Source: Methanobacteriaceae archaeon (lineage in GTDB: Archaea; Methanobacteriota; Methanobacteria; Methanobacteriales; Methanobacteriaceae). From it: a DNA stretch of 40,298 bases. Below are positions 1 through 40,298 of this stretch, piece after piece. The notes beneath the pieces were generated by a model. That model was not told the origin of the DNA. It worked only from the letters and a program-made list of their open reading frames with translations, and did not search any database. Position 1 is the stretch's first letter, and each line of letters begins with the position of its first letter. The stretch covers positions 1 through 40,298 of the forward strand of contig JAHFBZ010000009.1 of assembly GCA_023249725.1 (NCBI GenBank). The letters run 5' to 3'. The translations under genes were made by a program, and so were the position numbers.

Positions 1-2
1 GG

Positions 3-860
3 AAACTAGCTAAAGCTGGGTTTAAAACCACTAAAGCTTCGCTGGAAGCAGTTAAGTTAATTAAAAAAGCAAAACCTAATGTTGTGGTTGGTATAATTGG
101 CGGCGGGGCTATTATAGGATGTTTATCTTCTAAAATGGCTAGGGTGCCATCAGTTGGAATTTTAATTACTCCTACTGATGCTAAAGTATGCACCAGACTC
201 AATGCTAACATTGTATTGCCTGAATCAAACCTTTTCCAGCAAAATTTGACCCAAGAAAATATTTATAAGGCTTATTCTCCTATCAATCCTGAAGTCATTG
301 GGGGAGACAAAGAAAATGCCTTTAAAAAGATGCCAGAATCATTTGATCCGGAAAAACCAACTTTGCTGTTTTCTTCAGGTTCATCTCTTTTTGAAATAAC
401 TGCACAAGCTGTTCAAAACATTTTTTTAAGTGATATTGATGCTAATATTCTGGTAGTAGGTCATCCCCTGGAAGATGAGTTTTTAAAATATCTTGAAGGA
501 GATAATATAATTTATTTAGGTTATGTGGATTGGATACAGGACCTTTATGACCTGGCAGATGTTTCTATATTATCTGATGATGGGGTAATGATTCATGAGG
601 CTATAGCATGTAAAGTGCCTATTGTAGCTTTAACAGGAGTCAAATACGGTAGATATCATAATATGGCGGCCGTATTTCCTGGTGCCGTTTTAGAAAGTTC
701 AATTAATGAATTAGAAGAAAAAATAAAGGTAGCATTGGATAATATATCTAAAATGAAAGCAGAAGCTCAGAGATATGGGGAAGATGTTTTAAATTCAGGT
801 AGCAAAGTGGCAGATATTATCATAAAGGAATCAAAAAAGGAGCCAAAAAAGAAAGATTAG
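3..860 (+). CDS. GT-B family glycosyltransferase, MurG-like (5' end outside window)
   Basis: The frame is open from the first bases of the window, so the gene begins upstream; the first in-window start codon (GTG at 84) is probably internal. The visible part has the C-terminal half of a GT-B/GT28 fold: an alternating beta-alpha pattern, a stretch 'VVGHPLEDEFLKYL', and the nucleotide-sugar-binding region 'LSDDGVMIHEAIACKVPIVALTG', which corresponds to the MurG donor-binding loop. The last residues are a Lys-rich tail (KKEPKKKD). In Methanobacteriales such proteins may act in pseudomurein or other surface glycan synthesis, but nothing here fixes the substrate. Family is fairly sure; exact role unknown. 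Confidence 0.72.
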   Translation, partial: KLAKAGFKTTKASLEAVKLIKKAKPNVVVGIIGGGAIIGCLSSKMARVPSVGILITPTDAKVCTRLNANIVLPESNLFQQNLTQENIYKAYSPINPEVIGGDKENAFKKMPESFDPEKPTLLFSSGSSLFEITAQAVQNIFLSDIDANILVVGHPLEDEFLKYLEGDNIIYLGYVDWIQDLYDLADVSILSDDGVMIHEAIACKVPIVALTGVKYGRYHNMAAVFPGAVLESSINELEEKIKVALDNISKMKAEAQRYGEDVLNSGSKVADIIIKESKKEPKKKD

Positions 861-931
861 TATTTTATTTAAAAGAATTTAGATTTAGTTAATAATCCGT
901 ATTATCCGTATTTTATCAAAATATTAAAGAT

Positions 932-1558
932 TTATTCTTTTGAACAAGGGATACAGACTTTAATTCCCTTAACTTCTTTCATTCGGTGTTCTGAAACTAA
1001 TTCTCCACATTTTTGGCAATTAATGGATTTAAAGATGGAAGCTTTAGGGGGCAGAGCCATATTTACTTTTTCTGCTATGAATATTTCTTCTCCATCCATT
1101 TCCAGTATTTTATTGGCCACTGACTGCACTTTCTCATTTAACAGCTCTTTTTCGGATGCGCTGGCTTGTCCAGAAGATACTTTCTTTCTTAAAATGCTCA
1201 ATTGGGGGTCTATTTTATCCATTTCAAATGAATCTTTCAGAGAAATCCGAATACCTTGTCCAGATGATCTACTAAGAAATGTATAAACTTGTTTTCCATA
1301 GTCATTAAAAATAAGATTCCCTTTACCAAATGTACATCCCGTTAAAACTTGAATGGCATCCACAGCACAACTATCATTTTCCACAATGGTCAATATTTCC
1401 TCGTCTTCAGATCTGGTGGAAGAAAGCATATTAATGCCCATTTGAGCTGCTTTATAACCGAGTGCAGATCCAGGACATACATGGCCATGGAAATCGGTCA
1501 CTTCACTGAAATCTTTTATATCCTCGTTATTTTTAGTATTATCAGATTTTCTTTGCAT
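932..1558 (-). CDS. FmdE-family protein with C-terminal zinc-binding domain
   Basis: The 208-residue protein has the FmdE-domain signature: 'FHGHVCPGSALGYKAA' near residue 23 and 'ENDSCAVDAIQVLTGCTFGKGNL' near residue 60, followed by 'NDYGK'. The C-terminus carries CQKCGE...CIPC, a TraR/DksA-like four-Cys zinc site. FmdE proteins are named for a gene in a formylmethanofuran dehydrogenase operon, but no Fmd/Fwd subunits are next to it, so a structural role in that enzyme is not implied. The start codon has a clear AGAGGA ribosome site upstream on the minus strand. An acidic, N-rich N-terminus of about 15 residues precedes the domain. Confidence 0.87.
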   Translation of the reverse strand: MQRKSDNTKNNEDIKDFSEVTDFHGHVCPGSALGYKAAQMGINMLSSTRSEDEEILTIVENDSCAVDAIQVLTGCTFGKGNLIFNDYGKQVYTFLSRSSGQGIRISLKDSFEMDKIDPQLSILRKKVSSGQASASEKELLNEKVQSVANKILEMDGEEIFIAEKVNMALPPKASIFKSINCQKCGELVSEHRMKEVKGIKVCIPCSKE

Positions 1559-1681
1559 TTTTTCCTCTTATTTCTTATTTTATTTATTTAACTGATATCT
1601 AAATTTTTATTAAATTATTTAAAATTTTTCAGTTTTTTACCTGTAAAAACTATAGTATCGTAAATTTTAGTATTTTCAAGA

Positions 1682-3013
1682 CTAATATTTGCCAAAAAAC
1701 CTCATCAATTTATAAATAGAATCTGTAGATGGGTGTGCTTCTATGAAATTTTCGAAATCATAGGTTTTATGGCCTAAGCGCATCAGCATAGAAATATAGG
1801 CCATATTGTGCCGTGCTGAAGGTGTTATAGAGTACAATTTTTCCAATGACCCACTATCTAAATCAACTTCCATCTGTGTAAAACCGGTTTTGCGGGATAG
1901 GACTTTCCAGAAAGATCCTGGTCCAGCGGTGCCTGGAATTTTACCAGTTACTTTATTTTCAACTTGCTGATCATTAGAATTTTTATTCTCATGGGTGTTT
2001 TTTGAATTTCCTGGACCTAAAAAAGCTACATCATAATCCAATGAAATAGAATGGGGCACATATTCGTAATTCGCCTGGGCAGAAATTCCTAGAGCGTTCC
2101 TAGCAGCCACTATACCTTCCATACGGGCTATGGGTGTGCTCCCTATTCCACCTACCACATCTCCTGCGGCGTAAATATTCTCATGGCTGGTTTGCATTTT
2201 TTTATTTACCAGAATTTCTCCGTGTCGGCCTTTTTTTACCAGACCCTCTACTAATTCTGAATTAGGGATAGTACCCGTGGCCATGAGAACGGTTCCCTCA
2301 AATGTACCCTCACTGGTGATGGCACCTTTTTCAGTTATTTCTACCACATCCACATTCTTATGAATATTCACTTTTTCTAAAAGATTTTTGGCCACGAAAT
2401 CACTTACTTCAGAATCAAGGACATTTAAAAATCCAGTTCTACATAAAACATGTACTTTGGATCCTAGTGATGAGAAAATTCCTGCGAATTCCGCAGCAAT
2501 CACTCCACTCCCTACAATTATCAACTTTTCAGGCAATTCTTCCAAATCAAGGATATCCGAATAGGTTAAAGACATTTCAGCGCCAGTTATGGGTGGATAA
2601 AATGGCCGAGTACCCGTGGAAATAATCAGCTTGTCATAATGGATTTCATGGGCATTGACTTTTACAAATCCATCATTAAGAATTGCTTCCCCATAAATCA
2701 GATTTACTTCTGCTTCCAGTATTTCTTTTTCACTCACATGTCTTAATTTACTCAGAGTTTCTTTAACACCATTGGCTACATTTTTATACTCGAATTCCGG
2801 GTTTATATTGACTATTTCTCTCTTCTGAAAGTTTTCAGCATCATTTAAGAAGCGGGCCACATCTACCAGCCCACAAACCATCATACACCCTTCATTTAAA
2901 CAAGTACCGCCCATATGTTTTTTTTCAATTAAGGTGATATCTTGATCTAATTTTGACAATTCTAGGGCTGCAGCACGCCCGGCAGGGCCTCCCCCAATTA
3001 TTACCACTTTCAT
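1682..3013 (-). CDS. FAD/NAD(P)-dependent oxidoreductase, dihydrolipoamide-dehydrogenase-like
   Basis: This 443-residue class I pyridine-nucleotide disulfide oxidoreductase has an N-terminal FAD Rossmann motif GGGPAG (residues 7-12), the redox-active disulfide motif GGTCLNEGC (Cys38 and Cys43), a second NAD(P) Rossmann fold with GSGVIAAE, and 'YAAGD' for FAD. After the disulfide the usual IPSK is replaced by MMVCG, adding a third cysteine at 47. The C-terminal dimer domain has 'HPSTDS' where family members usually have HPTxxE. An N-rich insert lies near residues 343-355. No 2-oxoacid dehydrogenase genes are visible, so a classical E3 role is unlikely; substrate unknown. An AAGGAG ribosome site supports the ATG start. 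Confidence 0.83.
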   Translation of the reverse strand: MKVVIIGGGPAGRAAALELSKLDQDITLIEKKHMGGTCLNEGCMMVCGLVDVARFLNDAENFQKREIVNINPEFEYKNVANGVKETLSKLRHVSEKEILEAEVNLIYGEAILNDGFVKVNAHEIHYDKLIISTGTRPFYPPITGAEMSLTYSDILDLEELPEKLIIVGSGVIAAEFAGIFSSLGSKVHVLCRTGFLNVLDSEVSDFVAKNLLEKVNIHKNVDVVEITEKGAITSEGTFEGTVLMATGTIPNSELVEGLVKKGRHGEILVNKKMQTSHENIYAAGDVVGGIGSTPIARMEGIVAARNALGISAQANYEYVPHSISLDYDVAFLGPGNSKNTHENKNSNDQQVENKVTGKIPGTAGPGSFWKVLSRKTGFTQMEVDLDSGSLEKLYSITPSARHNMAYISMLMRLGHKTYDFENFIEAHPSTDSIYKLMRFFGKY

Positions 3014-3353
3014 TTTAGATGACTCCTTTATTTAGGGTTTTTATACCTTAAGCTAATATTTTTCAAATTTTTGATGGAATATTTTTGAACTGGGTATGGA
3101 ATACTACTATAAAAAACTCAATCCTACAAATCTTTATATGTAATGTTCTTTACTAAATTTATTAGTTAATAATAATTTAAATTTTGAGATTAGCTTAGAA
3201 TTAGTATTAGTGAATAACTCACGTTTTAACTTAGAATTTAAAATAGCGACTAAAGATATTCTAAAAAAATATTCTAAATCTTTAAACTGAATATTAAATT
3301 ATATAAATTTAAAAAATTTAAATTTTTGTAAAATTAAAAATGGAGAGTATTTT
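3014..3353. promoter_or_regulatory. Divergent intergenic region with hypC promoter
   Basis: This 340-bp AT-rich gap separates the flavoprotein gene (minus) from hypC (plus). The best TATA-like element for hypC is TTATATAAAT at 3299-3308, about 25-30 bp before a likely start near 3328, with a GGAG ribosome site at 3342-3345. On the minus strand an ATATAAAG-like element near 3130-3141 could serve the flavoprotein gene. I see no RNA gene or further ORF. Confidence 0.45.
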
Positions 3354-3602
3354 ATGTGCATTGCGGCACCTGCTCAAATAATAGAAATTAATGATAGTGA
3401 CAAAATAGCTGTTGTAGACTTTGGTGGTGTAAGACAGCAAGTAAAATTGGATTTAGTGGAAGATGTGGAAGAAGGGCGTTATGTACTGGTCCACTCGGGT
3501 TATGCTATTGAAGTCATGACTGATGAAGCCGCTAAAGAATCTTTGGAAGCATGGGACGAACTTTTAAAAGTCCTTGATGATGAAGACCAGCAAAATTTGT
3601 AA
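3354..3602 (+). CDS. hypC: Hydrogenase maturation chaperone HypC
   Basis: The 82-residue protein starts MCIAAPAQI, the diagnostic HypC/HybG N-terminus; Cys2 is the residue that holds the Fe(CN)2CO precursor and contacts the NiFe-hydrogenase large subunit. The rest ('VVDFGGVRQQVKLDLV', 'GRYVLVHSGYAIEVM') is the small beta-barrel typical of the family and the length is normal. HypC works with HypD in the cytoplasm to build the NiFe active site of methanogen hydrogenases. It stands alone here, with its own TATA-like element, and is not linked to other hyp genes in the window. Confidence 0.95.
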   Translation: MCIAAPAQIIEINDSDKIAVVDFGGVRQQVKLDLVEDVEEGRYVLVHSGYAIEVMTDEAAKESLEAWDELLKVLDDEDQQNL

Positions 3603-3762
3603 TTTATAGTTACAAAAACAAATTTTAAGATTAATTAAGTTTTAAAATGCTTAATTGAAGCTAATTTATTTTTTTTGAGTTATTTTTTTTGAGATGGATT
3701 TTAATTTATTAAGTTTCTAATGGATTTAAAAATAATATGGAATTAATCCATTCATGCCCTAT

Positions 3763-4266
3763 TTAATATATGGAAACTCTTTTAACGCCTTTTATATCCA
3801 AAAATTTACTTAGAAGTTCGCCGGGGATTGATTTTTCAGTTATTATTGTTAATTTAGGAATTTCTTCTAATTCCGGATCTCCTGCATGGGCCTGACGTAT
3901 ACTTATGTTATTGGAGGATATTAATTGGGTGGCTTGTGCTAAAATCCCTGGATTTCCTGCTTCTGCTTCGATTTCAACCACTCCAAATTCTAAATTTTTT
4001 GCCACCTTTTTTAAAAGGGCTCCCGCAGGCATAATGCTTCCAAAAATTTCTGAAAGCTCTTCATCAGCTAGAATAACTTCCACTGTGGATTTAATACTGC
4101 GCCGATCCACATTTACTGCTCTGGCTAGGGCCACATCACTAATTTCAACATCTTCGCAGTATATTTTTCCGTTGGAATCAACTCGGAGACCTAATTTAAC
4201 TATTTTTCGTGCTACATTCATCCTAGCAGGGTATTTTTCAAACTTATGCTTTATTTTGTTCCACAT
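3763..4266 (-). CDS. trpY: TrpY, tryptophan-responsive transcription regulator with ACT domain
   Basis: The protein (167 residues from the chosen ATG) has an N-terminal helix-turn-helix-like region ('ISDVALARAVNVDRRSIKST') and a C-terminal ACT domain (about residues 95-167, 'EAEAGNPGILAQATQLISS'). Its place, divergent from trpE, matches TrpY of Methanothermobacter, which binds TGTACA boxes and represses trpEGCFBAD when tryptophan is present. A longer reading from TTG at 4284 is possible, but the GGAG site (4272-4275) lies just before the ATG at 4264-4266 and inside the longer version, so the ATG is preferred. Family is clear; identity as TrpY rests on synteny plus TRP boxes. Confidence 0.88.
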   Translation of the reverse strand: MWNKIKHKFEKYPARMNVARKIVKLGLRVDSNGKIYCEDVEISDVALARAVNVDRRSIKSTVEVILADEELSEIFGSIMPAGALLKKVAKNLEFGVVEIEAEAGNPGILAQATQLISSNNISIRQAHAGDPELEEIPKLTIITEKSIPGELLSKFLDIKGVKRVSIY

Positions 4267-4364
4267 ACTATCTCCAATTATCAATATTCAATCATTAATA
4301 TTCAATCCAATTTATTTAGCAAAAATTAGCAAAGTAATTCTTTAAAATCCTATTGTTTACACAA

Positions 4365-4418
4365 TTATATAAACTTGCGTACAAATGAACATTTATGTAC
4401 AAAAAAGGTTTAAATAGT
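4365..4418. promoter_or_regulatory. trpY-trpE control region: two TATA boxes and TRP boxes
   Basis: Two facing TATA boxes flank TRP-box sequences. The trpY TATA box is on the minus strand at 4365-4373 (TTTATATAA). The trpE TATA box is TTTAAATA at about 4409-4416 on the plus strand, with start expected near 4438. Between them are CGTACA at 4378-4383 (one mismatch to the known TRP box) and a perfect TGTACA at 4396-4401, with 18 bp between box starts. TrpY bound here would cover the upstream edge of the trpE TATA/BRE region, as described for Methanothermobacter. Confidence 0.8.
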
Positions 4419-4554
4419 ACTTTATAGTATAGGACAATTAGTGGTTATAGATTATATTTGGTATTATTCTATTGATGAATTCAAAATTGACCAATTATTT
4501 ACCAAAATTGTTTAAATTATAAAAAATTAATTATTAACAGAGATAGGTGTAAAA

Positions 4555-4581
4555 ATGAGCAGGAGTGAATGTTTTTGGTGA
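4555..4581 (+). CDS. Possible leader peptide ORF overlapping the trpE start
   Basis: ATG at 4555 opens an eight-codon frame, MSRSECFW, stopped by TGA at 4579-4581. It has the better ribosome site: AGGTG at 4545-4549, five bases before the ATG. The last codon is TGG (Trp). The frame overlaps the GTG start of trpE (4565), which itself lacks a well-spaced Shine-Dalgarno sequence. This could be a coupling or sensing peptide, or chance. No protein evidence is available. Confidence 0.3.
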   Translation: MSRSECFW

Positions 4582-5932
4582 TATTAAATTAAACGCCCTT
4601 AAAACAATACCATTGGATTTTAAAGATCCATTTGAATTATTTAAAAAGATTTATTCTAAATATTCCAGTACTTTTTTATTAGAGTCCATGGAAAGTGACA
4701 GTGGGCTGTCCAGATATTCTTTTTTAGGGTTTAAACCAGAATTAACCCTAACTGCCAAAGAAGGATTTTTAGAAATTAAAAAAGAAGATGCTGTAGAAGA
4801 ATTTGATACAGAAAATCCTTTCAATGAAATAAGATCATTAATCCACAAGGGAAACAATAGAAAAGGATTCTGCGGGGGTTTGGTGGGATATGTTTCTTAT
4901 CAAGCGGCCCGATTTTTTGAACAAGTCAATTTAAGCCCTGGAAAATTTCCTGATTTTGAATTTGGTTTGTTTTTAGACGGAATTATATTTGACAAGCTTT
5001 CCAGCCGCTGCCAGTATGTTACTCTGGGCCAGAATCGGGTGGAAGAAGTTCTAAGGACTGCTAGAGAAGATTATATCTTAGAAGACAAAATGTCTTTTAA
5101 GAATGATGGAAGATTTTTCTCACAAAACCAATACGAAAAAATGGTTTTAGAGACAAAAGAAAGAATAAAAGAAGGCGAAATATTTCAAGGGGTTATTTCC
5201 AATGCCCAAAAATACAAAATTTCTGGCAATAAACTCTGTTTCTATGATACTCTAAGAAAAATGAATCCTTCTCCTTACATGTATCATGTGAAACTTGATG
5301 AGAGGGAAATAATTGGATCCAGCCCAGAAATGCTGGTTCGAGTTGAAAATAGGGAAGTAGAAACATTTCCTATAGCTGGAACTCGTCCTCGTGGTGAAAA
5401 TACTGCTTATGATAATCAACTGGCCCAGGATCTTCTTAATGATGAGAAGGAAAAAGCAGAACATTTAATGCTGGTGGATCTGGCCCGTAATGACGTGGGA
5501 AAAGTCAGTGATTTTGGAACAGTTAAAGTACCAGAATATATGGATATAAAGAAGTTTTCCCATGTCCAGCATATTTTATCAAGGGTAACTGGGAATTTAC
5601 AAAAAGAAAAAACTGCGGTCGATGCATTCTCAGCCATATTCCCTGCAGGAACGGTCAGTGGCGCTCCAAAAATAAGGGCCATGGAAATTATTGAAGAAAT
5701 GGAAGTTCAGCCTCGTGATGCTTATGCTGGAGCTTTAGGATACTTTTCATTAAATGGAAATGCTAATTTCGCTATCACCATTCGTTCCATGGTTTGCCAG
5801 GGGAAAAATGCTAAAATACAGGCCGGAGCAGGAATAGTTCATGATTCAGTTCCAGAAAATGAGTTCATGGAGTGCGAAAACAAGGCCCGAGCGTTAGTTA
5901 GCTCATTGGAAATGTCAGGTGATTCTAAATGA
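4565..5932 (+). CDS. trpE: Anthranilate synthase component I
   Basis: TrpE (455 residues) makes anthranilate from chorismate using ammonia supplied by TrpG. The N-terminal half has 'FLLESMESDSGLSRYSFLG'; the LLES motif is the tryptophan feedback-inhibition site. The chorismate-binding half has 'GSSPEMLVRV', 'PIAGTRPRG', 'DEKEKAEHLMLVDLARND', 'FPAGTVSGAPKIRAMEII' and 'QAGAGIVHDS', all expected. The GTG start gives the family-typical N-terminus MNVFG, but no Shine-Dalgarno sits at normal distance; the AGGTG at 4545-4549 serves a short overlapping ORF better. The gene ends in an ATGA overlap with trpG, so translation of the pair is probably coupled. Confidence 0.96.
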   Translation: MNVFGDIKLNALKTIPLDFKDPFELFKKIYSKYSSTFLLESMESDSGLSRYSFLGFKPELTLTAKEGFLEIKKEDAVEEFDTENPFNEIRSLIHKGNNRKGFCGGLVGYVSYQAARFFEQVNLSPGKFPDFEFGLFLDGIIFDKLSSRCQYVTLGQNRVEEVLRTAREDYILEDKMSFKNDGRFFSQNQYEKMVLETKERIKEGEIFQGVISNAQKYKISGNKLCFYDTLRKMNPSPYMYHVKLDEREIIGSSPEMLVRVENREVETFPIAGTRPRGENTAYDNQLAQDLLNDEKEKAEHLMLVDLARNDVGKVSDFGTVKVPEYMDIKKFSHVQHILSRVTGNLQKEKTAVDAFSAIFPAGTVSGAPKIRAMEIIEEMEVQPRDAYAGALGYFSLNGNANFAITIRSMVCQGKNAKIQAGAGIVHDSVPENEFMECENKARALVSSLEMSGDSK

Positions 5933-6609
5933 TATTAATAATTGACAACTATGATTCATTCACCTACAACCTCTTCCAAATGGTTGGGGAGATAGTTCAG
6001 GAACTTTTTAATGATTCTAATGAAGAATCTAACGAATCTAATAATGCATTTAATAATACTAATATTAATGGCATTAATATTGACCCGGATTTAGTTAAAT
6101 CGCTCTCTCAAATAAAGGTTATTCGGAATGATGAGCTGAATTTATCTCAAATAAGAGATTTAAATCCAAATAAAATTATTATTTCCCCAGGACCAGGTAA
6201 TCCCATTAATGAAAGAGATTTTGGAATATGTAAGGATGTAATTGAAAAATTGGGAAAGAAAATACCTGTTTTAGGAGTTTGTCTAGGGCATCAAGGCATA
6301 TTTTCTACATTTGGAGGAAAAATCATTAAAGAAGAACCAGTTCATGGAAAACAAAGTGAAATATTTCATGATGGCACTGGCTTATTTAATGAGGTTTCCA
6401 AGCCATTAATAGCTGCTCGATACCATTCTTTGATTTGTGATTCTCAAAGTACGCCGGAATGCATTGAAATCACTTCCAGAACTAAAAATAATATTATAAT
6501 GTCTTTAAAACATAAAAATTATCCTATTTTCGGTTTCCAGTTCCATCCAGAATCTATTGGAACCTCTGAAGGTAATAAAGTCGTGAAAAACTTTTTGGTG
6601 ATGAAATGA
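5929..6609 (+). CDS. trpG: Anthranilate synthase component II (glutamine amidotransferase)
   Basis: This class I glutamine amidotransferase (226 residues) delivers ammonia to TrpE. It starts 'ILIIDNYDSFTYNLFQ', has the oxyanion region 'SPGPGNP', the nucleophile elbow 'GVCLGHQG' and the 'FQFHPES' motif supplying His and Glu of the triad. Residues about 28-58 form an Asn/Ser/Glu-rich insert ('NDSNEESNESNNAFNN' and following) not found in typical TrpG; it lies between the first strand-helix unit and 'KVIRNDEL'. The start overlaps the trpE stop (ATGA at 5929-5932) and its own stop overlaps trpC in the same way. Confidence 0.95.
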   Translation: MILIIDNYDSFTYNLFQMVGEIVQELFNDSNEESNESNNAFNNTNINGINIDPDLVKSLSQIKVIRNDELNLSQIRDLNPNKIIISPGPGNPINERDFGICKDVIEKLGKKIPVLGVCLGHQGIFSTFGGKIIKEEPVHGKQSEIFHDGTGLFNEVSKPLIAARYHSLICDSQSTPECIEITSRTKNNIIMSLKHKNYPIFGFQFHPESIGTSEGNKVVKNFLVMK

Positions 6610-7496
6610 GTCCTGAAATAACCAAAAAAGTAACTATTGATCAGATTCTTGAACAAAGAATGGTTGATTTAAAAAAATCAATGGCCAAAAGGCCACTTGC
6701 AGAAATCAAAAAGGATTCAAAAGATGCAGATGATCCAAAAAACTTTAAAAAAGCCTTAAAAACTAAAGAAACATTTCCTTTAATATGTGAATATAAACCA
6801 GCTTCTCCTTCTCTTGGAGATATATCTTCCAGAGGATTAGAAGAAACCTTAATGCTCTATAAATATGGTGGGGCCAGTGCTGTTTCTATATTAACTGAAG
6901 AAAAATTTTTCAAGGGAAATATTGAATTTCTGGATCAAGCTTCAAAATTAATTGATGTTCCTATTATGAGAAAAGATTTTCTTTTGGATGAATATCAAAT
7001 ATTTGAAGCAAGAGCTCATGGAGCAAGTTCTGTCCTTTTAATGAGTGGAATATATCCTGATATTTCATCGGGGATAGAAATTTGTCTTTCGTTGGGAATG
7101 GAACCTCTAGTGGAATGTAAAAATTCAATTGATGTTTTTAAAGCTATAGATGTGGATGCTGAAATCATAGGAATTAACAATCGCAGTTTTAAAGATTTCA
7201 GTATAGATTTAAAGAGGACCAAAGCAGTGGCCCCATTGATTCCTGAAGATATAGTTCTGGTTTCAGAAAGTGGTATAAACAATTTGGAAGACGTGAAAAC
7301 GGTTTGTGGCTATGGTGTTGATGCATTATTGATTGGAACCAGTGTAATGCAGTCTGATAATGTTGTAGAAACAATTCAGAGATTTATTCAAATGGCAAAA
7401 AATTCTTCTGAGCTTTATCACAAGTCGAATCCCAAAAAATCACGTGCACACGCCAAAAAAAGAACTGGAGATGGATCGTTTGAACAATTTGCTTAA
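6606..7496 (+). CDS. trpC: Indole-3-glycerol-phosphate synthase
   Basis: TrpC (296 residues) closes the indole ring from carboxyphenylamino-deoxyribulose phosphate. Active-site segments are intact: 'CEYKPASPSLG' (catalytic Lys), 'IMRKDFLLDEYQI' (second Lys), 'GINNR', 'VLVSESGI' and 'GTSVM'. It is longer than usual because of a basic tail of about 35 residues ('NPKKSRAHAKKRTGDG') with no recognised domain. The ATG overlaps the trpG stop. A 58-base gap follows before trpF. Confidence 0.95.
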   Translation: MSPEITKKVTIDQILEQRMVDLKKSMAKRPLAEIKKDSKDADDPKNFKKALKTKETFPLICEYKPASPSLGDISSRGLEETLMLYKYGGASAVSILTEEKFFKGNIEFLDQASKLIDVPIMRKDFLLDEYQIFEARAHGASSVLLMSGIYPDISSGIEICLSLGMEPLVECKNSIDVFKAIDVDAEIIGINNRSFKDFSIDLKRTKAVAPLIPEDIVLVSESGINNLEDVKTVCGYGVDALLIGTSVMQSDNVVETIQRFIQMAKNSSELYHKSNPKKSRAHAKKRTGDGSFEQFA

Positions 7497-7554
7497 AAAC
7501 CCTCAAAATCCTCAAAAAAGTTCAAAGAAATTTGATTGTTCTGGGTGATTTATA

Positions 7555-8340
7555 ATGTCAAAAAATAAAATCCAGGTTAAAATTTGTGGCATAACTCGTG
7601 TGGATGACTTAAAATGTGCCGAAACTCAAGGTGCAGATTATTTTGGATTTATTAATGTAAGGAGATCTCCCAGATTCCAGGATATGATCCAAATTCAAGA
7701 GATGTTGGGTGCAATTAATAATAAAAATAAGGCAGTCTTGGTTTTAGAACCTGAAACAACTGATGAAGCCTATGATACAATAGTAAAATCTGAAATTAAC
7801 AATATTCAACTCCATGGAATGGATTTAAATGGATTTAAGGAATTAAAAAATAGTCTAAATGAAGAAAAGGATTCTTCATCAATTTCTAAAAGAAATTCGA
7901 TTAAGGAGAATATATCTCCTAATATAACTGGAAATATAATTAATCTAATAACTGTTATAGGTCTTTCTAATGAACATGAAGATAGGTCTGGAAATTCTTT
8001 GGAAGAAACTAAAAAACATGAAATCATATCCTTTGCTGAAATTAGCGATGTTATATTATTTGATTTTCAAATTAAGGGAAAGAGTGGTGGAACTGGAAAA
8101 CAGATACCTATTACTTTGGCCATAGAATCTGCTAAAATTGCTAAAGCGGCTAATAATGATATTAAGATATTCTTAGCTGGCGGAATGGATATTAACCTGA
8201 TAAAAAAAGAAGGCAAGTTACTTAGTCAATTCTTCAATGTTATTGATTTCAATTCTTCCCTAGAGGATTCACCAGGAATTAAAAATAAAGACAAAATAAA
8301 AGAATTAATGCAATTAATTAAGGGATTTAACTGGCAATAA
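7555..8340 (+). CDS. trpF: Phosphoribosylanthranilate isomerase
   Basis: TrpF carries out the Amadori rearrangement of phosphoribosylanthranilate. The N-terminus 'VKICGITRVDDLK' holds the catalytic Cys; the catalytic Asp is in 'ILFDFQIKGKSGGTGK', and 'FLAGGMD' supplies the phosphate site. At 261 residues it is about 40-50 longer than typical TrpF, because of a Ser/Asn/Lys/Glu-rich insert (roughly residues 98-150) before 'ISFAEISDVILFD'. The TIM-barrel landmarks on both sides are intact, so the enzyme is probably active with a surface loop. Confidence 0.92.
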   Translation: MSKNKIQVKICGITRVDDLKCAETQGADYFGFINVRRSPRFQDMIQIQEMLGAINNKNKAVLVLEPETTDEAYDTIVKSEINNIQLHGMDLNGFKELKNSLNEEKDSSSISKRNSIKENISPNITGNIINLITVIGLSNEHEDRSGNSLEETKKHEIISFAEISDVILFDFQIKGKSGGTGKQIPITLAIESAKIAKAANNDIKIFLAGGMDINLIKKEGKLLSQFFNVIDFNSSLEDSPGIKNKDKIKELMQLIKGFNWQ

Positions 8341-8463
8341 TGAATTTAATCTTAATAATGATTATCAATGCCCAATATCTACTTGGGGCGGTTAATATCA
8401 AATAATAATATCATATAATTCTAAAATACTCATTTAATTTAAATATAAAACTGTGGTGATGAA

Positions 8464-9645
8464 ATGATTATGGATGGAAAGTTTGGAAAATATGGGGGAA
8501 TTTTCGTCCCGGAATTAATTATTCCAGCACTTGAAGAGCTTGAAAGTGCATTTTTAAAATATAAAGATGATAAACAATTTAATCAGGATTTAGACTTCTA
8601 CTTAAAGGAATTTGCAGGAAGGCCCACTGGCCTGTATCTGGCCAAAAACCTTTCAAAAAAATTAGGATGTAAAATATACCTCAAACGGGAGGACATGCTC
8701 CATACTGGTGCCCATAAAATAAATAATACTCTAGGTCAGGGATTATTGGCCCGATATATGGGTAAGGATAGAATAATAGCTGAAACGGGCGCGGGCCAGC
8801 ATGGAATTGCTACGGCTGCTGTCGGGGCCATGTTGGACATCCCAGTGGATGTTTATATGGGTAGTGAGGATGTGGATCGGCAGCGTCTTAATGTCTTTAG
8901 AATGGAAGTTTCTGGTGCAAAGGTGATTCCGGTAGAAAGCGGTGCCAGAACGCTTAAGGATGCAATAAATCAGGCCATGAGGGACTGGATTACTAATGTG
9001 GAAAATACTCACTATTTGATAGGCTCTACTATGGGCCCTCATCCTTACCCTGCCATGGTAAAACATTTCCAAACCATAATTGGAAAAGAATGCCGTAAAC
9101 AAATTTTAGAACTTGAAAATAACCTTCCAGATACAATTATTGCTTGTGTTGGTGGTGGAAGTAATTCTATTGGTATATTCTCAGAATTCGTGTCTGATAA
9201 GGATGTGGATTTGATTGGTGTGGAAGGTGGTGGAAATGGAATTGAAAGCGGCCATCACGGTGCCACTCTATGTGCCGGAAGTGAGGGAGTTCTGCATGGA
9301 TCATTATCTTATGTTCTGCAGGATAATGATGGCCAGATTACTGAAGCCCATTCGGTTTCTGCAGGATTGGATTATCCTGGTGTAGGACCAGAACATTCCT
9401 ACCTTAAAACTATTGGAAGGGCTAATTATGTTTCTATTACTGATGAAGAAGCCCTTAAAGGATTCCAGCTTTTATCCAAGTATGAGGGCATAATGCCTGC
9501 CTTAGAAAGTGCTCATGCGGTGGCCTATGCTGAGAAATATGCTAAAATGCCGGAAAATAAGGGAAAAACAATCATAGTGAATCTTTCGGGAAGGGGAGAT
9601 AAAGACATGTTTTTAGCGGCTAAATTTCTGGGGGTGGAAGTATGA
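8464..9645 (+). CDS. trpB: Tryptophan synthase beta subunit (TrpB1 type)
   Basis: TrpB (393 residues) condenses indole with serine using PLP. '[14 protein letters not shown]' contains the PLP lysine (Lys85), 'ETGAGQHG' the catalytic Glu loop, 'GGGSNSIG' the phosphate-binding loop, and '[19 protein letters not shown]' the COMM-domain-side motif of TrpB1. It is adjacent to trpA and of normal length, so it is the TrpA-partnered form and not TrpB2. GGTGAT lies just upstream; an alternative ATG six bases downstream (8470) would be spaced slightly better. The 123 bp before it hold no recognisable gene. Confidence 0.97.
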
Positions 9646-10517
9646 GTGAAAATATTGGTGAAGATTCTAACAAATCAACTTCTAAAAACTTAACTTCTAA
9701 AAATTCACTTTCCATAGAGAGCTATGAAAAAATGTTTAAAAGAGTTGAAGCCAAAAATGAAGGGGCCTTCGTTCCTTTTGTGGTGGCTGGAGACCCGGAC
9801 TTTGATACCTCACTGGAAATTGTGAAAACTCTGGTGGAAAATGGAGCGGATGCCCTGGAAATTGGATTTGCATTTTCAGACCCTATAGCTGATGGACCTA
9901 CTGTTCAAGATGCAGATGTAAGGGCTATTAATTCAGGAATGACTACTGATAAAGGATTTGAGTTTATTCGAAGAATAAGAGAATTTACTTCTATTCCTAT
10001 TGGTCTGCTGGTCTATTATAATCTAATTTATAAAAGAGGTATAGATCTTTTTTACAAACAAGCACATGAAAATGGCCTTAATGCTATTTTATCTGCTGAC
10101 TTACCTCCCGAAGAAGCATCAGATGCTGTAAAAGCTGCTAGAACATATGGTGTTAATCAGATATTTTTAGCTGCCCAGACCACTACCAATGAACGTCTGA
10201 AAACTATTTCTCAGTTTTCCTCAGGTTTCACCTACTTGGTTTCGGTTATGGGAGTCACAGGGGCCAGGAGTGAGGTTAAAACCAGTACGGTAGACCTTAT
10301 AAAAAGAGTAAGAGCACACAATGACTTGCCTTTAATGGTGGGCTTTGGTATTTCAAAACCTTCACATGTGAAAGAGGTCATTAAGGCCGGTGCAGAAGGG
10401 GCTATTGTAGGCAGTGCTATTATTGATATAATTGCTCAAAATATTAATCAAAAAGAGAAAATGCTGGAAGAAATTGGAGATTACACCCGGAAGCTAAAAG
10501 AGGCCACAAAAAAATAG
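9642..10517 (+). CDS. trpA: Tryptophan synthase alpha subunit
   Basis: TrpA (291 residues) splits indole-3-glycerol phosphate and passes indole to TrpB. Catalytic residues are in '[20 protein letters not shown]' (Glu of EIG and Asp of SDP). '[10 protein letters not shown]' and 'GAIVGSAII' form the phosphate site. A Ser/Asn/Lys-rich N-terminal extension of about 28 residues precedes the barrel. Its ATG overlaps the trpB stop, in keeping with a co-translated alpha-beta complex. Confidence 0.96.
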
Positions 10518-10630
10518 TATAACGATAGGAACTAAAAGTTCAAAGCTGATAATGAACCTATGGACATTTTCAGCCACTATTCTATTATTATTCAATTATT
10601 CAAAATATTTAAAATAAATAAGGTGATTTG

Positions 10631-11677
10631 GTGATTACATATATTCAAAAAATAGTTTCTGGGAAAGATTTAAGTGAAGATGAGGCCTTTCAATGTATGG
10701 GGGAGATGATATCTGGAAATGCCAGCGATATTCATATAGCTGCCCTTTTAGCAGCCTTAGCCACCAAAGGTGAAACTGTAGATGAAATAACTGGTTTTGC
10801 TAAGGCCATGAGAGGAACCTGTACTCCCCTTAATGTTTCTAAAGATGTGGAATTAGTTGATACTTGTGGTACTGGGGGCGATACCCTTAAAACTTTTAAT
10901 GTAAGTACTGCCGCAGCTGTAATTGCTTCTTCGGCAGGAGTTAATGTGGCCAAGCATGGTAATCGGGCAGTCACCAGTTCCTGTGGTGGTGCGGACATAT
11001 TAGAAGCAGCAGGTGTTAAAATTGACGCTTCTCCTGAAATTGTATCTAAATGCCTGGAGGAATCAGCCATGGGGTTTATGTTCGCTCCTAATTTTCACCC
11101 AGCAACCCGAAATGTAATGCCTGTCCGCCACGCTTTAGGTATAAGAACAGTTTTCAATATTTTAGGCCCACTAACATCTCCTGCTGGAGCTAAAATACAA
11201 CTTTTAGGAGTATTTGATGCTAATTATGTGCAAATAATGGCTAATGTTCTTAATAATCTTGGTGTCGAGCAGGCCATGGTAGTACATGGTTTTGATGAAA
11301 AGGAAGAAGAAGGAATGGATGAAATTTCCAATGTTGGTCCTACACTGGTTGCATTTGTTGATCAGGGTAGTATTGAAATAAAAAAATTAAATCCTGAAGA
11401 TTTTGGAATTCAAAAAACTAAAAGTGATCTTATTAAGGCCCCGGAAACTCTGGAAGAAAATCTTGAAATTTTTCTGGATGTTTTAAATGCTAAGAACGAT
11501 TCTATCGTTGACAAAGCTCGTTTAGAAATTGCTCTGGCCAATGCCGGCGCTATTATATATTTATCCGGAAAGTCCAATAATTTGATTGAAGGAACTGAAA
11601 TTGCTTATCAAGCCGTTAAATCTGGAAAATCAATTGAAAAATTAAGAGAATTTATTAAAATCAGTAAATTAGCATAA
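10631..11677 (+). CDS. trpD: Anthranilate phosphoribosyltransferase
   Basis: TrpD (348 residues) joins anthranilate to PRPP. It has 'DTCGTGGDTLKTFNVSTAAA', 'VAKHGNRAVTSSCGGADIL', 'HPATRNVMPVRHALGIRTVFNILGPL' and 'DEISNVGPT', all family hallmarks. A TTG at 10628 would be one base after the AGGTGA ribosome site (10621-10626), so GTG at 10631, four bases after it, is the better start. It is last in the cluster, 113 bases after trpA, giving gene order E-G-C-F-B-A-D as in Methanothermobacter. Confidence 0.96.
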   Translation: MITYIQKIVSGKDLSEDEAFQCMGEMISGNASDIHIAALLAALATKGETVDEITGFAKAMRGTCTPLNVSKDVELVDTCGTGGDTLKTFNVSTAAAVIASSAGVNVAKHGNRAVTSSCGGADILEAAGVKIDASPEIVSKCLEESAMGFMFAPNFHPATRNVMPVRHALGIRTVFNILGPLTSPAGAKIQLLGVFDANYVQIMANVLNNLGVEQAMVVHGFDEKEEEGMDEISNVGPTLVAFVDQGSIEIKKLNPEDFGIQKTKSDLIKAPETLEENLEIFLDVLNAKNDSIVDKARLEIALANAGAIIYLSGKSNNLIEGTEIAYQAVKSGKSIEKLREFIKISKLA

Positions 11678-11679
11678 TC

Positions 11680-11709
11680 TCTATTTTATATATTTTATTT
11701 TTTTATTTC
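11680..11709 (+). terminator. T-rich terminator after trpD
   Basis: Within 30 bases of the trpD stop there are runs of T broken by A (TTTTATATATTTTATTTTTTTATTT), the usual archaeal oligo-T termination signal. No hairpin is needed or seen here. Confidence 0.5.
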
Positions 11710-11752
11710 AGCTAATTTTTTATACTACCAAATGAAACTTTTTTAATAAAAT

Positions 11753-11827
11753 AAATTATATATCCTACTTTATACATATTTGAGGCTGGAGCAAGGTAAT
11801 TTTATTATTCAATTACCTTATTTTTTT
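11753..11827 (+). ncRNA. Possible short transcript: TATA box, hairpin and oligo-T
   Basis: In the gap between trpD and the tRNA a TATA-like box (about 11753-11763) is followed, about 25 bp on, by a G-rich start region (GAGGCTGGAGC, 11782-11792). A perfect 9-bp hairpin comes next, AAGGTAATT (11793-11801) with AATTACCTT (11811-11819), then seven T residues (11821-11827). This could be a small RNA of about 45 nt or a second-line terminator for the trp operon. The rest of the gap to 12070 is AT-rich with no other feature. Confidence 0.35.
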
Positions 11828-12070
11828 GCATTATTTTTACTTAATACGACTTTAAATTGATTATTTTTAACAACTTAAAGTCATGTTTGAATTTTATTTT
11901 ATATGATTGTTAAGAATTATAATTAAAAAATTCCACTTATTTTTACAATATAAATTTTAATATTAATTTTAAAATCGAAATTAATTTAGAATAATTAGAA
12001 ATAGTCTTAAAATATTCTAAAAAGAGTAAAAAATATATTTAATGTACTTAATTCAAAATTAAAAGCAAAA

Positions 12071-12143
<73 letters not shown>

Positions 12144-12315
12144 CTGATAAACAGGTATTAAAAAATGTTATGAAACATTATTCCTATTTAACTTCATTAT
12201 TTCAGAATAAAAGGGGTATTTTCAACCTTTGATGTTTCTAGTATATATCCTTTACGCTTTTGAAATGATTCATTGTAAATAAAGGATTAAATTTTCTTAA
12301 TTCCGATTTTATCCT

Positions 12316-12861
12316 TTAAAAACTTAGTAACTTTATTAATTCTTTTTTTGATTTGTTTATTTCATCATTTTGAAGTAAATAAACAGTATTTCCTAAAATA
12401 ACTGATGAAATTGACATGGAAATTCTAAGCATCTTCATATGTTCTGTTAAACTTCGAAAATCGTCGTTTATACGATCTTTTAAAAAATCATTTCGCCGGC
12501 GAAAAAGTATATTTTCCGGAGATGCTTCAATGATGATGATTGTGGAAGGGCAAATAATTTCTAAAGGTAGTGAAAAAAGGTAACCTTCAGGAGATTGATC
12601 CAGGCCATGTAGATCTACAAGAACATGCTTGGTTTCATTGATTTTATGGGCTGTTTCTTTCCATATATTGTATTGCAATTCCATATCTAATGTGAACATT
12701 TCTTTATCAGTTTTAGCCAGATTTTTATCCCGGGCAATTTCTAACATCAAATCTCCATAATTGATGTAATTACATCCCAGTGATTTAACAGCACTTTTGC
12801 AGAGTGATGTTTTTCCCACTCCTGGAACACCTACCACTGCGACCATATTCCAGGATATCAT
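12316..12861 (-). CDS. adkA: Archaeal-type adenylate kinase
   Basis: The 181-residue protein has a P-loop GVPGVGKT at residues 11-18 and the archaeal AdkA layout: 'NYGDLMLEIARDKNL', 'VLVDLHGLDQSPEGYLFSLP', 'IIIIEASPENILFRRRND' and a C-terminal 'MSISSVILGNTVYLLQN'. AdkA is a trimeric P-loop enzyme (AMP + ATP to 2 ADP) distinct from bacterial Adk. The NMP-side sequence is more diverged than in methanococcal AdkA, so a related nucleoside-monophosphate kinase activity is possible. GGTGAT precedes the ATG. Confidence 0.8.
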   Translation of the reverse strand: MISWNMVAVVGVPGVGKTSLCKSAVKSLGCNYINYGDLMLEIARDKNLAKTDKEMFTLDMELQYNIWKETAHKINETKHVLVDLHGLDQSPEGYLFSLPLEIICPSTIIIIEASPENILFRRRNDFLKDRINDDFRSLTEHMKMLRISMSISSVILGNTVYLLQNDEINKSKKELIKLLSF

Positions 12862-12947
12862 ATAATCACCAAAAAATAAAATTATAAAATAAAAATAGAA
12901 TAATATAAAAATTAAATTTACTTTAATTAAATAAAGTAATACAGAAA

Positions 12948-13241
12948 TTATTTGTTAACCATTTCATTAATGGCATCCGCCATCATATGGCCAGCAACAG
13001 TAACTTCAGCTTTGTCAATACCTTCAACCTTCTCGGCTTCGGTTTTAGCGTCCATAGCCATACGGGCTGCACTCATACAACCAGGGTTGGTAGGTTTAAT
13101 AGTAATTTTAGCTACGTTCTGGTCTTTTTCTTTGATTTCGATGTTTTCAACCAGGCCCATTTCTACAATACTGATACCCATGTGAGGGTCGGCTACTTTG
13201 GTTAGGGCTTCTTTTACTTTTTCATAAAGTTCTTCTGACAT
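12948..13241 (-). CDS. MIP18/DUF59-family Fe-S assembly protein
   Basis: This 97-residue protein is a single DUF59 (MIP18/PaaD-like) domain: 'EALTKVADPHMGISIVEMGLVENIEI' is the family's ADPxxxxSIVxxGL region and 'IKPTNPGCMSA' holds the conserved cysteine. Such proteins help assemble or target Fe-S clusters, a large task in methanogens. A GAGGT site precedes the start. It reads as a monocistronic gene 86 bases upstream of adkA on the same strand. Confidence 0.9.
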   Translation of the reverse strand: MSEELYEKVKEALTKVADPHMGISIVEMGLVENIEIKEKDQNVAKITIKPTNPGCMSAARMAMDAKTEAEKVEGIDKAEVTVAGHMMADAINEMVNK

Positions 13242-13542
13242 TATTATACCTCAAATATGATCATTTAGTTAATTTGGCCTTTTAAGGCATTAATTTTATT
13301 AATTTTTTAATAATATGATTCTAATAATTTAATTTATCCAATACAATAAATCTCGATGAATTCACTTAAAATTAATTTTTAACTGTTTAAAGTTAATTTT
13401 TTAATAAAAAGTATATTCCTAAAGGTTTTTGCATATGGGTAATATAAGTAAAGTGATTTTTTATCAATGCATTACTATATTTAAAATTTTTGATAAAAAT
13501 TTTTAAGTAAATATAAAATAGAGTATTTAATTGTGTTTAAGA
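13242..13542. other. AT-rich intergenic region
   Basis: About 300 bases between the DUF59 gene and the ArcS gene, both on the minus strand. It should hold the DUF59 promoter and the ArcS transcript end. The only structure I see is a short GCCTT-TT-AAGGC hairpin at 13277-13288. No ORF or RNA gene is evident. Confidence 0.4.
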
Positions 13543-14451
13543 TTATTTTACTCGGTGTCTTACACGCACAGCCACACCATTGGATGCTTTAACCATTTCT
13601 TCACCATTTAAAACAGCTTTACCGACTCCCACTACGTTTCCTTTGTTAAGAATGATTACTTCATCTTTGGGGACTATTTTAGGGTCTGCATCAAGAACTC
13701 CTGGAGCAAATAATGTATTCGTTTTCAGATCAAATTCAATATTAACCCATTTAGCCCCTATTTCAGACAAAATGCGCCCACCTGCAAGACTCAAAGAATA
13801 TACTCCATTATCCATTAATAGGGCGGCAATCTGTTCGCTGTCATGGAATATCCTTTTGTGATAACGTCCTTTCACATGACAATCGTCAGGTATAAGTGTT
13901 TCACCGCCTGGACCAAATTGATATGTGGCCAGTGATCTTAATCCATTTAGAAGTTTTTCACGTGCCGGAATTTTCCGGTATTTTTTAATATGGTCTTTAA
14001 GATTTTGCATTGATTCATGTGATATGGGACGCCCATCTTCACAAGTGAAAACGCAATCATCCAGATATTCTTCGCACACCTCTCGGTATCCTCCGGCAAC
14101 ATGAGCTAAAACTTCTTTATCTCCCACATAATCTCTTAAAACTTCACCAACAACTTTTATTTCTTCATGAGACCAATCACCTGTTGTGGAAACATCGTAA
14201 GATTGTATGGGAAAAGTTTTTTCCATCTCTCGAGGACAAATACCAAAGGGGGATGTTAATATAACTTCTTGAATACGTTTACTAACTCTCATAAAAATTT
14301 GATGGGATTTGGAGTTGGAATAAGGTTTTCTCATACTGCAGGGGAGAATAACTACAGCTTCTCCCAGAGGTTTTAATAAACCCATTCTATTTCTCCATCT
14401 AACGGCCTCAGGCCTGTAAAGTGACTCTTCACTGGAACATAGAACTTTCAT
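13543..14451 (-). CDS. arcS: Archaeosine synthase ArcS, short form (core plus PUA)
   Basis: The protein has the ArcS signature PC-x3-KPY-x2-S-x2-H exactly: Pro37-Cys38, Lys42-Pro43-Tyr44, Ser47 and His50. ArcS converts preQ0 at tRNA position 15 into archaeosine. The C-terminal ~85 residues ('IGAKWVNIEFDLKTNTLFAPGV...RHRVK') are a PUA RNA-binding domain. At 302 residues it lacks the large TGT-like N-terminal part of full-length ArcS, so it is a short/split form; a separate gene would have to supply the rest if needed. 'EVLAHVAGGYREVCEEYL' is a conserved linker. Confident in family, less in completeness. Confidence 0.87.
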   Translation of the reverse strand: MKVLCSSEESLYRPEAVRWRNRMGLLKPLGEAVVILPCSMRKPYSNSKSHQIFMRVSKRIQEVILTSPFGICPREMEKTFPIQSYDVSTTGDWSHEEIKVVGEVLRDYVGDKEVLAHVAGGYREVCEEYLDDCVFTCEDGRPISHESMQNLKDHIKKYRKIPAREKLLNGLRSLATYQFGPGGETLIPDDCHVKGRYHKRIFHDSEQIAALLMDNGVYSLSLAGGRILSEIGAKWVNIEFDLKTNTLFAPGVLDADPKIVPKDEVIILNKGNVVGVGKAVLNGEEMVKASNGVAVRVRHRVK

Positions 14452-14585
14452 TTTAAATCATCTTCTAATAAGAACTTATAATTTAGTTATTTCAATTATT
14501 GTTAATTAATTCTTATTTATTTTTCATTATGCTTAATTATTATTCTACTTTTATTCATGTATTTGAAATATTTATTTCAAAATTA

Positions 14586-16082
14586 TTAAATTAACCATTT
14601 AACATGGGCCAATTTTGAAAGTTCATTGTTTAAAGATATTAAGTCATCTTTATTGAGTTTATGAATATCATTTTTGCCAATTATACGAATAAATTCTACA
14701 ATTTCTTCATTTGATAATTTTATGAAGTTTTCAAGCTTTTGAATACTTTCTGGAACGTTTAATTCTTCCAAAAGTTTGGATTTATGGGTAGTTATGCCTG
14801 TGGGACACTTCCCGGTGTGACATATCCTGTGCTGCTGGCAGTTTATGGCAATTAAAGCAGCAGTTCCTAAGTATACTGCATCAGCCCCTAATGCTAAGCA
14901 TTTGGCCATGTCTGCTGAGGTTCTTAAGCCTCCTCCGGCAATTAAAGTAACTTTATTTTTGGCTATGATTTCTTGGTTTGAATTTTCTCCTTGATTTTCC
15001 AGTTTATTTAAAATATGTGCAGCTCTGGGCAATGCAGCAATAAGTGGTAAACCCACATTTTCCCTTACAAAAGCATCAGTACCTCCGGTACCTCCCCCAA
15101 AACCATCAATAGATATAAAATCGACTCCAGCTTCAAATAGAATTTTTATATCGTCTTCGATATTCCCACAACCAATTTTGGCCCCGACGGGAACTCCATG
15201 AGTTATTTTTTTAATCCATTTAATCTTATCCTTAATTTCAACTGGAGTTTCCATGTCTGGATGATGTGCTGGTGAATAAGCTCCTTCACCTTTTTTAAGG
15301 TTTCTTACTTGGGCCACTTCAGGATTAATTTTGTCTGATGGTAAGTAACTACCTTTCCCAGGATATGCTCCCTGCCCAAATCTTATTTCAACCGCTGAAG
15401 CTTTTTTTAATATTTTTTCAGTCAAACCAAAACGTCCAGTTGAATATTGGACTATTAATTGTGAAGATGCCACTTCCATTTCTTCTTTGGTGACACCTCC
15501 TTCTCCAGAATTAAATCCGATATTAAGATTTTTAGCAGCATGTGAAATCACTGTCCTGGTTTTTCCAGAAACAGCACCATAACTCATACCAGAAATTAAT
15601 ATGGGAGAACTAAGATGAAGGGGTTTTTTGGCCTTTGAACCAATTGAAATATTTATTTTAACATTCTGTTTTTTGTTAAGTGGTATTTTGCTAATCTGAG
15701 CTGGAATAAAATGGAAATCATCAAAAGAAAATGGCATCTTTTTAGGAGATCCCATGGAACGAACCACACTTTTTCCAGTTTCGGCCATAGTTTTTATGTC
15801 TACCATTTTTTGATAAGAAACAGGGTCTTCCTCGTTTTTCTTTTTCCTCATTAGAACAAAAGCGTCTCCTAAAAACTCCTTATCACAGAAATAATGTCCT
15901 CTTAAATCATACTCAAAATATACTGAGCAAGATTTGCATAGACACCCTGCTTCACGGATTTCCAGAAGGCTGCTGCCCCTAGAACAATATAAACTCTCTC
16001 CAGGACATTTATGTGGGTAACTAGGGCATTTTTTACAGAGACACTTAATTCTATTTTCTTCAGTGTCGGGTACCTGAATCAT
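14586..16082 (-). CDS. FMN-binding glutamate-synthase-like protein with N-terminal Cys-rich DUF2769-type domain
   Basis: Residues about 1-75 are Cys-rich (CLCKKC...CSRG...CLCKSC...CD), resembling DUF2769. The remainder is the FMN/Fe-S synthase domain of glutamate synthase: 'PILISGMSYGAVSGKTR', 'NSGEGG', 'GAKIGCGNIEDDIKILFEAGVDFISIDGFGGGTGG', 'IAGGGLRTSADMAKCLALGADAVYLGTAAL', and the 3Fe-4S motif C-x5-C-x4-C in 'NCQQHRICHTGKCPTG'. It lacks the amidotransferase and GXGXG domains, so it needs partner subunits to make glutamate or catalyses another reaction. An AGGAG site supports the start. It is 156 bp downstream of the rubredoxin-TPP enzyme on the same strand, possibly co-transcribed. Confidence 0.88.
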   Translation of the reverse strand: MIQVPDTEENRIKCLCKKCPSYPHKCPGESLYCSRGSSLLEIREAGCLCKSCSVYFEYDLRGHYFCDKEFLGDAFVLMRKKKNEEDPVSYQKMVDIKTMAETGKSVVRSMGSPKKMPFSFDDFHFIPAQISKIPLNKKQNVKINISIGSKAKKPLHLSSPILISGMSYGAVSGKTRTVISHAAKNLNIGFNSGEGGVTKEEMEVASSQLIVQYSTGRFGLTEKILKKASAVEIRFGQGAYPGKGSYLPSDKINPEVAQVRNLKKGEGAYSPAHHPDMETPVEIKDKIKWIKKITHGVPVGAKIGCGNIEDDIKILFEAGVDFISIDGFGGGTGGTDAFVRENVGLPLIAALPRAAHILNKLENQGENSNQEIIAKNKVTLIAGGGLRTSADMAKCLALGADAVYLGTAALIAINCQQHRICHTGKCPTGITTHKSKLLEELNVPESIQKLENFIKLSNEEIVEFIRIIGKNDIHKLNKDDLISLNNELSKLAHVKWLI

Positions 16083-16238
16083 TTTAGATCTCCTAGGATT
16101 TTTTATTTACTTGAAAACATTATAATCCTTCTAAATAACATTAAAAAATTATTATTGAACCATAATATTGTTTAAATTTGTTAATAATAACTAAAATAAT
16201 TAAATAATACTTTAAAATACATTTTCTTACTAATAGGA

Positions 16239-18026
16239 TTAGATAAATCTTCGGGGGTCGGTCTGAATATCTACAATTGTTGGCAAATCTAATCCAAGGG
16301 CTTCTTCAACTTTTTGTGGAAGTTCGTCAGGACTGGTGACTTTTATTCCTACTCCACCGCAAATTTCAGCAAATGATGCAAAATTGCAGTTTAGCAGTTC
16401 GGTCTGCCAATTGGGATAGCCTTCGACTTTTTGTTCTTGTTGAATCATTCCTAATTGGTTATTATTTAATAAAAACACTTTAATGGGCAGATTATATTTG
16501 ACTGCAGTTAAAAAATCAGCCATTACCATTGAAAATCCACCATCTCCAGTTATACAAACTACTTCCTTTTCAGGATATGCAATTTGGGCCGACAGAGCTG
16601 CAGGAAGTCCAAAACCCATGGTAGCTAAGGAGCCAGACATTGCCATTTTCTGACTTTTTTTCATCTGGAAGTTACGGCCAAACCACCATGCATTTTCCCC
16701 AACATCCAGCGTGATTATTCCGTCATGGCTTAATTTATCATTCAAAACTTTCATGATATATTGTGGCCGAATAGGGCTTTTTGAAGAGTCAATTTCATCT
16801 TTAATGAGATTAGACCATTCCGATTTTAATAATTTAATTTCTTCTTTATATTCTAAACGATTCTGAAAAACTAATTTATCAAGCAGCGCGGGTAAAATAA
16901 CAGAACTATCTCCTAAAAGGCCTACTTCTACCGAATGTTTTCTCCCAATCATCATGGGGTCTTTATCTATTTGTATGGTTCTTTTAGGGGGGATTTGTGT
17001 CATGTCCGAATATGAAGAACCAATTACAATTAATAGATCGGAGTTTTTTACTAATTGAGATGCAGAACTGGATCCAATAGTCCCATGACCACCCACACAT
17101 AGTTCTTCATCTTCATCAACCACCCCTTTCCCTCGGAAAGTGGTAACTATGGGTGAGGTTATTTTTTTAGCCATTTCTAATAAAATATCACCCTGGTCCA
17201 TTGCTCCAAAACCAGCAATAATCACGGGCCTTTGAGCGGAATTTATTGTTTCAGCAGCCTCTTCCACTAATTCATTTGCTGGGGAAAGATTTGTTTGGGG
17301 GATTTTGCCATTTAAAGGAATTAGTTTCGTCTCATATTTCTGTTTCTGCACGTCATTGGGAATTGAAATATGGGAAACTCCTTTTTTTATTAAAGCCTCT
17401 TTAATAGCCAGCGTAGTTAACAATGTGGTCTGATCTTTGTGAATAATTGGCTTATTAAAAACAGAAACTGGCTCAAAAAATGAGTGCTGGTCAATTTCCT
17501 GAAAAGAACCAGGTCCTATAAGCTGTCTTTTCACCTGCCCAGTTATTGCCAGAACCGGAGAATGGTCAAGTTTTGCATCATAAAGTCCCGTGCTGAGATT
17601 AGTGGCCCCTGGACCGGCTACAGTAAGACAAGCAGCTACTTTTCCAGTTAATTTTCCATAAGCTGATGCCATAAATGCTGCAGTTTGTTCGTGCCGAACC
17701 TGATAATATTTTAAAGAGTCAGAGTCTTTAATACCTTGAAGAACACCTAAAGATGAGGTTCCAGGAATTCCAAATACATATTCTACGCCCCATTCTGCCA
17801 TTTGATTTACCATTACATGGGATACAGTGGAATGCCCTAAATCCATATCTTCTGAAATACTTTCTTTATTAATGTCATTTTCAGAATCCAGGGATAATAA
17901 TTCAAACGATTTCTGGGAAGCATTACAAACAGGGCATCTCCAGTCTTCTGGAAGTTCTGAAAATGGAATTTCTTTTATTTCATCATCATAAATGTAATTG
18001 CAAACTGTACATTGATATTTAACCAT
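16239..18026 (-). CDS. Rubredoxin domain fused to a pyruvate-oxidase/acetolactate-synthase-like TPP enzyme
   Basis: Residues 1-45 are a short rubredoxin (Cys6, Cys9, Cys31, Cys34; loop between the two pairs shortened). After a 20-residue acidic linker comes a complete TPP enzyme: PYR domain with catalytic Glu113 in 'RHEQTAAFMASAYGK' and 'TVAGPGATNL', a central domain ('RPVIIAGFGAMDQGD'), and the PP domain with 'ITGDGGFSMVMADFLTAV...NNNQLGM'. It resembles PoxB/acetolactate synthase. The rubredoxin could take electrons from the TPP-bound intermediate, implying oxidative decarboxylation of a 2-oxoacid, but this is inference. The start has a GAGGGGA site. Confidence 0.9.
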   Translation of the reverse strand: MVKYQCTVCNYIYDDEIKEIPFSELPEDWRCPVCNASQKSFELLSLDSENDINKESISEDMDLGHSTVSHVMVNQMAEWGVEYVFGIPGTSSLGVLQGIKDSDSLKYYQVRHEQTAAFMASAYGKLTGKVAACLTVAGPGATNLSTGLYDAKLDHSPVLAITGQVKRQLIGPGSFQEIDQHSFFEPVSVFNKPIIHKDQTTLLTTLAIKEALIKKGVSHISIPNDVQKQKYETKLIPLNGKIPQTNLSPANELVEEAAETINSAQRPVIIAGFGAMDQGDILLEMAKKITSPIVTTFRGKGVVDEDEELCVGGHGTIGSSSASQLVKNSDLLIVIGSSYSDMTQIPPKRTIQIDKDPMMIGRKHSVEVGLLGDSSVILPALLDKLVFQNRLEYKEEIKLLKSEWSNLIKDEIDSSKSPIRPQYIMKVLNDKLSHDGIITLDVGENAWWFGRNFQMKKSQKMAMSGSLATMGFGLPAALSAQIAYPEKEVVCITGDGGFSMVMADFLTAVKYNLPIKVFLLNNNQLGMIQQEQKVEGYPNWQTELLNCNFASFAEICGGVGIKVTSPDELPQKVEEALGLDLPTIVDIQTDPRRFI

Positions 18027-18299
18027 TAAATCCCCTCTTGATAAAATGTATAAATATATTATGATTCTTTTAGAATTTATATTATAAATCGAATTATTAT
18101 AATCAATTCCTAATTTTCCATAATAAAAGATTTAAACAATTTTTTTAAATTTTTAATGAATATATATGTTAAATTATTAATTTGAGCAGTATAAAAATAT
18201 AAATTTACAAAAAATGCTCAAAAAAGCTTAGATAGATTAATAAAATAATAATAACAAGATAAACTGAAATTAATTCAAAAAAATTTATTCAAAAAATAA

Positions 18300-18800
18300 T
18301 TAATTGCTTGAGGGGTACACAATTTCTTTATGTAATTTTATTAGTCTTTCAATGGATGGATGTTCTTTTCCCATTCTGGATGACCACTTTTTAATTACGA
18401 AATCTATATCAACTTCTTGATCGCCATGTAGGAGATTATCGGCATGGGCCACAATTTTTTCTTCTAAGGTGTGAGGAATAAAATCTTTAGGAGGTAAACC
18501 CATTTTAATGGCCTCTTTTTTTGGAATACCTGCCCCAATGTGCCTTTCTACAATTTTACTAACTTCTAAAGGATACCCTTCTGATTTTAAAATTTCCGCA
18601 CCAAGAACCGCGTGATATATTCCATCGGTCATACAACGGCCAATATCATGCAGCAATGCCCCTTTTTTCACAAGTTCCTTATCTATATCAAATTCTTTTG
18701 ATAAATTTTCAGATAGTGAAATTGATTTTAAATTAACCGCTTGAGAATGCGGAATTACCCATTTCGGACAATTCATTTCTTTTAATAGATTTATACTCAA
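18300..18800 (-). CDS. HD-domain phosphohydrolase-like protein (TIGR00295 type)
   Basis: The protein (166 residues) shows the HD metal-binding set: His18 in 'VIPHSQAV', 'LLHDIGR' (the HD pair), '[10 protein letters not shown]', '[10 protein letters not shown]' and '[11 protein letters not shown]' (final Asp). It matches the archaeal HDIG-type family TIGR00295, whose substrate is unknown. The start is TTG at 18798-18800, chosen because a strong AAGGTGA (18804-18811) lies a few bases before it. Confidence 0.85.
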
Positions 18801-19082
18801 ATATTCACCTTAAAAGCTTATTTTTTTACTATTGACTTTAATCCAATTTATTAATTAATTTAAGTATAGCATATTTATTATTATATTCTTAATTTATTAA
18901 AAAATACACAATTAATATAAAAATACACAATGTGAATAAGAAATATAAATCTTTTAAGTGTAAAAAACAACTATTTGAATGAATGTGATACGAATAATAA
19001 TAGTGAATAATGGTAATTAATTATTATATGCTAATTTAAAATAAGTTAATTAATGAATTCTAAAATTAGAATTAAAGGATTA

Positions 19083-19607
19083 TTAGGAATTTTCAGCCCC
19101 AAAATCTACTTCATGTCCATCATAAAGATGGAGTTCTTCTTTGATTTGTTCTATAATGGGAGCATTATCCACAAATTCCATCTCTCCGTCACATTTTGGA
19201 CAAATAAATCCATTTTCAGATGCTTCATCAAAAGTGCATCTGCAATCGCTGGTTTTACATACAAAGAACATATTATTTTCTTCGTATTCCAGTATTGATT
19301 TTAGATTAGTAACTATCTCGTCATGCTTACGCTTTATCATTTCTTCAACGCGTTCTGTTTCAAATTTCCAAGTGTAAGTATACCATTGTGTTTCTGGGTC
19401 CTTACTTCTTTTGTAACTTGCTAAACCTGCATCGTAAAGTTTGTAAAGAACTCTCCGGACTATATTTAGTCTTAATTCAGTATATTCAGCAATTTCTTCA
19501 TCAGTTACCTTGCCTTCAATTAAGCACTCGATAATATTTATACTACCTTCTTCTTCTTCGTTGATGACTTCATAAAGCAGCTCTTGAACTAGCGGATCTT
19601 TCATCAT
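19083..19607 (-). CDS. tfe: Transcription initiation factor TFE (alpha subunit)
   Basis: TFE (174 residues) stabilises open complexes with TBP and TFB at archaeal promoters. The N-terminal ~95 residues are an extended winged helix ('[33 protein letters not shown]'), followed by a charged helix and a zinc ribbon (Cys117, Cys122/124, Cys136, Cys139). Length and architecture are normal. GGAGG lies 10 bases before the first of two consecutive ATG codons. Confidence 0.95.
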
Positions 19608-19957
19608 TTTACAAGTTCCTCCTAAGGACCAAACAGATATAATACGATGTTATATTGAATTTTTAATTCTGGTAATCGTTTATTTAATTACAGTAATGTT
19701 ATCAAATTACAGCTTAATTAGTAAAAATTGAGATTCTAATGTCATGTAATGGTCAATACGGGCACAATGAAAATTTTATAGAAATAAAGCCCCTACATTT
19801 TTAACAAATTTAGTTAGGAACAAAAATATTCTGCAATTAATATCAAAAGTGCGACTGTATGCCTAAACATAGGCATATATTTATTATTATAACTTATGCT
19901 ATTTAAATTTTTTCAAGAACAATATTGTCTCTTAGTAACAAGATCCTTTGTATTTCA
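19608..19957. promoter_or_regulatory. Intergenic region with TFE promoter and a perfect inverted repeat
   Basis: This 350-bp gap holds the upstream region of tfe (minus strand). At 19858-19877 there is a perfect 8-bp inverted repeat TATGCCTA-aaca-TAGGCATA, downstream of the CofE-like gene and far upstream of tfe; no oligo-T follows it on the minus strand. It may be an operator or a 3' hairpin of the CofE-like transcript. No ORF is convincing. Confidence 0.4.
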
Positions 19958-20848
19958 TTAAGCATCTCTACTTTTTCCACTAATATCACACTTTTTAACA
20001 ATTACTGCAGGAGTATGTGTAATAGAATCTAACATATCTATAGTAATATGATTAATATCTTCTTCAAATTCATTTTTCATGCTATAAACCGTTTCTAAAT
20101 GTCCTTCTAATGATTTTTGATAATTTTCAGCAATAGTGGCAATTTCCAGTGCTTTTTGAACTGATATTTTAGAAGAAGCTCCTAATGGTGTAGGCCCTAC
20201 AATTTTACCAAATCTACCCATTAAATATCCAAAAATCCCAGTATTTGACTTAATTCCATCTAGGGCAATAGGTAAACAAGTAAATTTTTTCCCAGCTAAT
20301 TGATAAGTAACATCTGTATCAATAATCATCACTAAAACGTCTTTTCTCCATTTTTTTTTTATTTGTACTGATAATTCTCGGGCTACTTGTTCTGGATGGG
20401 ATGGTAAAAGTGAAACCATTGCTCCAGGAACATTACTTAAATCTATTCCTGCTTCAGATGCTGGTTTTAAAGCATGTTTAAGACCATAATATTTTAAAAC
20501 GACTTCTTTGTGTGATCTTGATTCGGAGGGCAGTTTTCTAAGGTTTTTAATGGTTCTATTTTTGATTCTAAGAAGAGGACCCAAAAAATAACCCCATATG
20601 TATTTGGACCACACATCCGCTAAAAATATGGCCTTCAAAGAAGGCTTGAAATTAGATTCATCAACTAAACGACCCTGTGAAATGGATACTGGTGTTTCAG
20701 ATATGACTAAAAAATCATGATTCTCTAAAAAAGGCCCAGCTGTTTCAATAATAATGTCCAGGCTTTGATTAGGACGTATGTAATTCGTCTGCACTGGCTT
20801 TGCAATATATTTTTTACCATTAATTGAATTGGAATTATTTTTACTCAA
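19958..20848 (-). CDS. CofE-like (F420-0:gamma-glutamyl ligase family) protein
   Basis: The 296-residue protein matches the F420 ligase fold: '[16 protein letters not shown]' (cf. SETVVS in CofE), '[19 protein letters not shown]', '[16 protein letters not shown]', and 'GPTPLGAS'. It is about 45 residues longer than classical CofE, and several regions are diverged. In methanogens CofE adds glutamates to F420-0; this paralogue could act on F420 or on another gamma-glutamylated cofactor. Start is TTG at 20846-20848 with only a weak AGGAT upstream, so the N-terminus is uncertain. Confidence 0.75.
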
Positions 20849-20961
20849 CTGTTAATCAATCCTATTTAGCTTATTTAATTCATTTTTAAAATTTTCTAAA
20901 ATGACTTGAAGTTAATATAGAATTTGGGATAATTTCATCATTCCAAATTTTTTTAACATTT

Positions 20962-21240
20962 TTAGAAGGCCAAGGCTTTCCCTTTTTTAGAATTAATTTT
21001 CTCTTTTTTTCCTTCTTCTTCTTCTTCTTCTTCTAAAATTGATTCAAGTTCTTTAAGGTTTTCTTCAAACATTTTATAGTAAATCACGCGACATTTCTCA
21101 ACATTAGTGTGTTTTTTCAGCAAGGCTCCTGCAAATTCATCGCATCGAGCATATCCACACATTCCACAGTTTTTACTTGGAAGAAGTTTTGATAAATCTT
21201 CTTTTTTAAAAGATTTCTTGGATTTATCATTATTTATCAT
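20962..21240 (-). CDS. Small 4Fe-4S protein
   Basis: This 92-residue protein contains one Fe-S motif of the RnfB/CO-dehydrogenase gamma type: Cys25-x2-Cys28-x4-Cys33-x16-Cys50 ('NCGMCGYARCDEFAGALL'). A Glu-rich run and a Lys-rich tail follow, so the protein is a single cluster domain on a charged tail. It lies 113 bases upstream of the CofE-like gene on the same strand. It may be an electron carrier or cluster donor; partner unknown. Confidence 0.75.
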   Translation of the reverse strand: MINNDKSKKSFKKEDLSKLLPSKNCGMCGYARCDEFAGALLKKHTNVEKCRVIYYKMFEENLKELESILEEEEEEEGKKEKINSKKGKALAF

Positions 21241-21387
21241 TTGATAATTGCCCTAATTTAATGGATTATATAGATAATAGTTATTATTGAATAATGGAAA
21301 ATTTTGAAAAATAGAAAATAATTTAAATATATTAATTAATTTCTTTGACTAGGTATTAAATAGGTTATATCATTCCCGATTTTACAG

Positions 21388-22164
21388 TTAAAGATTCACT
21401 TTTCCTAAGGTATCTCCCCTAAGGCCTCTGCGCATGGTTTCTAGTGATGTTATCTCTTCAGGAGGGATATTTCCTAAGTTAACCTCAGAACCGATTTTTA
21501 ATATGAAATAAACTTGCTGACTTTTTTGAGGCGCTTCCCAAATTAGTTTTTCTGAAGGAAGATTATTCAATAAATAATCCACTTCATCTTCCTTTACATT
21601 TCCATTTTTATCAAATATACCAATATTTTGCCCGCTTTCTCGAGCTTCAATCAATACATTGGATGAACCTGATTCTAAATCCATTTTTATTAGATTAACT
21701 CTGTCTTCAAGTGTTAATTTTAGATCTTCATCGGGATCTTTCTTTCCCACTTCGGAAATTACTTTAAAACCTTTATCTTTAGCTTCAGAAATATATGATA
21801 ATCTTTCTTCTAAAGGAAGATCAATGGAGCCATCTGATATTTCTAATGCTTTAAAACCAAGACCTGAAGCTTCTTCAAAGTATTCTGGAATCTTTTTTTG
21901 TACATAGGCCAGTTCAAAAAGGGTTCCTCCAGGATAAGCATCTACTCCATAAGAATCATACATGTCGATTTTATTTTGGATAGTCTTTTTATTATGGATG
22001 GACAAAGTTCCCCATCCAAATTTCAGGAAATCAACATAATTTCCAGATATCTCCATTAAGTCTTCTGCTGTTTTTAGACCCAGTCCTTTATCTAATACCA
22101 TAGTAATACCTTCGTTACGAGGTTTATCAAGTCTAAATGGTGCTAAAAATTTGAATGCATTCAT
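21388..22164 (-). CDS. comA: Phosphosulfolactate synthase
   Basis: ComA (258 residues) adds sulfite to phosphoenolpyruvate, the first step of coenzyme M synthesis. Recognisable segments are 'GITMVLDKGLGLKTAEDLMEI', 'VDFLKFGWGTLSIHNK', 'DAYPGGTLFELAYVQKK', 'ALEISDGSIDLPLEERL', 'VISEVGKKDP' and 'VLIEARESGQNIGIFD', all TIM-barrel active-site regions of the family. It is the clearest methanogenesis-related marker in the window. No other com genes are adjacent. Confidence 0.95.
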   Translation of the reverse strand: MNAFKFLAPFRLDKPRNEGITMVLDKGLGLKTAEDLMEISGNYVDFLKFGWGTLSIHNKKTIQNKIDMYDSYGVDAYPGGTLFELAYVQKKIPEYFEEASGLGFKALEISDGSIDLPLEERLSYISEAKDKGFKVISEVGKKDPDEDLKLTLEDRVNLIKMDLESGSSNVLIEARESGQNIGIFDKNGNVKEDEVDYLLNNLPSEKLIWEAPQKSQQVYFILKIGSEVNLGNIPPEEITSLETMRRGLRGDTLGKVNL

Positions 22165-22553
22165 TATATCACGTTTTATAATTTAAAAATTAGATGAGTA
22201 TTAATCAATAATAAAATGAAATTATAAGTTATTATACATTATTCAATTTTCATTTTACTATATCTCAACTGATTCATCAATAATTCTTTTAATTGAAAAA
22301 TCATCTTTAATTATATTAATATAATTTGGGGTTTAAAATATAATATATTATGCAATTATATATTATGCAATTATATATTATGCAATTATATATTATGCAA
22401 TTATTCTTAATTATTAATTATAATTAAATGAGTATAAATTTACTATAAATTTACATTTAAATTTAATATCTTAAATTATTCCTAGAGTTATAATTTCTAA
22501 TATATATCCTTAACTATTATTAAAATTCCAAATAATCTCTTAAAGGTGAAAAA
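22165..22553. promoter_or_regulatory. Divergent intergenic region between comA and the pyruvate-kinase-domain gene
   Basis: This 389-bp gap is very AT-rich and includes a 15-bp tandem repeat (listed separately). A TATA-like CTAATATATATCC near 22497-22509 and an AAGGTGA ribosome site just before 22554 serve the plus-strand gene. I see no extra gene. Confidence 0.45.
22343..22404. repeat. 15-bp tandem repeat, about 4 copies
   Basis: The unit TGCAATTATATATTA repeats with exact 15-bp period (TGC at 22351, 22366, 22381 and 22396), covering about 62 bp without mismatch. It has no spacers, so it is not a CRISPR array. Confidence 0.9.
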
Positions 22554-23117
22554 ATGCAAAAAACCATTCATTATTTTGAAAATCCGGGGGAAAATAATAC
22601 TGATGAATTAATAGAATTAGTTAAAGCCAGAAAGGAAGGATTAGGTATTAAAACTATTCTTGTAGCATCAGTTTCTGGTAAAACGGCTCTTAAAATTGCA
22701 GAAAAAATAGATGATGTAACAATTGTGAGTGTTACTCATCATGCCGGGTTTAAAGAGAAAGGGCAGTTAGAGATAGATCCTGAAATTGAAAAAAAACTTA
22801 ATGAAAAGGATATTCATACTTACACCAGTTCGCATGCTTTAAGTGGGGTTGGCAGGGGAATTTCCAACAAGTTTGGTGGTGTCACCCCTGTAGAAATCAT
22901 TGCTGCAACATTTAGGATGATTTCTCAGGGTGTAAAAGTCTGTGTAGAAATAAGCATCATGGCTGCGGATGGAGGAATTATTCCAATGGACCAAGAGATA
23001 ATTGCCGTGGGAGGAACAGCTTGTGGAGCCGATGCAGCTGTTGTTTTAACTCCAGCCCATATGAATAGTATTTTTGATTTGAGAATACATGAAATAATAG
23101 CCATGCCACGACCTTAA
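22554..23117 (+). CDS. Pyruvate-kinase alpha/beta-domain protein
   Basis: The 187-residue protein is a stand-alone version of the pyruvate kinase C-terminal (alpha/beta) domain: '[21 protein letters not shown]', '[15 protein letters not shown]', '[14 protein letters not shown]', '[29 protein letters not shown]'. Archaea commonly encode such a protein; its role is unknown, but the '[10 protein letters not shown]' loop suggests binding of a small phosphorylated ligand. A good AAGGTGA site precedes the ATG. It lies upstream of ftsZ in the same direction with 233 bp between. Confidence 0.82.
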
Positions 23118-23219
23118 CAATTTTTGATTTTTATCAATTGTCTTATGGTAAATTTGAACTTTTAATTGACCAAAGATTAATTTCTAAACCTCAATAAAAT
23201 TCTATAAAGTTGGTGTGAC

Positions 23220-23296
23220 AAGCAACATTTGACTACATCCTCAAGGGTCAAAAATGGTAACTAGTGTGGGGTATTGTTACCGAATAAACGTTGCTT
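23220..23296 (+). ncRNA. Potential three-way-junction RNA upstream of ftsZ
   Basis: Three perfect inverted repeats nest in 77 bases: outer helix AAGCAAC (23220-23226) with GTTGCTT (23290-23296); hairpin TTTGAC (23228-23233) with GTCAAA (23247-23252), 13-nt loop; hairpin GGTAAC (23256-23261) with GTTACC (23276-23281), 14-nt loop. Together they fold as a compact three-way junction ending in T residues. It overlaps the start of the predicted ftsZ TATA box, so it would be a separate RNA, the 3' UTR of the upstream gene, or protein-binding DNA palindromes. Confidence 0.4.
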
Positions 23297-23306
23297 TTAA
23301 ATATAA
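23296..23306 (+). promoter_or_regulatory. ftsZ TATA box
   Basis: TTTAAATATAA sits about 50 bp before the ftsZ start, giving an expected transcription start near 23327 and a leader of about 25 nt with GGGGGT as ribosome site (23340-23345). Confidence 0.55.
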
Positions 23307-23350
23307 GTTAATACAATAACACATTCCATAGATTGATGTGGGGGTAGTAA

Positions 23351-24487
23351 GTGAAATTCATAAACGATGCCATAAAGGAATCTGAAAAGAGAATAGATAA
23401 GCAACGTCCTACACGAGTGGACACGGAAATTGACGAAGACCTCAGAAGTATTATTGAACAGAGTCGGGCCAAGATATATGTGGTTGGTGCCGGTGGTGCT
23501 GGTAATAATACCATATCTCGTTTAACTGAGATTGGTATTGAAGGGGCCGAAACTCTGGCGGTAAATACTGATGCTCAAGATTTGTTTTATAGCGAATCTC
23601 ATCGTAAAATACTTCTCGGAAGGAAGACATGCGGCGGTTTGGGGGCCGGTGGTGTGCCTGATGTCGGAGAAGAGTGTGCCGAAGAAAGTGAAGACGATAT
23701 AAGGGAAGAATTAGATGGTGCAGACATGGTGTTTGTAACTTGTGGTCTTGGAGGCGGAACTGGAACTGGTTCAGCACCAGTTATATCCAAACTGGCCAAA
23801 AAAGCAGGTGCTTTAACCATTGCTGTAGCTACTATGCCGTTTAGTGCAGAAGGATTAAGAAGAAGAGAAAATGCTGAAAAAGGTTTAGAAAAACTTCAAA
23901 GTGCAGCAGATACAGTAATAGTAATTCCTAATGACAAACTTCTGGAAGTAGCACCTAATTTGCCTTTAAATAAGGCATTTATGGTTGCTGATGAGCTTTT
24001 AGGTCGCGCTGTATTGGGAATCACAGAATTAATCACCCGGCCGGGTTTGGTAAGCCTAGACTTTGCTGATATTAGAAGTATTATGAAAGGATCTGGTATG
24101 GCCATGATTGGTATGGGAGAATCCGAATCGGGAGACCGAGCTTTAGAATCAGTTCATGAAGCTTTAAACAGCCCATTACTTGATCTGGATATTTCTAATG
24201 CTCAAGGTGCACTTATAAACATATCTGGAAGTTCTGATCTGACCTTAAATGAAGCTGAAAAGATCGTACAGATAGTAGCTGATGAACTGGATCCTGATGC
24301 AAATATTATTTGGGGTGCACAGATTCAGGAAGATCTGGAAAATGTTATTAGAACCACTATTGTGGTTGCAGGGGTAAAATCTCCTCATATTTTCGGCACA
24401 CCAACTGAAAGGGAATATGTAGAAGAAAGAGAAAGAGAAACTGTTAAAGAATCTGCTCTAGAAGAATTTATTGATGGCGTATTTTAA
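23351..24487 (+). CDS. ftsZ: Cell division GTPase FtsZ
   Basis: FtsZ (378 residues) polymerises at the division site. After a charged N-terminal extension of about 40 residues come '[14 protein letters not shown]' (G1), the tubulin signature GGGTGTGS (residues 134-141), '[13 protein letters not shown]', 'IVIPNDKL', '[10 protein letters not shown]' and the T7-loop region '[10 protein letters not shown]'. The C-terminus ends in a conserved-looking acidic helix ('[10 protein letters not shown]'). Start is GTG with the GGGGGT site five bases upstream; the 68-residue and longer minus-strand frames here are shadows. Confidence 0.97.
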
Positions 24488-24888
24488 GCCATAGTATCTT
24501 TTCTAGAATCTAAGATCCAGGTCGATCTGGTATGGATTATAATAAATATTAAAGTATTAGGTCTGAACAGATATCTACTTGTCTAAATTGGGTAATCTAC
24601 AAATTTAAGTATTAAAATTCTTAATTGTAGATATTAGTGGAGCATGCAGTCATTAAATTAAATTTAGATGGTATGGTGGTTATTTACACTTAATTAAAGT
24701 TATTATATTGTTATATTGTATTTACTACCCCTCTTATCCCCCCAACCATAAACTTTAGCTTTTAGTATAAATGTCCGAAAAGGAAAGCTTTATAAATCCT
24801 TGAGGATAAGTACTATACCATCTGTAAAAATATTTTTTATTCCTTATTTTTAGCATTTAATTAATAGGGTTAATTAGTAGGGATTTTC
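24488..24888 (+). promoter_or_regulatory. ftsZ-secE intergenic region with secE promoter
   Basis: This 401-bp gap contains a small CCAG/CTGG hairpin after ftsZ, a C-rich tract at about 24728-24747 unusual for this AT-rich sequence, and a good TATA box TTTATAAAT at 24789-24797 with start expected near 24818. TTACTACCCC at 24722-24731 is exactly complementary to the ftsZ ribosome-site region (23341-23350). No ORF is convincing. Confidence 0.5.
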
Positions 24889-25068
24889 ATGAGTTATAAA
24901 GAATCTACTATAAGTTTTCTAAAACAATGTCAAAGAGTACTGCATGTATCTAAAAAACCAGATAGAACAGAATTTATTAATGTTGCTAAAATAACAGGGT
25001 TAGGAATTATAATCATCGGTGTTATAGGTTTTATAATAAATATTTCCTCCTCTATATTTGGTGAATAA
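24889..25068 (+). CDS. secE: Preprotein translocase subunit SecE (Sec61-gamma)
   Basis: A 59-residue ORF, MSYKESTISFLKQCQRVLHV and on, has the archaeal SecE pattern: an amphipathic N-terminal helix, 'SKKPDRTEFINVAKITGLG' (the conserved KPxxxEF hinge) and one transmembrane helix ('GIIIIGVIGFIINI') near the C-terminus. It belongs to the SecYEG channel in the cytoplasmic membrane. Position just before nusG/spt5 and ribosomal protein genes is the conserved archaeal and bacterial order. Confidence 0.93.
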   Translation: MSYKESTISFLKQCQRVLHVSKKPDRTEFINVAKITGLGIIIIGVIGFIINISSSIFGE

Positions 25069-25186
25069 ATAAAAAGATGATATAACAAATATAAAAATCA
25101 ATTATTAGAATTATTATAATTGATTAGATTATTATTAAGCCGATGGTTAGAAATTAATTTAAGTTATTATAGTTCATTAGTTAAAA

Positions 25187-25353
25187 TTTATATTAATTAA
25201 AAAAATAATATTTCGAACAATAAAATTTGAATCTAGTGATATCTGTTTATATTCATTGGTGTCTGCTTGTTAAACAAGTAATAGAATAGATAATTTATAA
25301 TTACTATTTCTTGATATTTTTTAATATCATGTTTTCATGATTCAGATTCAAAT
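25187..25353 (+). promoter_or_regulatory. Candidate structured leader upstream of nusG-rpl11
   Basis: A TATA-like TTTATATTA (25187-25195) predicts a start near 25216. Downstream, ATTTGAATCT (25225-25234) pairs perfectly with AGATTCAAAT (25344-25353), enclosing smaller helices: 25264-25270/25274-25280 (7 bp with one G-U), 25285-25289/25304-25308, TGATATT/AATATCA (25312-25318/25323-25329, TTTT loop) and ATCATG/CATGAT (25326-25331/25336-25341, TTTT loop). The last two share 25326-25329, so they exclude each other. A second TATA-like box at about 25370-25378 is probably too close to the start codon. Confidence 0.4.
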
Positions 25354-25392
25354 GAACCTAAATGGAATTATATTTATAAGGTTGTGTGTTTA

Positions 25393-25860
25393 ATGGAAGA
25401 TAGTATAAACTCCATATATGCTCTCAAGACCTCGGTAGGTCAAGAGAAAAACGTGGCTAGATTGCTGGCTAGAAAGGTAAAAAATAGTGGTATTGAGGTT
25501 AACGCTATTTTAGTCCCTGAATCATTGAAAGGTTATGTTTTAGTGGAGTCTTCCTCTAAAATAGACATGCAAAATCCTGCAATAAAAGTACCTCATTTGC
25601 GAGGTATTGTTGAAGGCAAAAATGCCATCACATTTGAAGAGGTAAGAAGATTCTTAAAACCAGAACCAATAATTGCTTCCATAAAGAAAGGTAGTATTGT
25701 AGAACTTATATCTGGCCCTTTCAAAGGAGAAAAGGCAAAAGTGGTTCGTATTGATGAATCCAGGGAAGAAGTGGTTCTTGAACTTATTGAGGCCGCAGTA
25801 CCTATCCCAGTAACCGTTAAAGCTGATCAAATTAGAATAATACAAAAGGAGGCTGACTAA
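25393..25860 (+). CDS. spt5: Transcription elongation factor Spt5/NusG
   Basis: The protein (155 residues) has the NGN domain ('[22 protein letters not shown]', '[13 protein letters not shown]', '[10 protein letters not shown]') and a KOW domain (about residues 98-150, '[25 protein letters not shown]'). Archaeal Spt5 binds the RNA polymerase clamp with Spt4 and links it to ribosomes. A GTG at 25384 would add three residues; ATG at 25393 is preferred as the conserved domain starts soon after. Its stop overlaps the rpl11 start by one base (TAATG). Confidence 0.95.
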
Positions 25861-26342
25861 TGGCTAAAGATACCGTTGAGATTCTCATAGAAGGCGGAAA
25901 AGCCACTCCAGGTCCACCATTAGGTCCTGCGATTGGTCCGTTAGGAATTAATATGATGCAAGTAGTAGAACAAATAAATAACAAAACTTCTGATTTTGCA
26001 GGAATGAAAGTACCTGTAAAAATCATTGTAGATAGTTCTACTAAAGAATTTGAAATTGAAATTGGAACTCCACCAACCACTGCACTGATCATGGATGAGT
26101 TAAATATTGAAAAAGGCTCCCAAGATCCTGGAATGGATAAAGTGGCTGACCTGTCTGTTGAACAGGCCCTGAAAGTTGCTAGAATGAAATTTGATACTCT
26201 TTTGGCCAATGACTACAAACATGGAGCTAAAGAAGTTATGGGTACTTGTGTAAGTATGGGCATAACTGTTGATGGTAAAGATCCGCGCGAAGCTCAAAAA
26301 GAAGTAGATCAGGGTACTTACGACGACATTTTATTAGCTTAA
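25860..26342 (+). CDS. rpl11: Ribosomal protein uL11
   Basis: uL11 (160 residues) forms the GTPase-associated centre with 23S rRNA and the P0/P1 stalk. '[25 protein letters not shown]' is the family signature; '[19 protein letters not shown]' and '[25 protein letters not shown]' close the C-terminal RNA-binding domain. It is co-translated with spt5. AAAGGAGG precedes the ATG inside the end of spt5. Confidence 0.97.
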
Positions 26343-26358
26343 GTTAAATCTTAAGTTG

Positions 26359-26509
26359 TAGACATTTATCAATTTAATCAATTTACCAAATAGGTTAAAT
26401 ATGATTATTATAAATGTCTAATTCACAAATTACATTTACGTGATTAATTACGATTGATCACCTAAAACCTAAATATCCAAAATAGTGAACTTTTTTATTT
26501 AAAAGTTCA
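26359..26509 (+). promoter_or_regulatory. Two hairpins between rpl11 and rpl1
   Basis: TAGACATTTAT (26359-26369) pairs perfectly with ATAAATGTCTA (26410-26420); inside, AATCA-ATTTACC faces GGTTAAAT-A-TGATT, extending it to a long imperfect stem. A second hairpin, TGAACTTTT (26486-26494) with AAAAGTTCA (26501-26509), 6-nt loop, ends one base before the GGAGG ribosome site of rpl1. A TATA-like CTAAATAT lies near 26469. The second hairpin is placed to affect rpl1 translation. Confidence 0.5.
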
Positions 26510-26521
26510 TGGAGGATTTAT

Positions 26522-27160
<639 letters not shown>

Positions 27161-27161
27161 A

Positions 27162-28169
27162 ATGGCTCACGTGGCTGAATGGAAAAAGGATGAGGTAAAT
27201 GACCTTAAAGAACTGATCAACAGTTTTGAAGTGGTGGGAATCGCCAACTTATCAGATATTCCTGCCCGTCAGCTGCAAAAAATGCGGCAGACCCTAAGGG
27301 ATAACGCCACCATTCGAATGTCCAAGAAAACCCTGATTAGTCTGGCCCTGGATGATTCCGACAAAAAAGGAAGCATTAATGCTCTTGCAGATCACATGGA
27401 TGGTCAACCTGCATTAGTGTTCACCAACATGAACCCTTTTAAGCTATTTAAAATCTTAGAAAGTAATAAAACATCCGCTCCTGCAAAGGCCGGTGCTATT
27501 GCTAATGAGGACATAGTAGTTCCTAAGGGAGACACTGGTTTTCCACCAGGTCCTATTCTAGGTGAATTACAACAGGTAGGCATTCCAGCAAAGATTGAAA
27601 AGGGTAAAATTGTTGTACAAAAGGATCAAGTAGTAGTTAAAGCTGGAGAAGAAGTTTCAGCTAAAGTGGCTGGTATTTTGACCCGTTTGGACATACATCC
27701 TATGGAAGTAGGAATAGATCTTAAAGCAGCTTATGAAGACGAAACCGTCTACACTGCTGATTTATTGACTATCGATGAAGAAAAAACCCTTTCAGATGTT
27801 CAAAAGGCCTTTTCTCAGGCATTAAACTTGTCTGTAAATGCGGTTATTTACAACAAAGAGTCTACTCCTGTTATCATCCAGAAAGCAGCAACTCAATCCA
27901 TCAACCTCGCATTCAACGCATCTGTGCTCACATCTAAAACTTCTGACATGTTACTGGCCAAAGCTTATGCTCAAATGCTTGCTTTAGCAACTGCATTATC
28001 TGAACAAGATTCCAGTGCTGTCGATGAAGAACTTCTTGAAAAACTTGCAGCAAGTGCTACTCAAGCACCAGTTGCTGAAGAAAAGAAAGAAGAAGAGCCT
28101 GATGAGGAAGAAGAAGAGGAAGAGGAACAAGAGGACGCAGCAGCTGGGCTCGGAGCTCTTTTCGGATAG
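27162..28169 (+). CDS. rpl10: Ribosomal protein uL10 / acidic protein P0
   Basis: P0 (335 residues) anchors the P1 dimers of the ribosomal stalk on 23S rRNA. The N-terminal domain ('[25 protein letters not shown]') is followed by the archaeal insertion, helical P1-binding spine and a Glu-rich hinge ending '[10 protein letters not shown]'. This C-terminal peptide, which binds elongation factors, is the same as in the next gene product, P1. Translation is likely coupled to rpl1. Confidence 0.97.
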
Positions 28170-28310
28170 TTCTGAATGTTTAAAATTACTAATTAATTAG
28201 CCAAAATTAATTAATATTTAATTAAAAATACCATCTGTATGGTTTAAACTAAATAGCTAAAATTAGCTGATTTAGTAATAAATTTGATAAGAGAAATTTG
28301 AGGTGATCAA

Positions 28311-28613
<303 letters not shown>

Positions 28614-28616
28614 TTC

Positions 28617-28650
28617 TTCTTTTCTTTTTTTATTTTTCTTTTAATCAAAT
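28617..28650 (+). terminator. T-rich terminator after the ribosomal protein cluster
   Basis: Immediately after the P1 stop codon a pyrimidine tract with runs up to seven T (about 28617-28645) matches archaeal oligo-T terminators. The rest of the gap to 29057 is AT-rich without recognisable genes. Confidence 0.6.
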
Positions 28651-29057
28651 TCAATTAGCTTTAATTGAACAAATTTAATTCATATATTTTAATATTATCT
28701 ATAGGGATTAAATGCTTAGTTTAACCATTAATTTTTATTTTACTGCTTTTAAAGATTCATTTTAATAATCTATTTTAAATCATACGACTTTTAATGTTAT
28801 TTTCAGTATGTTTTAAAATTTTAAAAATTTTATAGTCTTAAATTAAATCAAAAATAAAAGATTTATTCATTAATTTTCATAACTCATTAAGTATAGTCAT
28901 TAAACTATTAAAATTAATAAAAAAGTTTTTTAAACTATAATATAAATCTAATATAATAATTTAAATTTTAAAAAAAGTTTTTTAAATCATAACCTGTTTT
29001 AATATAACTAATTTAAATTTATAATTTTAGAAATAACAAATTTTACAACTGATTACT
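28651..29057 (+). promoter_or_regulatory. AT-rich gap with alaS promoter
   Basis: About 400 bases with no ORF or RNA gene. A TATA-like TTTAAATTTATAA at 29012-29024 would start transcription near 29043, leaving a leader of about 15 nt for alaS; no clear Shine-Dalgarno is present before its ATG. Confidence 0.4.
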
Positions 29058-31772
29058 ATGTCTCACCAGCTTGAAGAACTAGGATACAAAAAAAGCACTT
29101 GTGTGGCCTGTGGAAATGATTTCTGGTCAATACATGATCGTAATACTTGTGGGGATGCTCCCTGTGATAAATACGAGTTCATTGGAAATCCAGCTACCAA
29201 GAAGAAATACGACCTCTATCAAATTCAGAAATCTTTCAAGGATTTTTTCCAGAAAAATGGACATACTCCCATTGAGCGTTACCCGGTACTGGCCAAGCGC
29301 TGGCGGGATGATGTTTTTCTGGTAGGAGCATCTATTTACAATTTCCAGCCATGGGTATCTTCTGGAATGGTAGAACCTCCAGCTAACCCATTAGTGGTGG
29401 CCCAACCTTCTATAAGGCTCAATGATGTGGACAATGTAGGTCGAACCGGTCGGCACATGACCTGTTTCACCATGGGTGGCCACCATGCATTTAATACTCC
29501 AGATAATCAGGTTTACTGGGAAAATGAGACCGTAAAATACTGCCACGATTTTATTAAACATATTGGAATTAATCCTGCGGAAATAACCTTTATTGAATCC
29601 TGGTGGGAAGGCGGTGGAAATGCAGGACCATGTTACGAGATTTGTGTACGGGGAGTGGAACTGGCCACATTAGTATTTATTCAATACCGGACTCTTCCTG
29701 GTGGAAAAAAGGAAAAAATACCATTGACCATTGTAGATACTGGTTACGGCCTGGAAAGATTCGCGTGGATATCTCAAGGAACTCCTACAGCTTATGATGC
29801 TTGCTTTGAACCAGTTATTAACCAGCTTAAAGATATTACTAGTGTAGATGTTGATGAGAGAATTCTGGCTGAAAATGCCAAAATAGCTGGCATGATGGAC
29901 ATAGAAACCTTTGCTGATTTAAGAGCCCTTAGAAAACAGGTGGCAGATCGTCTAGAAATTACTGTTGAAGAACTGGAAAAATCTGCTGAACCAATGGAGG
30001 CCATTTATGTTGTTGCCGACCACACTCGATGTCTGGCCTTTATGCTGGCTGATGGGGTCATTCCTTCCAATGTAAAAGAGGGATATCTGGCCAGGCTAGT
30101 CTTGCGAAGGACCATACGATTTATGCATGATTTGGGAATGAAAGAATCACTTTCAGATATGATGAATATCCAATCCGATTTCATGGCTTCCCATTATCCT
30201 GAGATTTTAAAACACCAGGACCATATTCACAATATTATCAATCTGGAAGAGAAAAGATATGCCAAAACTGTTTCTAAAGGAAGAAACCTGGTTAAAAAGA
30301 GTATAAAACATCTTAAAAATGAAAATAAAGATGAGATGCCTTTGGATATGATTATCCAACTCTATGATTCTCAAGGAATACCTCCTGAAACCATAAAAGA
30401 AATTTCAGAGGACCTCCAATTTCCAGTAAATGTTCCAGATAATTTTTATACTCTGGTGGCCAATGAACACGAAGAAGAGGCAGTAGAAGAAAAAGCACCG
30501 GTTGAACTGGATTATACAGCCACTAAACTGTTGTTCTATGATGATCCATCTCAAATAGAGTTTGAATCTAAAGTTCTGGGCTTTTATAAAGAGAACATTA
30601 TCTTGAATCAAACCGTGTTTTATCCCGAAGGAGGAGGCCAACCTTCGGATATCGGATATTTAGAAATAAATGGTGAGCAGATACATGTAAAACGCGCTGA
30701 AAAATTGGATAATGTTGTTTTACATAAAATTGACCCTGAACAATGTAAAGAATTATCACAAGTTTCAGATATTATTGGGAAAGAGATTAAAAGTGTAATT
30801 AATTGGGATAGGCGTATTGCTCTGGCCCGTAACCACACGGCCACGCACCTGATTGTGGCATCAGCCCGAAAAATATTGGGAGATCACATCTGGCAGGCAG
30901 GAGCTCAAAAAGGTGTTAAAAGATCCAGAATAGATTTATCACACTACAAACGTATCACTCCTGAGGAGATAAACCAGATTGAAGCTCTGGCCAACGAATA
31001 CGTCATGAAAAACGTTTCATTAAATGTGAACTGGATGAACCGAACCGAGGCCGAGAAAAAATATGGATTCATTCTTTATCAAGGTGGAATAGTCCCTGGT
31101 TCGTCTATAAGGGTTATTGAGATTCCTGAAGTGGATGTACAGGCCTGTGCTGGCACTCATGTCATTAGAACTGGGGATATTGGGATTATTAAGATTAATA
31201 AGACCGAAAGAGTTCAGGATGGGGTGGAGAGAGTAGATTTCTCTGCCGGTGCTGCTGCGGTGGAATCCATGCAGCAAAATGATGGTTTATTAATGGAAAG
31301 TGCAGATATTTTCAAGGTTAATGCTGATCAACTCCCTAAAACCTGTGATAGATTCTTCTCTGAATGGAAAGCCTTTAAAAATGAAATAAGCCGGCTCAAA
31401 GATCAAATGGCTGCCTTAAAAGCCGAAGGCTTGGCCGGAAAATCAGAAACCATTGGGGATTTAAAGGTTCTTAAAGATATGATTGAAGCAGATATGGGTG
31501 AAATGCAAAAGATGGCCCTGGATTTGACTGATGCCGATGGAGAATTTGATGTGGTCATTTTAGGCAATTTGGAAGGTAAGATTGCAGGTTCTTCCTCTAA
31601 AGAGGCCATGGCGGTTGGTGTTAAAATAAATGAAATAATTAAAGAATCTGCAGCAGTACTTGGTGGAGGAGGTGGAGGCCGACCTAACCTTGCTCAAGGA
31701 GCTGGGCCTAAATTTGATAAAATGGTGGAAGCTCTTGATTTGGCCTTGGTGAATCTTAAAAAGAGTTTATAA
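29058..31772 (+). CDS. alaS: Alanyl-tRNA synthetase
   Basis: The 904-residue protein is a full archaeal AlaRS. It begins with the Cys-rich archaeal N-terminal element ('CVACGNDFWSIHDRNTCGDAPC'), then the class II core ('RYPVLAKRWRDDVFLVGASI', 'GRTGRHMTCFTMGG', 'DTGYGLERFAW'), the tRNA-recognition helices, the editing domain with its zinc ligands ('NHTATH' near residue 592 and 'CAGTH' near 696), and a DHHA1 C-terminal domain with the Gly-rich 'GGGGGGRPNLAQGAG'. It edits mischarged Ser/Gly. The start lacks a ribosome site and the leader may be very short. Confidence 0.97.
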   Translation: MSHQLEELGYKKSTCVACGNDFWSIHDRNTCGDAPCDKYEFIGNPATKKKYDLYQIQKSFKDFFQKNGHTPIERYPVLAKRWRDDVFLVGASIYNFQPWVSSGMVEPPANPLVVAQPSIRLNDVDNVGRTGRHMTCFTMGGHHAFNTPDNQVYWENETVKYCHDFIKHIGINPAEITFIESWWEGGGNAGPCYEICVRGVELATLVFIQYRTLPGGKKEKIPLTIVDTGYGLERFAWISQGTPTAYDACFEPVINQLKDITSVDVDERILAENAKIAGMMDIETFADLRALRKQVADRLEITVEELEKSAEPMEAIYVVADHTRCLAFMLADGVIPSNVKEGYLARLVLRRTIRFMHDLGMKESLSDMMNIQSDFMASHYPEILKHQDHIHNIINLEEKRYAKTVSKGRNLVKKSIKHLKNENKDEMPLDMIIQLYDSQGIPPETIKEISEDLQFPVNVPDNFYTLVANEHEEEAVEEKAPVELDYTATKLLFYDDPSQIEFESKVLGFYKENIILNQTVFYPEGGGQPSDIGYLEINGEQIHVKRAEKLDNVVLHKIDPEQCKELSQVSDIIGKEIKSVINWDRRIALARNHTATHLIVASARKILGDHIWQAGAQKGVKRSRIDLSHYKRITPEEINQIEALANEYVMKNVSLNVNWMNRTEAEKKYGFILYQGGIVPGSSIRVIEIPEVDVQACAGTHVIRTGDIGIIKINKTERVQDGVERVDFSAGAAAVESMQQNDGLLMESADIFKVNADQLPKTCDRFFSEWKAFKNEISRLKDQMAALKAEGLAGKSETIGDLKVLKDMIEADMGEMQKMALDLTDADGEFDVVILGNLEGKIAGSSSKEAMAVGVKINEIIKESAAVLGGGGGGRPNLAQGAGPKFDKMVEALDLALVNLKKSL

Positions 31773-31810
31773 TCTCTTTTTATCTTTTATTTATTTTTCT
31801 TTAATTTCGG
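31773..31810 (+). terminator. T-rich terminator after alaS
   Basis: Runs of T starting within a few bases of the alaS stop (TCTCTTTTTATCTTTTATTT and on) form a typical archaeal oligo-T terminator. Confidence 0.5.
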
Positions 31811-31890
31811 ATAATTATAATCTATCTGTGTTGCTTCTACGTCATTTTACCCTTTTTATTTTTATTAGAGTATTACATATTATTCATATA

Positions 31891-31900
31891 TTATATAAAA
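31891..31900 (+). promoter_or_regulatory. TATA box of the adhesin gene
   Basis: TTATATAAAA is a strong TATA match, predicting transcription from about 31920 and a leader of about 70 nt. GAGGTAA lies five bases before the adhesin ATG. Confidence 0.5.
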
Positions 31901-31991
31901 AGCTATTGATAACATAATTTTGGAAATTATTAAATATTACTTTTTCTACATATTATGATTATAATAATAATAATTTGTATTGAGGTAAACT

Positions 31992-33503
31992 ATGAAGAAT
32001 CTAAAACCCATTTTAATATTATTGAGCTTTTTTGCAATATTGGTATTGTTTACAAGTGGTGTATCTGCTGCTAACTGGACCGTAAATCCTGGAGATAATA
32101 TTCAGTCAGCCATTAATAATGCTTCAGAAAACGATACGGTGACTATAAATGATAATAATGGAACGGACTATATCTATAATGAAAATGTAGTTATTAATAA
32201 AAAACTACAATTGCAGACTAATAATGGCGGGCGGGTAACTATAAATGCCTTAGATTCTTCAAAACCTGTTTTTACCATTAACTCCCCTGGAAATGGATCC
32301 AGTATTATTGGGTTTATAATTACTGGTTCTACCGGTTCTCATGGGATTTATGTTAATACAAATAACTGTCAAATCATTGGAAATACAATCTCAAATAATG
32401 GTGGTTATGGGGTTAATGTGGCTGGTACCAATGTTACTGTAATTAACAATATTGTGTTTAATAATGGTAATGCTGGTTTGGTTGTTAATGGTGTTAATGC
32501 GTCTGTTAAGTGGAATAATGTGACCTTTAATGGTAACCGTGGTTTTAATGGTTGGAGTTGGGATGGTATTAGTGTCACTGGTGCTAATGGGACGGTAATT
32601 GGGAATAATGTTACGGGTAATAGTAGGTCGGGTATTAGTGTGAATGGTGCTAATGCTTTGGTTTTCTTGAATTATTTGGTTCAGAATGGTGGTTATGGTA
32701 TTGGTGTAACGGGTGCTAATGCAACCGTTATTAATAATACTGTGGTTGATAATGGTAATGCTGGTATCGTGATTACTAGTGGTGATAATTCAACTGTTTC
32801 TAATAATACGGTGACTAATAATGGTAACCGTGGTTTTAATGGTTGGAGTTGGGATGGTATCAGTGTAACAGGTAATAATGCAATTATTACTCCGGATAAT
32901 GTTATTCATGATAATAGTAGAAACGGGCTTTATGTTCGTGGAAATAACATTTGTTTGACTGGGTTTAATGTTTATAATAATGGTGGTTACGGTATTGACA
33001 TAGCAGGGACTAATGCGACTGTGATCTATAACTGCGTAACTGGTAATGGTAATGCTGGTTTGGTTGTTAATGGTGTTAATGCGTCTGTTAAGTGGAATAA
33101 TGTGACCTTTAATGGTAACCGTGGTTTTAATGGTTGGAGTTGGGATGGTATTAGTGTCACTGGTGCTAATGGGACGGTAATTGGGAATAATGTTACGGGT
33201 AATAGTAGGTCGGGTATTAGTGTGAATGGTGCTAATGCTTTGGTTTTCTTGAATTATTTGGTTCAGAATGGTGGTTATGGTATTGGTGTAACGGGTGCTA
33301 ATGCAACCGTTATTAATAATACTGTGGTTGATAATGGTAATGCTGGTATCGTGATTACTAGTGGTGATAATTCAACTGTTTCTAATAATACGGTGACTAA
33401 TAATGGTAACCGTGGTTTTAATGGTTGGAGTTGGGATGGTATCAGTGTAACAGGTAATAATGCAATTATTACTCCGGATAATGTTATTCATGATAATAAG
33501 TAG
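31992..33503 (+). CDS. Beta-helix adhesin-like protein, N-terminal part (ends at a frameshift)
   Basis: This frame encodes a signal peptide (residues 1-27; hydrophobic 'ILILLSFFAILVLFTSGVSA') and then right-handed parallel beta-helix repeats rich in Asn, Gly, Val and Ser ('NATVINNTVVDNGNAG', 'ISVTGANGTVIGNNVTGN'), as in methanobacterial adhesin-like proteins. It stops at TAG 33501-33503 because of one extra A at 33498/33499 relative to the upstream repeat copy; the downstream frame (33460-38274) continues the same protein. If the extra base is real, this part alone is secreted as a 503-residue truncated helix without the C-terminal domains. Confidence 0.85.
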   Translation: MKNLKPILILLSFFAILVLFTSGVSAANWTVNPGDNIQSAINNASENDTVTINDNNGTDYIYNENVVINKKLQLQTNNGGRVTINALDSSKPVFTINSPGNGSSIIGFIITGSTGSHGIYVNTNNCQIIGNTISNNGGYGVNVAGTNVTVINNIVFNNGNAGLVVNGVNASVKWNNVTFNGNRGFNGWSWDGISVTGANGTVIGNNVTGNSRSGISVNGANALVFLNYLVQNGGYGIGVTGANATVINNTVVDNGNAGIVITSGDNSTVSNNTVTNNGNRGFNGWSWDGISVTGNNAIITPDNVIHDNSRNGLYVRGNNICLTGFNVYNNGGYGIDIAGTNATVIYNCVTGNGNAGLVVNGVNASVKWNNVTFNGNRGFNGWSWDGISVTGANGTVIGNNVTGNSRSGISVNGANALVFLNYLVQNGGYGIGVTGANATVINNTVVDNGNAGIVITSGDNSTVSNNTVTNNGNRGFNGWSWDGISVTGNNAIITPDNVIHDNK

Positions 33504-33626
33504 AAACGGACTTTATGTTCGTGGAAACAACATTACTCTAAGTGGATTCAATATCTACAATAATGGTGGTTACGGTATTGACATAGCAGGGACTAATGCG
33601 ACTGTGATCTATAACTGCGTAACTGG
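32462..33626 (+). repeat. Tandem 582-bp repeat within the adhesin gene
   Basis: Copy 1 starts at 32462, copy 2 at 33044 (offset 582), and a diverged third begins at 33627. Positions 32462-32916 and 33044-33498 (455 bp) look identical base for base by eye; identity then ends with one extra A in copy 2 at 33498/33499, followed by similar but diverged sequence. The unit encodes a set of beta-helix turns. Confidence 0.9.
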
Positions 33627-36600
33627 TAATGGTAATGCTGGTTTGGTTGTTAATGGTGCTAATGCGACTGTTAAGTGGAATAATGTGACTAATAATGGTT
33701 TCCGTGGTTTTAGTGGTTGGGTTTATGATGGTATTAGTGTCACTGGTGTTAATGGGACGGTAATTGGGAATAATGTTACGGGTAATGCTAGGTCGGGTAT
33801 TAGTGTGAATGGTGCTAATGCTTTGGGTTTCTTGAATTATTTGGTTCAGAATGGTGGTTATGGTATTGGTGTAACTGGTGCTAATGCAACAGTTATTAAT
33901 AATACTGTGGTTGATAATGGTAATGGCGGTATTGTGATTAGTAGTGGTGATAATTCAACTGTTTCTAATAATACGGTGACTAATAATGGTTATCGAGGTC
34001 TAAGTGGTTGGAATTATGATGGTATTTATGTTCGCGGAAACAGCATACAAATATTACAAAATTCTATTATTCAAAATAACTGGCATGGAATTAATGCAGT
34101 AGGCCTTAATTTAAATATTTCTGGAAATAACGTGACCCGTAATATTAAGGATGGTATAAATGTAAATGGTGCTAATGCGTCTGTCATAGGGAATAATGTG
34201 ACTAATAATATTGGCACGGGAGTTTACGTAACTGGTAATGGTGTAATTGTTTCTAATAATACTTCAAAAAACAATCAGTATGGAATTTACTTTTATAATA
34301 GTTATGGTGTAATTCGGAGTAATGATTTAATTGGTAACCAGTATGGAGTTTACCTTTCTAACTCTAATGCTACTATTAATTTCAACAGAATTATTGGAAA
34401 TAGTAAATATGGGCTGTATAATTCTGGTAATGGGATCATAAATGCAACAAATAATTGGTGGGGCTCAAATAATGGTCCAATAGTTTCATCAATCATGCCA
34501 AGTGATATTTATGTGGTCGGAGGAAATGTAACATACAATTCCTGGCTAGTTTTAAATATAACTGCCAGCCCTCCAAGTACGAATAATAGTTCCACAATTA
34601 CTGCAGATGTGACTCATAATAATGTTGGTGAAGATACTTCTTCTCAAGGAAATATTCCAGATAATATTCCAATAACTTTCGTCACGAATATAGGTACTAT
34701 AAACAGTACCTCATATACTCGAAGTGGAAAGGCAAATGTAATATTTAACCATGGAACCTCCATTGTAGGACTAGCAAATATTATAGCTACTTTGAATAAT
34801 CAAACTGTAATTACTAATGTCACAAAACCACTAACAGTTGCTGTTAGTCAAGTGGGAGGTTCTTATAATACTACTAAAAATGTGACCTTAACTCTGATAG
34901 AGCCAAACTGCAACTCAACCATCTATTATACTCTAGATGGTTCAGATCCTCGAGTAACTGGAATTGTTTATTCAAATTCTATTATAATTAACACTACAAC
35001 AACACTTAGATACGTTGCCGCTGACCCTATAATGAATTGGGGCCCGGAATACAACCAAACTTATGTAATAGACAATATTCCTCCAATAGTTAATGTAAAT
35101 ATTCATGGTGGTGTTTATAATACTACTCAAATTGTGAATTTGACTGTATTGGATAATCTTGATCAAAATCCAATAATATATTATACTACCAATGGCAGCG
35201 ATCCAACAATCTCAAGTCAAGTATATACTGGACCTATAACTCTTCAAATGAACTTTACTACTAGGAATATTTTTAATCTCAAATTCATGGCAGTAGACAG
35301 TTTGTGTAATCCGGCATTGATTCAAAGTGAAACTTATATTTTAACTCTTCCAGTAGTAAATACTCGTAATAACAACACCTATTCCTTGATTCAGAATGCT
35401 GTAGATGCTAACTCAACCATGGGTGGAGATGTCATTGAAATATATTCTGGAACATATGTGGAAACGGTTATGGTAAATAAAAAACTCTCAATTAAATCTG
35501 TTTTTGGAAATAATGTGACAATTGGTTCATCAGATCCAAATGGCAATATTTTTACCATAAATAATAATGGAAGCGATTCAGTAATTCAGGGTTTGAATAT
35601 AAATTGTAATATCATTTTAAATGCTAACAACTGCACTATCTACCAGAATAACATTATTGGAAATGGAACACACGGAATCATTACATCCAATTCATATAAT
35701 AACACTATATTATACAATACTATAACCTGTAATGGTTTCAATGGAATCCAAAGTAACTTTAGTTCCAATAACATTTATGGAAATACAATATCTGGATGTG
35801 AAAGTGGAATTTATTCTGAAAATTCGAATAATAGCATTGTCAGTAATATCTTGATAAATAATAACTATGGAATTTGGACCAATAATTCTACAGATACTAT
35901 CCACTTCAACAGGATAACTCAGAATACTTACGGACTTAGAAATGATATGGGCACTGTAAATGCAACTAATAATTGGTGGGGCACTAATAATCCAGGTTCT
36001 AATGATTTGTGGCTAGTAAGTGGAAATGTTACCTATGATCCATGGTTGGTTTTGAATTTAATTCCTTCAAACACTAATTCTGGTGGAAATGCCAGTGTGA
36101 CTGCAGATTTAACCCAGGATAACCATGGTGAAAGTACCTTATCTCAAGGATTTATTCCCGATGGAACAATGGTAAACTTTAATTCAAACTTTGGAACCAT
36201 TCTTAACACAGCATATACTATTAGGGGCCAAGCAGTGACTATTCTTAATTTGAATAGTACGCAGGCCCAAAATGTCACGGTTTCCGCTTCACTGGATAAT
36301 CAGTCGGTTTCTGCGACGGGACTGATATCCACGGGCTTTGCAGTGCTAAATGTTAATAGTACGGCCATAGATAATGCCACTGGCCTAACACTTAACACTA
36401 CCTACACCATACCTCTGAATAACTCGGTGACTTGGCTTAGTGTTCTCTGGATTAATAATGGTCTGTTCTCCGAAGAATTACAGATAATTGTGGATGGAAC
36501 GGTAGTGCAGAATAAGTACTTCTATAATGCTGCTTATACCACTTGGAACAGCACTTACTCACCATCTGTGTTTGCGGCGATTGTAGATGCTAATAAGAAT

Positions 36601-38274
36601 CTGCCGTTTGTTTCAGATACTACATCCTTTTGGAATAATATCACAACGACCTATAATTTAACCAGTGTAGAATTAACATTCGTCCAGAATCATCGCCAAG
36701 AGTTTATTGATAATTTGACGGTGAATATGGTTTATAATGGTGTGTCTGGTTTAAATTTGACGGTGACAGATCCTAATAACACTACTAATGTGGTTAATCT
36801 GACTTTTCCAGGGAATGTAATTAACCGGTCTAGTCAGGTAATCTATCAAGGTTCTCCATATGAAGGAGTGAAAAGTTTTGCCATAGCCACGACAGATGTG
36901 ACTAATGATGTTTTGGGTTACTGGTTGGATCAGTACTCTAATTATCAAAATAGTAGTGTCATGTCTAATGTTCATGGTACTTTCTTAACGGCTTTAATGG
37001 TGGAATATCTACATGATCAGAATGCAAATAATATGGCAAATCAATATAATGTTACCTGGAGCCGTACCAGTCCAGTTATAGTTTCTGTAGGTGAAAGTGC
37101 CTATGAAACTTACCTGACTTTGGAATGTGATCATAGTATGGGAATGACTGTAGTAGGTACAATAGAAAATATAATTGGATTCAACTATGAATGTTCTTAT
37201 GCGATTTCACTTATGGAATACGCAATAATGAATTCGGCATATGGAAATGCATCTTATCAGTCATATTCAACTAATGGGGCTTTTGGTTCTGTAACGATGA
37301 ATTTGTTCTATGCATCCTTAAATAATAATACGGAATCATTTTTGAAGGACAATTTTATAATAGTAAAATCGATATATGATAATAATGATTTCATGGTTAT
37401 TGATCTGGAAACAGGTATTGTAAGGGATATTAATACTGTTAATAACTTCTGCGGTGCTTATCAGGGTATTAATTTCATTCGCTTTATTTCAGGAGGTTAT
37501 AGTGCTCATGTAACTAATAGATATGAAATGGATAATTTAGGGAACTTTAGTTTCTTTTGGAATGGTTTAGGGAGGATTTATATTACATCTTCTCTTAATC
37601 CTGATGCTCAGATATATGCTGATGATTTATTAATGATTACCGGCCCAGATGGATCGATATCTCATCAATTTTCAGATTGGAGTGCTGTTCATCCGAGCCC
37701 TGCTCTGGATATTACAGGTATTCTTAATCCATGTGATCTTAATAGTATCCAAGTGGAAGTGTGTGATATTTTTGGTGCTTATATTGGCTGCAGTACATTG
37801 ATTTTAGTTCAGTCTAACTCTGCTTTAAATCAGCCTAAAAATATCAATACTACTGAAATTATTCAATTATGTGCAGATGTTGCTGGATCTGCACTTATCA
37901 CTGCAGCAGTTATAGGCGCGGTTATAACTGCTCCTGCATGGGCAGTAGGTGGGGCAGCAGTTTTGGGAGTTGCTTTATGTGCATATGGTGCGGGGGTCTT
38001 TGATGATTGGACTAATCCTAATGCATGGATTAAGGCAGGGATTTCTATAGGTACGTCTCTGATTCCGGCATACTCTGCGGTTAAGGGATTAACTTTTATT
38101 TCAAAAGCATCTACTATAATCATGAAGGACAGTGTGATATTTACAGGTGGTCAATATGTTGCTAAGAATTCACTGATTGGTGGTTCTTATTCACAAGTAA
38201 CTAAAAATATGCTAGGCGCGTTTGGAATTAGTTATTCTATGAATATGTTTTTGGGCGGATTATTGGGAAATTAG
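33460..38274 (+). CDS. Beta-helix adhesin-like protein, C-terminal part, with hydrophobic C-terminal tip
   Basis: The protein continues in frame from AGT at 33499; the ATG at 33460 is only the first start in this frame and has no ribosome site. Domains in order: beta-helix to an NNWWG motif (about 34450); invasin-type Ig-like domain (about 34555-34830); two chitobiase-C-terminal-like repeats ('YYTLDGSDP' and 'YYTTNGSDP', 34850-35350); second beta-helix with another NNWWG (to about 35985); second Ig-like domain (36060-36330); a large uncharacterised domain (36400-37480); a beta-rich junction ending 'GAYIGCS' (to about 37800); and a tip of about 140 residues with Ala/Gly-rich hydrophobic helices. 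It is probably surface-displayed; it may bind glycans and host or neighbouring cells. Confidence 0.85.
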   Translation: MQLLLRIMLFMIISRNGLYVRGNNITLSGFNIYNNGGYGIDIAGTNATVIYNCVTGNGNAGLVVNGANATVKWNNVTNNGFRGFSGWVYDGISVTGVNGTVIGNNVTGNARSGISVNGANALGFLNYLVQNGGYGIGVTGANATVINNTVVDNGNGGIVISSGDNSTVSNNTVTNNGYRGLSGWNYDGIYVRGNSIQILQNSIIQNNWHGINAVGLNLNISGNNVTRNIKDGINVNGANASVIGNNVTNNIGTGVYVTGNGVIVSNNTSKNNQYGIYFYNSYGVIRSNDLIGNQYGVYLSNSNATINFNRIIGNSKYGLYNSGNGIINATNNWWGSNNGPIVSSIMPSDIYVVGGNVTYNSWLVLNITASPPSTNNSSTITADVTHNNVGEDTSSQGNIPDNIPITFVTNIGTINSTSYTRSGKANVIFNHGTSIVGLANIIATLNNQTVITNVTKPLTVAVSQVGGSYNTTKNVTLTLIEPNCNSTIYYTLDGSDPRVTGIVYSNSIIINTTTTLRYVAADPIMNWGPEYNQTYVIDNIPPIVNVNIHGGVYNTTQIVNLTVLDNLDQNPIIYYTTNGSDPTISSQVYTGPITLQMNFTTRNIFNLKFMAVDSLCNPALIQSETYILTLPVVNTRNNNTYSLIQNAVDANSTMGGDVIEIYSGTYVETVMVNKKLSIKSVFGNNVTIGSSDPNGNIFTINNNGSDSVIQGLNINCNIILNANNCTIYQNNIIGNGTHGIITSNSYNNTILYNTITCNGFNGIQSNFSSNNIYGNTISGCESGIYSENSNNSIVSNILINNNYGIWTNNSTDTIHFNRITQNTYGLRNDMGTVNATNNWWGTNNPGSNDLWLVSGNVTYDPWLVLNLIPSNTNSGGNASVTADLTQDNHGESTLSQGFIPDGTMVNFNSNFGTILNTAYTIRGQAVTILNLNSTQAQNVTVSASLDNQSVSATGLISTGFAVLNVNSTAIDNATGLTLNTTYTIPLNNSVTWLSVLWINNGLFSEELQIIVDGTVVQNKYFYNAAYTTWNSTYSPSVFAAIVDANKNLPFVSDTTSFWNNITTTYNLTSVELTFVQNHRQEFIDNLTVNMVYNGVSGLNLTVTDPNNTTNVVNLTFPGNVINRSSQVIYQGSPYEGVKSFAIATTDVTNDVLGYWLDQYSNYQNSSVMSNVHGTFLTALMVEYLHDQNANNMANQYNVTWSRTSPVIVSVGESAYETYLTLECDHSMGMTVVGTIENIIGFNYECSYAISLMEYAIMNSAYGNASYQSYSTNGAFGSVTMNLFYASLNNNTESFLKDNFIIVKSIYDNNDFMVIDLETGIVRDINTVNNFCGAYQGINFIRFISGGYSAHVTNRYEMDNLGNFSFFWNGLGRIYITSSLNPDAQIYADDLLMITGPDGSISHQFSDWSAVHPSPALDITGILNPCDLNSIQVEVCDIFGAYIGCSTLILVQSNSALNQPKNINTTEIIQLCADVAGSALITAAVIGAVITAPAWAVGGAAVLGVALCAYGAGVFDDWTNPNAWIKAGISIGTSLIPAYSAVKGLTFISKASTIIMKDSVIFTGGQYVAKNSLIGGSYSQVTKNMLGAFGISYSMNMFLGGLLGN
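33498..33503 (+). other. Frameshift point in the adhesin
   Basis: Copy 1 reads GATAATAGTAGAAAC (Asp-Asn-Ser-Arg-Asn); copy 2 reads GATAATAAGTAGAAAC. The single extra A turns AGT-AGA into AAG-TAG and stops translation. It may be a true mutation, on/off variation by recombination, or an assembly error in a near-identical repeat. Confidence 0.85.
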
Positions 38275-38312
38275 GTGTTCTAAATAATTTTAGTAATCTT
38301 AAGAGGTATAAC

Positions 38313-38993
38313 ATGAGTGAAACTGCTGGTCTTACATTTATCGGTTTTGGGGTTTTAGGGTTTTTTGTTATTGCTATCATATTCATTTTTTATGAGGTGA
38401 CGATATTCAGGAGACTGGAAGAGATTTTGGGCATTAAAATGAAAAGATTGGATTGTAATCATATGGCCTGTTATACTTATGAGGGGCGAGCTTGGCTTTA
38501 TTTAATTATAGTTTCTATATTTATGATATTCTGGTTTTATCCGGTTGTTATTAGTTTTAATAATTTTCCAGCTTATGTAGGCTTGTTCTTCACAGGCATT
38601 TACCCCTTGCTGATTATGATTATGAGGAGCAATATTTTCACTGATGATAGTATTCCTTCGGCGAGAAATCCTGTTTATGTAGGTCCTAATTTAGTGAGCG
38701 GCGGGCCAGGGTATAATTCAATTCATTATCTTTGTTTTTCGGCCTCAATTGGTTTAGCATCCACTTTGTGGGGATTTTCCATGTTGAATTCGCCGGATTC
38801 GGCCACTGCAGGTATTGCTTTAGTTTTTTTTGGTTTAGTGTTTCAGACGTTGGTACTTTTCCCTGATGTGATTAATTTGGTGTCGCCCTGGGATCTCAGG
38901 ACTAGTAAAGGATTATTCTTCATGACTGGATTTAATATTACTATTATAGTCTTTTTGCTGGGTTTGTCGGCTATTTTGAGAACTATTTATTGA
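38313..38993 (+). CDS. Polytopic membrane protein, candidate partner/immunity protein
   Basis: I do not recognise this 226-residue family. It has about six hydrophobic helices (near residues 7-27, 60-80, 86-104, 137-158, 166-187 and 202-222) and a soluble loop between helices 1 and 2 with 'RLDCNHMACYTYEGRAW'. It starts only 38 bases after the adhesin stop with a GAGGT ribosome site, so it is probably co-expressed. A membrane protein directly after a protein with a membrane-active-looking tip fits an immunity role, but it could equally be an anchor or export partner. Confidence 0.7.
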   Translation: MSETAGLTFIGFGVLGFFVIAIIFIFYEVTIFRRLEEILGIKMKRLDCNHMACYTYEGRAWLYLIIVSIFMIFWFYPVVISFNNFPAYVGLFFTGIYPLLIMIMRSNIFTDDSIPSARNPVYVGPNLVSGGPGYNSIHYLCFSASIGLASTLWGFSMLNSPDSATAGIALVFFGLVFQTLVLFPDVINLVSPWDLRTSKGLFFMTGFNITIIVFLLGLSAILRTIY

Positions 38994-39016
38994 TTTATGA
39001 CATTTTAAATCTTTAA

Positions 39017-39511
39017 AAAATCTTTAATTATATTTTCCGTGAAAGTGGAGTATATGCTGATGATAGGTTAGATATCACTATAACTGGGGTAATAAGTCAT
39101 ACATTTTCTACTCCAAGTGGTGTTCGCCGTGACCCAGCTATTGACATCACGGGTATTGTTCAAAAAGGGTATAATAGTATTGATGTTAAAATTGTGGATA
39201 TTTATGGTGCTTATATTGGCTGCAGTTCACTATATGTTATTCAAACCAACTCTGTTATTCAACCTTATAAAAACCTAAATGACACATGGAACCTAATTAA
39301 TGATCTTCGTAATGGAAACAAACATGTCAACTGGGAAAAAGTGAAGTATTGGGGACCGAAGGCACTCGTAATTGGTGGAACAGTAGTGGTGACCGCACTG
39401 GGTACTCCTGCGGCGGGTGCAGCATATTATTATGGTGCTTCTGCATTAATAATTGGGGGTACTGCATGGGATGGTTATAATGGTGACCATTATGGTAGTT
39501 GGTTCCAGTAA
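39017..39511 (+). pseudogene. Orphan adhesin C-terminal module (no start codon of its own)
   Basis: The frame is open from 39017; the first possible start is GTG at 39194, inside a conserved domain. Residues 'VYADDRLDITITGVISHTF...DPAIDITGI...VKIVDIYGAYIGCSSLYVIQTNS' align with the adhesin's junction ('IYADDLLMITGPDGSISHQF...PALDITGI...VEVCDIFGAYIGCSTLILVQSNS'). After that the tips differ: here a shorter tip with 'ALVIGGTVVVTALGTPAAGAAYYYGASALIIGG' and 'DHYGSWFQ'. It is either a decayed paralogue end or a silent alternative C-terminal cassette. Confidence 0.75.
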
Positions 39512-39600
39512 GCCCATGATTATATGCCTATATAGGAAGATCATTAGAATATCTTCTGTAAGTGGTATTCACTTAATAAATCAAATAAAGGAAGAAAAAA

Positions 39601-39945
39601 ATGCTTAGAAAAAGAGATTTTATAACATTAGGGATATGTTTTATGATGTTCTTAATCGCTATTTCAGTGTGGGGCTCATTTTTGTCAGTTATCTCGGGAT
39701 CTGTAGGATTAGTATTCTTTATAAGCTATATTTATGAATATAAAACTCAAAAAAAAGATAATTTTTTTAAATCATTTGGTTTAGGATTTGTTGTGCTATT
39801 AATCGCGGTTTTAATATGGGTATATAATTCGTATATCTCCATTATTTTTGGAGTATCTGGATTTATAATTGTTATGGGTCTTATACACGAATATAAAACT
39901 CAAAAAGATGAAAAACAAAAAAATAACTTTAAAAAACAACATTAA
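39601..39945 (+). CDS. Small membrane protein with internal duplication
   Basis: The 114-residue protein has four hydrophobic helices in two similar halves, each a helix pair ending in a charged segment: 'FLIAISVWGSFLSVISG...YEYKTQKKDN' and 'LLIAVLIWVYNSYISIIFG...HEYKTQKDEK'. It has a good GGAAG ribosome site. It follows the orphan C-terminal module by 90 bases, as the larger membrane protein follows the adhesin, so it is a candidate partner of that module. No known family is recognised. Confidence 0.65.
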   Translation: MLRKRDFITLGICFMMFLIAISVWGSFLSVISGSVGLVFFISYIYEYKTQKKDNFFKSFGLGFVVLLIAVLIWVYNSYISIIFGVSGFIIVMGLIHEYKTQKDEKQKNNFKKQH

Positions 39946-40013
39946 AAAGTTCTTAGTAATACAAAATGTATATATTTTTTCTTTTTTTGGGTTTGTAAAG
40001 TTTGTGGGTGTTG

Positions 40014-40298
40014 TTATTTTTTTATATGTTTTTGTGTCCAGTTTTTCATTTTGTGGTGTAGGTAGGTGAGTATTCCGGTTATGGTTTTGTATTTCTTTTT
40101 GATTTGTTCTGGTTCTGTTTGTCTGTAGTAGTTTTCTACTGTGTTGGATGTTCGTGGTATTTTATGATGTTCCATGTAGTTGGTGAGTCTTTTATAGTCG
40201 GGTACGATTTTTTGTTTAATGAATCGCTGTAAAACACGTGGTATTTTATTAAAATCTTTTAATAAATTGTTTAGTCTTTGATTGCTGGTTTTTAAGTT
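40014..40298 (-). mobile_element. Transposase, C-terminal part (runs off the window)
   Basis: The minus strand is open from the window end for 95 codons to TAA at 40014-40016. The translation ('KIPRTSNTVENYYRQTEPEQ', 'KTITGILTYLHHKM') matches the C-terminus of a transposase type common in Methanobacterium genomes; I cannot name the IS family with certainty. The terminal inverted repeat would be expected near 39950-40010, but the other end is outside the window. Confidence 0.6.

Follow-up and report, generated by a model that had tools for sequence, protein, structure and literature searches.

For the pyruvate oxidases POX and PoxB, decarboxylation on thiamine pyrophosphate (TPP) and reduction of FAD are established, and the electron acceptor of the known enzymes is quinone or oxygen; the C-terminal tail of PoxB serves in membrane and lipid binding. 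In acetolactate synthase (AHAS), the FAD is non-catalytic. Fusions of redox enzymes to small iron domains have been described elsewhere. In the Fusobacterium butyryl-CoA oxygen oxidoreductase, a rubredoxin (Rd)-fused butyryl-CoA dehydrogenase is reported to feed a flavodiiron protein (PMC12288474), and a survey of CDGSH proteins describes type 5 CISD, in which a tandem CDGSH is joined to the FMN domain of glutamate synthase (PMC3174974).

The locus described here, which pairs an Rd-fused TPP enzyme with a glutamate-synthase (GltS)-like protein, lies in a 40,298-nucleotide stretch of DNA (hereafter, the window; contig JAHFBZ010000009.1, positions 1 to 40,298) from the 2.4 Mb draft genome, in 143 contigs, of a Methanobacteriaceae archaeon (GCA_023249725.1). 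A search that covered mainly open-access literature found no paper on the Rd-TPP fusion, whose novelty is thus unproven.

Architecture, clade and spread of the rubredoxin-TPP protein

A single open reading frame of 595 aa, occupying positions 16239..18026 of the minus strand including the stop codon, encodes both domains, as the first-pass annotation of this DNA had proposed; its product is referred to here as Rd-POX. The Rd domain (aa 1–45; 17892..18026, minus strand) was recognized by Pfam (Rubredoxin, PF00301, aa 3–41, E 2.9e-8) and by alignment, which shows the two CxxC pairs of the Fe(Cys)4 motif at C6, C9, C31 and C34. It is followed on the same strand by a linker of about aa 46–65 (17832..17891) that is predicted to be disordered (pLDDT <50 at aa 46–63), and by the pyruvate-oxidase-like TPP enzyme (aa 66–595; 16242..17831), which comprises TPP_enzyme_N (E 2.8e-38), TPP_enzyme_M (E 5.4e-32), a central domain of FAD type by homology, and TPP_enzyme_C (E 2.8e-40). 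The AlphaFold model of the protein has a mean pLDDT of 88.7. A promoter and terminator scan of the DNA, using a sigma-70 and not an archaeal model, performed no better than on shuffled sequences.

The TPP part was initially labeled only as a TPP-dependent decarboxylase; NCBIfam ranking, PDB matches, fold and two trees place it more precisely, in the pyruvate-oxidase clade. The top curated NCBIfam matches were pyruvate oxidases, with acetolactate synthases behind them, and every cut-off shown exceeds the score of Rd-POX (521.5 against 742 bits for the equivalog NF006377, 377.4 against 637.85 bits for TIGR02720, and 369.9 against 792 bits for NF006591). A PDB sequence search returned Escherichia coli PoxB first and the Lactobacillus plantarum enzyme (LpPOX) second; Foldseek likewise ranked PoxB first for the model, and the VIA Z scores were 45.6 for PoxB, 44.7 for Corynebacterium glutamicum PQO, 44.4 for LpPOX and 43.0 for AHAS. 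Because the AHAS value nearly matches that of PoxB, fold alone is indecisive, and the trees decide. Tree 1, with 51 rows (nine from Methanobacteriota, 25 loci labeled as fusions, one split locus and 16 references), placed the Rd family within the POX/PoxB clade with support of 100/99 and carried a long-branch warning for LpPOX, MabTPP, Oxc and AlsS; tree 2 (26 rows), to which haloarchaeal rows were added and from which the longest outgroups were omitted, left the placement unchanged, with support of 100/100. Besides Rd-POX, the genome encodes two TPP homologues; one of them (C87) clusters with E. coli IlvI/IlvB outside this clade.

The alignment of active-site residues points the same way. Catalytic E113, GDGG at 494–497, N522 and E531 are invariant in alignment A2, the F of GDGGF being variable (for example, L in locus L109). 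Glu531, within GMIxxEQ, is of POX type, this residue being Trp or Gln in IlvI/IlvB, and V(F/Y)N occupies the position of the AHAS KH. Acetolactate synthase as the identity of the protein was rejected on both trees and on the lack of TKH and GMVxQWQ-type residues. From sequence, the TPP part thus belongs in the POX/PoxB clade and not with acetolactate synthase, which supports the earlier preference for a redox enzyme. Several features are peculiar to the family. Where LpPOX has Phe479 in its active site, the window protein has Met527 and the Rieske clade described below has Lys, and the Phe of FQE is variable, so that the substrate pocket differs from that of LpPOX. The motif DVGENxWWFGRNF is absent from the references, and the last residue, 595, aligns at position 533 of the 572 in PoxB, such that the final 39 residues, the PoxB C-terminal tail, have no counterpart in the model alignment. 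Because the cut-offs and two features fail, Rd-POX was not classed among the PoxB or POX equivalogs, though it probably works like one.

A scan of named genomes confirmed 120 candidates, and the best 80 of these 120 were used. Both CxxC motifs lie ahead of any stop before the TPP domains in 71 of these 80 loci, so the fusion is more than chance; of the remainder, eight lack the motifs and one (L132, in Candidatus Methanobinarius endosymbioticus) has the CxxC pairs only across a stop, which interrupts its Rd part early. Archaeal hosts among the best 80 of 120 include Methanobacteriaceae, Methanocellales, Bathyarchaeota, Altiarchaeota, Methanomethylicus and Thermoplasmata, together with the Methanomicrobiales genera Methanoregula, Methanoculleus, Methanospirillum and Methanolinea. 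The family therefore reaches beyond methanogens, for the most part in metagenome-assembled genomes, and these include some labeled Dehalococcoidia, Pelotomaculum and Actinomycetota, labels that may reflect contamination. By genome, Rd-POX is present in 22 of 151 Methanobacteriota (at least 50% identity to the window protein; one is a fragment) and in 106 of 199 sampled Methanomicrobiales (E<=1e-100, a count that includes rows without the Rd part).

The carrier itself varies in form. Two loci (L123 and L136) have a tandem double Rd, and 13 Methanoculleus-type loci have a separate Rd ORF of 65–67 aa ahead of the TPP gene in another frame, the TPP start being placed 20 nt into the Rd ORF in six, the upstream end being ambiguous in four and the start unfound in three. 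Five family loci have no Rd in the gene (L141, L147, L149, L154 and L155). A Methanofollis-like subgroup (L213, L214, L220 and L154) has the TPP enzyme without Rd, and at three of these four loci a conserved gene, which by eye resembles a PLP aminotransferase, lies directly downstream. In the closest relatives outside the family, namely WP_110798633.1, which is encoded on a Mycobacteroides abscessus plasmid, and proteins of haloarchaea, a Rieske domain (Pfam E 1e-11 to 2e-19) stands in the place of Rd. These proteins, annotated in databases as "thiamine pyrophosphate-binding protein", form a single clade (100/100), which is the sister group of Rd-POX (99/97). The haloarchaeal loci L291–L294 are situated among genes for MerA, DsrE, DUF3179, an M20 peptidase and TauE.

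The GltS-like neighbor and its linkage to Rd-POX

On the same strand, 156 bp downstream of Rd-POX, is a gene for a 498-aa protein (14586..16082, minus strand) that agrees with its initial description as an FMN/3Fe-4S protein with a Cys-rich N-terminus. It consists of a DUF2769 domain with two CxCxxC...C units (PF10967, E 2.3e-12; aa 14–66; 15885..16043) and a Glu_synthase FMN/3Fe-4S domain (PF01645, E 2.7e-109; aa 98–470; 14673..15791), and Pfam detected no glutamine amidotransferase domain in its 498 aa. Eight N-terminal Cys residues (C14, C16, C19, C33, C47, C49, C52 and C66) and the 3Fe-4S triad (C415, C421 and C426), which falls in the columns of the glutamate synthase motif CxxxxxCxxxxC, are conserved in all 16 aligned orthologues. 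The Lys of QGAKPG, Lys972 of ferredoxin glutamate synthase, which presumably binds 2-oxoglutarate, is absent, its position being Tyr240 in all 16 rows. The predicted structure has a mean pLDDT of 67.2, and its first 66 residues are below 50.

GltS-like proteins fused to a carrier domain form clades by carrier type, DUF2769 (100/100), Rieske (100/100) and Rd (99/99), which are jointly supported (100/99) and stand apart from other archaeal GltS rows. Near-duplicates and fragments, 18 of the 58 rows in all, were excluded from the first GltS tree, and the second comprised 30 of the first-tree rows plus six Rieske rows. A fourth type, with tandem CDGSH, was seen in Vibrio fortis and corresponds to type 5 CISD (PMC3174974); in the one example viewed, no TPP partner is annotated within 7 kb. 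In the literature examined, no function was found for the carrier-fused GltS-like proteins of the Rd, Rieske, CDGSH or DUF2769 type.

The first-pass annotation suggested that the two genes of the window could form a redox pair and proposed their co-occurrence in methanogens as a check. DUF2769-GltS is present in 19 of 151 Methanobacteriota genomes (at least 55% identity), 16 of which also hold Rd-POX (Fisher 4e-14, kinship ignored), and the genes are adjacent in four of the 16, at distances of 156 bp (G000), 158 bp (G139), 29 bp (G138) and 27 bp (G142). In a congener (L069; G140:C4:85281-86625), stops interrupt the GltS copy next to Rd-POX, and a 58% paralogue persists elsewhere. Six of the 22 Rd-POX genomes lack a close DUF2769-GltS, and three of these that were viewed (G015, G017 and G021) have only GltS with a ferredoxin-type N-terminus. 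In Methanomicrobiales, 47 of 199 genomes have an Rd-GltS-type match at E<=1e-80, that of G167 belonging to the DUF2769 type, and 37 of these 47 also hold Rd-POX (p 5e-5, kinship ignored). The two genes lie within about 1.2 kb of each other in six of these 37, convergently in G151, G152, G160 and G171, divergently in G159 and on the same strand in G315. No Rd-GltS-type match at E<=1e-80 was found in 69 of the 106 Rd-POX Methanomicrobiales genomes, where draft status may conceal some matches. Conversely, GltS occurs without Rd-POX in ten Methanomicrobiales and three Methanobacteriota genomes, and Rd-GltS is found in Methanobrevibacter-like genomes without Rd-POX.

In haloarchaea, the carrier on both proteins is Rieske. 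A phylum sample of 392 genomes contained Rieske-POX in four, Rieske-GltS in five and both in four, always on one contig (hypergeometric 5e-9, kinship ignored). In G625 the two genes share a strand, separated by 132 bp, and POX precedes GltS as it does in the window; the distance is 2.9 kb in G505, 3.2 kb in G472 and about 18 kb in G425; plasmid-borne pairs are about 4 kb apart in Halorarius, 1.4 kb in Salinirubellus and about 17 kb in Halorubrum. No Rieske-GltS was found on the Rieske-POX plasmids of Haloferax larsenii and M. abscessus. Since the haloarchaeal copies are close relatives, these pairs are not independent events.

The suggested pairing therefore stands in part: the association recurs in three archaeal groups, but because 69 of 106 Rd-POX Methanomicrobiales genomes have no such GltS, the pair is facultative and not obligate. 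It is possible, though doubtful, that the link reflects hitchhiking of genes that are common in anaerobic archaea or share a plasmid, with no shared function, as might be expected from the majority of Rd-POX genomes without a partner, from the unaccompanied Rd-GltS of Methanobrevibacter-like genomes and from haloarchaeal copies that are 84–95% identical, partly plasmid-borne and so not fully independent. Against this stand the adjacency in three groups, with three orientations in Methanomicrobiales alone (rough chance of at least three such adjacencies, 8e-5); the finding that all four Rieske-POX genomes also carry Rieske-GltS, always on the contig of Rieske-POX but at distances that vary; and the matching of carrier type on both proteins in two of the three groups.

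Wider gene context

Further genes of the window were noted. An ArcS-alpha-like gene (13543-14451, minus strand), a constant downstream neighbor in the mapped family members, covers positions 264–575 of the 575 in the archaeosine synthase profile, the N-terminal part not being in the ORF. A CofE-like ligase-domain protein (19958-20848, minus strand; 49.8 bits against the CofE cut-off of 180.65) is syntenic with TFE and an HD protein, and a stand-alone PK_C domain of the pyruvate-kinase C-terminal type (22554-23117, plus strand) is kept near the loci of relatives. A gene run resembling a trp operon occupies 4565-11677 (plus strand), of which TrpE (4565-5932) alone was confirmed by Pfam, and two large overlapping ORFs of 503 and 1604 aa with beta-helix/NosD repeats (31992-38274, plus strand) resemble surface proteins. 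The nearby comA raised the idea of a link to coenzyme M synthesis, which was rejected because the synteny is confined, among the loci mapped, to the window's own family.

Malic enzyme makes pyruvate, and in L123, L136 and L160 its gene immediately precedes Rd-POX in the same orientation, whereas in L153 the two are divergent; a fumarate-reductase-type flavoprotein follows in L123 and L136, and also a fumarase in L123. In 10 of 16 Bathyarchaeota-labeled loci, Rd-POX is divergent from or near a gene cluster annotated in L109 as thioredoxin-reductase-like, FlpD/Fer4, DHODB-FeS and NfnL/GltD-like. The neighborhood maps omit L162 and L165, two TPP enzymes of bacteria that lack Rd, and give "no K0" for L128, L144, L146, L148, L150 and L163.

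Other neighbors raise the alternative of oxygen or peroxide defense, in which the fused Rd would mainly feed flavodiiron proteins, rubrerythrins and ferritin-like proteins with electrons from pyruvate, GltS being incidental. Zip, Ferritin and Cyt-b5 genes are directly upstream of Rd-POX in four of six order-level relatives mapped (L074, L075, L077 and L078); a flavodiiron gene is near Methanoculleus-type loci (Pfam for L140); AhpC and rubrerythrin (L097), AhpC (L095), ferritin (L131) and Fe-SOD (L133) occur at other loci; and the window genome encodes ODP and rubrerythrin. The Rd-fused butyryl-CoA dehydrogenase reported from Fusobacterium offers a precedent (PMC12288474). In Methanomicrobiales, however, oxygen-defense genes within about 7 kb were found in four of 25 target windows, five of which had the TPP gene unmapped or poorly mapped (none in L216–L219; high-GC overlapping frames), against two of 50 controls (p 0.09, Fisher test), and three of the four target matches are one FDP gene type. 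Such outlets are possible, with no statistical support, and the differing contexts elsewhere (Nfn-like flavoproteins in Bathyarchaeota, malic enzyme and GltS-like genes) make oxygen defense as the main role rather unlikely.

Proposed function and comparison with known systems

Considering the domain make-up, clade, conserved residues and recurring gene linkage observed, Rd-POX is probably a soluble 2-oxoacid:rubredoxin oxidoreductase of the POX clade, with pyruvate as the most likely substrate. Its TPP would decarboxylate the 2-oxoacid, and its putative FAD would oxidize the intermediate by a two-electron reduction, as in POX/PoxB, both steps being proposed because Rd-POX lies in the POX clade. 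We infer that the electrons then exit singly through the tethered Rd, which would replace quinone or oxygen, from the finding that the carrier is conserved, split, doubled or substituted by Rieske. The acceptor would be the GltS-like partner where present, presumably in contact with Rd-POX, and other Rd acceptors elsewhere; a GltS-like protein whose N-terminus bears a metal domain, DUF2769 in the window and Rd or Rieske in other genomes, may thus be one electron partner.

A broader reading, which we regard as unlikely, is that of a carrier-matched archaeal system of two enzymes, in which electrons would pass from a POX-clade TPP enzyme via its fused iron domain to the metal domain of the GltS-like protein, which would spend them on a reduction, reductive amination for example, in a Stickland-like coupling inside one pair. 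The carrier would be Rd in anaerobes and Rieske in aerobic haloarchaea, the two having been swapped in step in Methanomicrobiales and haloarchaea. If such a system exists, DUF2769 would be an uncharacterized double four-Cys electron carrier.

If the proposed role of Rd-POX is right, a protein that most annotations call acetolactate synthase or TPP-binding protein would receive a named function. The organisms concerned are thought to oxidize pyruvate via ferredoxin-linked enzymes, to which a rubredoxin-linked exit for 2-oxoacid oxidation would be added. Carrier-fused GltS-like proteins (Rd, Rieske, CDGSH and DUF2769) would gain a testable role, and the parallel exchange of Rd and Rieske on both partners would constitute a natural experiment on carrier choice.

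That Rd-POX is instead a non-redox acetolactate synthase or other carboligase or decarboxylase, with Rd as a structural or redox-sensing appendage, is very improbable: AHAS folds rank next after those of POX, the Met of GMI resembles AHAS and AHAS has a non-catalytic FAD, but Rd-POX is separated from the AHAS clade by both trees, lacks the Trp/Gln and KH residues, coexists with a separate IlvI/IlvB-type homologue in its own genome and retains Rd or Rieske across distant taxa.

As a probable 2-oxoacid:rubredoxin oxidoreductase, Rd-POX shares with PoxB (3eya), LpPOX (1pox) and C. glutamicum PQO (9ev6) its clade, the three-domain fold, the catalytic Glu, the GDGGF TPP motif and the POX-type Glu of the C-terminal loop, and differs from them in its N-terminal Rd, the lack of a tail beyond PoxB 533, Met at the Phe479 position, the unique DVGEN motif and scores below the cut-offs. 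With the acetolactate synthases IlvB, IlvI and AlsS it has the TPP/FAD fold in common, whereas clade and active-site signatures differ. The Rieske-TPP proteins of haloarchaea and the M. abscessus plasmid are a sister clade with a one-electron iron domain likewise at the N-terminus, but this is a Rieske [2Fe-2S] and not Rd, and Lys stands at the Phe479 position. The Rd-fused butyryl-CoA dehydrogenase is reported to be a catabolic flavoenzyme and, like Rd-POX, has a built-in Rd, although enzyme and substrate are unrelated and its gene is bicistronic with that of a flavodiiron protein (PMC12288474). Type 5 CISD is described as a GltS FMN domain preceded by an iron-sulfur domain at the N-terminus (PMC3174974), an arrangement like that of the GltS-like neighbor and its Rd and Rieske kin, and differs from the neighbor in that this domain is CDGSH and not DUF2769.

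Follow-up and report, generated by a model that had tools for sequence, protein, structure and literature searches.

The adhesin gene, its orphan tip and the 22-bp junction

The window, by which we mean the whole stretch of DNA analysed (40,298 nucleotides), is an entire contig. Genes for an FtsZ-like protein, ribosomal proteins and alaS (named from their translations) lie upstream of a large adhesin gene, behind which come a membrane protein gene (MP1), a start-less fragment ending in a second tip and a second membrane protein gene (MP2). The contig breaks off within a repeated element, so further cassettes could lie past 40298. The features are as follows.

31992–33503, + strand: 5′ portion of the adhesin gene, encoding a Sec-type signal peptide and β-helix repeats
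33460–38274, + strand: main adhesin frame (1604 aa), comprising β-helix/NosD repeats, chitobiase-C domains, a pre-tip domain, a β hinge domain and tip 1
36868–37452, + strand: pre-tip domain A1, conserved and unannotated, ahead of the hinge
37603–37860, + strand: β hinge domain of the adhesin, homologous to the 5′ half of the orphan
37773–37794, + strand: 22-bp identical junction TGGTGCTTATATTGGCTGCAGT, copy 1, exact match
37846–38274, + strand: tip 1, of a hydrophobic hairpin class common to the C-terminal tips of other adhesins (14 genomes)
38313–38993, + strand: MP1 (226 aa, ~5 TM segments), ribosome-binding site (RBS) GAGGT, family A3, predicted partner/immunity protein
39017–39511, + strand: orphan module, a start-less hinge-domain fragment with the unrelated tip 2
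39205–39226, + strand: 22-bp identical junction TGGTGCTTATATTGGCTGCAGT, copy 2, exact match
39290–39511, + strand: tip 2, short, with one hydrophobic segment, unrelated to tip 1
39601–39945, + strand: MP2 (114 aa, ~4 TM segments), two duplicated hairpins, RBS AAAGGAAG, unrelated to MP1
40014–40298, − strand: end part of a repeated, probably transposable element with ~14 matches in the genome

From its start at 31992 the adhesin reads on until a 1-bp insertion near 33497 breaks it into two frames; aligning the repeat at the break to the adjacent repeat copy places one extra A there. The two frames overlap within 33452–33573; the extra base may be an error of sequencing, a sign of decay or a means of switching the frame, and this frameshift in the assembly is a caveat on the reading favoured below. 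Pfam matches in the adhesin are limited to β-helix/NosD/CHB_HEX_C domains, and a Pfam search with the piece of repeated element at 40014–40298 gave no match.

The original prediction had singled out a 22-bp identity between the adhesin and the orphan, and this is borne out: the two copies of TGGTGCTTATATTGGCTGCAGT match exactly on the + strand, such an identity occurs 0 times in shuffled sequences (0 expected by chance) and the window contains no third copy with up to 3 mismatches allowed. As had also been claimed, both lie at the same position of the aligned proteins, encoding GAYIGCS in the same reading phase. The 22-mer is conspicuous because the flanking DNA, once aligned, is just 60% identical upstream and 56% identical over ~66 bp downstream. 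With the aligned amino acids fixed and codons chosen independently, a run of ≥22 bp arises in ~0.03% of synonymous redraws; given the 60% codon match at other common residues, the 7/7 codon match within the 22-mer has p ~0.03. Both values make amino-acid conservation alone an unlikely source of the 22-mer, albeit not overwhelmingly so. The identity is real and probably non-accidental, and alone is no proof of recent exchange.

The orphan is indeed a C-terminal module, sharing ~50% amino-acid identity with the C-terminal β domain of the adhesin. Its frame opens past a TAA at 39014–39016 and stays open to 39511, with no initiator at the 5′ end; the earliest start-like codon is a GTG at 39194, which has no ribosome-binding site. 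The tips had been expected to diverge just after the 22-mer. Hinge homology in fact extends ~65 bp further (9/22 aligned residues identical), and the divergence is then complete: beyond ~37860/39290 a similarity search detects nothing between tip 1 and tip 2. Because the hinge copies are ~50% identical in protein, any past exchange in the window would be old, or the cassette of outside origin.

Pfam and NCBIfam searches with tip 1, tip 2, MP1 and MP2 returned nothing above cut-off, leaving the known toxin and immunity families unmatched. Solid relatives of tip 2, which is short and may be truncated, are absent from 139 genomes; for MP2 there is a weak relative in G037, adjoining an A1/tip locus. 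Scanning genome contigs with the window's C-terminal sequence recovered no relatives. A structure of hinge and tip 1 predicted without an alignment reached a mean pLDDT of 35.

Such a fragment might also remain if the 3′ end of the adhesin gene had been duplicated in tandem together with its membrane gene and had then decayed, with the 22-mer as a remnant of conserved protein sequence. The hinge halves are homologous throughout at ~50% amino-acid identity, the orphan has no start and the codon-matched chance of the 22-mer (p ~0.03) is not negligible. Yet duplication predicts a tip 2 like tip 1 and an MP2 like MP1, with homology running evenly through the tips, the outcome named beforehand as pointing to duplication and decay. 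This is not what we find: tip 1 and tip 2 are unrelated, and so are the downstream membrane proteins, making plain duplication a poor fit. The tip 2 and MP2 frames are, moreover, still open and MP2 has its RBS. A second locus, described below, has abrupt identity-to-nothing boundaries that are impossible by decay, and we regard the duplication scenario as distinctly unlikely.

Tip exchange at a second locus and the window locus in sister species

The window's own genome (G000) possesses a second polymorphic locus on contig C2 (L027, 4409–17865), with three tip modules and a number of TPR genes; one of the TPR proteins has a membrane-spanning N terminus. The 3′ part of the C2 adhesin (8389–9004) and a start-less orphan (11218–11833) are 99.4% identical over 616 bp, beyond which their tips are unrelated; TPR genes lie behind each. 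In the third module, 819 bp match the adhesin at 88% identity before the two diverge.

Comparison with the sister species G136 is instructive. The C2 orphan is orthologous over its full length in the two genomes (hinge 573/616, tip 375/381), and the adhesin tips are identical at 408/411 positions. The DNA directly before the adhesin tip differs in G136, with 72% identity over its final 50 bp, and the difference ends at a common 12-mer, AATGCATTTCCA. Within G000 the adhesin hinge matches that of its own orphan at 612/616 positions, closer than the ortholog-to-ortholog hinge match, and hinge and tip have therefore recombined at a 12–15-bp boundary within the genus. At the level of assembled sequence, C2 and G136 thus demonstrate tip exchange at a short hinge motif; the G136 locus is split over contigs C17 and C14, across which we infer the joining of stalk to tip. 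Since the switch occurs at a 12-mer, a boundary shorter than the 22-mer of the window suffices. The boundary motif in this system is GAYIGCS or LGNAFP. G136 is also without the third C2 module and its TPR genes, owing to a clean 3.9-kb deletion in which the next gene is truncated too.

At the window locus itself, the adhesin is absent from both sister species, G135 and G136 (alaS 95–96% identical). G135 (L019, G135:C9, ~950–2482, reverse strand) has kept the adhesin promoter and first ~35 bases, from which we conclude that the locus predates the species split and that G135 lost the stalk. Behind the remnant come two small membrane proteins, paralogous to each other and possibly left-over partner genes. 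A kinship of MP2 with these proteins at the same place found no support (z = −0.5 and 3.4).

The proposal that the window switches tips by recombination at the 22-mer therefore holds in part. A start-less orphan, a common hinge, an unrelated tip, an own downstream gene and the same layout elsewhere all speak for it, although no recombinant at the window's 22-mer was found, the sisters having no adhesin there and tip 2 no solid relatives.

Pre-tip domain, tip classes and partner genes across Methanobacteriota

The A1 domain offers a handle on the wider family. A profile of A1 matches 104 of 152 Methanobacteriota genomes across four families, including 93/139 within the family. Searches of Pfam, NCBIfam and the PDB gave no convincing match to A1, and PDB profile searches with A1 and the tips yielded no matches. 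The tips that follow A1 form at least 11 clusters with no relation to one another. Matches to the C terminus of the window adhesin in seven further genomes from the family cover the tip only and end other large adhesins; a profile of the tip-1 class is found in 14/139 genomes. In G012 a C39 peptidase domain precedes a tip-1-class tip, which fits the expected tip release. The A3 profile, representing the MP1 family, matches in 52/139 genomes, with members usually directly behind tip-1-class tips.

The arrangement seen in the window recurs. A tip scan of the genomes led to three Methanosphaera loci, and L120 of genome G111 (genus g13, with matches pointing to Methanosphaera) repeats the window layout of adhesin tip, MP1-like protein, orphan tip fragment and second MP1-like protein. 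L148 has three consecutive stalk–tip–partner units, and L144 a shortened second copy with a different tip and a TPR partner.

Partner genes were counted for 50 A1 ORFs in fetched neighbourhoods: a small membrane protein lies within 450 bp downstream in 34/50, versus 9/117 control genes, and TPR proteins come next in ~9/50. Partner class is coupled to tip class in 100/188 pairs, against a mean of 45 and a maximum of 99 in 5,000 shuffles, a figure inflated by common descent of whole loci and built on rough partner clusters, since BLAST joins some short membrane proteins by composition alone.

Several further classes deserve description. At L155 and L156 (G125, G115) the tip matches phage lysozyme below threshold (E = 0.001), and the membrane protein behind it has a zinc-ribbon-like CxxC motif at its N terminus. 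A separate class with a conserved ...YDRDNAIYI...TKxETYxYF motif (L119, L122, L134, L145, L150, L152 and L153) precedes tiny proteins of 60–110 aa with 2–3 TM segments; it is widespread in genus g10 and is a candidate new toxin family. At L119 (G103:C83) one tip is followed by three tandem copies of a 90–94-aa membrane protein, which suggests partner-gene amplification.

Two explanations other than a weapon must be weighed against these data. Silent cassettes could serve antigenic or phage-receptor variation, in the manner of silent pilin copies, the downstream genes being incidental; the surface location, the silent copies and the gene-conversion-like homogenisation of the C2 hinge (99.4%) would suit this. 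Against it, nearly every tip has a partner gene, partner class tracks tip class and the changes are confined to the extreme C terminus, so that we hold this variation scheme to be very improbable. Alternatively, the tips might be membrane anchors or assembly modules, with the membrane and TPR proteins as insertion partners or chaperones, and a swap would alter anchoring without arming the cell. Tip 1 is hydrophobic, Pfam and NCBIfam recognise no toxin domain in the tips, and the M. ruminantium genome paper (PMC2812497) interpreted the TM segments at the C termini of 14 adhesin-like proteins as anchors. Several tip classes, however, have no hydrophobic segment (for example, L148) and a membrane partner nonetheless, the TPR partners are predicted to be soluble, and the diversity of tips, the partner duplications and the start-less spare tips are hard to account for by anchoring. 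The anchor explanation thus appears weakened; it is the main rival, and an unlikely one.

Relation to known systems and a proposed mechanism

The original prediction had likened the switch to Rhs/CDI. This comparison stands for the mode of working and fails for membership. The orphan cdiA-CT/cdiI modules of CDI (Poole et al. 2011, PMC3150448) are, like the window orphan, start-less 3′-end fragments of a big gene, homologous to it before the tip, unrelated within the tip and followed by a translatable small gene of their own; in CDI a deletion can join orphan to main gene, and transposable sequences lie close by, as they probably do here. The window thus contains the elements of a CDI-style orphan module, namely a start-less tip fragment, upstream homology to the main gene and a translatable partner. 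It differs in having no CdiB (no CdiB-like gene was seen among the neighbouring frames in the window), no FHA/haemagglutinin stalk and no VENN motif, and in belonging to an archaeal single-membrane cell with a β-helix stalk. Rhs loci and their silent cassettes share the variable tip behind a conserved core, the tandem spare tips and exchange at a conserved boundary motif, whereas the window adhesin has no YD repeats, PxxxxDPxGL boundary or Rhs cage domains (Pfam search).

VARTIG of the Thermococcales (Makarova et al. 2021, PMC8416519) is likewise archaeal and centred on a large surface protein with a hypervariable C terminus, which smaller downstream genes match, in a polymorphic-toxin-like layout. 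There, Ig domains define the modules and the authors found no close counterpart outside Thermococcales (PMC8416519). The window adhesin, in contrast, has no Ig/CARDB match and has relatives in Methanobacteriaceae and other Methanobacteriota; here spare tips precede non-homologous partners, and exchange is visible inside one genome. On these comparisons the window system is a member of neither CDI, Rhs nor VARTIG.

The broader polymorphic toxin systems (Zhang et al. 2012, PMC3482391) are closer in plan, with stalk, pre-tip domain, variable tips, partner gene and standalone cassettes all described in the part of that survey considered here; the same part calls them rare or sparse in archaea and mentions neither Methanobrevibacter nor Methanosphaera. 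Our family has interchangeable tips on a secreted stalk (at least 11 tip clusters, and one tip that sits on differing hinges in the sister species) and dedicated downstream partners matched to the tip (34/50 versus 9/117, with class coupling). Standalone donor cassettes have exchanged tips at C2, and the window has the layout alone. The tips and partners differ from those of polymorphic toxin systems in matching no named family. The adhesin-like proteins of gut methanogens (PMC2812497), being large and secreted, belong broadly to the same class as the window adhesin; as far as the portion of that paper used here extends, they are taken as adhesins or anchored proteins, and a tip–partner cassette organisation is not found there. 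The novelty claimed is that of the family as analysed, and some of its loci may already be mentioned in a survey of polymorphic toxins in archaea that appeared in mBio in 2019 (cited in PMC11452385).

We favour, as reasonably likely, the reading in which the end of the window is a polymorphic toxin/immunity-like surface-effector locus of an archaeon, a methanogen of the Methanobacteriota, with the orphan as a silent cassette. A secreted β-helix adhesin would display the A1 domain, the β hinge and a variable C-terminal tip, the tips presumably acting as toxins against neighbouring cells, into which they would be delivered. MP1, behind tip 1, is most likely an immunity protein that would shield the producer, and MP2 would be its counterpart for tip 2. 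The silent cassette behind MP1 would consist of the start-less hinge piece, tip 2 and the translatable MP2, which we infer to be expressed for protection. Were the 22-bp junction in use, hinge recombination across its in-phase identical bases would remove tip 1 and MP1 (1,432 bp), after which the stalk would end in tip 2 and be followed by MP2. In this way the cell would store spare tips, start-less but with expressible partners, downstream of the gene and load them by recombination at the hinge.

To our knowledge, weapons between methanogens are almost unknown. Stalks, tips, partners and spare cassettes, built from unnamed domains, here form a set that spans the lineage, with an exchange caught between sister species, and this set suggests a home-grown archaeal counterpart of bacterial toxin/immunity (CDI/Rhs-like) weapons. 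We put at about even the chance that Methanobacteriota of gut, rumen and thermophilic habitats own a contact-dependent toxin/immunity armoury, composed of β-helix adhesins with A1, many new toxin classes, immunity proteins of membrane or TPR type and spare cassettes that swap tips at short hinge motifs. Such an armoury would assign to many 'adhesin-like' genes in the methanogens of the human gut and the rumen a function that is concrete and testable, extend that function to the small membrane and TPR proteins downstream of them and open a route to the discovery of new archaeal toxins.
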